The notes under the pieces were generated by a model. The model worked only from the letters and a program-made list of their open reading frames with translations. It was not told the origin of the DNA and searched no databases. This document shows positions 1 through 64,000 of a DNA stretch of 64,000 nt, piece after piece (positions within the stretch are counted from its first letter, which is position 1; every line of letters begins with the position of its first letter). The stretch is from NCBI RefSeq assembly GCF_024347495.1, contig NZ_AP025490.1, positions 1,488,001 to 1,552,000 of the forward strand, in the 5' to 3' direction. Origin of the DNA: Vibrio gallaecicus (GTDB lineage Bacteria; Pseudomonadota; Gammaproteobacteria; Enterobacterales; Vibrionaceae). The position numbers and the translations under genes are program-made.

Positions 1-983
1 ATAGGGTGTTGAGCAATGCCCAAAGCCGTCGCGGTAAGGTTAAATCGGCTGTAAAGACGGCCTAGTTCAACTTGGGTCTTTCGGCTGTTATCAGATGTCG
101 ATAGCCAAGCATAATGTTGAGTACTCGCAACGGCATTTTTAACTGACTTAACGCCTTCTTTACCAAACGAGGCGGGATCCGACTCTGCTTTGTCTCGGCT
201 AATAAAAAAGTTTTGGGCGATTAACTTCTTAATGCCAGTTACGCCATTCTGCTCTAAGCCAAACCCATCCCGATACGTTGATATTTCCTGATCATTGAAG
301 CGAAACATTGCGATGGTTTCTAAGCTTCTTTCTTTATTTTGCTCTTCTATCTCCATCGCGTTAACCAAATAGTTTGCCATAGCTTCGTTATCAGTCGGTG
401 TGTCGATAAAGCGTAATGAAACATCGCTGTTCTCTATAACGGCTCGCAATGCGCTAATCTGGTTAGCGTTAAGTCTTTCATCGCGATAAGGCGTTTTTGT
501 TGATTGACGAATCAGTAATTGAGCAAACAAAGGGTCTGGCTCTATTTGATCACTCTTTTCAAGTTTTATGTCGGCTACAGGCAGTGACGCAATACTTTGG
601 TTGTCATATTCGCCTTCAGGGAAGTAATCAATGGTGGCTAGTATCCCGATTTGGCTGGCTGCAATCACAAGGCTTTCAATAAAGGTCCCTTGCCCGATAT
701 GAATTTGCCTATGAATAGGGTCGGTTTGTGGTAGTAATCGTTCTTGATCGACAAACAATCTGATCGTGTCTTTGCCTATGAATGCGACTTTCCAAGGCTG
801 TTTGTTATGAGGGTTTGGGCAAAGCATGGCGTAACTGATCAGCGTTTTTCTTAAATCATCTTGCTGATGAGATGGTCTTAAAGGGCTTGGTGATCCATTA
901 GTGAATTGAGTCATCATTAATGGCGTTGCCGCCAGAATGACTGAACCTGTACCAACGACTTTAATAAAGTTTCTTCTGTTCAT
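1..983 (-). CDS. Tat-exported nitroreductase-like (Acg family) protein, partial
   Basis: Reading the minus strand from an ATG at 983 gives an open frame that runs without a stop to the window edge, about 327 codons; the C-terminus lies outside. The N-terminus (MNRRKFIKVVGTGSVIL) is a twin-arginine signal with a hydrophobic stretch, so export by Tat is likely. Residues near 60 read CPNPHNKQPW, which resembles the SxHNxQPW flavin-binding motif of nitroreductase-fold Acg-like proteins. The family usually binds FMN; the substrate is unknown. It is divergent from a marR regulator with a palindrome between them, which suggests control by that regulator. Identification rests on motif and signal only. 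Confidence 0.72.
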   Translation of the reverse strand, partial: MNRRNFIKVVGTGSVILAATPLMMTQFTNGSPSPLRPSHQQDDLRKTLISYAMLCPNPHNKQPWKVAFIGKDTIRLFVDQERLLPQTDPIHRQIHIGQGTFIESLVIAASQIGILATIDYFPEGEYDNQSIASLPVADIKLEKSDQIEPDPLFAQLLIRQSTKTPYRDERLNANQISALRAVIENSDVSLRFIDTPTDNEAMANYLVNAMEIEEQNKERSLETIAMFRFNDQEISTYRDGFGLEQNGVTGIKKLIAQNFFISRDKAESDPASFGKEGVKSVKNAVASTQHYAWLSTSDNSRKTQVELGRLYSRFNLTATALGIAQHP

Positions 984-1010
984 GACTTTGCCTCTTCCCA
1001 TTGATTTGCT

Positions 1011-1057
1011 AAAATACATTCCGTGGAATAAATATTATATTCCTGGGAATGTATTTT
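1011..1057. promoter_or_regulatory. Nested palindromic operator between the nitroreductase-like gene and marR
   Basis: A 47-bp inverted repeat has 12-bp arms that are exact reverse complements (AAAATACATTCC and GGAATGTATTTT). Inside it are two copies of a smaller palindrome, ATTCCGTGGAAT (1018-1029) and ATTCCTGGGAAT (1039-1050), 21 bp apart, which is two helical turns. This is the usual arrangement for two regulator dimers on one face of DNA. It lies 28 bp upstream of one gene and 18 bp upstream of the other, so the MarR protein is the natural candidate ligand (inference). Confidence 0.7.
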
Positions 1058-1074
1058 CAAGAGGTTTTATCCGT

Positions 1075-1527
1075 ATGTCTCAAAATAAGCATCAGCTTGG
1101 AAGTAAGTTATTTATTTCTTTAGGAATTATTCATCAGTTAACTGACGCTTGGTTAGCCAAGGCTTTAGGACCACATAACCTTACACAGTCTCAATTTAAT
1201 GTTTTGACGCATTTTTCACGTCATCCTGATCAAGCACAAACCGTTAGTCAGCTTTCCGATGTGATGCAAATGAATCAGCCTGGCTTAACAAAAGTAGTGA
1301 ATAAATTGTTTGATATGGGGTTGGTCGATATTGAAAAAGATGCCGATGATGGTCGAAAGAAGTGGATTAAGATCAATCAATCGGGGTTAGAAAAAGTCAG
1401 TGTGGCTTATGCGAGTTTCTCGCCAATGATGGAGAGTTGCTTTGGTGGTTGGGAAGAAGAGGAAATGTCAGACACTTTGGAGAAAATCAATAAATTAAAA
1501 GGCTGGCTGGACTCTCATCGAGATTAA
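1075..1527 (+). CDS. MarR-family transcriptional regulator
   Basis: The product has 150 residues from the ATG at 1075. An open frame extends upstream to 937, but it would read through the palindromic operator and the start of the divergent gene, and the MarR homology begins with MSQNKHQLGSK. The middle (about 45-100) has the winged-helix pattern of MarR proteins: LTQSQFNVLTHF, then a recognition helix region MNQPGLTKVVNKL and a wing around DADDGRKKW. MarR proteins are dimeric repressors usually released by small phenolic or oxidising ligands, or by thiol oxidation. The two ATTCCNNGGAAT sites just upstream suggest autoregulation and control of the divergent oxidoreductase. Confidence 0.85.
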   Translation: MSQNKHQLGSKLFISLGIIHQLTDAWLAKALGPHNLTQSQFNVLTHFSRHPDQAQTVSQLSDVMQMNQPGLTKVVNKLFDMGLVDIEKDADDGRKKWIKINQSGLEKVSVAYASFSPMMESCFGGWEEEEMSDTLEKINKLKGWLDSHRD

Positions 1528-1586
1528 AGAGTCACAATTGGTTACTCAGAAGTTTAATGGCTAAAAATTTTGATAGCGCCAGTAAT

Positions 1587-1618
1587 GAAAAAGCCCACGT
1601 GATGGTGAGTCACGGGGC
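1587..1618 (-). terminator. Rho-independent terminator of the bet-pro operon
   Basis: On the minus strand a stem of nine to ten pairs (GCCCCGTGA with TCACGTGGGC, one bulged base, 7-nt loop) is followed by a run of T. It lies about 110 bp past the proV stop and points in the direction of that operon. Confidence 0.65.
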
Positions 1619-1730
1619 CGTGTCATTGCTAAATACTTGTCATTAGCTAAATACTTGTTAGTTGCTACATATTAGTATGTGAAACATTAGTTGATGAAAT
1701 ACGCATGAGTAAGAGGCTATTTATGTTTCA

Positions 1731-2966
1731 TTAAGCTGCTGTGTGTAGCTGAAAATTGCCCGTTAACGCATTGTAGAATTCACTGTTATCCAGAATACCG
1801 ACTAACTGGTTGTTTTCTACTAGCAGGATAGGGTGATCACTCAGCTGTTTGAGTTTAATAGCATCACGCATACCAATCTCCGGGCTCGCGATGACAAGCG
1901 TTGAATTATCAATCGCAGTAAGGTCGTTTTCAGTTTCATTCCATTCAACCATAGTAAGCTCTGGTTGACCTTTAAGACTCAATTGACCTTGGTTTTGGTT
2001 AATCCATAAATCTTTAGAATCGCAGATCTTCCAGCTGTCATTTTCTTGCTTCAAAGACTGTAAAGGTTGCATTAATGAACGACCTTTTAATACGTTGAGT
2101 GGGTTAGTATGCGCCACAAAATCTTTTACGTATTCTGTCTTCGGTGTAAGAACAATCTCTTCAGGTTTACCGTGCTGAATCAGTTTTCCTGACTCCATAA
2201 TGGCAATGTTGTTGCCAATCTTTAAGGCTTCATCCAGATCATGGCTAACGAATAGAATGGTTTTATTCAACTTACTTTGTAGTAGAAGCAGTTCATCTTG
2301 GAGTTGAGCTCTAATTAAAGGGTCAAGGGCTGAGAAAGGTTCATCCATTAATAGAATGTCGGTATCCATAGCAAAGGCTCGTGCAAGACCTACACGCTGC
2401 TGCATACCACCAGACAGTTCATGGGGATACTTCTTTTCCCATTCAGCAAGGCCAACCATTTCAATTTGTTCACGAGCTTTAGCACGTCGTTCATCTTTTG
2501 CGACCCCTTGCATTTCTAAACCAAATGCTACGTTATCAAGTACCGTCAACCAGGGCATGAGTGCGAATTTTTGGAAAACCATAGACACACGATGGGTACG
2601 CAAGTGGCGCAAAGTTGTTTCATCACACTGAGCTAGGTCAACTTGCTTATCGCCATCTTTAATTTCTAATTGGCCACGGCTTATTTCATTTAAACCATTA
2701 ACAGCACGCAGTAAGCTCGATTTACCAGAACCCGATAAGCCCATCAACACACAGATTTCACCTTCTTGTACTGTTAGGGAAACATTATCTACCCCAACGA
2801 CTTGGCCGGTTTCATCTATAATTTCTTGACGCGTTTTACCTTGGTCAAGCAGGTCTAGCGCTTTGTTTGGTTTGTCACCAAAGACCACATCTAGGTTGGT
2901 AATAGTAATGGCATCTACTGCTGGTTTATTTTCTTCTTGAGAAACCTTAGATTCTTGAGACATCAT
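1731..2966 (-). CDS. proV: Choline/glycine betaine ABC transporter, ATP-binding subunit
   Basis: This is the ATPase of an osmoprotectant importer, 411 residues, close to the usual ProV length of about 400. It has the long N-terminal extension of ProV/OpuAA proteins, a Walker A GLSGSGKS at 76-83, the signature LSGGMQQRVGLARAF, and Walker B LLMDEPFSALD. The C-terminal 120 residues hold a weak CBS-like segment (ASPEIGMRDAIKL to GILDNSEFYNAL), the part that senses ionic strength in OpuA-type transporters. It is the last gene of the operon and its start overlaps the proW stop by one base. Given the betIBA genes upstream, the substrate is probably choline; choV is the equivalent name. Confidence 0.92.
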   Translation of the reverse strand: MMSQESKVSQEENKPAVDAITITNLDVVFGDKPNKALDLLDQGKTRQEIIDETGQVVGVDNVSLTVQEGEICVLMGLSGSGKSSLLRAVNGLNEISRGQLEIKDGDKQVDLAQCDETTLRHLRTHRVSMVFQKFALMPWLTVLDNVAFGLEMQGVAKDERRAKAREQIEMVGLAEWEKKYPHELSGGMQQRVGLARAFAMDTDILLMDEPFSALDPLIRAQLQDELLLLQSKLNKTILFVSHDLDEALKIGNNIAIMESGKLIQHGKPEEIVLTPKTEYVKDFVAHTNPLNVLKGRSLMQPLQSLKQENDSWKICDSKDLWINQNQGQLSLKGQPELTMVEWNETENDLTAIDNSTLVIASPEIGMRDAIKLKQLSDHPILLVENNQLVGILDNSEFYNALTGNFQLHTAA

Positions 2967-3862
2967 TACGCTTCCTTCTGGTTTGGAGTTTTACATAAGC
3001 GATCAAGAATGATTGCTACAAGAACAATGGCTAATCCAGCTTCAAAACCTTGCGAAATGTTTACAGTATTTAAAGCTCGCACTACCGGTTTACCAAGGCC
3101 GTCTGCACCGACAAGTGCCGCGATAACAACCATAGAAAGTGACAACATAATACATTGAGTTACGCCAGCCATAATGCTTGGTAAAGCCGCTGGAAGTTCT
3201 ACTTTCAATAGTAATTTCATACGGCTAGCACCAAAGGCTTTTCCTGCTTCTATCAACTCTTCTGGTACTTTGGTTACGCCTAGATAAGTTAAGCGGATTG
3301 GTGCGGCAATCGCGAAAATAATGGTTGAAATAAGCCCCGGTACAATACCTAAACCAAACAATACCAGCGTTGGAATAAGGTAAACAAAGGTTGGTACAGT
3401 TTGCATTAAATCAAGTATGGGTCTTAACACGGTGTACAACCATGGTCGGTGCGCTGCCATGATGCCAACTGGAACTCCAATTAATACGGAAATCGTTGTC
3501 GCTGCAAATACGAGGACAAAGGTTTCCAGCATTTCTTGCCAGTAGCCGAGGTTTAAAATCGTCAACAAGGCCGCAATGATGAAAATAACCAATGAAGGCT
3601 TGCGGTGTAAGTACCACGCAATAGCTGCGGTGATTATTATTGGTAGAGCGGGTGGCATCCACTTAAAAACATCGACTAAAAATAGAATAATGGTTTCTAA
3701 AAAAATAGAGATGGCATCGAAGAAGCCTGCTGCGTTGATTGTTAACCAGTCAACACCAGCTTCCATCCATTGACCTACAGGGATCTTGTTGTCCGTAATA
3801 AAATTCACAATGTCGCCTTTTATTATTGGTTGGGCATACCCACTAAAATTAGCCTTTATCAT
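2966..3862 (-). CDS. proW: Choline/glycine betaine ABC transporter, permease subunit
   Basis: This is the inner-membrane permease of the importer, 298 residues. Several hydrophobic segments are visible from about residue 40 to 290. The cytoplasmic coupling loop that contacts the ATPase reads EAGKAFGASRMKLLLKVELPA (about 205-225), the EAA motif of binding-protein-dependent permeases. It sits between proX (111-bp gap) and proV (one-base overlap), which fits translational coupling with proV. The family is ProW/OpuAB/ChoW. Confidence 0.93.
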   Translation of the reverse strand: MIKANFSGYAQPIIKGDIVNFITDNKIPVGQWMEAGVDWLTINAAGFFDAISIFLETIILFLVDVFKWMPPALPIIITAAIAWYLHRKPSLVIFIIAALLTILNLGYWQEMLETFVLVFAATTISVLIGVPVGIMAAHRPWLYTVLRPILDLMQTVPTFVYLIPTLVLFGLGIVPGLISTIIFAIAAPIRLTYLGVTKVPEELIEAGKAFGASRMKLLLKVELPAALPSIMAGVTQCIMLSLSMVVIAALVGADGLGKPVVRALNTVNISQGFEAGLAIVLVAIILDRLCKTPNQKEA

Positions 3863-3973
3863 TTTTTACTTACGTAATCTCTGACCTTCGACTTTCTAGT
3901 TGGTATTGCCCACCTTTCTTATTTGATTTTGATATGTTTAGTTAGAAATTTTTCTAATTTGATTCTGGTGTTA

Positions 3974-4933
3974 TTACGCTTTTACTTGCTCTAAGTAGTC
4001 AGCTACTGCTTTTGTTGCTGCGTCACCTTGCAGTGATTTCACGTTTTCTAACCAAGCTTCAACTTGTTGTGGGTTTTTGTTCAACCATTGCTGTGCCGCT
4101 TTTTCTGGCTTCACATTTTGGTTAAGTATGGCTTCCATCAACTCGTTTTCCATTTCTAGGCTGAACGTTAGGTTTTTAAGAAGTTGACCTACGTTGTGAC
4201 ACTCTGAAACGTAGTTTTCACGTACGTTTGTGTAAACGTTAGCGCCGCCATAGTTAGGACCGAAGAAATCATCACCGCCAGATAGGTATTCCATTTCAAC
4301 ATTGCTGTTCATTGGGTGCGGTGCCCAACCTAGGTAAACGATCCATTGGTTACGACGAACAGCACGTGAAACTTGAGATACCATTCCTGCTTCACTTGAT
4401 TCAACAAGGCTGAAGTCTTTAAGACCAAATGCGTCAGAGTCGATCATTGATTGGATTAAGCGGTTGCCATCGTTACCTGGTTCAATGCCGTAGATGCGGT
4501 CTTTAAATTTGTCTGCATGCTTAACCAGGTCATCAAAGCTTTTTACGCCAGCGTCATAGACGTACTTTGGTACTGCTAGTGTGTATTTTGCACCTTCAAG
4601 GTTAGCTTTTACGGTTTCTACTGTGCCTGCTTCACGGTACTTAGCGATATCGCCTTCCATAGTTGGCATCCAGTTGCCAAGGAAAACATCAATGTCGCCG
4701 TTTGCCATTGAAGAGTAAGTAACCGGAACTGAAAGAAGGTCGGTTTTTGTTTTGTAGCCCATGCCTTTTAGTAGCTCAGAAGTCACAGCTGTTGTTGCGG
4801 TGATATCTGTCCAACCTACATCTGCAAAGCGTACATTTTCACACTGTTGTGGCTCAAGGTTTTGGCTCGCAGAAGCGTTAAATGCGAATGAACTGATTGC
4901 TAATGTAGTAAGTGTCATCTTCGTTATAGACAT
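3974..4933 (-). CDS. proX: Choline ABC transporter substrate-binding protein
   Basis: This periplasmic binding protein has 319 residues and a signal peptide, MSITKMTLTTLAISSFAFNA, probably cleaved near SASQ. Aromatic residues expected of a quaternary-amine cage are present in VGWTD, LGNWMP and YLGWAPHPMN, the pattern of ChoX-type choline binders rather than the longer glycine-betaine ProX of enteric bacteria. It follows betA after 180 bp that contain a hexanucleotide repeat. In this operon its job would be to bring in choline, which BetA and BetB then oxidise; choX is the alternative name. Confidence 0.9.
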   Translation of the reverse strand: MSITKMTLTTLAISSFAFNASASQNLEPQQCENVRFADVGWTDITATTAVTSELLKGMGYKTKTDLLSVPVTYSSMANGDIDVFLGNWMPTMEGDIAKYREAGTVETVKANLEGAKYTLAVPKYVYDAGVKSFDDLVKHADKFKDRIYGIEPGNDGNRLIQSMIDSDAFGLKDFSLVESSEAGMVSQVSRAVRRNQWIVYLGWAPHPMNSNVEMEYLSGGDDFFGPNYGGANVYTNVRENYVSECHNVGQLLKNLTFSLEMENELMEAILNQNVKPEKAAQQWLNKNPQQVEAWLENVKSLQGDAATKAVADYLEQVKA

Positions 4934-5051
4934 AATAATTCCTTGTAATGAATCCTTTGGTTGCTCTTAAGAGCAATATTTCTGACTTTATGTGTCGCTA
5001 TATTGTTTTTATATAAATGGTGTTTCTAATTTTACTGAGCCGATTATTCTT

Positions 5052-5101
<50 letters not shown>

Positions 5102-5113
5102 TAATTATCAAAA

Positions 5114-6829
5114 CTAAGTCAGGCTATCGACTTCTCTTATCGGTTTACTGATTCGTTGATTTTCTTCCCATTCTGGAGCTATCCATACTGGTACTTCTTC
5201 TGTTTTTAATAACTCACTGCCTAAAATCATATCGGCTGCTCGTTCCGCTACCATGATGGTTGGCGCGTTGAGGTTTCCGTTTGGAATAGTAGGGAAAACA
5301 GAAGAATCTACGACTCGCAGTTGGCTTATTCCACGAACACGGCACTCTTCATCAAGCACAGCCATTGGGTCGGTGTCTGCGCCCATTTTGCAGCCGCAAG
5401 AAGGGTGGTAAGCACTTTCTACGTTTTGTTTAACCCACTCATCAATCGCTTCATCAGATGTGATGTTGATTCCCGGTTGAATTTCTTCACCACGGAATTT
5501 GTCCATTGCAGGTTGAGATAAAATCTCTCGTGTTAAACGAATGCAGTCACGCCAGTCTTGGCGATCTTGTTCGGTAGAAATGTAATTGAATACGATTTTT
5601 GGTTTTGCATGAGGATCAGCAGAAGTGATAGCAACGGTGCCTCGGCTTTCTGGTTTGTTTGGTCCAACATGCACTTGGAAACCATGACCATCAAAAGCAG
5701 CTTGACCGTCATAACGCATCGCCGCTGGCAAGAAGTGGTATTGGATATTTGGCCACTTTAGCCCTTTACGAGAACGAATGAACGCACAAGACTCAAAGTG
5801 ATTGGTTGCCCCAAGACCTTTGCGCGTTAAAATCCACTCTGCGCCGATTATCCCTTTACTCACTAAACCAAGTTTACTGTTTAGAGTGATATCCTCTTTA
5901 CAGTGGTATTGGAAATACACTTCTAAGTGATCTTGTAAATTTTCACCAACACCAGGAAGGTCATGCACGACTTCTACATTCGCAGCATCGAGCACGGCTT
6001 TTGGACCAATACCGGATAGTTGAAGAAGTTGAACAGAACCGATAGAGCCAGCACTTGAAATGACTTCTTTATTTGCGTGAACGGTTTGCACTTTGCCTGA
6101 TTTTTCAAACTCAATTCCCACGGCTTTAGTCTCTTGGGAATCTTGTGTTTGAAGCAGAACCTTTCTTGCTACGATGCCTTTCATGAGGGTTAGGTTAGGA
6201 CGCTTTAATGCGCGGCGAAGATACGCATTCGATGTTGAAGCTCGAACGCCTTTATCAACCGTCATATGCATAGGGCCAAAGCCTTCCTGCTGATAACCAT
6301 TGTAGTCTTTGGTTTCTGGGTAACCCGCATCTTTACCCGCATCGATAAATGCTTGATAAAGTGGGTTTAACGCCATGTCGTTACCGTTACATGTCCCTAA
6401 TGGACCATTGCCACCACGGTATTGATCTGCACCCTTGCTCCAAGTTTCGGCTTTACGGAAGTAAGGCAGGCAAGCTTGATAATTCCATCCTGTCGCGCCA
6501 TTTTCCTCCCATTCATCGTAGTCACAGGCGTGACCTCGAACATAAACCATGCCATTTATTGAAGAACTGCCACCCAGTACTTTTCCGCGAGGGCAGTGAA
6601 GCTGTCTTCCATCAAGACCAGATTCTTGCTGCGTTTCAAATTGCCATGCGTACTTTTCAGTATTCATTGGGTAAGAAAGGGCTGTTGGCATTTGAATAAA
6701 AATGCTCTTGTCTGTTCCGCCAGCTTCCAATAATAAGACGCTGTGTTTACCGCTTTCCGTTAGCCTATCCGCTAGCACGCAGCCAGCCGAACCCGCACCG
6801 ACGATAATATAATCGTAGCGTTGTTCCAT
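5114..6829 (-). CDS. betA: Choline dehydrogenase
   Basis: This FAD-dependent GMC oxidoreductase oxidises choline to betaine aldehyde at the inner membrane. It has 571 residues, slightly longer than the roughly 556 of E. coli BetA. The N-terminus has the dinucleotide-binding motif [16 protein letters not shown] signature 1 ([19 protein letters not shown]) and signature 2 ([16 protein letters not shown]) are both present. The active-site His is H475 in [12 protein letters not shown], followed by the conserved [10 protein letters not shown]. It is downstream of betB and shares the operon with the choline importer. Confidence 0.95.
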
Positions 6830-6938
6830 GATGTATTCTCCGTGATGTCTAGCCTAGAACGCTAGATATTCGAATTTGAAATGAACTTTGAAAAATCATT
6901 GGGCAAAGTGAATTACCCAATGACGTTTGAAGCTATGA

Positions 6939-8399
6939 TTAAGCGTAAGGGCTCGCGTAATCACCAAGTTCAATTAAAATACTTTTCGTTTGCGTATAAT
7001 GCAGAAGAGTCTCTGGTCCGTTTTCACGACCAATACCTGAATCTTTATATCCTCCTACTGGCATTTCAGCAGGGGAGTCACCCCAAGTATTTACCCAACA
7101 AATACCTGCCTGCATTTGGTGGATAACGCGATGCGCGCGCGCGAGGTTTTGGGTGAATATGCCAGCAGCAAGCCCATATTTGGTGTCATTCGCTCTGCGG
7201 ATCACTTCGTCTTCATCAGTAAATTTGAGTACCGACATGACAGGGCCGAAAATTTCTTGCTGAACGTGTGGCATGTTGTCTTCACAATCGGTGAATACCG
7301 TTGGTACAACAAAGTTGCCGCTTGCTAAACCACTCTCGGTCACTTGATAGCCACCAGTAAGAAGCGTTGCTCCAGACTGTTTTGCTTGCTCAATCGCTTC
7401 TAGAACTTTGCCTAGGTGCTCTTTAGATATCAACGCACCAATCTGGGTGTCCATATCCATAGGCTGACCAACAATGAGTTTTTCAGTTCGAGTTTTTAGT
7501 TGGCTTATGAATTGGTCATAAATTGAATCATGAACAAACACTCGCGTACCATTGGTACACACTTCACCCTGAGTGTAGAAGTTAGCAACCATAGCCGCTG
7601 AAACTGCATCGTCTAGCTTTGCGTCATCAAAAACGACCATTGGTGATTTTCCACCAAGTTCCATCGTCACTGACTTAAGTGTTTTTGCACTGTCTGCCAT
7701 TACGGCTTTGCCAGTGCCTGTTTCACCTGTGAAAGATACTTTTGCTATGTCTGGATGCGCAGTCAGCATTTGCCCAACTCTATAGTCACCTTGAACTACA
7801 TTGAATACACCATCAGGTAGCCCTGCTTCAGTGAATATTTCAGCAAGCTTGAGGGCGGAAAGAGGGGTTTCTTCAGAAGGTTTGAAAATCATGGCGTTAC
7901 CAGCTGCCAGAGCTGGTGCTGATTTCCACATTGCAATTTGGATAGGGTAGTTCCATGCGCCAATGCCAGCACAAATTCCTAGAGGTTCACGTCGAGTATA
8001 GAAGAATTGGCTCTCACCTAGAGGTTGCTGGTCACCTTGCATTGCAGGTACTAGGCCTGCGAAATATTCGATAACGTCTGCACCTGATGCAACATCCACT
8101 TCGATGGCTTCTTGCAAAGGCTTCCCTGTGTCTGCAACTTCAAGGGCTGCAAGCTCATCGTTTCGTGCTCTAAGTATCTCTACTGCTTTCAGTAAGATTC
8201 GGCTTCGTTCGATGGGTGCCATTGCTGACCAAATCGCAAAACCTTGCTTAGCTGATTCGATAGCGAGCTCAAGATCTTGTTGGGAGGCTTGCCCCAGAGT
8301 TGCAATAACTTCTCCGTTTGCAGGATTAATGCTAGAGAAAGTTTCTCCAGAAGTTGCCTGAGTATTTTTACCGGCGATGTATAACGAGTTCATTTCCAT
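6939..8399 (-). CDS. betB: Betaine-aldehyde dehydrogenase
   Basis: This NAD(P)-dependent enzyme converts betaine aldehyde to glycine betaine. It has 486 residues, within a few of E. coli BetB (490). The aldehyde dehydrogenase signature MELGGKSP places the general base at E247, and the catalytic cysteine is C281 in [10 protein letters not shown]. The NAD-binding loop [10 protein letters not shown] is at about 222-231. The second step is thus encoded next to the first (betA, 109 bp downstream), and BetI upstream should control both. Confidence 0.95.
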
Positions 8400-8484
8400 T
8401 TGAGAGTCTGACTTAGTAATTATTATTAGTGGTTATTGAGTGTTTGTGACTGTGTCTTTCGGTTATTTGAGTATGCTTTCTAGC

Positions 8485-9099
8485 TCAGCTATTACGGCTA
8501 GTTATGTTGCTGGCGTAAAAAGTCAGCTGCTTATCAAGATAATCGTTGATGATGGCATGGGCTTTATTGGCATCAATGCCTTCAGGGTTAAGCGTACCCC
8601 GCAGCCAAATGCCATCAATGAGTGATGCAATTCCGTGGGCGACTAATTCAGCTTGCTCAGGAGATAACATGGATTTCAGTTCAATTTTTAGGTGAGATAA
8701 CAAGCGCTTTTCATTAACTCTTTGTAAACGTTTTAATTTTTCGTCATGCATCGAATAAGACCAAAACGCTAACCAAGTTTTAGCCACTTGATTCTCAGCT
8801 TGATACCCCTCGAAATTACCATTGATGATGGCGTTAATACGTTGTTGATGAGCGTCAACAGGAAGAGCTTTTAGCTGAGTGGTGATGGTATTAGATAGCT
8901 GCCTTAGGATCTCACGCATGGTTTCTTCCAGCAGACCGTGCTTACCACCGAAGTAGTGATTGATTATCCCTGTGGAAACTCCAGCCTCTTTACTGATCAG
9001 AGCGATGCTTGCGGCGTGTAACCCAACGCGATCAATCACTGCCATTGTCGCTTTTACAAGCTGCGGTTTCCTTATGTCAGGCATCCCAACTTTGGGCAT
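8485..9099 (-). CDS. betI: TetR-family repressor of choline/betaine genes
   Basis: The product has 204 residues. The N-terminal 60 residues form a TetR DNA-binding domain; the helix-turn-helix region reads [27 protein letters not shown], as in BetI. BetI is a choline-responsive repressor of bet genes and is first in the operon here, as in other vibrios. A perfect TGAACGTTCA palindrome lies 23 bp upstream of its start and should be its operator, so it probably represses the whole betIBA-proXWV unit including itself. Confidence 0.92.
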
Positions 9100-9120
9100 T
9101 AAAAAGTCCTTTTATTTTTT

Positions 9121-9134
9121 ATTGAACGTTCAGT
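9121..9134. promoter_or_regulatory. Probable BetI operator
   Basis: ATTGAACGTTCAGT contains the exact 10-bp palindrome TGAACGTTCA (9123-9132). It resembles known BetI boxes (ATTGAACGTTCAAT type, from memory) and lies just upstream of betI. Confidence 0.65.
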
Positions 9135-9916
9135 TAATTATAAAATGACAGGTATTTAGTTAGAGTTCAAATCATTATTTTTGTAATATTAGCCGGGAAA
9201 GGTTGTTGCTATAGTGTTAACTTCTTTTAATACAATAAGTTAGGTTTGATTTGGTTCTTTGCATAAAAAACTGAAAGGTTTGAGGTGTGATGTTTATTGC
9301 TCGAATGAATTGAGCAATTGCAATCAGTAAGTTAGTTAGTAAGTGTTGATTGTCGCGAGATGGAGGTGGACGCAGTGAGTTGAAGTGGAGAAGGTGGTTT
9401 TTGGATATTTATCCTGATAACCCATTTATATTTCTAATAGGCTTTGAAACCTTAATGTATCAATTAATTAACATTTAACCATAAAGGGTTATGCTTATGA
9501 TTTATAAAATAAAGACAAACCTTCCATGTTTAAATAAATCATGTTGTTTATTTTATATATAAATATATATAGTCAAAAAAATGCCACCCAATGCCCCCCT
9601 CTGTTAGTAATTAATTATATTGTTAAATTTGTCATTATAGATATGAGATAATATATATCATAAGCATGTCTTCCTAACCATTTATTCAACTCAAGTTGTT
9701 GATTTTATTGCTTTATTTTATTTTTTAGCTTGTTTCGTTTAACATTTTTATTTGTGCTCTAAAAGTAACAAAAAGTGATCATTGTAATACTATTTAATCT
9801 TTTATTACTTTGGTTTACAAAAACTATTGAATATCACTCGCCAAAAAACCAACATGCGCTTGATGTTATTAAGCAAGTTGTGCTTGCGATATTTATAATA
9901 AATAAGGAAAGAAGGT
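9135..9916. other. Long AT-rich intergenic region between betI and flp
   Basis: About 780 bp with no credible gene. It becomes very AT-rich after 9440, as expected for an H-NS-bound promoter region. Two inverted repeats stand out: ATTGCTC/GAGCAAT at 9296-9318 with a 9-nt spacer, and an imperfect 21-bp palindrome at 9642-9662 (TATGA with TCATA outer arms). A small hairpin GCAAG/CTTGC lies near 9873-9890, just before flp. The flp ribosome-binding site is AAGGAAAGAAGG. I could not place the tad promoter with confidence. Confidence 0.6.
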
Positions 9917-10135
9917 ATGTTTACAACGTTATTTGTTAAAACAAAGGTTGCTCTAGAAAACTACAAAAATGATGAGCAAGGTGTAACTGCAATTGAATAT
10001 GGTTTGATCGCAGCTGCTGTTGCAGGTGTAATTGCTCTTAGTTTTTCTGGAACTAATGGTGGCATTGCGCAAGCATTAACTGATGTCTTCGAAACAATTC
10101 GTGTAGCTTTAGGTGGCGCAGTTACCCCACCTTAA
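9917..10135 (+). CDS. flp: Flp-type major pilin
   Basis: This 72-residue prepilin is the structural subunit of the Tad pilus. The leader ends at G22 and is followed by V23, with the Flp motif E27-Y28 at positions +5 and +6 of the mature protein (GVTAIEYGLIAAAVAG), then a hydrophobic helix to about residue 45. Mature length would be 50 residues, typical of Flp. It is the first gene of the tad operon, 5 bp before the prepilin peptidase that should process it. Only one flp copy is present, whereas some tad loci have two. Confidence 0.95.
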   Translation: MFTTLFVKTKVALENYKNDEQGVTAIEYGLIAAAVAGVIALSFSGTNGGIAQALTDVFETIRVALGGAVTPP

Positions 10136-10140
10136 TTACC

Positions 10141-10569
10141 ATGTTAAATTATCTTGAGTGGCTAATAATTTTAGCCGCTCTGTTTATTTATGTTAGTGCG
10201 ACTGATGTGATGTGGAGGTCTATTTCTAATTTAGCCTGCTTAGCTATATCTTCTGGTTTCTTTCTCTACGTTATTGAAACAGGAAGTTGGCTTAATATTG
10301 TACATAGCGTGCTGATATTAGGAATTGGTATTATTCTTAGCCAGTTAAAACTATTAGCTGGTGGTGATACCAAGTTATTTGCAGCGTACTCATTTGCGAT
10401 ACCAAGTGCTCACCTACTTAATACCATAATTTTAATCTTGTTAATTGGCGGGGTTGTTAGTGTTATCTATCTGTTATGGGTAAAGCTGGGGAAAAAAACG
10501 AATCGCGGCGTGCCTTACGGAATTGCAATTAGTTTAGGCTCATCTTTAGGAATATTAGCTTCCATTTAG
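10141..10569 (+). CDS. tadV: Flp prepilin peptidase (A24 family)
   Basis: This short membrane aspartic protease of 142 residues removes the leader from Flp and from the pseudopilins TadE and TadF. Both catalytic aspartates are visible: D22 in SATDVMWR and D76 in the AGGDTKLF motif (GxGDxK type). It lacks the N-terminal methylase domain of PilD, as is normal for TadV/CpaA. Several transmembrane helices cover most of its length. It starts 5 bp after the flp stop. Confidence 0.93.
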   Translation: MLNYLEWLIILAALFIYVSATDVMWRSISNLACLAISSGFFLYVIETGSWLNIVHSVLILGIGIILSQLKLLAGGDTKLFAAYSFAIPSAHLLNTIILILLIGGVVSVIYLLWVKLGKKTNRGVPYGIAISLGSSLGILASI

Positions 10570-10576
10570 GAATCCA

Positions 10577-11380
10577 ATGAAAAAAACTCTGACCCTGGCT
10601 ATCGCAGTTTTGGCTATTCTTTTCGGTTTGTATGGCTTAGCTGGTAATTTAGCAAGTGATAAAACACAAGTAACTAAAGAAGCAGAGAAACCAGTAGAAC
10701 CCCGAATTGTTATTTGGCGTTTGAATCAACCTGTAAAATCTTCCCAAATAGTTGAACGTAAACACTTTTCAGTAAGCAAACTACCTGAAGGTGAAGCGAA
10801 CTCATTAGGGGTTTTGGTTGATGTAGAGCTGAACTTTGACAAAGGTGCTGTTTACCAGGCTGACTTGAGCGCTGAAAGTGTCTTTTTCAAAGAGTCTATT
10901 ATCAACCCCTCTGATGATGGTTATGTTGACTTAACAATAGCTGATAACCGCGTGCCTTATGCTATTAAAGTAACGCCAGAATCAGTAGTGGGTGGTGTTA
11001 TTACCCATGGTTCTATGATTGATATTTTATCGCTTTCTTTACCTTCAACTTATTCTCTGGAAGCTTCCGAAACGTCATCAAGTCGTAAGCGTAATATGTT
11101 TGTTACCCCTGTATTAATGAACGTAAAAGTACTTAAAGTAGATAAGAAAGCCATTATTGGTACGCGTAATCAAGCTGATACAACAGAAGTCAGTTTGATT
11201 TTAGAACTGACCAGAAAGCAGGTCGCGACATTAACCGTTGCAAAAAGAATTTCAGAAATTGAAGTGCATAAATCAATTGGCGAATATAAAAAATCAGATT
11301 TACATGCTGATGCTGGCGATGTCCTGAACAATTTTAAGTCAGTTGTAGAATATCGTGCTGAAAAAGTCACCATTAATTAG
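10577..11380 (+). CDS. rcpC: Tad pilus assembly protein RcpC/CpaB
   Basis: The product has 267 residues with an N-terminal membrane anchor (TLTLAIAVLAILFGLYGLAG, about 4-23). The remainder is periplasmic and includes a SAF-like segment (about 50-110, RLNQPVKSSQIVERKHFSVSKL) typical of CpaB/RcpC proteins, which stabilise the secretin or gate the pilus channel. It lies between the peptidase and the secretin genes, the standard order in tad loci. Confidence 0.9.
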   Translation: MKKTLTLAIAVLAILFGLYGLAGNLASDKTQVTKEAEKPVEPRIVIWRLNQPVKSSQIVERKHFSVSKLPEGEANSLGVLVDVELNFDKGAVYQADLSAESVFFKESIINPSDDGYVDLTIADNRVPYAIKVTPESVVGGVITHGSMIDILSLSLPSTYSLEASETSSSRKRNMFVTPVLMNVKVLKVDKKAIIGTRNQADTTEVSLILELTRKQVATLTVAKRISEIEVHKSIGEYKKSDLHADAGDVLNNFKSVVEYRAEKVTIN

Positions 11381-11393
11381 AGACAAAGTTAAA

Positions 11394-12731
11394 ATGAAAT
11401 CTATTATTTCCTTTATAGAGAAGTTAGCTTTATTCATGATTCTAGCTTCTTTGTCTCATACTGCTTTTGCTCAACGTATAACCAATATTGATCAAGGCGG
11501 GATGATCACAGTCACTGTGTTGAGTGATATAGAGTCTGTTTTTATCTCGGATTCCAATATAGCCGACTACCAAGTTATCGATAAACGCAAAGTTGTTGTG
11601 TTTGGTAAGAATGTAGGAAGAACTTCTCTCGCAGTATACGGTGGCGAAGGTAAGACATTGGCATCACGAAAATTGTGGGTGAATACTTCTTTTGATGTGG
11701 TGCAGCAGCAAGTTCAAATGCTTTACCCGAATATTGAAGTCTCCATTACTAACATTGGAGATAAGGTCGTACTGAGTGGTGTTGTTCCAACAGAAAAAGT
11801 AAAAGATGGAATAAACCAATTAGTTGGTACCTACCTAGATAAAGAAAAGCAAGAATTCAAAATGGAATGGAAATCGGATGATGACGATTACGAAATCGAA
11901 TTCATGAAGCGTTTTCACTACAACGGTATCGTGAACAATATCGAAGTCGCAGTCGCAAAACAGGTCAATGTAAAGTTGTCTGTTGCTGAAGTTTCTCACT
12001 CATTTCTTGAAGAATTTGGTATTGAATATGGCAGTACTGGCGCAGGTACGGGCGTATTCTTAGATCAAGTCACTAGTTTTAGTGCTTCCGACATTGTTTC
12101 AGTGATCACTGCAATCGGTAATGACACTGTTGGTCAAGTACTCGCAGAGCCAAACCTTTCTGTTATTTCCGGCGAAAGTGCCAGCTTCTTGGTGGGTGGT
12201 GAGCTGCCGGTTGTGACCGTTGTAGATGGTACAACAAATGTAGAATATAAAGAGTTTGGTGTACGTTTAGATTTGATGGCAAAAGTGCTGTCTGATGACC
12301 AAATTCTATTATCACTGATGCCAGAAGTGAGCTCACTTGATGCTCAGTACAGTAATGAAACCTACGATCTACCTGCTTTAAAAACCCGCCGGGCACGTAC
12401 TACTGTTCAACTGGCTGATGGTAAAAGTTTTGTGTTAGGCGGTCTATTGAGTACAGAAGATAAAGAATCACTGAGTAAAGTTCCATTAGTCGGTGATATC
12501 CCTTTACTCGGTGCATTGTTTCGTAAAACCGGTACTGAAAGAACCAAAACAGAGTTGATTATTGTCGCAACAGTTAACCTAGTTCAGCCTATCGAACCTG
12601 CTTTAATTCAACTTCCAACAATGAAAAAAACCTCAACACTGCAACGTTTTTTCTATGTAGAAAAAGGTTACCAAACCAGCTCAGAAAAATGGGCGAGTGA
12701 GATTATGGCGACAGGAGGCTTTAAATTATGA
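11394..12731 (+). CDS. rcpA: Tad secretin RcpA/CpaC
   Basis: This outer-membrane secretin forms the pore for the Tad pilus. I take the ATG at 11394 (445 residues) because it begins a clear signal peptide (MKSIISFIEKLALFMILASL ending SHTAFA); an upstream in-frame ATG at 11355 would overlap rcpC and spoil the signal. A pilus-secretin N-domain (about 30-130, with a BON-like stretch) is followed by the C-terminal secretin domain, including VLAEPNLSVISGESASFLVGGELP and the LADGKSFVLGGLLS segment. Its stop overlaps the rcpB start (ATGA). Confidence 0.93.
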   Translation: MKSIISFIEKLALFMILASLSHTAFAQRITNIDQGGMITVTVLSDIESVFISDSNIADYQVIDKRKVVVFGKNVGRTSLAVYGGEGKTLASRKLWVNTSFDVVQQQVQMLYPNIEVSITNIGDKVVLSGVVPTEKVKDGINQLVGTYLDKEKQEFKMEWKSDDDDYEIEFMKRFHYNGIVNNIEVAVAKQVNVKLSVAEVSHSFLEEFGIEYGSTGAGTGVFLDQVTSFSASDIVSVITAIGNDTVGQVLAEPNLSVISGESASFLVGGELPVVTVVDGTTNVEYKEFGVRLDLMAKVLSDDQILLSLMPEVSSLDAQYSNETYDLPALKTRRARTTVQLADGKSFVLGGLLSTEDKESLSKVPLVGDIPLLGALFRKTGTERTKTELIIVATVNLVQPIEPALIQLPTMKKTSTLQRFFYVEKGYQTSSEKWASEIMATGGFKL

Positions 12732-13279
12732 TTTTTGACCAATTCAGATCATTTAAAACGATAAAGCTGCGCCTAGTTATGAGCGTTCTTCTTGGTTTGA
12801 TTCTTAGTGGTTGTGCTGAGCGAATTCAAGAGCGTGAAGGTAAAGCTCTTCATCTTGTTCCATTAACTTATAGTTTGTCACTCAGCGCTCATAAAAATGG
12901 TGCTTCAACTGCTAAACAAGAAATAGAAGTCTTTGTTACTCAAAATTTTGATGTAATAGAAGCCAAAGGCATGCTGGCCGAATGGCATAACCTACAGGGC
13001 AAGCAGCTATCGAATTATGCACGAACGTTTGCGAAATCATTAGGTATCGATGCAAATCGTATCAGCATCCAACGTTTTGAAGTCAGAGAAGGTGAACCTG
13101 TCACTGAATTTGATCTCCGTTTGACCTTTACAGACTACCAAGTGATTACCAATCTTTGCGAGTATCCAGAAGTAGGTAAGTTTGGGTTTTATGAATCGAA
13201 TTGCTACACCGATAATGCTCGTTGGCAGTCTATGGTGAACCCTGAAAATATGCTGCCTAAAGCTTCTAACACACAGTAG
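12728..13279 (+). CDS. rcpB: Tad outer-membrane lipoprotein RcpB (CpaD-like)
   Basis: The product has 183 residues. A lipobox LILSGC near residue 28 follows a hydrophobic stretch, so it should be an outer-membrane lipoprotein. Position between rcpA and tadZ, ATGA overlap with rcpA, and size match RcpB/CpaD proteins, which assist secretin assembly. The sequence itself is poorly conserved in the family, so the name rests largely on synteny. Confidence 0.8.
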   Translation: MIFDQFRSFKTIKLRLVMSVLLGLILSGCAERIQEREGKALHLVPLTYSLSLSAHKNGASTAKQEIEVFVTQNFDVIEAKGMLAEWHNLQGKQLSNYARTFAKSLGIDANRISIQRFEVREGEPVTEFDLRLTFTDYQVITNLCEYPEVGKFGFYESNCYTDNARWQSMVNPENMLPKASNTQ

Positions 13280-13291
13280 TAGGTCATTAAA

Positions 13292-14527
13292 ATGTTTGAT
13301 TTAGTCGATATTCTAAAAACGAAAAGTGACGCTAAACCTGTTACTCAAGAATTGATTACAACTGTGCTCTTTTATCAGACTCAGGAATGTATGGATCTGG
13401 TAGAAGAAGCTTTTCGATTTGAGGGGCTAGTTTCTCCTTCAATGCTTGAAAATTCGGATCAAAATATCCAGCAACATATCCGTGACTCTCAAATTTCAGT
13501 TGTCATTGTTGAGCTCAACCAAAGTTCGAACGTATCAAAAGATATGGAGCGTATAAGCCACCTGTTGCCAAATGAAGCTTCTGTCATCGTGATTGGTAGT
13601 GAAGATGCAATTTCAACAATACGAAACCTCAAGGGAATGGGCTTTTACTATGTCTTTTGGCCGATTCCTAAACAAGAATTAATCGATTTCGTTCGCAACG
13701 TAGACAGCAACCGCAAGCGAAATAGTGGTCTTGGTAAAGATAGAACCGCGAAAAAAGTAGCGGTTTGGGGCACGAAAGGGGGAGTCGGTGCCACCTTAAT
13801 GACGGCTGAAATTGCTTATGAACTTTCTACAAAGAAAAACAGTTCATGCCTTATCGTTGATCACGATTTTCGAGGTGGGAATCTAGATATCTTTTTGAGT
13901 TTAGATAAACACGAAAAGAAGCCAGTTACGCGAAGTTCCATTACGGCGAGTTTAGACGCGACTTACGCTAGCAGTATGGTAAAAAAAATCAGCGGCATGT
14001 TATCTGTCCTTTCAATCGAATCTGAAGAATTGAATGAACTTGAACTGAAAGAATACGCTAGAACCTTGTCTGATCAGCTATCAGGTCAATTTAACTTTAT
14101 TCTTGAAGATTTGTCTCGTTCTTCAAACTGCAAGCAAGATCTTAATTATATCTCTGAGCATTCAGACATATTGTTGCTAATGATTGAACCTACCGTTTCT
14201 AGCCTACGTGAAGCTAAGCGTGTACAGAAGCATATGGACATTATGTCTTCTAAAACGAGAACGGTTTTTGTGCTCAATTATACGATGCCTGAGAATGCAG
14301 CGACCATAACCGAAGTGGACATTAAATCGTATTTAGGGAAGTCTGCGGATGTAGTGTGTCCAAATGATCCAAAGCTAGGAAAAATGGTTTTAGACAAGAA
14401 ACATATGTATGAAATGAATTCACCTGTAGGGCGAAGTGTTAATCGTATTACGCATTTATTATTAGGTCAGAATGAGCAAAAGCAGAAAAAATCCATCATT
14501 CATCGTTTGCTTAAGCGAGGCGCGTAA
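13292..14527 (+). CDS. tadZ: Tad pilus localisation ATPase-like protein TadZ/CpaE
   Basis: The product has 411 residues: an N-terminal receiver-like domain (about 22-140) and a MinD/ParA-like domain from about 155. The deviant Walker A reads KGGVGAT (162-168); the signature lysine before the final Thr is replaced by Ala, as seen in several TadZ proteins that bind but hydrolyse nucleotide poorly. TadZ proteins recruit the pilus machine to a cell pole. The gene ends where tadA begins, with a one-base overlap. Confidence 0.9.
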   Translation: MFDLVDILKTKSDAKPVTQELITTVLFYQTQECMDLVEEAFRFEGLVSPSMLENSDQNIQQHIRDSQISVVIVELNQSSNVSKDMERISHLLPNEASVIVIGSEDAISTIRNLKGMGFYYVFWPIPKQELIDFVRNVDSNRKRNSGLGKDRTAKKVAVWGTKGGVGATLMTAEIAYELSTKKNSSCLIVDHDFRGGNLDIFLSLDKHEKKPVTRSSITASLDATYASSMVKKISGMLSVLSIESEELNELELKEYARTLSDQLSGQFNFILEDLSRSSNCKQDLNYISEHSDILLLMIEPTVSSLREAKRVQKHMDIMSSKTRTVFVLNYTMPENAATITEVDIKSYLGKSADVVCPNDPKLGKMVLDKKHMYEMNSPVGRSVNRITHLLLGQNEQKQKKSIIHRLLKRGA

Positions 14528-15807
14528 TGGATTTCGCTCAGAAAGCTTATGTCGAGATCCGATCTCAAATATTTGATGCTTTGGACGCCGAAGCGGTAAA
14601 TTCACTCTCCAAAAGTGCTTTAACTAAGCAACTCGGTAATGCCGTTGAGATGCTTGTTGAGAAACTAGGTTTGTCTGTCGCTACGATAGTAAGAGCCGAG
14701 TATGTTCAAAGCTTAGTTGATGAGTTACATGGCTTAGGTCCACTGCAAGCACTGATGGATGATGAAAGCATCAGTGACATTATGATCAACGGTCACCAAA
14801 ATGTATTCATTGAGCGAAATGGACTAGTTGAAAAATCCGCAGCTATGTTTATTGATGAGCAGCAACTTCAGCAGATTGCCAAGCGTATTGCGAGCCGAGT
14901 AGGACGTCGTGTAGATGAATCCTCTCCTACTTGTGATGCTCGTTTAGAAGATGGCAGCCGTGTGAATATTGTTATTCCACCCGTCGCGATTGATGGGACG
15001 TCTATCTCGATTCGTAAGTTCAAAAAGCAATCCATTAACTTTTCTCAACTTGTTGATTTTGGTGCAATGAGCCCTGAAATGGCAAAGATTTTGATGATTG
15101 CAGCCCGTTGCCGTTTAAATATTCTCATTTCAGGTGGTACTGGTTCCGGTAAAACAACCATGCTCAATGCATTGTCCCAGTTTATCTCGGAGAAAGAACG
15201 GATCGTAACGATTGAAGATGCGGCAGAGCTGCGTTTACTTCAGCCACATGTGGTTCGTTTAGAAACAAGAACTGCTGGAATCGAAGGCTCAGGTCAGATA
15301 ACCCAACGAGATTTGGTGATCAACTCACTTCGTATGCGCCCAGATAGAATTGTTGTGGGTGAGTGCCGTGGCTCTGAAGCATTTGAGATGTTGCAAGCCA
15401 TGAATACAGGTCATGATGGCTCCATGTCGACACTGCACGCTAATACTCCACGAGATGCGCTCGCAAGGGTTGAAGCGATGGTAATGATGGCGACCAGTAA
15501 TTTGCCTTTAGCCGCGATACGCAGAACCATTGTAAGTGCAGTAGACATTGTTATTCAGATCAGTCGCTTGCACGACGGTAGTCGTAAAGTGATGAGTATT
15601 ACCGAGGTGATTGGTTTAGAAGGTGATAACGTTGTTTTAGAGGAAATCTTTAAGTTTCAACCTTCTATGAGCCAAGATACTGGAAAGGTGACAGGTAAGT
15701 ATGTCACTGCAGGGTTGATGCAACGTTCTGTTTTAGTAGAAAAGGCTCGTTTCTTTGGGCTAGAACAGCAGCTTAATGAAGCGTTCTCTGTCGGTATTCC
15801 TGCATGA
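14527..15807 (+). CDS. tadA: Tad pilus assembly ATPase TadA/CpaF
   Basis: This cytoplasmic hexameric secretion ATPase, 426 residues, powers pilus extension and probably retraction. Walker A is GGTGSGKTT at 203-211; the Asp box, Walker B-type stretch RMRPDRIVVGECRGSEAFEM, and the His box with STLHANTP follow as in GspE/VirB11 ATPases. The N-terminal domain (1-160) is of the TadA/CpaF type. It is followed by tadB with a 4-base overlap. Confidence 0.96.
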   Translation: MDFAQKAYVEIRSQIFDALDAEAVNSLSKSALTKQLGNAVEMLVEKLGLSVATIVRAEYVQSLVDELHGLGPLQALMDDESISDIMINGHQNVFIERNGLVEKSAAMFIDEQQLQQIAKRIASRVGRRVDESSPTCDARLEDGSRVNIVIPPVAIDGTSISIRKFKKQSINFSQLVDFGAMSPEMAKILMIAARCRLNILISGGTGSGKTTMLNALSQFISEKERIVTIEDAAELRLLQPHVVRLETRTAGIEGSGQITQRDLVINSLRMRPDRIVVGECRGSEAFEMLQAMNTGHDGSMSTLHANTPRDALARVEAMVMMATSNLPLAAIRRTIVSAVDIVIQISRLHDGSRKVMSITEVIGLEGDNVVLEEIFKFQPSMSQDTGKVTGKYVTAGLMQRSVLVEKARFFGLEQQLNEAFSVGIPA

Positions 15808-16733
15808 TCTATTGGCTTGCATTGATTGGTGGTGGCTTAGCGGTAATGATCGCTTATTGGCCAAATAAAAATAAGGCAAACCGTCATTTTTATTTAGAAG
15901 AAGCGGCACAGACATTGCGCGTTGAGTCTATTGAAGAGGCACAACAAGCGGTCGATCTTGCTTCTTTGTCAGACCGAAAGTTACATGTTCGATTATTGCA
16001 AAAACTGAATAGAGTGAAACGCCAAGTAGGCAAGTTAGCGTCTATCAAGATAGTGGCTTATTTAGTTGTGCTGGGTGTTATTGCTTCTGCTCTAAATACT
16101 TATCTGATTCGCGGCAATATTATCTACGTGACCCTAGTGTGTGAAGTAGTAGGAATATTACTTGGCTATAGTTGGCTACAGAAACGTGAAAAAAAACAAT
16201 TTGATGAAGCTTTCCCTGATGCATTAAACATGTTAGCGAGTGCGGTCAGCGCTGGTGAAAGTATCATGCATGCCATCATTTACGTTGGTAAGACTTTAGA
16301 AGGTGAAGTTGGACAAGAATTTAAGCGTATGGGAGAACGATTACAATTAGGTGAAAGCGCAGACTCTGTATTTCGTAAATCTTGTAGTCGTTTCCCTTAC
16401 CCTGCTTTTCATTTTTTTGTAATTACTTTACGTGCCAATATGCAAAGAGGAGGACAATTAAAAGACGTAATAAGTCGATTGAACCGTTTGATGTTTGACA
16501 GCCGTGCCGTAGAAAAAAAGAAATACTCTATGACGTCAGAGGCTCGAATGTCGGCGAAAATCGTGGCCGCAATTCCTATGATATTTGTTTTTGGCTTGCA
16601 ATTTGTTAGCCCAGAAAATTATGAATTTATTATGTTCGACCCTGCTGGTAAGCCGTTGCTTTACTACTTAATTGCAAGCGAATCTATTGGACTGACTATT
16701 GTTTGGTTGTTGATGAGAGGGGCACAGAATTGA
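15804..16733 (+). CDS. tadB: Tad inner-membrane platform protein TadB
   Basis: The product has 309 residues with a type II secretion F domain. Transmembrane segments lie at the N-terminus (about 2-18), around 85-130 and near the C-terminus; the cytoplasmic GspF-like region contains AFPDALNMLASAVSAGESIMHAI. Paired with TadC it forms the platform that couples TadA to pilin assembly. Overlaps tadA by 4 bases and tadC by one (TGATG). Confidence 0.94.
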   Translation: MIYWLALIGGGLAVMIAYWPNKNKANRHFYLEEAAQTLRVESIEEAQQAVDLASLSDRKLHVRLLQKLNRVKRQVGKLASIKIVAYLVVLGVIASALNTYLIRGNIIYVTLVCEVVGILLGYSWLQKREKKQFDEAFPDALNMLASAVSAGESIMHAIIYVGKTLEGEVGQEFKRMGERLQLGESADSVFRKSCSRFPYPAFHFFVITLRANMQRGGQLKDVISRLNRLMFDSRAVEKKKYSMTSEARMSAKIVAAIPMIFVFGLQFVSPENYEFIMFDPAGKPLLYYLIASESIGLTIVWLLMRGAQN

Positions 16734-17617
16734 TGTCAACTCAAATGAACCTATTTATTGTTCTGATTGCTCTATCTTTTGGTATTGGAATCATAGCTTA
16801 TTTACTATTTAGCAATTACAAGCGTAAGCAAACCTTTCATAGTTTTTTAACGCATGAAGATAATAAGCATGAACCGCTAGAAGAGAATAATACGAATGTT
16901 TTTAATTCTCTAATATCTCAATTTACTTCAAGTGAAGAAGAGATAAATAAAAAATTTGCTGATGCTGGTCTAGAAGGCTTTCGGTTCAAGCGTTTTTACA
17001 TGCATATTAAGTATGGCGTATTTTTAATTGGGGCGATCAGCTTTTATTTTCTATCGACGCTTAATTTTGTGGAAACTAACACAGTACTTATCGCTGGCGT
17101 GGTGTGGTTTATCTTTTGTGTCATAGCGCCAGACAGCTACCTTGCCTATATGAAAAAACGCTTAATTGCGCATACTTCAAGCCAATTGCCGTATTTATTA
17201 GATCTCTTGGCAATATGTGTACAAACAGGTATGACTTTGGAGTCGGCACTTAGCTACCTTGCTAATGAAATGAAGGGCTTTGATAAGAACTTAGCTAAGT
17301 TATTAGCAAAAACTAATGAACGTTCTAGAGTCGTTGGATTAGAAAGGTCGCTTGATGAATTGTACTTACGGATCCCAAGTCCTGAGATGCGCAGTTTCGT
17401 GATGACTCTCAAACAAAGCTTGCAATACGGGTCTTCAATCTACTCCGTTTTAACGACGTTAGCTGCTGATATCCGAGCGGTAAACATGCTCCATGTTGAA
17501 GAGAAAATTGGTAAGTTGGCTGCGAAAATGTCTATTCCGTTGATCCTTTTTATCATGATGCCAATTGTTTTTATTATTGTTGCCCCAGGAATTATGAGGA
17601 TGATGGCTGATGTTTAA
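16733..17617 (+). CDS. tadC: Tad inner-membrane platform protein TadC
   Basis: The product has 294 residues from the ATG at 16733, which overlaps the tadB stop as TGATG; a longer frame from 16703 lies wholly inside tadB and adds no conserved sequence. A type II secretion F domain is present (LPYLLDLLAICVQTGMTLESAL), with membrane segments at about 7-25, 100-140 and the C-terminus (IPLILFIMMPIVFIIVAPGI). It acts as the second GspF-like platform protein with TadB. Confidence 0.93.
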   Translation: MSTQMNLFIVLIALSFGIGIIAYLLFSNYKRKQTFHSFLTHEDNKHEPLEENNTNVFNSLISQFTSSEEEINKKFADAGLEGFRFKRFYMHIKYGVFLIGAISFYFLSTLNFVETNTVLIAGVVWFIFCVIAPDSYLAYMKKRLIAHTSSQLPYLLDLLAICVQTGMTLESALSYLANEMKGFDKNLAKLLAKTNERSRVVGLERSLDELYLRIPSPEMRSFVMTLKQSLQYGSSIYSVLTTLAADIRAVNMLHVEEKIGKLAAKMSIPLILFIMMPIVFIIVAPGIMRMMADV

Positions 17618-18383
17618 GCATATATATGTGTTCGTAGTTTTATCGCTTCTTAATGGTTGTACTTCAGTCGGTACACCTCAACCTGAGCCTTACAAAGCGA
17701 CCGCTAGTAATCGTGAATCCATGTTGATCCAGAGCAGTAATCATAATCAGTTAATCGAGCTTTATAAACAGCAATTACAAGTGGCTGAAGATGTTGAAAC
17801 TCGGATTAAACTCGCCAATGTTTATCAGGCTTCGGGTGATTTTGATTCGGCGCTGTTTGTTTTAGAAAGCGTGGATGGGTTGGAGAATAATACTGCAGCA
17901 TTAAAAATTAAAGCCAAAGCAAAATATCAATTGCGAAAGATATCAAGCTCGCTAAGTTTGACTAAAAAAGCACTAGAGCTTCAACCAAAAGATGGCGAAT
18001 TGCATAATTTGCTTGGTATTTTGTATTCTGAGCTAGGCGACTTTAATGCGGCAGAGGCTTCGTTAAACCAAGCTCGCCGTTATTTTTATAATGATATAGC
18101 AGTCAAAAATAATTTGGCTACGGTTTATATGCTGCAAGGGCATTACGATAAAGCTGTTAATTTACTTACCCCGCTTTACCAAAATAAACCTGAAGATGAA
18201 ATGGTCCGTTCAAATCTAGTCATCGCATTGGTTAAATCTGGTGATTCTTACCAAGCGAAAGAAATACTAAAGCAGCATTACAAACGTAAAGATCTAGACA
18301 GTGTTTTAAAGGCGATTGAAGCAAGCAGTAAAGTTATCCGAAGCGGACATTCTCTTCCCTTAGAGTCCAATTATGAATATTAA
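17610..18383 (+). CDS. tadD: Tad pilus TPR lipoprotein TadD
   Basis: The product has 257 residues. A signal with lipobox LLNGC (Cys at about 17) predicts a lipoprotein. Tetratricopeptide repeats follow (about 60-230), for example GELHNLLGILYSELGDFNAAEASLNQA and AVKNNLATVYMLQGHYDKAVNLL. TadD is thought to act as a pilotin-like assembly factor for the secretin. It overlaps the tadC end by 8 bases and the tadE start by 11. Confidence 0.92.
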   Translation: MFKHIYVFVVLSLLNGCTSVGTPQPEPYKATASNRESMLIQSSNHNQLIELYKQQLQVAEDVETRIKLANVYQASGDFDSALFVLESVDGLENNTAALKIKAKAKYQLRKISSSLSLTKKALELQPKDGELHNLLGILYSELGDFNAAEASLNQARRYFYNDIAVKNNLATVYMLQGHYDKAVNLLTPLYQNKPEDEMVRSNLVIALVKSGDSYQAKEILKQHYKRKDLDSVLKAIEASSKVIRSGHSLPLESNYEY

Positions 18384-18939
18384 ATCAAATACATTTTCGC
18401 GAGTAATTTTAAGAAAAAAACAGCGTGGTGTAGCGGCGATCGAATTTTCATTAGGCTTTATGGCTTTTTTTCTGATGTGCATGACTTGGGCTGAAATTGG
18501 GTATATGGCGCATATATCGTCAGTGACGGATGTCGCTATATCTGAAGCGGCTCGTCAAGCCAAATTAGTTTCTCCAAGCTATGACGCTAATGGCAGATTA
18601 AGCTCTAATTCATCCAATGAATTTATGACAACATTTAAAAATGTAATCACGCAGGAGAGTGCTCAATACGGAGGTCTTGTCGACAGTAATAACTATCGAT
18701 TTATCATCCAATATTTAAAAAGCATTCAAGACCTAGGTGATTATGTTGGTGACTGTCGGGGTGAGAGTGACACTAGCTCTGAATTAGAGTGTGGTTCATC
18801 GGAAGCTAGCGCAATTGCGGTTTATGCCGTTGAGTATGATTTTGAACCAATGTTAAGCCAGTTCATTGCCGTTCCGGGCATGTTCAGACGTGAGGTTATT
18901 GTTGTACAGGAGTATGAGCGTGATGCATTCGATTTCTAA
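18373..18939 (+). CDS. tadE: Tad pseudopilin TadE
   Basis: The product has 188 residues. The basic leader ends in RG, with the processing site G|VAAIEFSLGF and the Glu at +5 needed for TadV cleavage, followed by a hydrophobic helix. The rest is periplasmic. TadE and TadF are minor pseudopilins of the Tad machine. It overlaps the end of tadD and the beginning of tadF. Confidence 0.9.
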   Translation: MNIKSNTFSRVILRKKQRGVAAIEFSLGFMAFFLMCMTWAEIGYMAHISSVTDVAISEAARQAKLVSPSYDANGRLSSNSSNEFMTTFKNVITQESAQYGGLVDSNNYRFIIQYLKSIQDLGDYVGDCRGESDTSSELECGSSEASAIAVYAVEYDFEPMLSQFIAVPGMFRREVIVVQEYERDAFDF

Positions 18940-19459
18940 ACAGAAAGGCAACTTTTCAATTGAGTTTGCTCTTCTTGGCGTTGTATTCGCGACCTTGATG
19001 ATCTTTACGTCAGACTTAGTTATCAAACTCTCCATGCAAGGTAAATTAGATAGGCTTTCATATTCAGCCGTCAATATCTTAAAAGAACGTACACAGCTTT
19101 ATTCACCTAATAACTCTGAGATAACTAATGCCAGCGCGTTAGAGTTACACCAAATAATTGCTCAGTCTTTACAGCGAACAACCGGCGATTATTCAAATGC
19201 AAATATGAGTTCTACCTTTGAGTCTTTGACATTTTCAGATAACACGACTTCTGCTTTGACCACGATAAATCAAAGTGGAGGGTGTTCACTTGCTCAAACT
19301 TTACAAGATTATGATGCTCTATCGATGATCACAAGTTGGGGGCGCAGAGCGTCTCTATATCGTGTGACTATTTGCTATGAAACAGATAATTGGGCTGGTG
19401 AATTATTAGATGCGAACTTCACGACCATACAATCCTCTTCCATTATGATGGGGCGCTAA
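18923..19459 (+). CDS. tadF: Tad pseudopilin TadF
   Basis: I choose the ATG at 18923 (178 residues, MHSISKQKGNFSIEFALL). An AGGAG at 18908-18912 is 10 bases from it but only one base from the ATG at 18914, and the longest frame (18866) would only add sequence overlapping tadE. The site G|NFSIEFALL matches a TadV-processed pseudopilin, with a hydrophobic helix to about residue 32. It lies in the standard place between tadE and tadG and overlaps the tadE end by 17 bases. Confidence 0.85.
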   Translation: MHSISKQKGNFSIEFALLGVVFATLMIFTSDLVIKLSMQGKLDRLSYSAVNILKERTQLYSPNNSEITNASALELHQIIAQSLQRTTGDYSNANMSSTFESLTFSDNTTSALTTINQSGGCSLAQTLQDYDALSMITSWGRRASLYRVTICYETDNWAGELLDANFTTIQSSSIMMGR

Positions 19460-19460
19460 T

Positions 19461-20891
19461 ATGTTACCTAGTTTAAGAAAGCAAAGTGGGCATGCTGCAT
19501 TGCTGTTTGCTTTGATCATTCCAGGGGTATGGGGCTTATTTACATTAGCGATTGATGGTTCCCGCGCATTACAAAATAAAGCTCGTTTAGGAGATGCAGC
19601 AGAAGTATCAGCTTTGGCTCTTGCAGCTAGAAATAGTGAAAATGAACAAGAAAACAGAGCTCTTGCTACTTTGTATATTGATGCTTACTTAGAAGATAAA
19701 GAAAGCATTCAATCAATTAATATTGTTAGAACAGAATGTAAAGCGAGTTCTCAGACGGACTGTGACGGTGGAACTCGTTATAACGAATATGCCATTGATA
19801 TTGTGACAACACATAATTCTTGGTTACCGACAAACGGTGACTTGGTAGGATTTGGTGAAACTTATGATGTGAGCCATGACAGTATTGCACGTAAGTACCA
19901 AGGGGATAGCATAGACATTTCTTTTGTTGTCGATTATTCGGGTTCCATGAATGAGAATTGGAAAGGGAAAAAGAAATATAAAGCGGTACGAGAGATTGTT
20001 AATTCAGTATTAGATGAACTCGATAAATACCAAGACACAGCTTTAACGTTGAATCGTGTTTCTATCATTCCTTACTCTGAATATACCGACAAACTAGGGT
20101 CCGATGGCATTACTGAATGCAGAGATAGTCAGTTGTTACAGCAGTGCAGAAGCCAATGCTACAGCACTTATAGTCAGTGTTACTCCAGCTGTAATAGCTG
20201 GGATTGGAATTGTAGGAATAGATGCACTTCGACATATTACGATTGCGAAGACGATTGTTATGACCAATATGATAACCGTGGAACGATTGAATTTATTGAT
20301 GAATTACATTATGCCAATACTAATAGCAACACGGTTGATCCGACTGTAACTGTTAATAATATTTGGAATAATCAAGCTGATAATAGAGACATGGTTTGTA
20401 ATTTTGATAAGTACGACAATGATTCTTATCCATTTTTTAACTTGAGTTTCACCGATAACTTTACCTCTATAAAAAACAGCATGAAGAACTTTAGACCGGA
20501 TGGTTGGACAGGTTCCTATCAGGGAATCATCAAGTCTGCTCAGTTTTTCGGTGACTTGACGGATCCAAATCCTAGGCAATTAATGGTCATACTCTCTGAT
20601 GGGCTAGACAAAGTGGGGAATGGAACATTTAGATACGGGACCCCAACTGCAAGCTTGGTCAATGCTGGTATGTGTACTGAGATAAAAGCTGAGCTAAACA
20701 GTAGACAAACTAATTCAAACCGACCCGTTAACTTCCAAATGGCGTTTGTTGGTTTTGACTATACCGTTAGTGATAATCAAGCTTTAGCGAATTGCGTTGG
20801 TATCGAAAATGTTTATGACGCAGCAGATCCAGATGAATTACTCGATATCATTCTTAATTTAATTTCAGAAGAAATAGGGCACTTAAAGTAG
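19461..20891 (+). CDS. tadG: Tad pilus-associated von Willebrand A protein TadG
   Basis: The product has 476 residues. An N-terminal TadE/G-like anchor (SGHAALLFALIIPGVWGLFTLAID, about 7-30) leads into a periplasmic or surface region. A von Willebrand factor A domain starts near 150 with the metal-site motif DYSGS (D158 onward) and a later SDGLD. Inserted in that domain after C220 is a cysteine-rich stretch at 229-272 with strictly spaced Cx3C pairs (listed separately). TadG is needed for adherence in other tad systems and may sit at the envelope as an adhesin or anchor. Start codon follows tadF by one base. Confidence 0.9.
   Translation: MLPSLRKQSGHAALLFALIIPGVWGLFTLAIDGSRALQNKARLGDAAEVSALALAARNSENEQENRALATLYIDAYLEDKESIQSINIVRTECKASSQTDCDGGTRYNEYAIDIVTTHNSWLPTNGDLVGFGETYDVSHDSIARKYQGDSIDISFVVDYSGSMNENWKGKKKYKAVREIVNSVLDELDKYQDTALTLNRVSIIPYSEYTDKLGSDGITECRDSQLLQQCRSQCYSTYSQCYSSCNSWDWNCRNRCTSTYYDCEDDCYDQYDNRGTIEFIDELHYANTNSNTVDPTVTVNNIWNNQADNRDMVCNFDKYDNDSYPFFNLSFTDNFTSIKNSMKNFRPDGWTGSYQGIIKSAQFFGDLTDPNPRQLMVILSDGLDKVGNGTFRYGTPTASLVNAGMCTEIKAELNSRQTNSNRPVNFQMAFVGFDYTVSDNQALANCVGIENVYDAADPDELLDIILNLISEEIGHLK
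20145..20276 (+). repeat. Periodic cysteine insert in TadG (four 11-residue Cx3C units)
   Basis: Codons 229-272 of tadG encode cysteines at 229, 233, 240, 244, 251, 255, 262 and 266, that is C-x3-C-x6 repeated four times with an exact 11-residue period. The units read CRSQCYSTYSQ, CYSSCNSWDWN, CRNRCTSTYYD and CEDDCYDQYDN. A further cysteine (C220) precedes them. The segment is rich in Tyr, Ser, Arg and Asp. Confidence 0.95.
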
Positions 20892-20896
20892 GAAAT

Positions 20897-21520
20897 ATGA
20901 AAATGAAACGAACTCTTATCCTAATCACAGCTTTGGGTCTGGCAAATACAGCATTTGCTTCGACTTCTTCTGAACTTTTTAATTATTACTGCGCGAAGCC
21001 GTCACTGGATAAAGCGGTGAGTGTTGAAGCCGGTGAGGTGGTTACCGTTATCCCAAAAGCGGGAAGCATGAACCTAGTCGTGACCTATGAAAATGATGCT
21101 AACATTGAGCTTTCAGAGTTGATTGCTAATCAATTTAAAGTCGATAAAGATTGCTCTGAATTTCTTATCGCAAATGGACACCTTCAAAACGCCTCACAAG
21201 GGGATGTGCTAGCAAGGGTGTACTTTGATTTTGATAGTTCTACGTTGTCTAAACAATCAAAATACATACTAGATAAAATCATTCGAATTGCGCAGCACAC
21301 GGATAATGACTTTTTACTTGAAGGTCACACTGATGCAAGAGGAAGTGAAAATTATAATTTCACACTTGGTCTAAAGCGAGCACAAGCGGTTGGGACACTT
21401 TTAGATGAAAATGAAGTTAATACTTTGGCTTCTTCTCAAGGGGAAAGCAGCCCTGTAGCGAATAATACGACTCAGGCGGGCCAAGCTAAAAATAGACGAG
21501 TTGAGATTATTCTAAACTAA
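20897..21520 (+). CDS. OmpA-family protein at the end of the tad operon
   Basis: The product has 207 residues with a signal peptide (MKMKRTLILITALGLANTAFA). The C-terminal half (about 105-205) is an OmpA peptidoglycan-binding domain: VYFDFDSSTLSKQSKYIL, then LEGHTDARGSENYNFTLGLKRA and a final NRRVEII. It starts 5 bp after tadG and ends the operon; a hairpin follows. It probably fixes the pilus machine to the cell wall (inference from position). There is no eight-stranded barrel domain; the N-terminal 100 residues are unassigned. Confidence 0.88.
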   Translation: MKMKRTLILITALGLANTAFASTSSELFNYYCAKPSLDKAVSVEAGEVVTVIPKAGSMNLVVTYENDANIELSELIANQFKVDKDCSEFLIANGHLQNASQGDVLARVYFDFDSSTLSKQSKYILDKIIRIAQHTDNDFLLEGHTDARGSENYNFTLGLKRAQAVGTLLDENEVNTLASSQGESSPVANNTTQAGQAKNRRVEIILN

Positions 21521-21535
21521 GTGAATTATTATAGT

Positions 21536-21575
21536 AGAGAGAAAAATGACTGAATACTAAGATCATTTTCTCTCT
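21536..21575. terminator. Inverted repeat between the tad operon and the GST gene
   Basis: AGAGAGAAAAATGA (21536-21549) and TCATTTTCTCTCT (21563-21575) form a 13-bp stem with a 13-nt loop between converging transcripts. There is no clear T-run after the stem, so it may be a weak bidirectional terminator. Confidence 0.45.
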
Positions 21576-21609
21576 GTTAGTTCATCGAAAGTTACTTAAA
21601 AATAGAAAG

Positions 21610-22260
21610 TTACTTAAACAAAAACTCCTGCTGGCTTTCAACCCACTGCGGATATTGCTTCATTATTCTTGTATATAAAGCACTTTCATAATGGTTCTTC
21701 AACCAACGACCAACACCTGAATATTGAGACTGAACAAACCACTTCTTTTCAACTCTTGAAAACTGACTGACAAAAGGCATTAATGCGTAGTCAGCAAGGC
21801 AAGGCATCTCACCAAATAAATAGGCGTACTTTTTCAAGCGTTTTTCTAAGTCGGTGATGAGTTCTTCACATAGGTTTCTACGTTGCTCTAGGTCATCATT
21901 ATGGTATCTAGCGGATGCTCTATATTGTTCTAGAAGTGGAATGAAATGCGTATCGCTTTGACTGACTAATTCTATAATTTCGCTTGCTATTAAAGGCTCA
22001 TCCAAACGAAGTAAATTGTGCGGATCACTATTGGATAAAGCCCATAACATAATATCTAGGCTTTGCTCTATCACTTCTCCATTATCTAGAACGATCACAG
22101 GCACAGTGCCCTTTGGTGAGGCTTCTAATAACTCCTTGGGCTTATTGCGAGTAACAATATCTCTTAGCATTACGGATTGCTCTGCTAGCAGTAATCCCAT
22201 TCTTGCCCGCATCGCGTATGGGCAACGGCGTAATGAGTATAAAGTGGGTAGCGACATCAT
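21610..22260 (-). CDS. Glutathione S-transferase-like protein
   Basis: The product has 216 residues. A thioredoxin-fold N-domain (about 5-80) carries a CPYAMR motif at C13, as in glutaredoxin-2 and omega-type transferases where Cys forms a mixed disulfide with glutathione. The glutathione-contacting loop reads SPKGTVPVIVLDNGEVIEQSLDI. The C-terminal helical domain covers about 90-210. Substrate unknown. It is alone between the tad operon (convergent) and the U32 gene (divergent). Confidence 0.85.
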   Translation of the reverse strand: MMSLPTLYSLRRCPYAMRARMGLLLAEQSVMLRDIVTRNKPKELLEASPKGTVPVIVLDNGEVIEQSLDIMLWALSNSDPHNLLRLDEPLIASEIIELVSQSDTHFIPLLEQYRASARYHNDDLEQRRNLCEELITDLEKRLKKYAYLFGEMPCLADYALMPFVSQFSRVEKKWFVQSQYSGVGRWLKNHYESALYTRIMKQYPQWVESQQEFLFK

Positions 22261-22486
22261 TCCCTCTAGCGGTTTGGTTTATTAAAGTAAGTGGTAAAAC
22301 AGATCTGCGTTTTAGCATATCTAATTACGGATAAAATTATTCACTATATATTTAATTTCAAAGCCTATTTGCTAAATAATTAATGTGATTCAAGTCAATA
22401 AAAGCTAGATCTGTGGTAATGAATAGGTGATGTCGTTAGAATACGCGCTCAAAAAAATTATAAGTTAAGCAAGTGAGCGGTTTCAA

Positions 22487-24742
22487 ATGAGCAGAAAAAT
22501 TGAGTTATTAGCCCCTGGTGGCGATGTAGAAGCAATTAAAGCGGCCATCGTTGCGGGAGCAAACGCGGTTTATTGTGGTTTAGACACCTTCAACGCTCGT
22601 AACCGAGCATCCAACTTATCATTAGATGAATTGAACGGTGTAATTCGCCTTGCTCATGAATATGGTTGTGAAGTGTTTTTGACTCTGAATGTTGTACTTT
22701 TAGAGCATGAAATTAAGAGCATCAGCAAGTTGTTAAACCAACTGGTGAATACCAAACTGGACGGCATTATTGTTCAAGACTTGGGTTTATTTGATCTAGT
22801 TAAGAAGCACTTTCCATCACTAGATGTCCACGCTTCTACTCAGCTTACAACACACAATGAAGGTCAGATTAAGTTCTTGTCTAAAATTGGCGCTACTCGC
22901 GTTAACCTTTCTCGTGAGCTGAACCTACCTGAAATCAAAATGCTGACAGAAGTCGCACATGATCATGATGTACTAACGGAAGTGTTTGTACATGGTGCTT
23001 TGTGCATTGCTTTCTCGGGGCAGTGTTACTCAAGCTCTGTAAGTGTGGGTAATTCAGGAAACCGTGGTCGTTGTAGCCAAGCATGTCGCGATGAATATGA
23101 AATCACGAATGCTGGTAATAAGTTCCCGCTTAACTTAAAAGATAACTCTGCTTATTACGACTTACCGGAATTGGTTGACGCAAAAGTAGATTCTTTGAAA
23201 GTTGAAGGACGTATTAAAGGCGCGCACTACGTTTACACCGTGGTTGATACATGGCGTAAACAGATTGATAGCTTCGTTGAAAGCGGCCTATTGATCGAAG
23301 ATGATTCGAACCTACATAAAGTATTCAACCGAGATTTCACAAACTCTTTCCTTAAGGGCAACTTAACGAAAGATATGTTCATTGATAACCCTCGTGACAA
23401 CAGCGTCAATTATGCAGTTGATAAAGCTGCATCAGAAACTGATTCTATTTCAGTGGTTCAAATCCAAGAAGTGACTGACAACTTATACAGTTCTAAGAAC
23501 GAGCTTGGCGAAGAGATGCGTGAAAAAATTCAATATTTGGATATTCGCAAAACTTCACTAACGTTAGCCTTTACTGCAAAGCTTGGCCAGCCTTTTAAAG
23601 TGTCTGTTATTTCAGATAAAGAAACGTTTGAAGTGACATCGCCATCTATTCTTTCAGCTGCCGGTGAGAAAGCCATTACTACTGAGCTTTTAGAGAAACG
23701 CTTTAAGTCTGTGAAAAGTGCTATTCATAGCTTAGACAACTATGACTTTGAGCAGTTAGATGCGGGCTTAGCGATTCCACTAAAAGAAGTGACTGCGTTG
23801 AAAGAAGAAATTGATTTCATCTTAAATGGCTCAGTTAAAGTGATTAAGCACGTTGAAGTTCCAGCTTTGCCTAAATACCCTAAAGTAAATGACACTCCAA
23901 CGTTATCAATGCTTATTGCGGATGTTGAAGATTTACATTTATGTGATGTGACTGAAGCCGATATTTACTTCAAATTGCCAGAAAGCTTTAAGAAACGTTG
24001 TAATAAATACATCGATATCCTTGCTGAAAATCCTCGTTTGATTCCTTGGTTCCCAGCGGTATTGATCGGTAAAGATTACGATGAAGCGGTTCGTATTTTA
24101 GAAGAAATTAAACCGGCACGCATCGTCACGAACAACACTGGTATTGCTTATAAAGCTTACGAGATGGGAATTGAGTGGGTCGCAGGACCATTCATGAATA
24201 CGACCAATTCACATGCATTAGTGACGCTGAAAGAAGAGCTTAACTGTGCGGGTGCATTTATCTCAAATGAGATCAATAAAGGTCAAATTCGCCACATTAG
24301 CCGCCCAGAAAACTTCAAACTGTTTTACAGCATCTATCACCCAATCTTGATGATGACGAGCCGACAGTGTTTCTTCCAAAGAACGGTAGGTTGTAATAAA
24401 CCAAGTATCGAAGCTGGCTGTATGCTGAAATGTGAGAAAGCAACGACTATCACAAACGTGAAAGGCATTTCATTTGCGGTTGATAAGCAGAAAGGTGGTT
24501 ACCCAAGTATTTATAACCATGAGCAGTTCTTGAATCATGACGCCGTGTCAGACTTCTCAGGTTTATTCGATGAGTTCTTTATTGACCTGACTAACATTGG
24601 TGCAGGCTCAAAAGAAGTACAAGATAAAGTCGAGTTAATTAAGCATTTCGAAGGCTTAATTAATGGTGTTGAAGGTTCAGAGCAGAGCTTAGAAAGCATG
24701 GTTGAAGTTCGCACTAATGCTCAGTATGTACAAGGGTTGTAA
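22487..24742 (+). CDS. U32-family (peptidase-like) protein, RlhA-like
   Basis: The product has 751 residues. The N-terminal half matches the U32 family: ELLAPGGDVEAIKAAIVAGANAVYCG, and the signature region EVFVHGALCIAFSGQCYSSS followed by NRGRCSQACRDEY (about 166-205). Four more cysteines lie near 627-650 (RQCFF, VGCNK, EAGCMLKCEK). Characterised members in E. coli, RlhA and TrhP, are RNA hydroxylation factors rather than proteases; the ASN-containing N-terminus is closest in style to RlhA (hydroxylation of 23S rRNA C2501), but this protein is about 100 residues longer. Monocistronic, ended by the terminator at 24807. Confidence 0.8.
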   Translation: MSRKIELLAPGGDVEAIKAAIVAGANAVYCGLDTFNARNRASNLSLDELNGVIRLAHEYGCEVFLTLNVVLLEHEIKSISKLLNQLVNTKLDGIIVQDLGLFDLVKKHFPSLDVHASTQLTTHNEGQIKFLSKIGATRVNLSRELNLPEIKMLTEVAHDHDVLTEVFVHGALCIAFSGQCYSSSVSVGNSGNRGRCSQACRDEYEITNAGNKFPLNLKDNSAYYDLPELVDAKVDSLKVEGRIKGAHYVYTVVDTWRKQIDSFVESGLLIEDDSNLHKVFNRDFTNSFLKGNLTKDMFIDNPRDNSVNYAVDKAASETDSISVVQIQEVTDNLYSSKNELGEEMREKIQYLDIRKTSLTLAFTAKLGQPFKVSVISDKETFEVTSPSILSAAGEKAITTELLEKRFKSVKSAIHSLDNYDFEQLDAGLAIPLKEVTALKEEIDFILNGSVKVIKHVEVPALPKYPKVNDTPTLSMLIADVEDLHLCDVTEADIYFKLPESFKKRCNKYIDILAENPRLIPWFPAVLIGKDYDEAVRILEEIKPARIVTNNTGIAYKAYEMGIEWVAGPFMNTTNSHALVTLKEELNCAGAFISNEINKGQIRHISRPENFKLFYSIYHPILMMTSRQCFFQRTVGCNKPSIEAGCMLKCEKATTITNVKGISFAVDKQKGGYPSIYNHEQFLNHDAVSDFSGLFDEFFIDLTNIGAGSKEVQDKVELIKHFEGLINGVEGSEQSLESMVEVRTNAQYVQGL

Positions 24743-24806
24743 TGTCTTAAGGTTGAGTTTAGCTCGATATTAGAAAGCCACATACAAGTTGAATACTTAT
24801 ATAATT

Positions 24807-24839
24807 AAAGCACTGGATGTCCCCATTCAGTGCTTTTTT
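24807..24839. terminator. Bidirectional Rho-independent terminator
   Basis: AAAGCACTG and CAGTGCTTT pair around a 12-nt loop, followed by a T-run on the plus strand and TTTAATT on the minus strand. It serves the U32 gene and probably the convergent thioesterase gene. Confidence 0.85.
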
Positions 24840-24915
24840 ATGTTTTTGAAAGCCAGCCATTTTAAAACTATTCAAATATTGAGCTCAACGATTCACTTGT
24901 CTACTCAGCTTTCTT

Positions 24916-25353
24916 TTATTGAGTCACTAACCCGTTCATTTCTTGAATGGCACTGTGCAAGCGAATCGACAATAACGCTTTCTGGTTTGATGCAAAGTCA
25001 AACATCACGATAGTTGCATTCCCAACTGTGGTTACCTTTTGCTGTTTACTGCTGACAATGGTGTATTCCATTGTAAATCGATCATCCTGAACATCGGTGA
25101 TTTTTGATCCAATCAACAAAGTATCAGGATAGGTGACAGGTCGAAAATATTTACAGTAGGTATCCCCCAGAACAGGACCAATTTTGGTCACTGCCATTTC
25201 TTCCATTAGCTCGACGTGTTTAAAGAAGTCCAAGCGTGCTGTTTCGAAATACCGAAAATAAACGGCATTGTTGACGTGATTCAGAGCGTCCATTTCACCC
25301 CAAGCGACAGGGATTTCAGTAATCACAGGGTAGTCAGCTAACAGTGTATTCAT
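24916..25353 (-). CDS. Acyl-CoA thioesterase (hotdog fold, 4HBT/YbgC type)
   Basis: The product has 145 residues. The YbgC/4HBT pattern WGEMDALNHVNNAVYFRYFE places the catalytic Asp at D22 followed by the conserved HVNN. The size and lack of other domains fit a single hotdog thioesterase acting on acyl-CoA. Substrate is unknown and the neighbours (U32 gene, iron uptake genes) do not help. Not part of an operon. Confidence 0.88.
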   Translation of the reverse strand: MNTLLADYPVITEIPVAWGEMDALNHVNNAVYFRYFETARLDFFKHVELMEEMAVTKIGPVLGDTYCKYFRPVTYPDTLLIGSKITDVQDDRFTMEYTIVSSKQQKVTTVGNATIVMFDFASNQKALLSIRLHSAIQEMNGLVTQ

Positions 25354-25783
25354 AAAGATCCTTCTTAATTATTCGTTTATCCACTTTTGGGATAAATCCT
25401 CTCTGGAATAAAAACTCTACATCCTAGTTAACAAACGTGCAACATTCGTAAGTTGGATTTATGAACTTACGAGAAATATGTTTTCACATTCAACCGACAT
25501 CTAAATGAATTTTAAAAAGACAAGTAACTAATGAAATAGATCTCTGTTTTTCATTGAGCTGGTGGGCTTACTGGCTATAAAAGTGCATTGGTATATATAG
25601 GTGGAGCGGTTCGGATTTTGAGTGTTAATCTAAATGAATGTTATTTGTATTTAATGTATTGCAAGTGTATAAATGCGTCTCTGTTAATGGTTTTATTAAT
25701 TTCCTTACATTTTACCAATTGACGGTCGGTGAGTTGATTAATGGGTAAGTGGTTAAATAGGTAAGTGGCTTAAGGTTGAAGGT
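25354..25783. other. Intergenic region upstream of fhuC
   Basis: 430 bp with no credible gene. A possible promoter for fhuC reads TTGCAA, 17 bp, TGTTAA near 25660-25690. A stretch around 25632 (TGAATGTTATTTGTA) matches a Fur box at only 9 of 14 positions, so iron control is not shown here directly. The rest shows nothing I can name. Confidence 0.4.
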
Positions 25784-26559
25784 ATGCTAGAAGCAAAGGA
25801 ACTCGGTTTTAGGGTCGGAAATAAACAACTGTTGAATAACTTTAATGTGTCTTTTGAACCAGGGAAAATTTATGCGCTGGTTGGACATAATGGCTCTGGT
25901 AAATCCACTCTACTCAAGCTATTAGCTAAACAGCAAGATGCGACATCCGGAAATGTTTTGTTAGAAAGCAAGACAGTAGCTAAATGGTCAGATAAAGATT
26001 TCGCAAAAAACATTGCTTATTTACCCCAACACTTACCTGCAACCGACAGCCTTTCTGGTAAAGACTTAGTGAGTTTTGGTCGCTACCCTTGGCATGGCTT
26101 GTTAGGGCGTCTTTCAAGCCAAGATAAACAGTATGTTGAAGAGGCAATGGAGTTAACTGATACCGCTCAATATGCAGAACGCTTGGTTGATACTTTGTCT
26201 GGAGGGGAACGTCAAAGAGTATGGTTAGCCATGCTTTTAGCTCAGCGCACCAAATATCTATTACTGGATGAGCCGTTATCAGCATTGGATATAGGTCACC
26301 AAGTTGAAATGCTGACATTGATTAAAAAGCTGAGTGAGTCTCTAAACTTAGGTGTGATCATCGTTATCCATGATATCAACATGGCAGCTCGCTTTTGCGA
26401 CCATATTATCGCGCTGCACAGTGGTGAATTACTGATTGAAGGTATGGTGGATGACGTTTTCCAAGAGTCCGAATTACAGTCGATTTATGGTGTTCCAATG
26501 CACATTACTCAGCACTCTGCTGGTTATCCTGTGGCTATGCCGGGTGATTTGGAGCCTGC

Positions 26560-26563
<4 letters not shown>
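25784..26563 (+). CDS. fhuC: Iron-siderophore ABC transporter ATPase (FhuC-like)
   Basis: The product has 259 residues. Walker A is GHNGSGKS (34-41), the Q-loop YLPQHLP follows, the signature is LSGGERQRVWLAM, and Walker B is YLLLDEPLSALDIGHQ. This is the FhuC/FepC family pattern. The stop overlaps the ATG of the binding-protein gene (ATGA), and the permease next to it is an FhuB-type double-length protein, which supports the ferric hydroxamate assignment over BtuD or FepC. Confidence 0.88.
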
Positions 26564-29456
<2,893 letters not shown>

Positions 29457-29496
29457 TTAGCCTTAGATTTATCTCCGACTAAAAGCTCGGATAAAG

Positions 29497-29536
29497 AAGA
29501 TAAGGCGGCTCAAGTAGGTGGAGCCGCTATCTTTTT
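29497..29536 (+). terminator. Rho-independent terminator of fhuCDB
   Basis: AGATAAGGCGGCTC pairs with GAGCCGCTATCT (one bulge) around a 9-nt loop, followed by a T-run. It lies 40 bp after the fhuB stop, so the receptor gene downstream has its own promoter. Confidence 0.88.
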
Positions 29537-29833
29537 GTATTAATTTAATTAGATCGTACGCAAAACCGTGTTCGCTCTACAATCGTGTTAGCCACATATG
29601 CTGACAATAATAATGTGTGTCCTACGCGTCCAATTTGTGAGTATGCTCTGTCAGTTGCCGACATGCAGTTGATGGAATTCTCTTTATTATTAATGCATCT
29701 GACCATTTTTAACCTAGCTTATTAATCAATGAGTTAAGATGTCATTCATATGCAAAATGTTTTTATAAAATACATATCTAAAATGTTTCATTTTTGAAAT
29801 AAGATTGATACACTCCGCTAAATAATTAACACA

Positions 29834-29852
29834 AATGATATTTATTATCGTT
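29834..29852. promoter_or_regulatory. Fur box upstream of the TonB-dependent receptor
   Basis: TGATATTTATTATCG (29836-29850) matches the 7-1-7 Fur consensus TGATAATNATTATCA at 12 of 14 fixed positions. It sits within a wider inverted repeat, AACACAAA to TTTGTGTT (29828-29858). Iron-dependent repression of the receptor is the expected role. The remaining intergenic DNA from 29537 to 29833 shows no gene. Confidence 0.78.
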
Positions 29853-29897
29853 TGTGTTTTTGTTTCTTTTATATCGAGATTGTATTAAGGAAAGTAT

Positions 29898-32129
29898 ATG
29901 AATCGGCATTTTATGCGTACCCCAACGGCGTTCGCAGTTGCTTTAGCGGTATCGTCTGGGGTCTTAACGTCAGGGATGGTTCAAGCTGAAGAAGACGAAA
30001 CGGTTGTAGTGCTAGGGCATCAACTTGAAGATAGCTCAGTCGGTCCAGATTTTAGTTATGTTGGGTTAAGCAGCCGTACAGCAACAAAAACGGATGTGGC
30101 GATTGGAGAAACTCCACGTGCAATCTCTATTGTGACTCGAGAGCATATGGATGATCGTGCCTCGATAAGCATTGCCGATGCTTTGCAATATACGCCAAGT
30201 ATTCAAGCGAATTACTTTGGTGAAGACAACAAGCAAGATTGGTTTGTTATTCGCGGTTTTAAGCAAGCAAACAGTGGCTTATATCAAGATGGTACTCGTC
30301 TGTACTCTTCAGGTTTTTATAGCTGGCAAATAGACCCATTTGGTTTAGAGCGAGTAGAAATTTTACGTGGTCCCGGCTCTGCTCTTTACGGTCAAACACC
30401 TCCAGGTGGTGTTATAAATGTTGTCAGCAAACGACCACAGTTTGATGGTGGTTCAGGTCAATTTTCGGCTGAATTTGGTACAGACGATCGCAAGCAGCTC
30501 AGTTTAGATGTCAATTCAGAAGTGAGTGATAAAGTTGCATTCAGGCTGCAAGCTTTGACCCGTAAAAATGGTAGCCGTGTCGATGGTGTTGAAGCCGAAC
30601 GCATTTTTATTGCCCCTTCTTTGGCTTACAAATTCACCGACGATACTCAAATTACCCTGTTAACGAGTTACCAGAAAGACGATTCAGTTCCATACTTGCA
30701 GTTCCTACCTATGGAAGGAACCCTGACTTCAAACCCTAATGGCACAATCAGCGATAGCACAGCGCTAGGTAATACTGATTGGGAAACGTTTGAACGTGAA
30801 CAGTTATCCATTGGTTATGAGTTCGAGCATCACTTTAATGATCGCACTTATTTCATGCAAAACACTCGTTTTAGCCAAATGGATATCAATTTACGCCAAA
30901 TGTATTACTCGCAATATGTGGGTGACACAGCACTGGCTCCGTATGATCCAACTCGTACTTCTATTATTCGCCAAGCTTCTACGGAAGAAGGAACCTCAAA
31001 CGCATTCAATATTGATAACCGTTTGATTCATAATTTCAAAACGGGTGTAGTGGAACATACGTTATTAGCGGGTATCGATTATCAAAGTATAGATATCGAC
31101 AGCAAAGATTACGCCGCTGACCCTATCATAGGTGATGGAAATAGCATGCTGCCTATCCCTGGAGTGGGGAATGTTCCAAATCCTATCTTCAATGTATTTA
31201 ACCCGTCATACAGCAGTAATGTTGCCCTGTTGAACCCTGCAACTTTTGCCGAGTTGGATGAGTCAGATCGTCAGACAACGAAAACGAAAAATAATCAACT
31301 TGGTTTGTACTTACAAAACCAAATGATGATTGCTGATAAATGGGCTGTTCAATTGGGTGTTCGTTACGATGATTCACGTAACAAGACACATAACACTACG
31401 ACAGGCGCTAAAACCAAAGTCGATAATGAAGAGTGGACGACAAACTTTGGTGTGGCTTACTTAATGGACAGTGGCTTCACGCCTTATGCAAGTTATGCTC
31501 AGTCGTTCAATCCCATTATTCAGCTTGATAAAAATGGTGACCCTGCGAAACCAGAACGAGGTCAACAGTACGAAGTCGGTTTGAAATACCAGCCACGTAC
31601 TTTCAACGGTTATTTCAACATTGCAGCATTTGAAGTATCAAAAGAAAACTTAGCACGCCAAGTGGGTGGCCAATTGACTCAAATTGGTGAAGTTCGTAAC
31701 CGCGGGGTAGAGCTTGAAGCTGTGGCGAATGTCACTGAAGCCTTAACTCTGATTGGTAACGTATCGTTTATCGATTCGGAAATAACAGAAGATGCTAATA
31801 GCAATTACGTAGGCAATACGCCTTCTCAAATTGCTGACCAACTTGCTTCAGCTTGGGCGAACTACCGTTTCCTAAATGGTCCTTTAGACGGGTTAACTAT
31901 TGGTGCTGGCGCTCGTTATGTCGGTGACTCTTATGCAGATAATCTAGAAACCAATAAAGTGCCTTCTTATACTTTATTTGATGCCACCGTTAGCTACCGA
32001 ATCGAAGATTACAAATTCCAAGTGGCTGCGAAAAACCTAGCAGACAAAGAATACATCGCAACTTGCGATTACTACTGTTTCTACGGTGACCGCCGAAACG
32101 TTATCGCAAGTATCACGTATGACTGGTAA
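29898..32129 (+). CDS. TonB-dependent siderophore receptor, FhuA/FoxA type
   Basis: The product has 743 residues. The signal peptide ends near A30, followed by a TonB box (ETVVV, 34-38). A plug domain follows (about 65-180) with VEILRGPGSALYGQTPPGGVINVVSKRP, then a 22-strand barrel ending in an aromatic residue (ITYDW). The C-terminal motif TCDYYCFYGDRR is typical of ferrichrome and ferrioxamine receptors, which agrees with the fhuCDB genes immediately upstream. The exact siderophore cannot be read from sequence. It is monocistronic, with a Fur box and a strong terminator. Confidence 0.92.
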   Translation: MNRHFMRTPTAFAVALAVSSGVLTSGMVQAEEDETVVVLGHQLEDSSVGPDFSYVGLSSRTATKTDVAIGETPRAISIVTREHMDDRASISIADALQYTPSIQANYFGEDNKQDWFVIRGFKQANSGLYQDGTRLYSSGFYSWQIDPFGLERVEILRGPGSALYGQTPPGGVINVVSKRPQFDGGSGQFSAEFGTDDRKQLSLDVNSEVSDKVAFRLQALTRKNGSRVDGVEAERIFIAPSLAYKFTDDTQITLLTSYQKDDSVPYLQFLPMEGTLTSNPNGTISDSTALGNTDWETFEREQLSIGYEFEHHFNDRTYFMQNTRFSQMDINLRQMYYSQYVGDTALAPYDPTRTSIIRQASTEEGTSNAFNIDNRLIHNFKTGVVEHTLLAGIDYQSIDIDSKDYAADPIIGDGNSMLPIPGVGNVPNPIFNVFNPSYSSNVALLNPATFAELDESDRQTTKTKNNQLGLYLQNQMMIADKWAVQLGVRYDDSRNKTHNTTTGAKTKVDNEEWTTNFGVAYLMDSGFTPYASYAQSFNPIIQLDKNGDPAKPERGQQYEVGLKYQPRTFNGYFNIAAFEVSKENLARQVGGQLTQIGEVRNRGVELEAVANVTEALTLIGNVSFIDSEITEDANSNYVGNTPSQIADQLASAWANYRFLNGPLDGLTIGAGARYVGDSYADNLETNKVPSYTLFDATVSYRIEDYKFQVAAKNLADKEYIATCDYYCFYGDRRNVIASITYDW

Positions 32130-32180
32130 TCAGGCTTAGGTCTTCTGGATTAGAGATTTAGGTCTTGGAATCGAAACGAT

Positions 32181-32217
32181 AAACACTCTGCCAATTTGGC
32201 AGAGTGTTTTTGTTTTT
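32181..32217. terminator. Strong bidirectional Rho-independent terminator
   Basis: AAACACTCTGCC and GGCAGAGTGTTT form a perfect 12-bp stem around a 5-nt loop, with a T-rich tail. It separates the receptor gene from the convergent ABC exporter gene. Confidence 0.93.
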
Positions 32218-32251
32218 AATGGGTTAATTGTGTGTGGGGAGAGATTAGTAG

Positions 32252-34156
32252 TTAACGGTTCATCGATTTAAATTGAAGCTCGACTAACCTTTGGTAAAGT
32301 TCGCAGGTTTCAAGGAGTGATTGGTGGTCTCCTACATCGACAAGTTTACCTTGGTCCAATACGGCTATTTGATCCGCATGCTTAATCGTCGACAGGCGGT
32401 GAGCAATAATCAATGTGGTTCTGCCGCGCATTAACTCCTCCAAAGCTTGTTGGACATGGTGCTCACTTTCGCTGTCTAGTGCGCTGGTGGCCTCATCTAA
32501 AAGTAAGATATTAGGGTCCTTCAAAATGGCTCGTGCAATCGCAATTCGTTGACGCTGCCCTCCAGAAAGTCGGACTCCTCGTTCACCAAGGAAGCTATCA
32601 TAACCTTCTGGTAAATTAAGAATAAACTCATGCGCGTGGGCTTTTTTAGCGGCTTCAATCACTTGTTCATTTGTTGCTTCAGGGCTGCCATAACGAATGT
32701 TGTGATAAACATCGTTACTGAATAAAGCAGGCTGCTGTGGCACTAATGCCATTTGCTTTCTTAGCTCATTTGGTTCAAAACGACGAATATCGACCCCACC
32801 TAATGTTACTCGACCAAGCTGCGGATCATAAAAGCGTTGCAGTAATTCAAATAGAGTTGTTTTACCCGCTCCTGACGGTCCGACTAATGCTAGCACTTTT
32901 CCTTCTTCTGCTTTTAAAGCGAGATGCTCTGTAGCGGCTTGATCGGGACGTGAAGGGTAGTGGAATGTGACATCTTCAAAGGCAACTTCTGCTGTTAGTT
33001 GATTAGTTTCAGTTGAATTTGCTTGGTTTGAATCAGCTTTGATTGAACCAACTTTTGTTGAAGTAGCTTGGGTCAAGTCAGATCCTAGCGATATCGGGTT
33101 TTGGACCGGAGCAATAATATGGCTTTCAACTTGAAGTATCTCAATGAGCCTTTCTGTTGCCCCAGCAGCGCGTTGTAGCTCACCTAAAACTTCGGAAATA
33201 GTACCTAAAGAAGAAGCTACCATAATTGCGTAAAAGACGAATGCCCCCAGATCACCACCAGACATAGTGCCGTTAATGACATCACTTCCGCCGACCCATA
33301 ACATGCCTGAAATAGCACTAAACACGATGATGATGACACCTGAAATCAAGATAGCGCGTTGCTTTACGCGTTGACGCCCAATTTCATAGGCTTTTTCTAC
33401 TTCAGCCGAGAACGACGCTTTTTCCTGCTCTTCATTACTATAGCTTTGCACCGTTTTGATGTGTTCAATCGCTTCGCCAGCATAAGAGCCAACATCTGCC
33501 ATTGAATCTTGGCTTTTTCTGGAAAGGGTTCGAACTCTTCGCCCATAAACCAATATTGGGATCAGAATGAAAGGCACAGAAGCTAACACGATGAGAGTCA
33601 GCTTAATATTGGTGGCAAACAACATGATGATGGCGCCAATACACATTAAAGCACTGCGCATTGCCATTGAAAATGAAGAACCAATGATGCTTTGTAGTAA
33701 GGTCGTGTCGGTTGTGATCCGAGACATGATATCGCCGCTGCCATTTGTTTCAAAATAGCTAGGATGAAGAGTGATCACATGATTAAACACTGCCAGCCTA
33801 ATGTCGGCGCTGACTCGTTCACCAACTGATGAAACTAGATAGAATCGAAAGAAAGTGCCTATTGATATGAGAACGGTCACGAGCAAAATAAATTGAATCG
33901 CGCTGCCTAAGTCTTCTAATGATTGTTCAGTAAAACCTTGGTCGATCAGAATGCGAATACCGTGACCAACGGAGAGCGTTAAACTTGCGGTAAAGATTAA
34001 CGCGACTAACGCTGCTGCCACTCGACCTTTATAAGGTTGTATGAATTTAATTAATTCAAACAGTATTCCTAAGCTTTTTTTCTCGGGTTTATGTTCTTGG
34101 CTAATACCTGTTGATTCAGAAGCAACATTGTCTTGCATAATTGAGCCTTGGGTCAT
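32252..34156 (-). CDS. ABC exporter half-transporter (fused membrane and ATPase domains)
   Basis: The product has 634 residues. The type I exporter membrane domain (about 30-330, six helices) is followed by a nucleotide-binding domain with Walker A GPSGAGKTT, signature LSGGQRQRIAIARAI and Walker B ILLLDEATSALD. Between them, near 350-390, is a low-complexity Ser/Thr/Asn/Gln linker (TQATSTKVGSIKADSNQANS) that makes it longer than the usual roughly 590. It should act as a homodimer exporting lipids or hydrophobic compounds, as MsbA/BmrA relatives do; the substrate is unknown. The internal ATG at 34138 has a better ribosome-binding site (AAGG at 7 bases) and may be the true start. Confidence 0.85.
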   Translation of the reverse strand: MTQGSIMQDNVASESTGISQEHKPEKKSLGILFELIKFIQPYKGRVAAALVALIFTASLTLSVGHGIRILIDQGFTEQSLEDLGSAIQFILLVTVLISIGTFFRFYLVSSVGERVSADIRLAVFNHVITLHPSYFETNGSGDIMSRITTDTTLLQSIIGSSFSMAMRSALMCIGAIIMLFATNIKLTLIVLASVPFILIPILVYGRRVRTLSRKSQDSMADVGSYAGEAIEHIKTVQSYSNEEQEKASFSAEVEKAYEIGRQRVKQRAILISGVIIIVFSAISGMLWVGGSDVINGTMSGGDLGAFVFYAIMVASSLGTISEVLGELQRAAGATERLIEILQVESHIIAPVQNPISLGSDLTQATSTKVGSIKADSNQANSTETNQLTAEVAFEDVTFHYPSRPDQAATEHLALKAEEGKVLALVGPSGAGKTTLFELLQRFYDPQLGRVTLGGVDIRRFEPNELRKQMALVPQQPALFSNDVYHNIRYGSPEATNEQVIEAAKKAHAHEFILNLPEGYDSFLGERGVRLSGGQRQRIAIARAILKDPNILLLDEATSALDSESEHHVQQALEELMRGRTTLIIAHRLSTIKHADQIAVLDQGKLVDVGDHQSLLETCELYQRLVELQFKSMNR

Positions 34157-34488
34157 TTTTCATTTGAAACAAGGAGCTATTAAAACATCTTTTTGACTCT
34201 ACCTCTGAGTATCCTGCGGCATTCTGCCTAAATTATTCTACTTCACGTTTATACACACTAAGCCTTGTCTGTTTATTTATGCAAAGGTCTTGGGGTTTGT
34301 CAGAGTGTTTTAACGAATGGATTGAAAGAGGCGTTGATTTATAAAATGGCGAGCAAGCGATTGCTATTTTATTCAATCTAGTAATTTCAGTGGTTTAGAT
34401 CTTGTTCAGATCAGACCAGTCATAGAATCTAAAATAACCTTCCATTTTGTTACAAAAATTCAACAAAATAGTTTTTTATACATTTTTC

Positions 34489-34516
34489 TTGCATAAAACA
34501 TCAATATGAATAGAAT
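34489..34516 (+). promoter_or_regulatory. Probable sigma-70 promoter of artPIQM
   Basis: TTGCAT (34489-34494), a 16-bp spacer and TAGAAT (34511-34516) predict a start near 34523, leaving a leader of about 28 bases before artP. The 394-bp gap from 34157 shows no other gene, and I could not find a good ArgR box. Confidence 0.5.
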
Positions 34517-34550
34517 AACTGACAAATGACAATTAATGCAGTATTCCGGC

Positions 34551-35279
34551 ATGAGTATTCAAGTAGAAAGCATCAACAAATCGTACGGGGAAACACAAGT
34601 TCTTCACGACATTAGCTTTAATTGCGAAAGTGGTGAGACTTTAGTGTTACTCGGTCCAAGTGGCGCAGGGAAAAGCTCGTTATTACGCGTATTGAACCTG
34701 TTAGAAACTGCAGATAACGGCAATTTACACATTGCAAATGAAAGCTTTGATTTTTCAGCTGAAGTGCCAGAGAAGCAGGGTCTTAAATTACGTCGTAAAG
34801 TTGGAATGGTTTTTCAGCAATACAACTTATGGCCGCACATGACTGTAATGGAAAATCTCATTGAAGCCCCGACTAAGGTCGCAGGCTTAGATAAAGAAGA
34901 AGCTTTAGCTCAGGCTGAAAAAATCCTGACTACGCTCCAACTTTCAGATAAAGCGAACGCATGGCCATTACAACTTTCTGGAGGTCAGCAGCAACGTGTC
35001 GCTATTGCTCGAGCATTAATGATGAAACCAGACGTGTTACTTTTTGATGAACCAACTGCAGCACTTGACCCGGAAATTACCAATCAAGTCGTTAAAATAA
35101 TTAAAGATTTAAGTGGTACAGGTATCACTCAAGTTGTTGTAACGCACGAAGTTGATTTCGCCAAAAAAATTGCTAGCCATGTTTTGTACCTTGAAAAAGG
35201 TTACATCGTTGAACACGGAACGAGCGATTCCTTTATTAATCCGCAAACCCCAGAGTTTGCCGAATATTTAACGCATTAG
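34551..35279 (+). CDS. artP: Arginine ABC transporter ATPase
   Basis: I use the ATG at 34551, which gives 242 residues beginning [13 protein letters not shown], the same length and start as E. coli ArtP (MSIQ); the ATG at 34536 adds five unmatched residues. Walker A is GPSGAGKSS, the signature [15 protein letters not shown], and Walker [15 protein letters not shown]. The segment [25 protein letters not shown] is near-identical to E. coli ArtP. Neither start has a convincing ribosome-binding site. It is first in an artPIQM operon that imports arginine. Confidence 0.93.
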
Positions 35280-35367
35280 ATCTATTTACGCATGAGATTT
35301 AGTTAAACCAATCAAACTATAAGAATGGCGTCTAGCCAACTATTTACAGATCATTCGGAGTCACACC

Positions 35368-36099
35368 ATGAAAAAGATTTTACTAGCTTCACTAATTGGC
35401 CTTGTTTCAGCTAATGCAGCCGCTCAAGACGAAATTAAATTCGCAATGGAAGCGACTTATGCTCCGTTCGAATACATGGACAAAAATAACCAAATCCAAG
35501 GTTTTGACGTTGACTTAGCCAATGCGCTTTGTGAAGAGATGAAAGCAAAATGTACATTCCATAACCAAGCATTCGATAGCCTAATTCCTGCTCTTAAATT
35601 CAAACGTTATGATGCGGCTATCTCGGCAATGGATATTACTGAAGCTCGTTTACAGCAAGTTAACTTCTCAGATGCGTATTACGACAATTCAGCCGCTTTC
35701 ATTTCAATTGAAGGCAAAGTGGTGGATCAAGCGGCTTTATCAGGCAAGCGTGTAGGTGTTCAAAATGGTTCAACTCACCAAAGTTACCTGCTTGAGCAAA
35801 TGTCTGGCGTAACAGCCGTGCCTTATTCTAGCTATCAAGATGCATTCATCGATATGAAAAATGGTCGTATTGACTCAGTGTTTGGTGATACAGCCGTGGT
35901 TGCAGAATGGTTTAAGAAGCAAGACAACCTAACGTATGTTGGCGAGCAAGTAACTAACCAAGATTATTTTGGTAATGGCTTTGGTATTGCTGTGAACAAA
36001 AGTAACCCAGAGTTAGTAGCTCAGCTAAACGCAGCACTTAAAGCTGTGAAAGCGAATGGTGCGTACGAAGAAATCTTTAACAAGTACTTCGGTAAGTAA
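35368..36099 (+). CDS. artI: Arginine ABC transporter substrate-binding protein
   Basis: The product has 243 residues. The signal peptide MKKILLASLIGLVSANAAA is cleaved before QDEIKFAMEATYAPFEYMD. The family 3 solute-binding signature (FDVDLANALCEEMKA) and the lysine/arginine/ornithine-type pocket (AISAMDITEARLQQVNFSDAYYDNSA) are present. ArtI and ArtJ are close paralogues; only one copy occurs here, so artI or artJ cannot be told apart. One base separates its stop from artQ. Confidence 0.9.
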   Translation: MKKILLASLIGLVSANAAAQDEIKFAMEATYAPFEYMDKNNQIQGFDVDLANALCEEMKAKCTFHNQAFDSLIPALKFKRYDAAISAMDITEARLQQVNFSDAYYDNSAAFISIEGKVVDQAALSGKRVGVQNGSTHQSYLLEQMSGVTAVPYSSYQDAFIDMKNGRIDSVFGDTAVVAEWFKKQDNLTYVGEQVTNQDYFGNGFGIAVNKSNPELVAQLNAALKAVKANGAYEEIFNKYFGK

Positions 36100-36100
36100 T

Positions 36101-36790
36101 ATGGCATTAACGGGTTACTCTTTAGGGCTCGTAGAAGCAAGTTGGATGACTATTCAGCTTGCCTTCACTAGCTTATTAGTTGGTTTAGTTCTAGCGGTTT
36201 TATTTGCTGGGGGCGAGATGTCTCGTCGAATTGCAATAAAATGGCCAACGACTGCTTTCGTAACGATAGTGCGTGGACTGCCTGAAATCTTAGTTGTGCT
36301 CTTTATTTACTTCGGTTCAACTCAAGTGCTTTTCATGATGACGGGAGATTTTATTGAAGTTAGCCCGTTTCTTTCTGGTGTAGTGGCGCTGTCTTTAATC
36401 TTTGCTTCTTATGCATCTCAAACGATTCGCGGCGCACTTAAAGCCGTTAGCAAAGGTCAAAGAGAAGCCGCGAGTGCTTTAGGTATTTCCCAAGCTCGTT
36501 CTTTTTTTAGAGTTGTTCTGCCACAAGCAGTGAGACATGCTTTACCTGGCTTAACCAACCAATGGCTGGTTCTACTTAAAGATACTGCGCTGGTTTCACT
36601 GATTGGCGTGACCGATTTACTTAAGCAAGCACAGCTAACATCTGCAGCAACTCATGAAGCATTTACTTGGTATGCAACGGCTGCGGCGATTTACTTGATA
36701 ATTACTCTGATCACTCAAAGGGCGGTAAAGGTCATTGATGGTAAATTCGCGATTCAAGGACATAGTTCAGGTAAAGGGGCTTTGGCATGA
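36101..36790 (+). CDS. artQ: Arginine ABC transporter permease ArtQ
   Basis: The product has 229 residues from the ATG at 36101, directly after the artI stop; the longer frame from 36056 is inside artI. The membrane protein has the HisM/GlnP-type EAA loop AVSKGQREAASALGISQARSF (about 118-140). It pairs with ArtM to form the channel. Its stop overlaps the artM start (ATGA). Confidence 0.92.
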   Translation: MALTGYSLGLVEASWMTIQLAFTSLLVGLVLAVLFAGGEMSRRIAIKWPTTAFVTIVRGLPEILVVLFIYFGSTQVLFMMTGDFIEVSPFLSGVVALSLIFASYASQTIRGALKAVSKGQREAASALGISQARSFFRVVLPQAVRHALPGLTNQWLVLLKDTALVSLIGVTDLLKQAQLTSAATHEAFTWYATAAAIYLIITLITQRAVKVIDGKFAIQGHSSGKGALA

Positions 36791-37455
36791 ATGAACAACA
36801 CTTCAGTCAGATGCTTGAAGGTTTGGTGACAAGCCTACAGCTAACAGGAGCTTCATTATTAGTTGGTTGTATCTTGTCATTGCTTATGACGGTAACGCTG
36901 ATTTTACGTTTACCGGTTATTCATTGGTTTACTCGCGGTTTGATTACTCTATTTACGGGCACTCCGTTACTAGTGCAGATCTTTTTGGTGTATTACGGAC
37001 CGGGTCAATTTGATTGGATTCGTGAAAGCTTTTTATGGGCTTGGTTAAGCCAACCTTGGTTCTGTGCCATGTTAGCGTTAGCTTTGAACACGGCGGCATA
37101 CAGTACTTTACTGTTTAGAGGTGCATTTAACGCAATTCCTGCTGGTCAGTGGGAAGGATGCCGAGCATTAGGAATGGATAAAGTAGCGACTCTAAAAGTG
37201 TTATTGCCTTATGCATTGCGTCGTGCTGTTCCTGCTTATTCTAATGAAGTAATTTTAGTTTTCAAAGGGACTTCTTTGGCAAGCACGATTACCATTATGG
37301 ATTTAATGGGGTACGCGCAGCGTATTAATGGCCAAACTTACGATACCTTAGCGGTATTTGGTGTAGCCGGTGCTTTTTACTTAGCGGTAAATGGAGTGTT
37401 GACGCTGATTTTCCGTCAAGTAGAAAAGAAAGCTTTAGCTTTTGAAACGGTTTAA
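36787..37455 (+). CDS. artM: Arginine ABC transporter permease ArtM
   Basis: The product has 222 residues, the same as E. coli ArtM. Hydrophobic helices span the length, and the EAA loop reads IPAGQWEGCRALGMDKVATLK. Conserved stretches include LFTGTPLLVQIFLVYYGPGQF. It is the second permease of the arginine importer and the last gene of the operon. Confidence 0.93.
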   Translation: MNEQHFSQMLEGLVTSLQLTGASLLVGCILSLLMTVTLILRLPVIHWFTRGLITLFTGTPLLVQIFLVYYGPGQFDWIRESFLWAWLSQPWFCAMLALALNTAAYSTLLFRGAFNAIPAGQWEGCRALGMDKVATLKVLLPYALRRAVPAYSNEVILVFKGTSLASTITIMDLMGYAQRINGQTYDTLAVFGVAGAFYLAVNGVLTLIFRQVEKKALAFETV

Positions 37456-37523
37456 TCGCCAAGTCAGTTCGTTTTTCCGTAAATCTAATTTGTAAGTCTA
37501 AACTAATTCGTAAGTATAAATAG

Positions 37524-37597
37524 AAACGCCGTTACTTCTATACATACCAAATAAGGAGCTTTCCTGAATGTTGGTGCTCGAAGTGACGGCGTTTTTT
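37524..37597. terminator. Large structured terminator after artM
   Basis: A 15-bp stem (37524-37538 with 37580-37594, one G-U pair) is followed by T6 on the plus strand. The 41-nt loop can itself fold: ACCAA (37546-37550) with TTGGT (37571-37575), enclosing AGGA/TCCT. It ends artPIQM and may also stop the convergent efflux operon. Confidence 0.85.
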
Positions 37598-37625
37598 GTT
37601 TCTGTCCTTGTACTACTAATTCGCT

Positions 37626-39197
37626 CTATGAATTAGATTTTGTATTATCTGCATTTCTTGTATTAGCCACATCTGAATCGGCTTTCGTTTCTGCTGATCC
37701 TTCGACTTTTGGAGCTTGTTCTTGAACGGGAACCTTCCAATCTCCTCCTAATACTTTGTAAACCGCGACTGTCGTTTGAGCAGTCTGAAGCTTGGCTGCT
37801 ACCTGTCTGTCTTGCATCATTCTCTGTTGCCTTTGAGCATCCAAAACCGCTAGGTGATCCGCTAAACCAGCTTTGTACAAGGCTTTTGCTTTTTCAACTG
37901 CGTTATCGACCGCACGAGTCGCTTCATCAACACGTTTTTGATTTTCTTGGCTACGACCATAAGCAAATAAGGTCGAGTCGACTTCTAGAAACGCACTGTC
38001 TACCGTATGTTGGTAACTCAGTGCTGCAACTTTAAACCTCGCTTCATTGAGCTCAACCATGGCTTCACCACGACCACCATCGAACACATTCCACTGAATA
38101 CCCGCAGCAGCAGCCCAACCAAATGAATCGCTGCTGAACAGGTCATCAAAACTACCTGCTGTTACACCCGGTGTACCCGTTAAGAAAAATTTAGGGTAGC
38201 GGTGAGCAATACTCGCCCCTAAGTCTTCATTAATTGCAGCCATCTCTCGCTCTGCCATTTTGATATCTGGTCGGCGAGTTAATAATTCAGAAGGCAACCC
38301 TGTTGGAATGACATCTGTGAGCGTTGGTAATTGGTAATCACTCTCTAGACGAGCATTGATGTTACCAAGTGATTCACCAAGTAATACTGCCATTCTTTGC
38401 TTGTGTACTTGTTCTGCAATCTCAAGTTGAGGTACCACGGATTCAGTTGCGGCTAACATCGCTTTTGCCTGTGCTAAGTCGAGTTCTGAGCCGTAACCAC
38501 TTCTTACTACTTTAGAAACCAGATCTAAGGTCTTCTTTTGGTCTTCAATATTCAATAAAGCCAGTGCTTTACGTTCATGTGCTCCTCGGTATTGAAGGTA
38601 GTTATGGATAAGATCCGCAGTTATCAAAGTCGTGAGTCCTGACTGAAATATTTCAGCCTGCTCTACGCGGATAGTGGCCGAGTTGACTTGTTTATCAATT
38701 CTTCCAAACAGATCCATTTCCCAAGCAATACTTGCCCCAAGAAAACCGCCGTCATGTTGAGCCTCCATTAAAGACATTCCTGTCGCTGATTCAACTTGAT
38801 CGGATGCACCAAATACAGGACCAAGTAGAGAGTCATTTTCACTCAGTTGGTAGTTATAGTAACCACCACCAAGACTGACGGTTGGAACTTTAAAAGACTC
38901 AACAACGCTTTTATATGAATTAGCCATATTGATTCTTTCTGCGGCTAATTTTATGGGTATGTTGTCTTGCTGAACATTTAGCACTAATTGGTTCAATACC
39001 GGATCATTAAATTGAGTCCACCATTGATTATTCTCAATGTTTTGAGCTGCCGTATTTTCATCTGACGGACTGTATAAATACGTTTCAGCCATTGTGGTTT
39101 CAGGAGCTTGGTAATCTGGCCCTACTGCACAGCCTGTTAATAGCAAAGCGAGCATGATAGGGGCGATTTTAAATGTTGGCTTAGATAGCATTTTCAT
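37626..39197 (-). CDS. RND efflux outer-membrane channel lipoprotein (NodT family)
   Basis: The product has 523 residues. The signal ends in the lipobox LLTGC followed by AVGPDYQAPE, the hallmark start of NodT/OprM-type channels. Two outer-membrane-efflux repeats follow (about 60-270 and 285-480). The last 30 residues are a charged, Ala/Asp/Lys-rich tail without clear homology. It is the third gene of the pump operon, 11 bp after the RND gene, and should form the trimeric exit duct for that pump. Confidence 0.9.
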   Translation of the reverse strand: MKMLSKPTFKIAPIMLALLLTGCAVGPDYQAPETTMAETYLYSPSDENTAAQNIENNQWWTQFNDPVLNQLVLNVQQDNIPIKLAAERINMANSYKSVVESFKVPTVSLGGGYYNYQLSENDSLLGPVFGASDQVESATGMSLMEAQHDGGFLGASIAWEMDLFGRIDKQVNSATIRVEQAEIFQSGLTTLITADLIHNYLQYRGAHERKALALLNIEDQKKTLDLVSKVVRSGYGSELDLAQAKAMLAATESVVPQLEIAEQVHKQRMAVLLGESLGNINARLESDYQLPTLTDVIPTGLPSELLTRRPDIKMAEREMAAINEDLGASIAHRYPKFFLTGTPGVTAGSFDDLFSSDSFGWAAAAGIQWNVFDGGRGEAMVELNEARFKVAALSYQHTVDSAFLEVDSTLFAYGRSQENQKRVDEATRAVDNAVEKAKALYKAGLADHLAVLDAQRQQRMMQDRQVAAKLQTAQTTVAVYKVLGGDWKVPVQEQAPKVEGSAETKADSDVANTRNADNTKSNS

Positions 39198-39208
39198 TTT
39201 TGAACTCC

Positions 39209-42200
39209 TTATTGGGCTGCTTGTTGGTTTGTTTTAAGGCTTGTTTCTAAGCTTTTGGAATCAAGATCTTTAGCGTCGTCGTTTTTTGTACCTTGATTAT
39301 TTGCCTTTTTATCTTCTGCTTTGTAGAACAGTTGATACAAGGCTGGCATAACAAACAGTGATAGAACTGTAGCAGCTGCTAATCCGCCAATGATCGTTGC
39401 AGCCATCTGGTCGAATAGTAGGTCGGTCAATAGTGGAATCATTCCAAGTGCGGTGGTTAGCGCGCCCATTGAAATTGCCATTGTGCGGTTTACCGTTGCT
39501 TCCTTAATGGCTTCTGAAAGTGACTTTCCATAGCTACGCTCAAGTTCAATCTGGTCCATTAGAACAATGCCATTTTTGATGATCATGCCCGTTAAGGTTA
39601 CTGCGCCAATTAACGCCATAAAGCCAAATGGTTTATCCAGTAGCAATAGGCTGAATGTTGCGCCAGTAGCTGCCAGTGGAAGAGTAGTGAAAATAATGAC
39701 AGGCTGCTTAAAGCCGTTAAACATAGCAACCAAGATGATGACCATGAGTAGCATTGCTTTAGGAAGTTGCTTCAAAATATCACTGACGGCTTTATGCTCG
39801 TCGTAATATTCGCCGCCCCACTCAAGGGAATAACCTTCAGGTAATTCAATCGCTTCGATTAGAGGCTTAACTGAGTTTCTTACTGCGGCTGGAGTGGTAT
39901 ATCTGCCAACACCAGCTTGAGCTGTAATTGTTTTTACGCGATCTCTTCGCCAAATCATGCTTTCTTCAGTAACAAGCTCGAAACCATCCACAACTTGACC
40001 AAGTGGTACGCTGTGCATTCCTAATATTGAACTGACAGGCAGCGTTTCAAGAGACTCTATTGACTGTGCAGTGCCGCGAAGTTGAATAGTGATCAGCTCG
40101 TCATTCAGATTCATTCGACCTAGAGGCATACCTTCAGATGCTCGTTTCATTGCAAAGGCAATATCAGCACGGTTTACACCTGCGTGGCGCATCTTATCTT
40201 GGTTAATGATTGGAACTAAAACTTTACTCTTCTGGCGCCAATCATCACGGACATATTTAGCATCTGGATGAGCTGAGAAAATAGTTTTTGCTTGGTCTGC
40301 TAGGTCATGTAGAACTTTTTCATCAGGTCCTGAGAATCGAGCTTCAACACTGAACTTATCAGCAGTTGCTAACTTCAGGCTTCTGAACCTTGGGTTTGCA
40401 TTCGGAAACTCTTTAGCAAGCCATTCATCAGAGCGAGCGATAAGTGGGCTGAGTGACGGATAGTCGGTAGCATTAATAAGAATCTGGCCGTAAGCAGGGT
40501 CAAATGGTTCTGGTTCAATCGTTACCGAGAACCTAGGTGCTCCTGCGCCAACATACGTTGAAATACTTTCGACTTCAGGTTGCTCTAATAGCCATCCCTC
40601 TATGCGCTTCATATCAACTGAGGTTTGCTCTATTTTGGCACCATTAGGTAGCCAGTAATCAAGGAACAAAATCGGTCTGTCAGCTTGAGGTATAAAGTTA
40701 ATCGCAATATGTGGAACCGCAAATGCAGTGACTAGAATCAACGGGATAAGTGCTGACAATGCCTTTAAAGGATTGTCGACCGTCCAGCTGACACTGCGTT
40801 TGTAGATGCTGTTTTTCTCTTGTTTTTTTTCTTTAGATGGCTTGATGAACATCCAACACATCAATGCTGTAAAGGTCATTGCCACAAACCATGATAGCAA
40901 CAGCGAAGATGCAATAATCAGGAAGACAGAACTGGCAAATTCAGCGGCATCAGTTTGAGAAAAAATAACTGGGCTAGCCCCCATGATAGCAATGACGGTT
41001 GCACCAAAGAGTGGGGTTGCTGTTTCTTTAACTGAGTCAATGGCTGCCTTGGTACGATCAACCCCTTTATTGATTTTACTTATCATCATATCGGTGATCA
41101 CAATCGCGTTATCCACCAGCATACCGAGCGCAAGGATGAAGGTACCCAGCGAAACGCGATGTAAGTCGATACCCGATAGATTCATGTAAATCAAAGTAAG
41201 GAGTATGGTTAGTAATAGGCTAGTACCAACAATTGTGGCGCTTTTCAGCCCCATAAAAATTGATAAAACAATGAATACAATCGCGACACTTTCAAGTAGG
41301 TTACTTACGAAATTATCAATCGATTTTTGAACTTCTTCAGGTTGATTAGCAACCGTTGCAATCTCAACACCAAGAGGCAGTTCAGACTGATATTGAGTGA
41401 CGATTTCATCTATCTGATCTCCCAGTGATACGACATTAATACCAGAAACAGGGCTCATAGCTAATGTAACAGCGGGTGAGCCATTGTAGCGGTTTTCTGT
41501 CATTGCGGGTTCTTGATAACCCATCGAGACTTCAGCTATATCACCTAGTCGAATTAGACCTGTACCAATTTCACTGACTCCACCTTTAAGGACAAGGTTT
41601 CTTATGTCATCTAGGGAACGAAATTCACTGGATTGTTGAATACGGATACGTTCTTGCCCAACGGCATATTTTCCAGCTTCGAATGTGGTATTTTGAGTAT
41701 TTAGCTGGCTCCATACTTGCGCGATAGATAAACCATACTGAGCCAATCTTTCATCAGGAATGTCAATATGTACCACGCGTGGTTGAACGCCATGTAGTTC
41801 GACTTTCTTTATGCCATCCACGGTTTTAATTCGGCGTTGTAATTCTTCAGCATATAGACGAAGTGACACAGGAGAAGCATCTTCACTATGGATAGAAAAT
41901 AACATGCCATAGACTTCTGAAAACTCATCTTGAACAATACTAATTTGAGCACTGGAAGGGAGCAGCATTTTCATGTCTGATACCTTACGTCTCAATAGAT
42001 CCCATTCCTGTGGCAGCTCTTGAGAGTTTAAAGACTCTTTTAGGTCAACAAAAACCATCGACATTCCCGGTCGAGAAAGCGATCTCAAACGGTTTAATGT
42101 CCCGATTTCTTGTAATTTGGTTTCAACGGTATCGGTCACCTGTTGTTCTACTTCTTCAGCAGAAGCTCCTGGGTAAATCGTAACGACTACCGCGGTTTTA

Positions 42201-42331
42201 ATGGTGAAGCTAGGATCTTCTAATTTCCCTAAATCAAAGTAGGAATACAGTCCAGCAATTACACTTAAAACTGTAAAGAAGAGAACAAAGGTTCGTTGTT
42301 TAATCGCAAAATCAGCTAAATTAATCATCAT
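39209..42331 (-). CDS. RND-family inner-membrane efflux transporter
   Basis: The product has 1040 residues, the full length for a proton-driven HAE1/HME-type pump, with 12 membrane helices and two large periplasmic loops. In helix 4 the proton-relay region reads LGMLVDNAIVITDMM, so it has one Asp (followed by Asn) rather than the Asp-Asp of AcrB. The helix-10 lysine is present in GMIIKNGIVLMDQIE. The C-terminal 35 residues are polar and variable. It lies between the adaptor gene and the channel gene in one operon. Drug or metabolite substrates cannot be inferred. Confidence 0.93.
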   Translation of the reverse strand: MMINLADFAIKQRTFVLFFTVLSVIAGLYSYFDLGKLEDPSFTIKTAVVVTIYPGASAEEVEQQVTDTVETKLQEIGTLNRLRSLSRPGMSMVFVDLKESLNSQELPQEWDLLRRKVSDMKMLLPSSAQISIVQDEFSEVYGMLFSIHSEDASPVSLRLYAEELQRRIKTVDGIKKVELHGVQPRVVHIDIPDERLAQYGLSIAQVWSQLNTQNTTFEAGKYAVGQERIRIQQSSEFRSLDDIRNLVLKGGVSEIGTGLIRLGDIAEVSMGYQEPAMTENRYNGSPAVTLAMSPVSGINVVSLGDQIDEIVTQYQSELPLGVEIATVANQPEEVQKSIDNFVSNLLESVAIVFIVLSIFMGLKSATIVGTSLLLTILLTLIYMNLSGIDLHRVSLGTFILALGMLVDNAIVITDMMISKINKGVDRTKAAIDSVKETATPLFGATVIAIMGASPVIFSQTDAAEFASSVFLIIASSLLLSWFVAMTFTALMCWMFIKPSKEKKQEKNSIYKRSVSWTVDNPLKALSALIPLILVTAFAVPHIAINFIPQADRPILFLDYWLPNGAKIEQTSVDMKRIEGWLLEQPEVESISTYVGAGAPRFSVTIEPEPFDPAYGQILINATDYPSLSPLIARSDEWLAKEFPNANPRFRSLKLATADKFSVEARFSGPDEKVLHDLADQAKTIFSAHPDAKYVRDDWRQKSKVLVPIINQDKMRHAGVNRADIAFAMKRASEGMPLGRMNLNDELITIQLRGTAQSIESLETLPVSSILGMHSVPLGQVVDGFELVTEESMIWRRDRVKTITAQAGVGRYTTPAAVRNSVKPLIEAIELPEGYSLEWGGEYYDEHKAVSDILKQLPKAMLLMVIILVAMFNGFKQPVIIFTTLPLAATGATFSLLLLDKPFGFMALIGAVTLTGMIIKNGIVLMDQIELERSYGKSLSEAIKEATVNRTMAISMGALTTALGMIPLLTDLLFDQMAATIIGGLAAATVLSLFVMPALYQLFYKAEDKKANNQGTKNDDAKDLDSKSLETSLKTNQQAAQ

Positions 42332-42335
42332 TCAC

Positions 42336-43460
42336 CTATATGTCTTTGACTTGAATAGAATTAAGCTCTTGCCCTTCGTAAAGGTAAGCAGCACCACTTA
42401 TGACAACATGATCTCCCATGTTCAAATCACCTTGAACACATACAGATTGGTCACTGAATGAAGAAACATTGACTGTGACACCAGAAGCATGTGCATCCTT
42501 AACGACGTAAACTTTGTCAATACCTTCCTTAGAAACAAGTGAAGAGTAAGGTAAACAATGGTTAGAGTTTGCTTCACCGAGTTGAGTTGAAAGTGTTACG
42601 GCTTTGCCTGGTAATAAACCATGCTCGGATATGTCTATACCTTGTTCATTTTGGGTGTTTAGACGATAAGTGACGGAGTAGGTCTGCTTTATTGGGTGTG
42701 GGAGTGACGAAATCTCTTCTGCGTACCCAGTAAGCGGTGTATTGGATTGGTACCAGCTAATGTTGGCGCTTTGACCTGGTTTAAATTGGTGGATGAGGTT
42801 TTCAGGCACATCAATCTTCACTTCTAGCTCATCTGGCTTATGAATGGTAAAGACCGCGATGCCCGGTAGCACTTGTTCAAATTGATCAAAGTTTGAAGCG
42901 GCAATGACACCTTCAAAAGGTGCTAAAAGACGAGTGTATCGAATCATATCTTTTGCTCGACGTATGTTCTGCTCAACCACTTTTACGGCAGATTCACTTC
43001 TTTCATAGCCGCTGATTGCTCGGTCTAAGTTGACACTAGCAATCGCATCATCAGCAATGGCTTGTTTTACTCTTGCGAGTTCCGCTTTTGCGAGCTTATG
43101 CGCTGATTTTGCTTCTAAAGCACGGGCTTGGAGCTCTTCTAAAGCAACGTGGTAGTCGTGTGGGTCTAACTGCGCAATAGGTTGACCTTTTTTAACCGTT
43201 TCGCCTGTTTTAACGAGAATATTTTGAATTGTCCCCGGCACTCGAAAAGCAACCCCTGCGGTTTCTGCTGATTGCAATTTACCGGTAAAAACTTTGGTAG
43301 ATAAATGAGCGCTGTCTTTAAGTTCAACAACATGAACAAGACGGTTTAGTTTTTCCGTTGAGGTTTGATCAGCAGCGGTTTGTGGTTCTAGCGAATTATT
43401 GCAGCCAACAAGAGAAAATAGAGTGGCTGCTAATACAGTATATCGATGAGGAATAGTCAT
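42336..43460 (-). CDS. RND efflux periplasmic adaptor lipoprotein
   Basis: The product has 374 residues with a signal ending in the lipobox SLVGC. The layout is that of a membrane-fusion protein: a barrel-sandwich half-motif (AGVAFRVPGTIQNILVKTGETVKKGQPIAQLD), an alpha-hairpin (about 100-165), the second lipoyl half (RLLAPFEGVIAASNFDQFEQV), a beta-barrel and a C-terminal membrane-proximal domain. It is first in the pump operon, with a LysR-type operator about 80 bp upstream. Confidence 0.92.
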   Translation of the reverse strand: MTIPHRYTVLAATLFSLVGCNNSLEPQTAADQTSTEKLNRLVHVVELKDSAHLSTKVFTGKLQSAETAGVAFRVPGTIQNILVKTGETVKKGQPIAQLDPHDYHVALEELQARALEAKSAHKLAKAELARVKQAIADDAIASVNLDRAISGYERSESAVKVVEQNIRRAKDMIRYTRLLAPFEGVIAASNFDQFEQVLPGIAVFTIHKPDELEVKIDVPENLIHQFKPGQSANISWYQSNTPLTGYAEEISSLPHPIKQTYSVTYRLNTQNEQGIDISEHGLLPGKAVTLSTQLGEANSNHCLPYSSLVSKEGIDKVYVVKDAHASGVTVNVSSFSDQSVCVQGDLNMGDHVVISGAAYLYEGQELNSIQVKDI

Positions 43461-43537
43461 AGATTGCTCCTATAAATAAGTGGAGCAATTCTATCGTTAC
43501 AGCGCTATAAGATAATCAGGCCTAGTTGAATAACACT

Positions 43538-43556
43538 GTCTCGATAAATGAGACAA
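43538..43556. promoter_or_regulatory. Inverted repeat upstream of the efflux operon, probable LysR operator
   Basis: TGTCTC-N7-GAGACA is a perfect 6-bp inverted repeat that also satisfies the T-N11-A LysR box. It lies between the end of the lysR gene and the adaptor start. Confidence 0.55.
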
Positions 43557-43559
43557 TGA

Positions 43560-44438
43560 TTATATTTTTGGAAGTTCTTGTAATAAAAAGTCGATCAAAA
43601 GTTGGCTGGCATGACTTAGAGCTTTTCGCTGTGGGTACAGCAACCATGCTTCTTCAGTTTTGACTTCTTTTTGAGGAAATAGATTAATTAAGGTTCCATC
43701 TTTGAGTTCTTGTCGAACGAGAAGCTCAGGTAATAGTGAAATACCACGATGACGGCAGGTTGCACCTTTTACAAAACCGATACTATCACTAACGACTTTA
43801 GGTTCCACTTTGATGACTTGATCAAGTATTTCCCATTGCTTATCAATGTCTCCACTAGGCCAGCGAAAACAGATAAATTTATGGCTGACGAGTTCATTTA
43901 GATTAGCCGGTGATCCGAACTGTTCGAGGTAAGTTGGACTAGCAACGAATATACGCTGAAGGTCCATCACTTTACGAGCGACTACGTTTGTATCGTGTAA
44001 ACGACCGCCATGCATCGCCAAATCCAGCCCTTGTCGATACATATCAAGGAATCCGTTGTTTATGCTCCTAATATCGAGTTCTATCTCTGGATATAGATCT
44101 TGGAACTTAAACAGTGAGGCTTGAATAATGTCACCTGTTTCTGGCAATAGACCAATTTTTACTCGCCCGTGGGGGATTTCTAATAGATTAGAAGCAACTC
44201 GATTGGCTTTTTCTAAAGCGGTAAGCGCTTTGGTTAACTCGTGATAATAAAGCTCGCCTGATTTAGTTAACGACAGGCTGCGAGTCGTTCTAAAAAACAA
44301 TTGAATACTGAGAGCTTTTTCTAAATCATTAATTCGACGGCTGACGTTGGCTCTTGGTAAATCCAGTGCGTTTGCTGCTGCAGTGAAATTGCCTAGCTCA
44401 ACGACAGTCGTAAACAGTTTTAAGTCTTCAATTTTCAT
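43560..44438 (-). CDS. LysR-family transcriptional regulator
   Basis: The product has 292 residues. The N-terminal winged helix-turn-helix reads FTTVVELGNFTAAANALDLPRANVSRRINDLEKAL (about 9-43), of the type found in the large AaeR/DmlR-like group that regulates transporters. The effector domain covers about 90-290. Unlike most LysR genes it points the same way as its presumed target, the efflux operon 99 bp downstream. It follows sypR after only 50 bp with no strong terminator, so read-through from the polysaccharide operon is possible. Confidence 0.88.
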   Translation of the reverse strand: MKIEDLKLFTTVVELGNFTAAANALDLPRANVSRRINDLEKALSIQLFFRTTRSLSLTKSGELYYHELTKALTALEKANRVASNLLEIPHGRVKIGLLPETGDIIQASLFKFQDLYPEIELDIRSINNGFLDMYRQGLDLAMHGGRLHDTNVVARKVMDLQRIFVASPTYLEQFGSPANLNELVSHKFICFRWPSGDIDKQWEILDQVIKVEPKVVSDSIGFVKGATCRHRGISLLPELLVRQELKDGTLINLFPQKEVKTEEAWLLYPQRKALSHASQLLIDFLLQELPKI

Positions 44439-44488
44439 AGTTTTTAGGAACTTTCGTAACTTGCGAGAAAGGCAAATCCTATCTTATT

Positions 44489-45151
44489 TTAGCGACCTCG
44501 ACCATCAACCATAACAACAATTGTTTTAGTGATAATGCTTAAGTCCGTTTTTATCCACGATTTAACAGAGCATAGGCTGAGCGCATAGCTGTGGTCAAAA
44601 CCTACTTTGCGTCTTACATCCTCAATACAGGTGTCATAGCCTTGGTTTACTTGAGCTAAGCCGGTGATACCTGGAAGTACGCCATAAGTTCTATCTGCAA
44701 AGTATGGAATTTCAGTCTCTAATTTATTGTAGAAAGTAGGGCGTTCGGGTCTTGGACCAATAAGTGACATCTCTCCTTTTAGTACGTTAAACAGTTGTGG
44801 TAACTCATCGAGTCTTGTTTTTCTTAGGAAGTTGCCAATGGGGGTGATTCTTGGGTCATTTTTACTGGCCCACACAGCACCTGAACGTGTTTCAGCATCT
44901 TGGTACATGCTACGAAACTTCATTATTTCAAACAACGCCATTTTATCGGGCGTCGATTTTCCTACTCTTAGTTGGCGATAAAAAACAGGACCTTTTGAAG
45001 AAACTGCAATCGCAAATGCAATAATAGGGAAGAGAGGTAGAAAAATCACAAGTGCGACTAGAGCGCCCAGAAAGTCAAAAGTACGTTTAGCGTGCGAAAT
45101 TTTATTCTGGTACAGGCTATTTTTGTTTAGGTAAAGATTAGTGTTCATCAT
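44489..45151 (-). CDS. sypR: Initiating sugar (undecaprenyl-phosphate) transferase, SypR-like
   Basis: The product has 220 residues: the catalytic domain of a bacterial sugar transferase with one N-terminal membrane segment (ALVALVIFLPLFPIIAFAIAV) and no large WcaJ-type N-terminal domain. Key features are KFRSM, RKTRLDELPQLFNVLKGEMS and GPRPERP, then PGITGLAQV. It should move the first sugar phosphate onto undecaprenyl phosphate, starting the repeat unit. Last gene of the cluster, as sypR is in V. fischeri; the symbol rests on family plus order. Confidence 0.8.
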   Translation of the reverse strand: MMNTNLYLNKNSLYQNKISHAKRTFDFLGALVALVIFLPLFPIIAFAIAVSSKGPVFYRQLRVGKSTPDKMALFEIMKFRSMYQDAETRSGAVWASKNDPRITPIGNFLRKTRLDELPQLFNVLKGEMSLIGPRPERPTFYNKLETEIPYFADRTYGVLPGITGLAQVNQGYDTCIEDVRRKVGFDHSYALSLCSVKSWIKTDLSIITKTIVVMVDGRGR

Positions 45152-45160
45152 AATAAGTCC

Positions 45161-46348
45161 TTAACGACTGACGCGTGCCCAATGTGAATTTTCAAAGCCC
45201 AGCAGGTAACGAAGCCCGCCAACAAAGTTTGCATAGTGCCCAACCACTAAATAAGAAATCAGTGAAATTGGCTTGGCACTTAAGTGCTGTGGAAGTAAGT
45301 AACCAATAATTCCTATGCTATAAATCATTATTTGTAGGTAGAACAGAATATCGAATACAAGGTGGTGACTTAATAATGTCGAGGTGACGAAGCAGATGAT
45401 CATTAAGTAAGGAGTCAATAATCTTAACCCTTTCCCTGAAAAGAAAGCGAAAGCCGTACCTCCAAACTTTGGATTGAATAAACCAAATAACTCAATAACT
45501 TGTTGCATGTTACCAGCTGAGATTCTTAGCCTTCTTTTGAAGTCATTACTTCTGTTGGTTTCTTCCAGTTCTAGCGCAATCATCTTAGGCTCGTAGTCGG
45601 CTAGATAACCTTTTCTTACTATCTGCATTGGCAGAATGAAATCATCATTGATGGTGTTGGTTGGCAATTGGTCGAACAATTCTGTTCTAAACAAATAGAA
45701 TGCGCCATGTGCTCCTAAGCTTGAACCCAGCGATGCTTCTTGTTCTTTGACTGCGGTTTGGTAAGCCCAGTAAGTACTCTCACCTTGGTTTCCTGTTGGA
45801 TACATACGGTAAGTTGCGTTTACCACACCTACACGGTTATTTGAAAAGTGGGCACTGGCAATTAATAAAGAATCCAGCGAGATCAAAGCTGATACATCGC
45901 TAAGTGCTGTGATATCGCTGTCTATCTGGCAAATTTCTTCGTTAACAAGAGCAACTTTTCCGCGATTTTTACTGTGGTTATGAATTTCAAAATGGACATC
46001 ACAGCAAATAGCTTCTTGGATTGTCATTTCAGCCACTTGTACTGTGTTATCTGTACAGCCATCACAGGCAATAATGACTCTCAATTTTTCGTTTGGGTAA
46101 TCTAATGAAGCGAGATTTCTTATTTTCTCTGCTATCCACTGCTCTTCATTATAAGCCGGTACTAGGATAGTGATACTTGGTAGAACTCTATCACTTCTCA
46201 TTTTCTTGTAGCTTCTGGTGCTTTCCTTTACGCCGTCGCTTGGGTGTTTTTTTGAATACCAACGCAGCAATAAAGGGTAGCCGAGGTGATGATAAATAAT
46301 GAACACACCAGAAAAAATGCACGTCACCACTAATAGAATATCAATCAT
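45161..46348 (-). CDS. sypQ: Family 2 glycosyltransferase, SypQ-like
   Basis: The product has 395 residues. It has an N-terminal membrane helix (about 3-20), a GT-A domain starting SITILVPAYNEEQWIAEK with the nucleotide-sugar motif DGCTDNT, a DVSA motif and a KRRLRISAGN stretch corresponding to the QxxRW region, then membrane helices from about 310. This is the layout of processive or membrane-bound GT2 enzymes. It overlaps sypP by 4 bases and is 9 bp from sypR. Confidence 0.78.
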   Translation of the reverse strand: MIDILLVVTCIFSGVFIIYHHLGYPLLLRWYSKKHPSDGVKESTRSYKKMRSDRVLPSITILVPAYNEEQWIAEKIRNLASLDYPNEKLRVIIACDGCTDNTVQVAEMTIQEAICCDVHFEIHNHSKNRGKVALVNEEICQIDSDITALSDVSALISLDSLLIASAHFSNNRVGVVNATYRMYPTGNQGESTYWAYQTAVKEQEASLGSSLGAHGAFYLFRTELFDQLPTNTINDDFILPMQIVRKGYLADYEPKMIALELEETNRSNDFKRRLRISAGNMQQVIELFGLFNPKFGGTAFAFFSGKGLRLLTPYLMIICFVTSTLLSHHLVFDILFYLQIMIYSIGIIGYLLPQHLSAKPISLISYLVVGHYANFVGGLRYLLGFENSHWARVSR

Positions 46349-47457
46349 GCGTAAGCTCCATTTGCTATGTCATTGTATGACTCAACCATGTTACGAACGT
46401 CGAAGTTCTTTAAAATGAACTGTCTTGGTCCTTGGGAAAGGTCATTGTTATTTTTGTTATCAGCTATTGCCTGTAACAAAGCATGTGACAAGTGAGGGAT
46501 ATGGTTTCTTTTAACGAGATGACCAGTCTTAGGACAAAGTGTTTCATTTACCGCTCCAACGTTCATCGCGACAGTAGGAATATTGCAAGCTTGAGCTTCG
46601 AGCGTTGATAAAGGTAGCCCTTCATGGCGTGATGGCAGACAAAATACATCTAATGAGCGGTAGAAGTTCACCATATCATCCACTAAGTCTAGAAAGATGA
46701 CTCGTTCAGAAACTTGCAGTGTTTTGGCTAGCTGTTCTAATTCCTCTTTTTGCGAACCTTGCCCTGCAAAAACAGCAACAGCATTGGCTGGAATAAGAGT
46801 TAACGCTTTGATTAATTGATCCTGCCCTTTAACAGTCTCGAGACGACCAGCACAGCCAATGATGGTTTTGTCGTGTGGGAGTGAAAAGACATCTCGAGCG
46901 GCTTCTTTTGAACTAGGCTTAAATTTTTGGCAATCAATACCATTTTTGATGGTAGTGATGTTTGCATAAGAGAAAGTCGATTTCAGTTGGTTGTAAACAC
47001 AAGTTGCATCAGCAACTAGGGTCGGTTGCGCAGCTTTAAGTGCCATATCTTGAATTCTACGACGCTTAGTATTATTCAAATGCCATGCATCATGTTCTGT
47101 ATGAATGCGAGCAGGAACCCCCGTGATTTTTGCAGCATATCCAGCGTACAAAAGAGGACCAATGTGGTGAGTATGGACAACATCGGGTTTTACACCTTGA
47201 AAGGCCTTCATAAGAGTAAGAATGAGGTTAAGCTGGACTCCTGGCGCTTTATCTAAAAATACAAGCTGTGATTGGAAAGGCTCTAGCTTTGTCCAATTCT
47301 TTAGTGCTTGTTCGCGAGTGCCTTCAAGGCTGACAATAAGAACTTGGTCTTCTTTCTTTGCAAACTGAAGTAAATCGAGTGTTAACGTTTCCAAACCACC
47401 TGGTGCCAGGTGTTGAACTACGTGTATGATCTTCTTTCCTTTAGGCTGTGTTTTCAT
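46345..47457 (-). CDS. sypP: Family 4 glycosyltransferase, SypP-like
   Basis: The product has 370 residues, a GT-B fold retaining transferase. The N-domain begins KIIHVVQHLAPGGLETLTLDLL; the donor-binding C-domain has IIGCAGRLETVKGQDQLIKAL and the E-x7-E motif in SRHEGLPLSTLEAQACNIPTVA. It starts a sub-operon (sypP-Q-R) with its own sigma-54-type promoter 62-77 bp upstream, as sypP does in V. fischeri. Sugar specificity unknown. Confidence 0.8.
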   Translation of the reverse strand: MKTQPKGKKIIHVVQHLAPGGLETLTLDLLQFAKKEDQVLIVSLEGTREQALKNWTKLEPFQSQLVFLDKAPGVQLNLILTLMKAFQGVKPDVVHTHHIGPLLYAGYAAKITGVPARIHTEHDAWHLNNTKRRRIQDMALKAAQPTLVADATCVYNQLKSTFSYANITTIKNGIDCQKFKPSSKEAARDVFSLPHDKTIIGCAGRLETVKGQDQLIKALTLIPANAVAVFAGQGSQKEELEQLAKTLQVSERVIFLDLVDDMVNFYRSLDVFCLPSRHEGLPLSTLEAQACNIPTVAMNVGAVNETLCPKTGHLVKRNHIPHLSHALLQAIADNKNNNDLSQGPRQFILKNFDVRNMVESYNDIANGAYA

Positions 47458-47518
47458 AAGCTAAGTCCCTTTAAGTATCAATAATTAGATTTTATTTTTG
47501 AACTCTTCATTAAGGTTA

Positions 47519-47534
47519 AGCATGGACCGTGCCA
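47519..47534 (-). promoter_or_regulatory. Sigma-54-type promoter of sypP
   Basis: The minus strand reads TGGCACG-GTCC-ATGCT, with GG and GC at the invariant 10-base spacing and six of seven bases of the -24 element perfect. The start would be near 47508, 51 bases before sypP. No clear SypG-enhancer sequence was found in the 190 bp upstream; the best site, at 47743-47757, has two mismatches and lies over 200 bp away. The rest of the 271-bp gap holds no gene. Confidence 0.72.
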
Positions 47535-47728
47535 GTTATTTTATTGTTTAATATCAATTGTTTATGTTTAAATTTTTTGTTTTGTCATTTTCGTTTTAAT
47601 TTAAGAATCAAAATGGAATCAACCTGTGTTCTTTTCGCAACTGTGAGTTTCAATAGTGGAGCAATAAAAAGCGCCAGCTGTAAACTGACGCATAGTAAGG
47701 GGGTGTAGATAGGAAGCAGAATGTTTGG

Positions 47729-49153
47729 TTAATTCATTTTTGGTATAACAGTGAGCACTGGCACATTTAAAATATCCTCTATCTCACTTTTACGTTTAAT
47801 TGATGAGTCGAATAGTTCGAATATGATAGCTAGACCTGCGCCAAAGCCTAAGCCAGCCAATAGCCCTGCAATAACGAATAACACACTAGGTAAGTTGGAG
47901 CGGATGCTAGGTGTAAAAGGTAAGTCTATAATTTTTACTCGCTTGTTTTGTTCAAAAAGACTGAGTGATCCTGTTAATTGGGCCATTTCGTATCGTTCCA
48001 TTAATTCATCATAAAGTTGACGTTTAATCTGAACATCTCTCTGAAGTCGGTACATGACCTTCGCATTTTCCCCAAAGTTATTGGCTTTATTCTCTAATTC
48101 GAAAATCATTTTTTTCAGGCTTTTCGTTTCTTCTTTTAACGATTCATATCTCGCGCGAACTAATTGCAGGCTGTGAAGTTGTGTAACTAAAAGGGGCTGT
48201 GTATCGCTTAATTTTGTGAGTGTATTACTGCTGGCAATATCCCAAAGCTGATCACTATTCAGCGTTGGCTGTTTCATTTTGAGAATCGCAGTTCTCTCGT
48301 TTTCCAGTCTTTCCAGTTCTAACACTTTGGCTTGTACTGCGCTGTGTTGGTTTGTGTATTTAGCTTGAAGTAGCGTTAGATCGCTTCGGATGTCTATGAT
48401 TTGGTCTTCAAGTTTGCCTATTACAGGGTTAGTTTTAGATAGCTGCTGATCTATTGTACCTAGGCTTTTTTCAACACCCGCGAGTTCTGCTTGTTTCTCT
48501 GCTAAATTTTGTTTCAGAGATGCTAAGCGGTTTAAACTTTGGCTTTGAATCTCAGGTGTGGATTGAGCGTTGTTATTTTTGTAGTTAGCAAGTGCTTCTT
48601 CAGCGGCTTGCAGTTCTACCTGCCTTTTCTCTATATGTATGCTCAAAAAGTCACTTGAGTCTTGTATGGATGAACGTTCCGGCGCGAGTAGTTGTTCAAT
48701 GAAATGCTCACTGACGGATTGCAGTGTGTCTTTCATGCCTTCTGAAGTGTTCGAAGTTAGGCTAATTTTTAAAAAGTCTTTACCTAGCTGCGTTACGGAT
48801 AATCGGTTTGAAAGGTCACTGATGATTTCTTGCTGCTCTCTTGCTGACATATCTGAAGAAATAAGCTCAAGCTCAGTCGCGACGGAATAAAGCACATGTC
48901 GGCTATGTAATAGTGTTCTTAGCGCATTAATCCGGTCTTTTAGCATGGTCGAGACTGCAATGTCTTCCAAGAAAGGATTCATCTTTGCAGTTTCTTGGAT
49001 CAGCATGCTGGTATGAGCATCGTATTTAGGTGGGGCCATCTTACTCACTCCAAACCCTACAAAAGGTAAGATCATAATAGGAATAAGAATTACGTAACGC
49101 TGACGCCAAATAGCACCAAGAATGATTAATAAGCGAAGTTTTAGATTACTCAT
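47729..49153 (-). CDS. sypO: Polysaccharide chain-length regulator (Wzz/GumC-like), SypO-like
   Basis: I use the ATG at 49153 (474 residues), which overlaps the sypN stop as ATGA and has GGAG five bases upstream; the frame open from 49171 lacks such a site. Membrane helices lie at about 13-40 and near 425-450 (SVLFVIAGLLAGLGFGAGLAIIF). Between them is a Wzz domain and a long coiled coil (about 180-390). There is no cytoplasmic tyrosine-kinase domain. It should set polymer length together with SypL. Confidence 0.82.
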   Translation of the reverse strand: MSNLKLRLLIILGAIWRQRYVILIPIMILPFVGFGVSKMAPPKYDAHTSMLIQETAKMNPFLEDIAVSTMLKDRINALRTLLHSRHVLYSVATELELISSDMSAREQQEIISDLSNRLSVTQLGKDFLKISLTSNTSEGMKDTLQSVSEHFIEQLLAPERSSIQDSSDFLSIHIEKRQVELQAAEEALANYKNNNAQSTPEIQSQSLNRLASLKQNLAEKQAELAGVEKSLGTIDQQLSKTNPVIGKLEDQIIDIRSDLTLLQAKYTNQHSAVQAKVLELERLENERTAILKMKQPTLNSDQLWDIASSNTLTKLSDTQPLLVTQLHSLQLVRARYESLKEETKSLKKMIFELENKANNFGENAKVMYRLQRDVQIKRQLYDELMERYEMAQLTGSLSLFEQNKRVKIIDLPFTPSIRSNLPSVLFVIAGLLAGLGFGAGLAIIFELFDSSIKRKSEIEDILNVPVLTVIPKMN

Positions 49154-50268
49154 AATAACTCCAACATCCAATTGACAAATTTACCTCGTTGTTGCCAACT
49201 TTCTTGTTGAACAACATCACTAGGGATTAATTTTAAGTCTCTTTTCTTCTGTAGAGTATGTACCATTTCCTCAGCATTATTAACGGTTGAAACGTAACCT
49301 TGATAGGTATTCAACGCAGGAAACGGTGTTGAAATAATAGGTGTTTGAGCCGCTAAATATTCCATTAGCTTCAAAGGGCTACAAGCTCGTATCTGCTCAT
49401 TATCAACAAATGGAAGTAAGCTTACATCCCAGTGTTGTGAGTATCGCGGAAGTTCGGAATGTGCCTTCGGACCAAGATAGTAAACATTGTTATAGCTTGG
49501 TAACTGTAATGTAGGGAGTTCATTAGGACCGATGAATACAAAGTCCCACTCCGGCAGGTTTTTAGCTACCGTATCCAATAGATCATAATCAAGCCATTTG
49601 GATAAACTGCCGTAAAAGCCTGCAATTGGTCTGTGCCCAGTTGGGAGATCTAACGCTCTTGGCGTCGGGGTACTGAATAGCTCTAAATCTACACCGTGGG
49701 GCAAAAGTTGTGCTTTGCAGGCTGGGAATTTAGTCATTAGCTTATTACTGGCAGAAAAAATCAAATCAGCTTTATCAATTAAATCATGTTCATGATCTTT
49801 CACCGTGTCATGGTCGACCCCTGCAAGAGCATCAAAGTCATCTCCACAGTAGTACACAACAGATGACTCCCCAAGGTGTCCACATAGGTCAACAGCCGTA
49901 GGCAGTGACGTCCAGAGTATCGGGTCGGTGATTCCAATCTGTTTCATCACAGGCTTTAGTTGGCTGAGCATAAGGTGTTTAGCGACTTGTCTAGTTAGCT
50001 GTGATTTTGGAGCCGGTATCGTACGCAAATTAATCACGGTAATGTTGGGGGCGTCTGTCGCATTTGACATGTTTTGTGCGTGTGCATTATTACGACCAAA
50101 CAGTTTGTTTAACGCACGTTTGATATCTTTAGCACATAGCTTAGGTTGTCTTAAGCCGATTGAATTAACCCACAGCACTTTATGAGTTTTCGATAGGTGA
50201 CGAACTAAATGTTGAGTGGAAGATGGTAAACCTCCGAAATCTTCACCAAATACGATTAAATCACGCAT
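49150..50268 (-). CDS. sypN: Glycosyltransferase (GT-B), SypN-like
   Basis: The product has 372 residues. It begins RDLIVFGEDFGGLPSSTQHL, contains a mid-protein GFYGSLSKWLDYDLL and WDFVFIGPNELP, and a donor-site stretch ACSPLKLMEYLAAQTPIISTPFPAL. This is the pattern of TuaH-like family 1/4 transferases. It overlaps sypM by 8 bases upstream and sypO by 4 bases downstream. Acceptor and sugar cannot be told. Confidence 0.78.
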   Translation of the reverse strand: MRDLIVFGEDFGGLPSSTQHLVRHLSKTHKVLWVNSIGLRQPKLCAKDIKRALNKLFGRNNAHAQNMSNATDAPNITVINLRTIPAPKSQLTRQVAKHLMLSQLKPVMKQIGITDPILWTSLPTAVDLCGHLGESSVVYYCGDDFDALAGVDHDTVKDHEHDLIDKADLIFSASNKLMTKFPACKAQLLPHGVDLELFSTPTPRALDLPTGHRPIAGFYGSLSKWLDYDLLDTVAKNLPEWDFVFIGPNELPTLQLPSYNNVYYLGPKAHSELPRYSQHWDVSLLPFVDNEQIRACSPLKLMEYLAAQTPIISTPFPALNTYQGYVSTVNNAEEMVHTLQKKRDLKLIPSDVVQQESWQQRGKFVNWMLELL

Positions 50269-51025
50269 CGTAACCTCCTAGTATCTCATCATTCAAAGTA
50301 GTTAAAGGTTGAGATGCAGGGATGCTTCCTATAACCCGGGCTGGGTTCCCTGCGGCAATCGAATAAGGTGGGATCGTTTTTGTTACAACGCTACCCGCAG
50401 CTACAACGGCGCCTTCACCGATTGTTACGCCCCCTTTAATGGTGACATTTGTGCCTATCCATACATCTTTACGAAGAATGATTTCACCAATTTGATTAGC
50501 ATCATCACCTTCTCCTAACGCTCTGCGTTTTGCATCTAGTGGGTGACCTGAGTACCCGAAGATAAAAGCACCACTTGCGATGCGAACATTGTCTTCAATG
50601 GTGACTTTATTACCAACCGCAATGGTCGATTGCCAGCCAATGTCCACATTGTTTCCCACTGAAAGTAGAGGTGCTTCACTCATGGTGCACCCTGAAAAAG
50701 TCGTGTGCCCTGAAATACGGCAGTCATCTCCAATGCGAATTTGTAATGGACCGCTAACAAATGGTAGACCACCGTACAAATATAGACGCTTACCACAGTG
50801 TGCGAGTCGCCCTTTAAATGCTGGTGTCCAATACAAAAAACGAGAACCTCCACTTACAATGCCAGTGATAAGCTGGTGGCCTTGATAAAGTGTCTGATTA
50901 ACGAATTGAGGGGTAGGAAGCTCAATGTTTCTAATACTTTTCAAAATGAAAAAGACATTTCTAATTTGAGAATTAGGATGAGATTTAAGCCAATGTTTGA
51001 ATTCATGAATAGATACTGACGTCAT
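50261..51025 (-). CDS. sypM: Hexapeptide-repeat acetyltransferase, SypM-like
   Basis: I choose the ATG at 51025 (254 residues): AGGAG lies 8 bases upstream, whereas the GTG at 51034 would overlap that same site. Left-handed beta-helix hexapeptide repeats occupy about 95-230 (IGDDCRISGHTTFSG, VGNNVDIGWQ, IGEGAVVAAGSVVTKTIPPYSIAAGNPARVIG). It should add acetyl or similar groups to the polysaccharide. It starts a sub-operon with its own promoter region and a hairpin over its ribosome-binding site. Confidence 0.82.
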   Translation of the reverse strand: MTSVSIHEFKHWLKSHPNSQIRNVFFILKSIRNIELPTPQFVNQTLYQGHQLITGIVSGGSRFLYWTPAFKGRLAHCGKRLYLYGGLPFVSGPLQIRIGDDCRISGHTTFSGCTMSEAPLLSVGNNVDIGWQSTIAVGNKVTIEDNVRIASGAFIFGYSGHPLDAKRRALGEGDDANQIGEIILRKDVWIGTNVTIKGGVTIGEGAVVAAGSVVTKTIPPYSIAAGNPARVIGSIPASQPLTTLNDEILGGYDA

Positions 51026-51032
51026 AATGGAC

Positions 51033-51057
51033 ACTCCTAGTTTTGTTATATAGGAGT
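51033..51057 (-). promoter_or_regulatory. Hairpin covering the sypM ribosome-binding site
   Basis: In the RNA, ACUCCUA (from 51057-51051) can pair with UAGGAGU (51039-51033) in a perfect 7-bp stem with an 11-nt loop. The 3' arm contains the AGGAG that serves the ATG at 51025. A transcript begun at the predicted sigma-54 start (51050) would lack the 5' arm. Confidence 0.6.
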
Positions 51058-51060
51058 TCT

Positions 51061-51076
51061 TTCACGTAATGTGCCA
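51061..51076 (-). promoter_or_regulatory. Candidate sigma-54-type promoter of sypM
   Basis: The minus strand reads TGGCACA-TTAC-GTGAA. The -24 element is exact, but the -12 element has GA where GC is expected. It is supported by position (25-50 bp before sypM), by similarity to the sypP promoter and its flanking sequence (AATAACTGGCAC in both), and by a SypG-like site 49 bp upstream. Confidence 0.5.
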
Positions 51077-51111
51077 GTTATTTAATTATTACTTTTCAAT
51101 TGGTTATGGTT

Positions 51112-52491
51112 TCAATCTTGTAATTTCTCATTCTGACAAGCATTTTGGCATATATGAGAGACGCATACGGTGAGCGCTGCAAGGATATAAATGGGCCAAT
51201 TAAACCCCTGTGTTAAGAAAGTTCCTGAGACTATGGTTCCAATTAAACCTGCATAAACCGCATTGGCAGAAGAAATGAGATTAGCGTCGTGGGTGAGCTG
51301 TGATTGCGCTAAAGTTTGCTGTGTTTTACGAGCCGTGCGAATTAAAGAAGCAATGAGAATGATGAAAACTAACAGTCCTACAAAACCTGTTTCGGCTAAG
51401 ACACCAAACCATGTACTGTGTACCGCGTGATTTAAGCCGTCCCAATGCGGGCTGTAAAAGTAGTAATTCGAATAAAAATTATTAAGTCCAACACCTGTTA
51501 GAGGGTTATCTACCGCCATTTTAAAAGCTGCCTCCCAAGCATATAAGCGACCCATGGCAGAGGCATCAACACCAGCTTCTGCAGCTCCTCCTGAAGCTCT
51601 ATCGGATATTCCAGCGGCAAAATAAAGCACTATCGCACCAACGACGGAAAGAGTAAGGAGTAGGGTTTTAGACCGTATATATTTAATGGCAAATAATCCA
51701 AATACTGCCATGGAGCCTAGCAGCCCGCCACGGCTTTGTGTTGCTATGATAGCCGCAAGCAAAACAAGACAAATAACACCGCATAAGATCCGTAATAACA
51801 CAGATATACCTCGAGTGGTGGTATGACTTAAGGCAAAGGCAAGGGGGAACATCAGTACCAAGGCTAAATCGTTTGGGTCGCCTAACATTGAACCAAGATC
51901 TCGCCCAATAGTCACTCGCGTTCCTTCCACTAACCCAATCCCATTCATTGAATTGAATAGCGCAATACAACCTATCAGTAGCCCTGACAATATAATGATG
52001 AGTGAAGTTCGTCCTAAGTTTTCAGTACTATTTACAAGCCAAACAATGGCAAGAGTCATCACTATGATTTTCCAATAAATGCCTTTGAATTGTTCAATGG
52101 CAATAGGGCGATTCGAAGCAAAGATGATCCCTATAAAAACTAGCCCCCAAAATATGGCTAACCAAGTGAGCGAGTGGTGCCAATACATTTTTAATTCTTT
52201 ACTAATTAACGCATGCCAAAGTAAAGCAGAAAGAGCCCCAAGAGAGAGTAATAGCGGGATTTTTAACGAGTACAAAACAGGGATCGCTTCGTGAATTCGA
52301 AAGAATGAAAAAACGACAAACATGATCACTAACCAGAATGTTTTGTTTATGACAAACAAAGCACCGAGAGGCAGAAACGAAATAACAATAGCGACCAGTG
52401 GGTGAGGGACAAGGTACCAAACCACGCCAATGGCTAAGCATAGGAGTGAAATTGAAATGATAGATGTGAGACGATTAGTTTGCGTTGTCAT
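51112..52491 (-). CDS. sypL: O-antigen ligase/polymerase-type membrane protein, SypL-like
   Basis: The product has 459 residues with about 10-12 hydrophobic helices. A large periplasmic loop near 290-350 contains AMGRLYAWEAAFKMAVDNPLTGVGLNNF, the Wzy_C/WaaL-type motif with GxGxxNF and a following WFGVLAETG. It is probably the polymerase that joins repeat units on the periplasmic side. Start and stop abut sypK (one-base overlap). Confidence 0.82.
   Translation of the reverse strand: MTTQTNRLTSIISISLLCLAIGVVWYLVPHPLVAIVISFLPLGALFVINKTFWLVIMFVVFSFFRIHEAIPVLYSLKIPLLLSLGALSALLWHALISKELKMYWHHSLTWLAIFWGLVFIGIIFASNRPIAIEQFKGIYWKIIVMTLAIVWLVNSTENLGRTSLIIILSGLLIGCIALFNSMNGIGLVEGTRVTIGRDLGSMLGDPNDLALVLMFPLAFALSHTTTRGISVLLRILCGVICLVLLAAIIATQSRGGLLGSMAVFGLFAIKYIRSKTLLLTLSVVGAIVLYFAAGISDRASGGAAEAGVDASAMGRLYAWEAAFKMAVDNPLTGVGLNNFYSNYYFYSPHWDGLNHAVHSTWFGVLAETGFVGLLVFIILIASLIRTARKTQQTLAQSQLTHDANLISSANAVYAGLIGTIVSGTFLTQGFNWPIYILAALTVCVSHICQNACQNEKLQD
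51125..51139 (+). promoter_or_regulatory. SypG-enhancer-like site upstream of sypM
   Basis: TTCTCATTCTGACAA matches the SypG enhancer consensus I recall for V. fischeri (TTCTCANNNTGMDWN) at all but one defined position. It lies inside the 3' end of sypL, 49 bp upstream of the candidate -24 element. Confidence 0.5.
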
Positions 52492-54023
52492 TATCTATCA
52501 CTCCCACAATGACTGGATTCACCTGGTTGTAGAACATCATTATCTGCGCTTTTTGACATAACTTTATTGGTAACCCACTGATTCACTTCCTTTATTAACA
52601 GTGTAGGTAATAAGGAAAAAATTGGACTTAATAATGCGAGAATTGTGCAGAGCCATAGGTCTGAAACATGAAAAGCTATGTATAAAAAAATAAAGAGGCT
52701 GGTGATGTTTACGGTGAGAAGCTTTAATTGATATGGCATAAATAGCTGGCGCTGGCTAAGACAATAGATTAATACGGCTTTCAATGCTTGTGCTGCACCT
52801 AACGCAATGATTATTCCCCAAATGCCAAGCTCACTTCCTAACCCCCACATTAGACCAAGCCCAATAAGAGTAGAAGCAAAGCTGACTCTAAACTGTTGTT
52901 GGGTATTTTTATTATATAAAACGCCTATATTCACTAGTTCAGCTAACTCTTTAAACCAAGCGACTAAAAGTGTACCTACGAGTAATTGGGTAGAAATAAC
53001 ATAGGATTCAGGTAAAGCTAAGGAGATAAACACTTTCGCAGAGAAGGCGACAAAAATCGTTAAAGCGGTTAAGTATGAAATACCTAACTGAGTAACCAAA
53101 CACGTTTTTTTTATGCCATGTTCATTGATGTACTGAAAGCGTTTGGGCATCCACCACATCCCAAATGGCTGCATAAGAATACACATGGCGAAGGAAAATT
53201 TAATGGCAACTGCGTATAGACCAAGTGTGCTCAAATCGGTGCTATAGGCGAGGAAGAACCGTTCTGAACCATTAAGTCCAAACCCGACAAACGCGGTTAA
53301 CATCAACGGAACGCCATAGCTTAAATGATTTTTGAAGTGAGATCTAGAAGGTAGGCGCCATTCAAATCTATTTATGAAGTGTAATGACAGAAATTGAACG
53401 CCATAAGCAATTGCACCACAAGCAAGTATGTTGACCACTGTTGGTTGAGTACTCAGTACCACTACAATCAGCCCAACTTGTAATGTGGTGGATAAGACGC
53501 TGACCATTAAGAATGTTTTAGCTTTATCTTGCATTCGAAGCCACGCGGTGGATAACCCAAGAACACCTTCTAATGATGCGCAAACTAGAAGTAAATTTAA
53601 TTCGAATTGTGACACAAGGAAGTCAGTGGGAAATGGGGTTATATTAATGATCGAAAATAGCACTAGGCTTATTACAACAGCAATCATACAAGTTGAACTG
53701 TATAACTCACTCGCTCGTTTAAATTGATTGCTTGGTTGCTTTTCTGTTCCGACAAATCGATATAAGACTTCATGCATTGCTAGGGCGATCACAATACCAC
53801 TTGCGGCTCCAATGGAAGCGAGTAGATCGAGTTTACCGATTTGCTGAGGTTGTAAATAACTCGCCATAAGAGGCAGCATAATTAATGATATGCCTTTGTT
53901 TAAAACCAAGCCTAAACCATAAATGAGCATATTTGCCACAGGACTTTTTTTTTGGCTTATCGTGCTTTCTCTTAAGCTCATAGCGTTTGTTGTTGAGCTC
54001 GTAGCACTTGTTCTTAAGCTCAT
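52491..54023 (-). CDS. sypK: Oligosaccharide flippase (Wzx/MATE-like), SypK-like
   Basis: The product has 510 residues with 12-14 membrane helices beginning NMLIYGLGLVLNKGISLIMLP. This is the polysaccharide biosynthesis/MOP flippase pattern; it should move lipid-linked repeat units across the inner membrane for SypL. Its first 30 residues are atypical: they are encoded by a 21-bp repeat present three times, which supplies two in-frame ATGs (54023 and 53981), and then by a run of nine A. The ATG overlaps the sypJ stop. The true start could be either ATG. Confidence 0.82.
   Translation of the reverse strand: MSLRTSATSSTTNAMSLRESTISQKKSPVANMLIYGLGLVLNKGISLIMLPLMASYLQPQQIGKLDLLASIGAASGIVIALAMHEVLYRFVGTEKQPSNQFKRASELYSSTCMIAVVISLVLFSIINITPFPTDFLVSQFELNLLLVCASLEGVLGLSTAWLRMQDKAKTFLMVSVLSTTLQVGLIVVVLSTQPTVVNILACGAIAYGVQFLSLHFINRFEWRLPSRSHFKNHLSYGVPLMLTAFVGFGLNGSERFFLAYSTDLSTLGLYAVAIKFSFAMCILMQPFGMWWMPKRFQYINEHGIKKTCLVTQLGISYLTALTIFVAFSAKVFISLALPESYVISTQLLVGTLLVAWFKELAELVNIGVLYNKNTQQQFRVSFASTLIGLGLMWGLGSELGIWGIIIALGAAQALKAVLIYCLSQRQLFMPYQLKLLTVNITSLFIFLYIAFHVSDLWLCTILALLSPIFSLLPTLLIKEVNQWVTNKVMSKSADNDVLQPGESSHCGSDR
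53945..53953 (-). repeat. Poly-A9 tract near the start of sypK
   Basis: The coding strand has CC followed by nine A and GT, at codons 24-27 of sypK (Gln-Lys-Lys-Ser). A change of one base would put the flippase out of frame. It is the longest homopolymer inside a gene of this cluster that I noticed. Confidence 0.9.
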
Positions 54024-54025
54024 AG
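53963..54025 (-). repeat. Three 21-bp tandem repeats at the start of sypK
   Basis: On the minus strand three consecutive 21-bp units begin CTATGAGCTTAAGAACA, CTACGAGCTCAACAACA and CTATGAGCTTAAGAGAA. The first and third contain the in-frame ATG-AGC-TTA-AGA; in the second the ATG is ACG. The first unit also spans the sypJ stop. Confidence 0.88.
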
Positions 54026-55246
54026 TGCTTTCCCTTGTGGCTGATGCCCTAAAGTAGTCTTAACTTTAGGCGTTGAAAGGCTTTGGCAAATGTCGGCATA
54101 GCAGTATTCAGCGTGGTAGTCAGAAGCGATTTTTTTAGCTTCGATTGCAAGTGAAGCTCTTAGGGACGAGCTGTGTGTAAGCGTGTTCAAGGTGTCACGT
54201 AATGCCGTTGCACTACGAGGGGAGTACTTCATACAATTGATGCCATGAGTGAGCACTTTATCCCAGTAAGCCCCGTCTTCAGGTATGACGACACTTAACC
54301 CCGCAGCCAGTGCCTCAAGAATTGATAACCCAAAAGGTTCCTCAATACTTGTAGAGACAAATATGCCAGCTTGAGAACGAATTTGATCCAAATTTGATGG
54401 TGATTGGTAAAGTGAAACATTAGCCCAATTTTCGGGAAGAGAACTCACTCCAATCTCTGTACTTGTCGGGCGTATATAGCAGATATCAGTTTCGATAGAT
54501 TGTTTATTGTGTACCGGGTTAATGGCTTCTAACAGTACACCTAAACCTTTCCATTTTAATAACGAAGCCGCCCATAAAACTCTGGTTGATTGAAAGCTTG
54601 AAGTAGATGGCCAATTACAATGAGCAATTCCATTATTGAATGGCTGAAACTGCTCTTTATCCATTGAAAATCGAGCAAGGATTTGGTTCTGTATGGGGTC
54701 ATTTGTCAAAATGAAATAATGATAAATGGCATTTTCTATAGATTGCTCGCTACTTTTTAAGTAAAACACTTTGAAGGCTTTAGTCAAGCAGTAGCCGATA
54801 GAGCGAGATTGAGCGACAGGACCATGTATTAATTGAATGATTGAATACCCAGAGAAAAAACCAGCCAAGTAAATAGCCATATCAATACCAGGGCCAGAGG
54901 CCCCAACCGCATGATCAATACGTTTTACTCTTAACATAGTAACGAGAATGAAACTGAGTAAGCAAAGTTGTGCAAACCAGTAGCCTAAGCCTTGTGTTTT
55001 TGTCAGAAATTTCCATTTTGGCAGTGATAAAATTCGACAGTTCGAATGCTCTGATAATTTACTCCAAGAATCGGAATCAGCACTAAGAATTGTGAATTGA
55101 GTTTTGCTGTGATGACAAGATTGAAGCATTTCTGCGGTCGCTACTTTTGAGCCTCCAGCAAACGGAATTGGGTCATACACTAAGCTATGAACCTGAGTGT
55201 GGCTCAATGTTTTACTGAATGTAAACTTATGACTGGTTATGTTCAT
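54020..55246 (-). CDS. sypJ: Family 4 glycosyltransferase, SypJ-like
   Basis: The product has 408 residues. It is a GT-B transferase; the C-terminal domain contains TRVLWAASLLKWKGLGVLLEA and the E-x7-E motif in STSIEEPFGLSILEALAAGLSVVIPEDG. A central hydrophobic stretch near 88-110 (GYWFAQLCLLSFILVTML) may associate with the membrane. It lies between sypI (117-bp gap with a hexanucleotide repeat) and sypK (4-base overlap). Confidence 0.78.
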   Translation of the reverse strand: MNITSHKFTFSKTLSHTQVHSLVYDPIPFAGGSKVATAEMLQSCHHSKTQFTILSADSDSWSKLSEHSNCRILSLPKWKFLTKTQGLGYWFAQLCLLSFILVTMLRVKRIDHAVGASGPGIDMAIYLAGFFSGYSIIQLIHGPVAQSRSIGYCLTKAFKVFYLKSSEQSIENAIYHYFILTNDPIQNQILARFSMDKEQFQPFNNGIAHCNWPSTSSFQSTRVLWAASLLKWKGLGVLLEAINPVHNKQSIETDICYIRPTSTEIGVSSLPENWANVSLYQSPSNLDQIRSQAGIFVSTSIEEPFGLSILEALAAGLSVVIPEDGAYWDKVLTHGINCMKYSPRSATALRDTLNTLTHSSSLRASLAIEAKKIASDYHAEYCYADICQSLSTPKVKTTLGHQPQGKAL

Positions 55247-55297
55247 AGCCTTATCCTCATATTTGACGGTGTACTCATTTACTCAATGCTTTGTTAG

Positions 55298-55321
55298 TTT
55301 GTATTTGTATTTGTATTTGTA
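55298..55321. repeat. (TTTGTA)4 hexanucleotide repeat
   Basis: Four perfect copies of TTTGTA lie between the sypI and sypJ genes, 52-75 bp upstream of the sypJ start on its coding strand side. Confidence 0.93.
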
Positions 55322-55363
55322 TTAATTGCTTGCTGACATTGCATGTGTTTTACGGCAGATTAC

Positions 55364-56542
55364 CTACTTGAACGTCCAGCGTAATAATGGTTTTAAACCG
55401 TGAGCGATAGGCACACAGTGGCTGCTGGGTTCATGAGTGATACGGGCGTACAAAGCTTCCAAAGCATGAGTGTTAGCCTGAATGGTTAAATGAGTAGAGG
55501 CGAGTTGGTATAGGTTTTCAGCTAACCTAGACTGTAATGAGGTATTTGAAATTAGCGCTAGCATACAACTCGCCATATCAATGATTGGGTTCTTAGGTGA
55601 GTATAAAAGCCCAGTGACATCATTTTTGATGAATTCAGGTATGCCACCGACTCGTGGAGCTATCACTGGCAATTTCGCTAAGCCTGCTTCTGCAAGTACA
55701 AGGCCAAATGCTTCTTCTCTAGCACCACTGACAAAAGCGTCGACTCCTCCCACAAGCCAATTAGAGACATTATGTTGTTCTCCAACGAAATGAACCTTGT
55801 CTGCTAGATTTAGCTTTAACACGAGAGTTTCTAGATTTTTCCTTTCTTCTCCTTCACCTATAATCACAAGATGAAAGTTTCCAGCAGGAGAAATGTGCTG
55901 TAATGCTTGAATGATTAGATCGACACCTTTGCGAATAATCAATGATCCCACAGTGGCGAATACAAAAGCATTTTCTGGAATGTTTAGAGTCTGTCTTACA
56001 TTGATATATTGGTTGAAGTTCATACTGACACCGTTAGGTATCACAGATAATTTACTTTTAGGGTATCCATCGGATAGAAGTTCTTTGCTGATGGCATCAC
56101 TAACACAAACAATGTGAGGAGACATATGCAAGCCGAGTGTAAAGCGGTCTCTAAGTTGGTAATGGCTATGAAGTTGTGTCACAAGAGGAACTCGACAAAT
56201 ACGAGCCGCTAAACACATCCATTGGCAAGGTGCACCACTGTTTACATGAATTAAGTCGATACCATAGGATTTGATGTAATGGATAGCTTGTTTGACGAGA
56301 TGACACCAACTAACAGTATCAAAACGAGGAGATTGCCAACCTCCGATAAGTGGGAAGGCAGACAGTTCTGATGTGAGGTTTTGACCTTCATAGTGATGAA
56401 GCAAAGCCGGACAGTTTGTCCAAAGAAAGGGGGTATAGCGCTCTTTGTTGAGCGAGTCTATCAAGTTAATTAAGCAGACTTCACTGCCTCTGATCCAGTT
56501 ATCACCGTAATGAACATAAAGTATTCGTTTTGTATTTTTCAT
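55364..56542 (-). CDS. sypI: Family 4 glycosyltransferase, SypI-like
   Basis: The product has 392 residues, a GT-B transferase starting KRILYVHYGDNWIRGSEVCLINLI. The donor domain has FATVGSLIIRKGVDLIIQAL, VIIGEGEERKNLE and the E-x7-E motif in REEAFGLVLAEAGLAKLPVIAPRVGGIPEF. It is the first gene of this cluster, preceded by a strong sigma-54 promoter and SypG-like sites. In V. fischeri sypI is likewise promoter-proximal but is preceded by sypA-H, which are absent here. Confidence 0.8.
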   Translation of the reverse strand: MKNTKRILYVHYGDNWIRGSEVCLINLIDSLNKERYTPFLWTNCPALLHHYEGQNLTSELSAFPLIGGWQSPRFDTVSWCHLVKQAIHYIKSYGIDLIHVNSGAPCQWMCLAARICRVPLVTQLHSHYQLRDRFTLGLHMSPHIVCVSDAISKELLSDGYPKSKLSVIPNGVSMNFNQYINVRQTLNIPENAFVFATVGSLIIRKGVDLIIQALQHISPAGNFHLVIIGEGEERKNLETLVLKLNLADKVHFVGEQHNVSNWLVGGVDAFVSGAREEAFGLVLAEAGLAKLPVIAPRVGGIPEFIKNDVTGLLYSPKNPIIDMASCMLALISNTSLQSRLAENLYQLASTHLTIQANTHALEALYARITHEPSSHCVPIAHGLKPLLRWTFK

Positions 56543-56593
56543 TGTATTCCCTTACCAACGAGTGTTTTAGTTATTGGTTGTTAATATGGGAAT

Positions 56594-56609
56594 TGCAAAT
56601 CGAATGCCA
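56594..56609 (-). promoter_or_regulatory. Sigma-54 promoter of the syp-like operon (before sypI)
   Basis: The minus strand reads TGGCATT-CGAT-TTGCA, with both the -24 (TTGGCA) and -12 (TTTGCA) elements near consensus and exact spacing. The start would be near 56583, giving a leader of about 41 bases. Confidence 0.82.
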
Positions 56610-56666
56610 AAAGGGTGATTTATTAAGTGTTTGTTTTTAAATATTTATATTTGTTGGTGTTTACGT

Positions 56667-56693
56667 ATCTCAAATTGAGAATCAGTTTGAGTC
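56667..56693 (-). promoter_or_regulatory. Two adjacent SypG-enhancer-like sites before sypI
   Basis: The minus strand has TTCTCAATTTGAGAT (56681-56667), which fits the recalled SypG consensus TTCTCANNNTGMDWN at every defined position, and GACTCAAACTGATTC (56693-56679) with two mismatches. They lie 58-84 bp upstream of the -24 element, a usual distance for a sigma-54 enhancer. The first site is also palindromic (TCTCAAxTTGAGA). Confidence 0.65.
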
Positions 56694-56711
56694 TTTGTTA
56701 GAAAGGGAAGA

Positions 56712-56760
56712 CGCGGGCTGATTGAAGTGTTATTGATAAATCGAGTCACAATCAACCGCG
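56712..56760 (-). terminator. Possible terminator of the yidA-like gene
   Basis: CGCGGTTGATTG and CAATCAGCCCGCG (minus strand) pair imperfectly around a 24-nt loop, 22 bp after the yidA stop, followed by TCTTCCCTTTC. The tail is weak. Confidence 0.35.
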
Positions 56761-56781
56761 CCTTTTATGATAAAGCAGGAA

Positions 56782-57597
56782 CTAAGCCATAGGCTCTAAA
56801 ATGAATTTTTCAATTGCTCGGGCTACGCCATGTTCATTATTACCAGCAGTAATGTAATCAGCAATTGCTTTCGTTTCGTCCATTGCATTTTCCATTGCGA
56901 TACCTAAACCAGCATATTCAAGCATATGGTGGTCATTTTCTGCGTCGCCCATACAGATTACTTCTTCAGCTTTAATACCTAAATGATTCGCGATAGCTTC
57001 AATACCTACACCTTTATTTGACTTAGGGTTTAAGAACTCAAGGAAGAAAGGAGCGCTCTGGACTATCGTAAATTCTTTATGCAGTTCTGGTGACAACTTA
57101 CTGATGATTTCTGTTAGCTTCGATGGTTCCGCGACAATCATGGTTTTAATAATTTCGTGACTATCCTCTAAATCAGAAAAGTTGAATTCAGTGATATCTA
57201 AACCATTGATTGTTGCTTCGATTTGAGTGTATTCATTATTCTGAGGAGTAATGAGCCCGTGCTTTTTACTAAAGGCATGAACATAACCACCGAGTTCATT
57301 TGCTAGTTTTGCAATCGCTTTAGCGGCTTGACCATTACTGATCTTACTGTGAATAATTTCTTTCGTTGATACATTTTGTACCATTGATCCATTGTAGAAA
57401 AGTACGAAGTCATCAGTACCGTCTATTTCTAGTTCATCAAGCTTACTTTGCATTCCTTCTAAAGGTCGCCCCGAGGCTAATACGACTTTCACACCAGCTT
57501 TACGAGCTTTTGCAATCGCGTCTTTGTTTTCTTGAGAAATGACTTTATCACTATTTAATAGTGTGCCGTCCATATCTAGTGCTACTAACTTGTACAT
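56782..57597 (-). CDS. yidA: Cof-type HAD phosphatase, YidA-like
   Basis: The product has 271 residues, one more than E. coli YidA. The HAD nucleophile motif is D8-x-D10 (ALDMDGTLL), motif II is VVLASGRP, and motif IV reads ICMGDAENDHHML. The cap domain (about 85-190) is of type C2. Shared stretches with YidA include SAPFFLEFLNPKSNKG. YidA-like enzymes remove phosphate from sugar phosphates. It is divergent from queE and separated from sypI by a promoter region. Confidence 0.85.
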   Translation of the reverse strand: MYKLVALDMDGTLLNSDKVISQENKDAIAKARKAGVKVVLASGRPLEGMQSKLDELEIDGTDDFVLFYNGSMVQNVSTKEIIHSKISNGQAAKAIAKLANELGGYVHAFSKKHGLITPQNNEYTQIEATINGLDITEFNFSDLEDSHEIIKTMIVAEPSKLTEIISKLSPELHKEFTIVQSAPFFLEFLNPKSNKGVGIEAIANHLGIKAEEVICMGDAENDHHMLEYAGLGIAMENAMDETKAIADYITAGNNEHGVARAIEKFILEPMA

Positions 57598-57710
57598 TTA
57601 ATTACCTACCAAAGAATGAAAACTGAATAAAATCTAATGTTCGCAAGGATAAGGGAAGTTAGAAAAACAGGCTAGACGTTTGAGCATTTTGAACGCAAAT
57701 ATTCAATTGT

Positions 57711-57739
57711 TTGACCCAAAGGGTTAAGTGCTTTATCGT
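57711..57739 (+). promoter_or_regulatory. Possible sigma-70 promoter of queE
   Basis: TTGACC (57711-57716), a 17-bp spacer and TATCGT (57734-57739) precede the TTG start by about 45 bp. The -10 match is only fair. Confidence 0.4.
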
Positions 57740-57783
57740 CTGCGGCTTAAATAACGTAATAAGATGATAGAGCTGAGGCGAAG

Positions 57784-58452
57784 TTGTACAAGATTAACGA
57801 AATGTTTGAAACCATCCAAGGTGAGGGTGTCTTTACCGGTGTGCCTGCGGTATTTGTGAGGTTGCAAGTATGCCCGGTTGGGTGTTCATGGTGTGACACG
57901 AAACAAACGTGGGAAGCTTTAGAAAAAGACCAAACTACCTTAGGTGACATCATGTTGAAAACACAAGACTCACCAACTTGGTCGCCAATTGATGCTGCAG
58001 GTATTGTCCAAGAATACATCCGCCAAGGTTATACAGCTAATCATATTGTGATCACTGGCGGAGAACCTTGTATTTATGATCTTGTTCCTCTGACTGAAGC
58101 TTTCGAAAAAATCGGCTGTAAATGCCAGATTGAAACTAGTGGCACTTCTGAAGTAAAAGCTACGCCTAATACCTGGGTGACGCTGTCACCTAAGATTGCA
58201 ATGAAAGGTAAGTTACCTGTGTTAATTTCGGCACTTGTTCGTGCAAATGAAATTAAACATCCAGTAGGTACACAAAAAGATATTGATCAGCTCGACGAAC
58301 TTATGTCGAAGGCTGAGCTGGCTGAAGAAACAGTTATTGCCTTACAGCCAATTAGCCAGAAGCCCCGTGCTACTCAGCTATGTATTGATACCTGTGTGAA
58401 GCGAAACTGGCGCTTATCCATTCAAACTCATAAATATTTGAGTATTGCCTAG
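57784..58452 (+). CDS. queE: 7-carboxy-7-deazaguanine synthase
   Basis: This radical-SAM enzyme of queuosine precursor synthesis has 222 residues. It starts with TTG at 57784, because the conserved YKINEMFETIQGEG precedes the first ATG at 57802. The cluster cysteines are C30, C34 and C37 (CPVGCSWC), a CX3CX2C arrangement. The glycine-rich VITGGEPC motif follows. With queC 119 bp downstream on the same strand, it covers two consecutive steps to preQ0. Confidence 0.93.
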   Translation: MYKINEMFETIQGEGVFTGVPAVFVRLQVCPVGCSWCDTKQTWEALEKDQTTLGDIMLKTQDSPTWSPIDAAGIVQEYIRQGYTANHIVITGGEPCIYDLVPLTEAFEKIGCKCQIETSGTSEVKATPNTWVTLSPKIAMKGKLPVLISALVRANEIKHPVGTQKDIDQLDELMSKAELAEETVIALQPISQKPRATQLCIDTCVKRNWRLSIQTHKYLSIA

Positions 58453-58571
58453 TATTAACTATTAGTCGCTATATAAGGGCAGCCTATGCATTTAAGCTTG
58501 ATCTATATATTCGATTATTATCATCTTAGTGATTAACAGCGTCTTTAACGGCTGTTTTGTAAGGATTAAAC

Positions 58572-59258
58572 ATGAAAAAAACGGTAGTTGTCTTCAGTGG
58601 AGGACAGGATTCTACAACTTGCCTTGTACAAGCATTAAAAGAATACGATGAAGTACATGCGATCACTTTTGATTATGGGCAGCGTCATAGGCTTGAAATT
58701 GAAGTCGCGCAGTCATTAGCTGCTGAACTAGGCGTAAAAGCTCATAAAGTGATGGATGTTACCTTGCTTAATGAGCTAGCAATCAGCTCTCTAACGCGAG
58801 ATGACATTCCTGTTTCACACGAACTGCAAGAGAATGGCTTACCTAATTCTTTCGTGCCTGGTCGTAACATCTTGTTCTTAACTCTTGCGGGTATTTATGC
58901 TTACCAGATTGGCGCTGAAAGTACCATTACCGGCGTTTGTGAAACGGATTTTTCAGGCTACCCGGATTGTCGAAATGACTTTGTTAAAGCAATGAACTCA
59001 GCTTTAGTTCAAGGGATGGATAAGGCGTTGGAAATTAAAACGCCTCTGATGTGGCTTAATAAAGCAGAAACGTGGGCTTTAGCTGATCAGTATGAATCTT
59101 TGCAGCTGATCAGAAATAAAACCCTAACTTGCTATAACGGAATTGTCGGAGATGGCTGTGGCGATTGCCCTGCATGTGAGTTACGCAAAGTAGGGCTTAC
59201 GGATTACCTTGAGAATCGCTCTGAAGTGATGTCTGAACTGGTTCGAAAACAGAACTAG
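58572..59258 (+). CDS. queC: 7-cyano-7-deazaguanine synthase
   Basis: This enzyme makes preQ0 from 7-carboxy-7-deazaguanine and ammonia using ATP. It has 228 residues. The PP-loop is SGGQDS (9-14), and the zinc site is formed by C-x(n)-CGDCPAC near 196-207 in [16 protein letters not shown]. Its last 62 bases overlap the end of the convergent GGDEF gene, leaving no room for a terminator between them. Confidence 0.95.
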
Positions 59259-61212
59259 GTAAATCAATTGCGTCGTTGTACGCATCAATAATACAGTTAC
59301 GGCCATTCTTTTTAGCTTGATAAAGAGCTTGGTCGAGAACTGAATACAATACATCAAAGTCACTCAGTGCCTGTGAAGTTGAAAGGTAAGAAAAACTTGC
59401 AGTGATACTCAGTGGCTTTTTGCTTTCAGATGAAAATTTTGTTGATGAAACAGCATATTGAATTTCCTCAACTCGTTCTCTTACTTCACTTTCTTCAACA
59501 TCCTTTAATAGAATGACAAATTCTTCCCCACCTAATCTACCTAGTAAATCATGTTTACCAATTCGATTTCTAACTTGCTGGCTTATATTACTGAGTGCTT
59601 GATCGCCAGTTGGATGCCCATAGTCGTCATTGATTGATTTAAATTTATCTAAATCTAAAAGAATTAAAACATGTTTTTTATTGTTTGAGTTGTGTTTAAC
59701 AGTTTTAATTTTTCTTATTGCTGCCGCTCTGTTGTAAGCACTCGTGAGGGAGTCTAAAGATGATTTTTCTCTTACTCGTTTACTGGACCAAAAAGAAAAG
59801 CTAGCGGCACACAGAAGGATGATAACGATAATATTGTACATGAGCTTTTGTTGAGTCATTTTATCAATCTTCAGCTTATCGAGTTGTGCTTGACTCACTA
59901 ATAACGAACTTTGCAGTTCTTTCTCGAATTTGCTTCTAGTGAGTTCCAATGCTTCCAAAGCTAAGCGATTATCGATATCTCTGCTGCTAAGTTGAATCGC
60001 TGAATACTGCCTATAAAAGCTAAATGCTTCTTTGTGCTGATTGGTTGCGACAGATAAATCAGTGAGCTGAAGAAGCGAATCTGCAAGGTACTTGCTTCGG
60101 TCAATTTGTTTGGATAGCTCGCTAGCCAAATGAGCATAGTAAAATGATTCTTCAAAGAGATCTTGATGCTCGAATAGATCACTAATCGCTAAGTAAGCTT
60201 CTATTCGAATTTTATTATTATCTAATTTCTCAGAGGCCGTTAAAGCTTCAACAAGGTAGTCATGTGCTGAGCTGTAGTTTTCTGCTTGGATGTGTGCTTT
60301 GCCTAAGCCCAAATTGACCAGCGCTTTACCATATATCGAGTTAGTAGCCTGTATGGCATCGTAGGCTTGCTGGAAATAAGAGATTGCTTGAGTTGGTTGC
60401 TCCATGATGATGTAAAGTTCGGCTAGGCTATGCAAAACTTGTGTTTTCATAAGGTTGGAGCTGTCTGCTCTAAGGTCTAAAGCTGTTAATAGGTACGTTT
60501 CAGAACTGTCAAATTGTTCAATCTCTTTATAAAGGTTCCCGATATCGTTATAAATGCCTGATATATCTTGCCCTTTAGGGAAATTATCGATTAAAAGCAT
60601 GTAACTGTTTAGAGCAGATTTATAATCACCTCTAAAGTATTGATTATTGGCAATCACACGATAGCCTAAAGAAATTTGTAATACTGGGTCCGTATTATCT
60701 TCAAAATAGCTTTGTAATGCAGAGCAATAGTAGTGAGCTTGGTGATATTTAGATTGTTCGTTAAGTGAACGGCATAAATTGTATTTGATTATCGCTTTAC
60801 CAACCGAGTCATTAGCTTGTTGCATGGTGTCAGATACAGAAATAAAAAGTTCTTGCGCCTCTTTATATTGCCCACGAGCATCTAGCTTTAAAGCTTCAAT
60901 AAAAGTTTCTTCTGTTACTTTATAGTTTTTATCATCAGAATTTCCGCCGTAGTATGGCTGGTTGTGTTTAGTCATGAATTGGTAGAGCAAAGAGCTGATA
61001 TACAATTTTTCACCTGAGGAGGGTAAGGATGCATAACGGCTTTGTAGCATATTTAATGATCGAAACTCTTCGTGTTGTGAGTTTGATAGATAAAGTGTGT
61101 TCCAATTGATGTTTGGGGTGTTGGAAGATTCTTTAGTTGGATCTGATGACATTAGATTGGCATGAGAAGATAAACTAATTAGTGCCATTAGTATGAGAAA
61201 GGTATGTTTCAT
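59197..61212 (-). CDS. Membrane diguanylate cyclase with periplasmic TPR sensor
   Basis: The product has 671 residues. It has a signal peptide ([17 protein letters not shown]), a periplasmic TPR array (about 85-400, for example [25 protein letters not shown]), a helix leading to one membrane segment (about 458-475), and a cytoplasmic GGDEF domain. The active-site loop GGEEF (561-565) is intact, so it should make cyclic di-GMP. The inhibitory RxxD site five residues before it reads GKHD, so product inhibition is probably absent. The short C-terminal tail lies in the overlap with queC. Its ligand is unknown. Confidence 0.88.
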
Positions 61213-61329
61213 CAGAGAGTTTGCTATATAGACTAAATTATAAGGAATGACATTCTAAAATTAAAAAATAGTCAAATCAATGGTATATATTTTTTTTAGA
61301 TGGGAGTGTGAGTGAAGTCATTAGGGGTA

Positions 61330-61362
61330 AAGAAAAGGTCATGCGTTACATACATGACCTTT
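61330..61362 (-). terminator. Rho-independent terminator of the DUF2750 gene
   Basis: AAAGGTCATG and CATGACCTTT form a perfect 10-bp stem with a 9-nt loop, followed on the minus strand by TTTTCTTT. It lies 11 bp past the stop. Confidence 0.85.
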
Positions 61363-61372
61363 AAGTGAATGA

Positions 61373-61723
61373 TTAGATGTATAGTTTAGCTAAATCTGAA
61401 GGCTCAAGCTCTTTGCCTTCTAAATTAGCGTTCCAGTTTGTACCAACTAAAACACCGTCTTCAGCTAGAGTCAGTAACCAATCTTCAACAAAAATGTCTA
61501 ATGGGATTTCAAGAACTTCAAAATCAGCCCATTCTTCGACGTTATGAGTAATAGCATCTTCCTTTGTAGACCAAAATGGCATTACTTCGCTTGTTTCGAA
61601 TTCAGTAGAATCACATGCAAGCCATCCTTCATCATTGCGAAGACCCCATACAAGTTGAGTTTCTTTTGTTTCTGCAACAAAAAGGTCAAGGTTTGCTTGA
61701 ATATCGGCGGTTAGTTTGCTCAT
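61373..61723 (-). CDS. DUF2750-family protein
   Basis: The product has 116 residues, acidic and soluble, with no signal or membrane segment. The sequence features VWGLRNDEGWLACDS, MPFWSTKEDA and the tail WLLTLAEDGVLVGTNWNANLEGKELEP fit the small DUF2750 family of gamma-proteobacteria, whose function is not known. It stands alone between two terminators, so its neighbours tell little. Confidence 0.8.
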   Translation of the reverse strand: MSKLTADIQANLDLFVAETKETQLVWGLRNDEGWLACDSTEFETSEVMPFWSTKEDAITHNVEEWADFEVLEIPLDIFVEDWLLTLAEDGVLVGTNWNANLEGKELEPSDLAKLYI

Positions 61724-61803
61724 TGATTAGTTCTCTATTTTGATAACGTGAAGAGAATAACATTATAGAAATCCAAGGTACACGTAATTAGAAATGAAGA
61801 AAT

Positions 61804-61833
61804 AAAAAAGACTAGCAATAAATGCTAGTCTTT
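61804..61833 (-). terminator. Rho-independent terminator of the tolC-ompA pair
   Basis: AAAGACTAGCA and TGCTAGTCTTT form a perfect 11-bp stem around a 5-nt loop, followed on the minus strand by TTTTTT. It lies 30 bp after the OmpA-family gene. Confidence 0.92.
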
Positions 61834-61863
61834 AATTATAAAAGAGGGGACGTTTTAAACAAT

Positions 61864-62478
61864 TTATTTACTGATAGTAGTAAATATATTCCATTCTTCT
61901 TTGATATTACCTTTAAACCCGACAACTGAAGCAACAACTTTACGGTTCATTGCATGGCTGATTTTGTCTGTTCCTTTGTTTTCTAGGCCAGTGTCGCCAT
62001 GACCAACAATCTCAATTCTCGAGCTCAGAATACCGTTACTGATTAATGCTCTTCTCACATTTGCAGCACGAGTTTTCGAAAGTTGTAGGTTGTGCTCTGC
62101 ATTACCAGTTTTACTTGCATAGCCCTGAAGTTCGATAGCAGTAGATGAATATTGTTTTAGAAAACTAGCCATCTCACGGATTTGAGCCAAGAAAGCTGGG
62201 TTGATGTCTACGGAGTTATTTGCAAACAATATTTGAAGTTGCATTTTTTCTGTAGTTTTTAAAAAAGTACCACAGCCATCATTATCAATCTCTGCGCGTG
62301 CTGGGGTATCAGGACATAAATCCCGCTCATTGATTACTCCGTCATTATCCTCATCTAAAAGATCATAGTTTCTTTCAGCGATAGGCGTTGGGACATAATC
62401 AAACTCATCACTCTCAGATGCAAATGTGCTCACAGATACTAAGAGAGCAAGTAATGGAAATATGATTCGCTTAGTCAT
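61864..62478 (-). CDS. OmpA-family protein with a thrombospondin type 3-like segment
   Basis: The product has 204 residues with a signal peptide (MTKRIIFPLLALLVSVSTFA). Residues about 40-70 contain a calcium-binding type 3-like repeat, DEDNDGVINERDLCPDTP followed by DNDGC. The C-terminal domain (about 80-190) is OmpA-like: LQGYASKTGNAEHNLQLSKTRAANV and GHGDTG. It starts 3 bp after the TolC-like gene. Such TolC-OmpA pairs accompany type I secretion of large adhesins in vibrios (from memory), so it may anchor that apparatus. Confidence 0.85.
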   Translation of the reverse strand: MTKRIIFPLLALLVSVSTFASESDEFDYVPTPIAERNYDLLDEDNDGVINERDLCPDTPARAEIDNDGCGTFLKTTEKMQLQILFANNSVDINPAFLAQIREMASFLKQYSSTAIELQGYASKTGNAEHNLQLSKTRAANVRRALISNGILSSRIEIVGHGDTGLENKGTDKISHAMNRKVVASVVGFKGNIKEEWNIFTTISK

Positions 62479-62481
62479 AAA

Positions 62482-63810
62482 TTAATATTCAACCTTTTCA
62501 TTCCACTGCGCTGGTGTTTCAACCTTTAAAGCGGCTAGTAAGTTACCAGATGCATTCATTACACGATACTTTGCATATTGTTCATCATATTTTGCATCTA
62601 AATAACCTTTACGTGCTTCGAAAAGTTCGTTTTCAGTGTTCAATAGATCTAAAAGTGTACGCTTACCTATACGGTACTGTTTCTCATAAGAAATTACGGT
62701 TTGTGAAGCCGAATCTACATGGTCAGAAAGAAACTCTTTTTGTTGAACCGTTAGGTCTAGCGCATTCCAAGATAAACGTAGACTCTCTTCTACGCTCCTA
62801 AAAGTACGTTCTCGAAGATCTTTCGATTTATTTAATTGATATGCCATACTTTCTGAACGGCTAGAATCTGAACCGCCATTATATAAGTTGTAACGTAAGC
62901 GTAGCATAGCTGAGAATTCATCACTGTTGCCTTCAGTTCCGCCTGCATCATCTCGCCAAGTTTGTGCGGCTTCTACTGAAATCGTTGGGTAGTTATTGCT
63001 TTTTGACTGTTTATATTGAAATTTTGCTGAATCTACATCTACTTGAGCAATTTTTATTACAGGATGCATTTCAAAAGCTTGAGTGAGTGCCTTTTCGATT
63101 GTGAGTGGTAGAGCGCTAGAATCTGCTCTAGGAAATACTAATCCAAGAGGTGATTGACCTACTAGTTGCTCAAATTGTATATGTGTATCGAACAAGTTGT
63201 TTTGAGCGGCAAGTAAATTACCATGCGCTTTTGCTATACGGGCTTCGACTTGAGACATATCTGCAGTTGAGCCAATTCCAGAATCAACTCGCTTTTTAAT
63301 ATCTCTATAAATCTCTTTATGAGTAGCCAAGTTACTTTCAGAAAGAGATAACACTTCGTATGCCTTCACTGCATCTAAATAAACTTTGGTTACTTCTAGA
63401 GCCATATCTTGAGCATCAGAAAGTAATTGGTAACGAACAGATTCTGCATCAGCGGCTGTGCGGTCAATATCATTAAGAGTATTCGAACCATCCCAAATTA
63501 ACTGTGTAAGCGTCAAGGTCGCTTCTTTACGAGTTAAGTCAGTTTCATCATTATTATTTGAAGCAAGGCTAGTATGCTCATATCCAATACCCGCATCTAA
63601 ATCTATGCTAGGTCTATAAGCTCCTCCAGAGGCATCATTTATATATCGCTTGCTAATATATTCGTTGTATGAACTTTTGATGCTTGGATTAGTTTCTAAT
63701 GTAATAGCGACAGCCTGCTCGAGTGTTTGAGCATTAGAAGAAAGGCTTAAAGCTACCATAGAACCTAGAGTGCATTTTTGAATCCAATTCAATTTATTTC
63801 TCCGGAGCAT
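62482..63810 (-). CDS. TolC-family outer-membrane channel (type I secretion/agglutination type)
   Basis: I give the ATG at 63810 (442 residues). The frame is open back to a TTG at 63834. Another TTG at 63792 has GGAG seven bases upstream and gives a shorter signal (MNWIQKCTLGSMVALSLSSNA), so it may be the true start. After cleavage near SNAQT, two outer-membrane-efflux repeats follow: LEQAVAITLETNPSIKSSYNEY at the start, and a second set near 230-430 with ALTQAFEMHPVIKIAQ and SYEKQYRIGKRTLLDLLNTENEL. It matches the AggA/LapE type. The ATPase and adaptor are not in the window. Confidence 0.87.
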   Translation of the reverse strand: MLRRNKLNWIQKCTLGSMVALSLSSNAQTLEQAVAITLETNPSIKSSYNEYISKRYINDASGGAYRPSIDLDAGIGYEHTSLASNNNDETDLTRKEATLTLTQLIWDGSNTLNDIDRTAADAESVRYQLLSDAQDMALEVTKVYLDAVKAYEVLSLSESNLATHKEIYRDIKKRVDSGIGSTADMSQVEARIAKAHGNLLAAQNNLFDTHIQFEQLVGQSPLGLVFPRADSSALPLTIEKALTQAFEMHPVIKIAQVDVDSAKFQYKQSKSNNYPTISVEAAQTWRDDAGGTEGNSDEFSAMLRLRYNLYNGGSDSSRSESMAYQLNKSKDLRERTFRSVEESLRLSWNALDLTVQQKEFLSDHVDSASQTVISYEKQYRIGKRTLLDLLNTENELFEARKGYLDAKYDEQYAKYRVMNASGNLLAALKVETPAQWNEKVEY

Positions 63811-63841
63811 ATGTAATGTGTGAATGTTAAACAAAGATGAG

Positions 63842-63855
63842 TCTCACATCTGAGA
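63842..63855. promoter_or_regulatory. Inverted repeat upstream of the TolC-family gene
   Basis: TCTCA-CATC-TGAGA lies 32-45 bp upstream of the ATG at 63810. It may be an operator or part of a leader hairpin. No other element is clear between 63856 and 64000, which is AT-rich. Confidence 0.35.
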
Positions 63856-64000
63856 ATCATAACAAGGTGTCAACAAATTTACGTTTTTATTAGACCAAAA
63901 ATAGATATGTGTCACCATGCATTTGCTTGGTTTTTATCTATATTAAGGCCCATTAAAGTTATTATATAAAATAATGAGTTAACTTGCTTAATATTTGTGT

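Follow-up and report, generated by a model that had tools for sequence, protein, structure and literature searches.

The syp polysaccharide locus of Vibrio gallaecicus is divided between two places on one chromosome by a terminus-spanning inversion, and a sigma-54 element with a SypG enhancer (UAS) stands ahead of each half. We assign a probability of about 0.88 to the reading that a complete syp locus was split by this inversion and that the distal half, like the proximal one, is activated by SypG with sigma-54, in its case in trans. Throughout, the window is the whole 64,000-nucleotide stretch of V. gallaecicus DNA that was analysed.

The two halves of the syp locus

Ten intact minus-strand ORFs, in the order sypI to sypR, occupy positions 44489-56542 in the ORF list of the window (Table 1). 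An earlier sequence-only reading had proposed this succession of gene types, from two GT4 genes to a sugar transferase, and had identified it as sypI-R. The ORFs and Pfam matches bear out the order, and the identification was confirmed by tblastn against an Aliivibrio (Vibrio) fischeri locus (L212, strain emors.2.1). The A. fischeri matches have the same order, with 39-64% identity over 83-100% of each protein and E values of 1e-77 or lower for all ten. In the comparisons made, closer kinship to an unrelated capsule cluster was not found. The genes named as yidA and queE upstream of sypI do encode a yidA-like HAD hydrolase and a queE-like radical-SAM protein. A LysR-family regulator gene follows sypR here and in the stretches of 11/19 relatives other than the sister species described below; of the remaining eight stretches, one stops short of sypR and seven have no LysR match in the few kb covered.

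Table 1. Features of the two syp halves and of the inversion junctions. Plain positions are those of the window; the prefix G000:C1 marks chromosome positions. Percentages are identities to A. fischeri.
Feature	Position	Strand	Description	Pfam match	Remark
LysR-family regulator	43560..44438	-			follows sypR
sypR	44489..45151	-	priming sugar transferase	Bac_transf	64%
sypQ	45161..46348	-	GT2 glycosyltransferase	GT2	55%
sypP	46345..47457	-	GT4 glycosyltransferase	GT4	48%
sigma-54 element of sypP	47520..47534	-	TGGCACGGTCCATGC		exact
sypO	47729..49171	-	Wzz chain-length protein	Wzz	57%
sypN	49150..50268	-	glycosyltransferase	GT1/GT4-like	60%
sypM	50261..51034	-	hexapeptide acetyltransferase	hexapeptide transferase	54%
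sigma-54-like element of sypM	51062..51076	-	TGGCACATTACGTGA		departs at -12 C
SypG UAS-like sequence of sypM	51126..51139	-			one mismatch
sypL	51112..52491	-	polymerase	Wzy_C	59%
sypK	52491..54023	-	flippase (Wzx)	Polysacc_synt	39%
sypJ	54020..55246	-	GT4 glycosyltransferase	GT4	44%
sypI	55364..56542	-	GT4 glycosyltransferase; opens the detached half	GT4	48% (SypI)
sigma-54 element of sypI	56595..56609	-	TGGCATTCGATTTGC		exact
SypG UAS of sypI	56667..56681	-	predicted		exact match to published TTCTCANNNTGMDWN
breakpoint stretch, sypI side / yidA side	56682..56781				located to stretch, not base
yidA-like HAD hydrolase	56782..57597	-			faces NUDIX/PAP2 gene in relatives; adjoins sypI here
other breakpoint	G000:C1:1726662-1726845				outside window
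sypA	within G000:C1:1719-1727 kb		STAS
sypB	within G000:C1:1719-1727 kb		OmpA-like
sypC	within G000:C1:1719-1727 kb		Wza-like	Poly_export/SLBB
sypD	within G000:C1:1719-1727 kb		short kinase-like protein	AAA_31 (weak)
sypF-like	within G000:C1:1719-1727 kb		Hpt protein only
sypG	within G000:C1:1719-1727 kb		response-regulator/sigma-54 activator		536 aa
sypH	within G000:C1:1719-1727 kb		GT4

The sequence-only reading also held that the locus had been reduced to sypI-R. This was wrong. A search of the genome, which consists of two contigs totalling 5.13 Mb, located sypA, B, C, D, F, G and H on the same chromosome, ~174 kb from sypI-R, and loss of these genes was therefore rejected. Two Poly_export proteins are encoded in the genome, one of them just past the second exact copy of the enhancer and sigma-54 composite treated below. 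Beyond sypH lie a NUDIX/PAP2 gene, a GNAT gene and an acyl-CoA-synthetase-like gene, which was named prpE by reading. Between sypD and sypG there is no visible sypE, as is also described for V. vulnificus and V. parahaemolyticus (PMC4517449). SypG is 68% identical to A. fischeri SypG in a MAFFT alignment (64% in tblastn), and its 24-residue HTH stretch, GNVLNAAVLLELSPSTVYRKKQAW, differs from that of A. fischeri at one residue. The nearest to SypG among four other activators of the genome compared was a 466-aa protein (51%), presumably LuxO. Instead of one contiguous cluster, the syp genes form two, on opposite sides of a dif-like site. Contiguity of these genes is usual, but it does not decide their orthology.

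An inversion across the terminus

The split was caused by one inversion of ~182 kb with breakpoints at sypH|sypI and yidA|NUDIX. In the stretches of all 19 non-sister relatives, sypH is followed directly by sypI, or by sypL where I-K were unmatched. The same holds in 78/80 named syp loci, in which sypH directly precedes sypI (60), sypL (16) or sypJ (2), at a distance of at most 0.9 kb; the sister species and a contig of 5.8 kb account for the remaining two. At the second breakpoint, yidA and the NUDIX gene are convergent and separated by 96-194 bp in 18/19 non-sister relatives, and lie ~1.5 kb apart in the nineteenth (G129). Because of the inversion, yidA adjoins sypI in V. gallaecicus.

Alignment with one relative, G012, over the stretches listed here gave three segments in reverse, forward and reverse orientation, with the breaks at sypH|sypI and yidA|NUDIX. 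G012 1429-1447 kb is reversed onto V. gallaecicus (G000) 1746-1727 kb, G012 1447-1454 and 1620-1638 kb run forward onto 1545-1552 and 1702-1720 kb, and G012 1656-1680 kb is reversed onto 1537-1510 kb. This is the pattern that a single inversion of that size with those breakpoints would give. The two new junction gaps share no word longer than 9 bases, so no repeat within these gaps explains the inversion.

Bacterial chromosomes are commonly inverted about the terminus. A dif-like site, with two mismatches to the dif motif used, lies at G000:C1:1650666 within the inverted segment, with arms of ~106 and 76 kb on its two sides. Since the site is inside the segment, the inversion spans the terminus, and it moved sypA-H to the far side of dif from sypI-R. 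In 16/16 relatives syp and yidA have a dif-like site between them, counting in G099 past the ends of the circular chromosome. This mechanism was missed by the sequence-only reading. In Vibrio sp. CAU 1672 (G083) the sole dif-like match is at the end of another contig.

Among the genomes compared, only the sister species, Vibrio sp. 99-70-13A1 (G123), was seen to share the split with V. gallaecicus; the 19 non-sister relatives keep sypH beside the following syp gene. The sister carries both new junctions, each within one contig (yidA-sypI on L140, sypH-NUDIX on L133). All ten sypI-R genes match those of the sister over their whole length at 81-95%, SypO at 92%. Most simply, the inversion would predate the divergence of the two species.

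Promoter elements and control of the two halves

Sigma-54-type sequences had been claimed before the first, fifth and eighth genes of the detached half, with a full match to the SypG enhancer at sypI. Both claims stand, with a variant element at sypM. The published SypG UAS is TTCTCANNNTGMDWN (PMC10162802). Of the three promoters in the window only that of sypI has an exact UAS; that of sypM has one mismatch and that of sypP at best two. Allowing up to one mismatch, the sigma-54 pattern occurs 66 times in the whole window, where a mean of 54 is expected, and by itself is not clearly above chance. The case for the sigma-54 elements therefore rests on position and conservation and not on the pattern count.

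Conservation was scored in 80 named syp loci within 300 bp upstream of each gene. Exact TGGCAN7TGC precedes sypI in 58/61 and sypP in 72/76 loci. The control genes gave 3/59 (sypJ), 0/47 (sypK), 0/80 (sypN), 0/79 (sypO), 0/77 (sypQ) and 3/75 (sypR). Before sypM the exact pattern was found in 0/71 loci, and before sypL in 19/77; 16 of these 77 sypL genes directly follow sypH. The looser TGGCAN7TG was found before sypI in 57/61, sypM in 62/72 and sypP in 69/77 loci, with sypN the highest control (11/80) and the others at 2/59 (sypJ), 0/48 (sypK), 1/79 (sypO), 0/77 (sypQ) and 1/75 (sypR). The exact UAS is less conserved (sypI 37/61, sypM 44/71, sypP 13/76).

The composite of exact UAS and sigma-54 element occurs twice in the whole V. 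gallaecicus genome, before sypA and before sypI, and the reversed-pattern control occurs nowhere in it. The sister species likewise has exactly two exact composites, before its sypA and its sypI. This retention in both species is suggestive but does not amount to proof. The exact composite is absent from 9/20 relatives, and five (G172, G277, G105, G099, G085) carry a copy outside syp; the motif is thus neither required for syp nor exclusive to it. Three off-locus UAS stretches gave no match in Rfam.

The inversion left sypI with an enhancer and a sigma-54 promoter of its own, so that trans activation of the distal half by SypG is most likely. SypG, presumably phosphorylated by a kinase via the Hpt protein, would act with sigma-54 on its own sypA operon and on sypI, and probably on sypM and sypP. 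The proximal half would supply the Wza-like exporter (SypC) and the kinase-like protein (SypD), and the distal half most of the glycosyltransferases, the flippase, the polymerase, the Wzz protein and the priming transferase. As in Wzx/Wzy pathways generally, export and assembly should depend on the presence of both halves. Gene content, inversion, promoter elements and the sister's matching split are direct observations, from which we infer binding and activation of both promoters by SypG and continued synthesis of the polysaccharide. The first alternative of the sequence-only reading, a split locus with its regulator acting in trans, appears to have been right, with sypG now located among sypA-H. 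Several observations point the other way: the inexact UAS at sypM and sypP, the limited conservation of the exact UAS in the named loci, the Hpt-only SypF, and the relatives without the composite or with a copy outside syp.

The second alternative, that a different enhancer-binding protein such as LuxO has taken over the distal half and left the SypG-type enhancer as a relic, is very unlikely and gained no positive support. Candidates are plentiful, with 13 strong sigma-54 activator matches in the genome (E below 1e-39) and 18 in all, and LuxO and SypG sites are described as overlapping at qrr1 in V. fischeri (PMC10162802). However, SypG is intact here with an HTH nearly identical to that of A. 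fischeri, and the same composite is kept at sypA as well as at sypI, both here and in the sister.

The split arrangement is derived, and it might instead have inactivated or uncoupled the locus, with sypI-R no longer co-expressed with sypA-H and heading to decay. We consider this very improbable, as the ten reading frames in the window are all open and match the sister over their whole length, and promoter and enhancer were kept in both species after they diverged. One genome per species lies behind the split, which would be the starting point for suspecting an assembly error; such an error is extremely improbable and was rejected, as the sister assembly has the same two new junctions on L140 and L133, inside contigs and in diverged sequence. 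Trans activation of the distal half by SypG remains the preferred reading.

Known syp loci and breaks in other vibrios

V. gallaecicus syp has the same genes in the same order as that of A. fischeri, with an orthologous SypG and matches to the published SypG enhancer motif. In A. fischeri, sigma-54 promoters precede sypA, sypI, sypM and sypP. The A. fischeri locus L212 is contiguous from sypG to sypR, whereas that of V. gallaecicus is split at sypH|sypI, lacks a visible sypE and has a SypF that is an Hpt protein only. The A. fischeri genes are described as four operons (PMC8941931), and eps of V. diabolicus, scv of V. parahaemolyticus and rbd of V. vulnificus as homologous loci (PMC5801674, PMC8941931, PMC4517449). 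Unlike the split locus, V. diabolicus eps (L197) is contiguous from sypD to sypR, with no sypM match there. No description of a sypH|sypI split was found in the literature consulted. The locus is a known one, but its arrangement here is new; breaks at sypO|sypP are already partly published.

A single locus became a two-place regulon via one inversion, and each half kept the promoter that it needed. The arrangement offers a natural experiment on the need for contiguity in a polysaccharide cluster, and a clean setting in which trans control by SypG could be measured. It is also a warning that a partial cluster should not be taken for a reduced one.

Such a split is rare. In a family sample of 296 genomes SypO was found in 198 and SypC in 196 at the cut-offs used, and 150 genomes from each list were used for pairing. 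Both proteins were present in 144 of the genomes so used, and in 140 of these their genes share a strand and lie no more than 23 kb apart. The four exceptions are V. gallaecicus (opposite strands, 183 kb), its sister, and G205 and G073, in each of which the two lie on different contigs; G205 is contiguous from sypG to sypR on L169.

Breaks between SypO and SypQ were found among 147 pairs. In Vibrio sp. CAU 1672 the two genes lie 77 kb from each other and on opposite strands; they are 6.5-67.5 kb apart in four genomes (G127, G171, G281, G267) and 2.2-4.3 kb apart in six (G262, G034, G053, G169, G280, G179). In the fetched stretches all five large breaks fall at sypO|sypP. After the break sypP keeps an exact TGGCAN7TGC in 5/5 and a UAS with one mismatch in 4/5, with none in Vibrio sp. 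CAU 1672.

It is possible, if doubtful, that syp consists of separately SypG-driven modules and that, thanks to its internal promoters, control has survived repeated breaks, the one at sypH|sypI in V. gallaecicus and those at sypO|sypP in Vibrio sp. CAU 1672 and the halioticoli group. Selection may even have favoured the present break, since the resulting two-place regulon has its export/regulatory half on one replichore and its assembly half on the other. We claim no general preference of breaks for promoters. The sypO|sypP and sypH|sypI gaps (medians 246 and 172 bp) are both among the longest in the named loci, and gap length alone may explain breaks at these promoter-bearing junctions.

Detached sypPQR genes are described for the eps loci of V. 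breoganii and V. halioticoli (PMC5801674). Their break is at sypO|sypP, whereas that of V. gallaecicus is at sypH|sypI and arose by a dif-spanning inversion. In V. halioticoli (L211), as in V. gallaecicus, the gene downstream of the break keeps a sigma-54 element.

Sigma-54 elements upstream of sypM and outside syp

Upstream of sypM, TGGCAN7TG is kept in 62/72 named syp loci. The base 3' of the TG in these 62 loci is A in 42 and T in 20, not C, and the exact TGGCAN7TGC element was found upstream of sypM in 0/71 named loci.

Five relatives possess an exact composite of a SypG-type upstream activating sequence (UAS) and a sigma-54 element outside syp. In 2/3 such stretches (L227, L228 and L229) a pilin-like ORF lies downstream, and no Rfam family was matched in the three. 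The composite may be an additional SypG target.

Coordinates of syp-related features in V. gallaecicus and relatives
Feature	Stretch	Positions	Remark
sypM sigma-54-like site	window	51062-51076	compared across sypM upstream regions of named loci
Composite outside syp	L227	2987-3079	further examples on L228, L229
Insertion between sypH and sypI	L122 (genome G267)	13340-17600	ORF content
Three ORFs between sypD and sypF	L139 (a relative)	783-4014	read as betaine-type ABC transporter

Genes within or neighboring syp

Within the sypH-sypI insertion of G267 lie one ORF resembling an integrase-core (rve) transposase and another resembling an N_methyl pilin. The three L139 ORFs resembling a betaine-type ABC transporter are absent from the V. 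gallaecicus syp region between sypD and sypF; PMC5801674 reports genes of this kind in the Splendidus clade.

The match to the NUDIX/PAP2 gene, the neighbor of sypH after the inversion, contains one in-frame TAG in 16/20 relatives (L078-L093). The sister, Vibrio sp. 99-70-13A1, has a match without an in-frame TAG.

syp in reduced genomes

Candidatus Photodesmus are luminous symbionts with reduced genomes, in which a syp-like locus is retained (L187 and L214). The L214 locus has no sypM match, and its matches for C, G, K and Q are short or broken only. L187 extends from sypG to sypR with the order kept. SypC, SypO and SypQ are present in both G188 and G189, genomes of 1.0-1.1 Mb in the survey.
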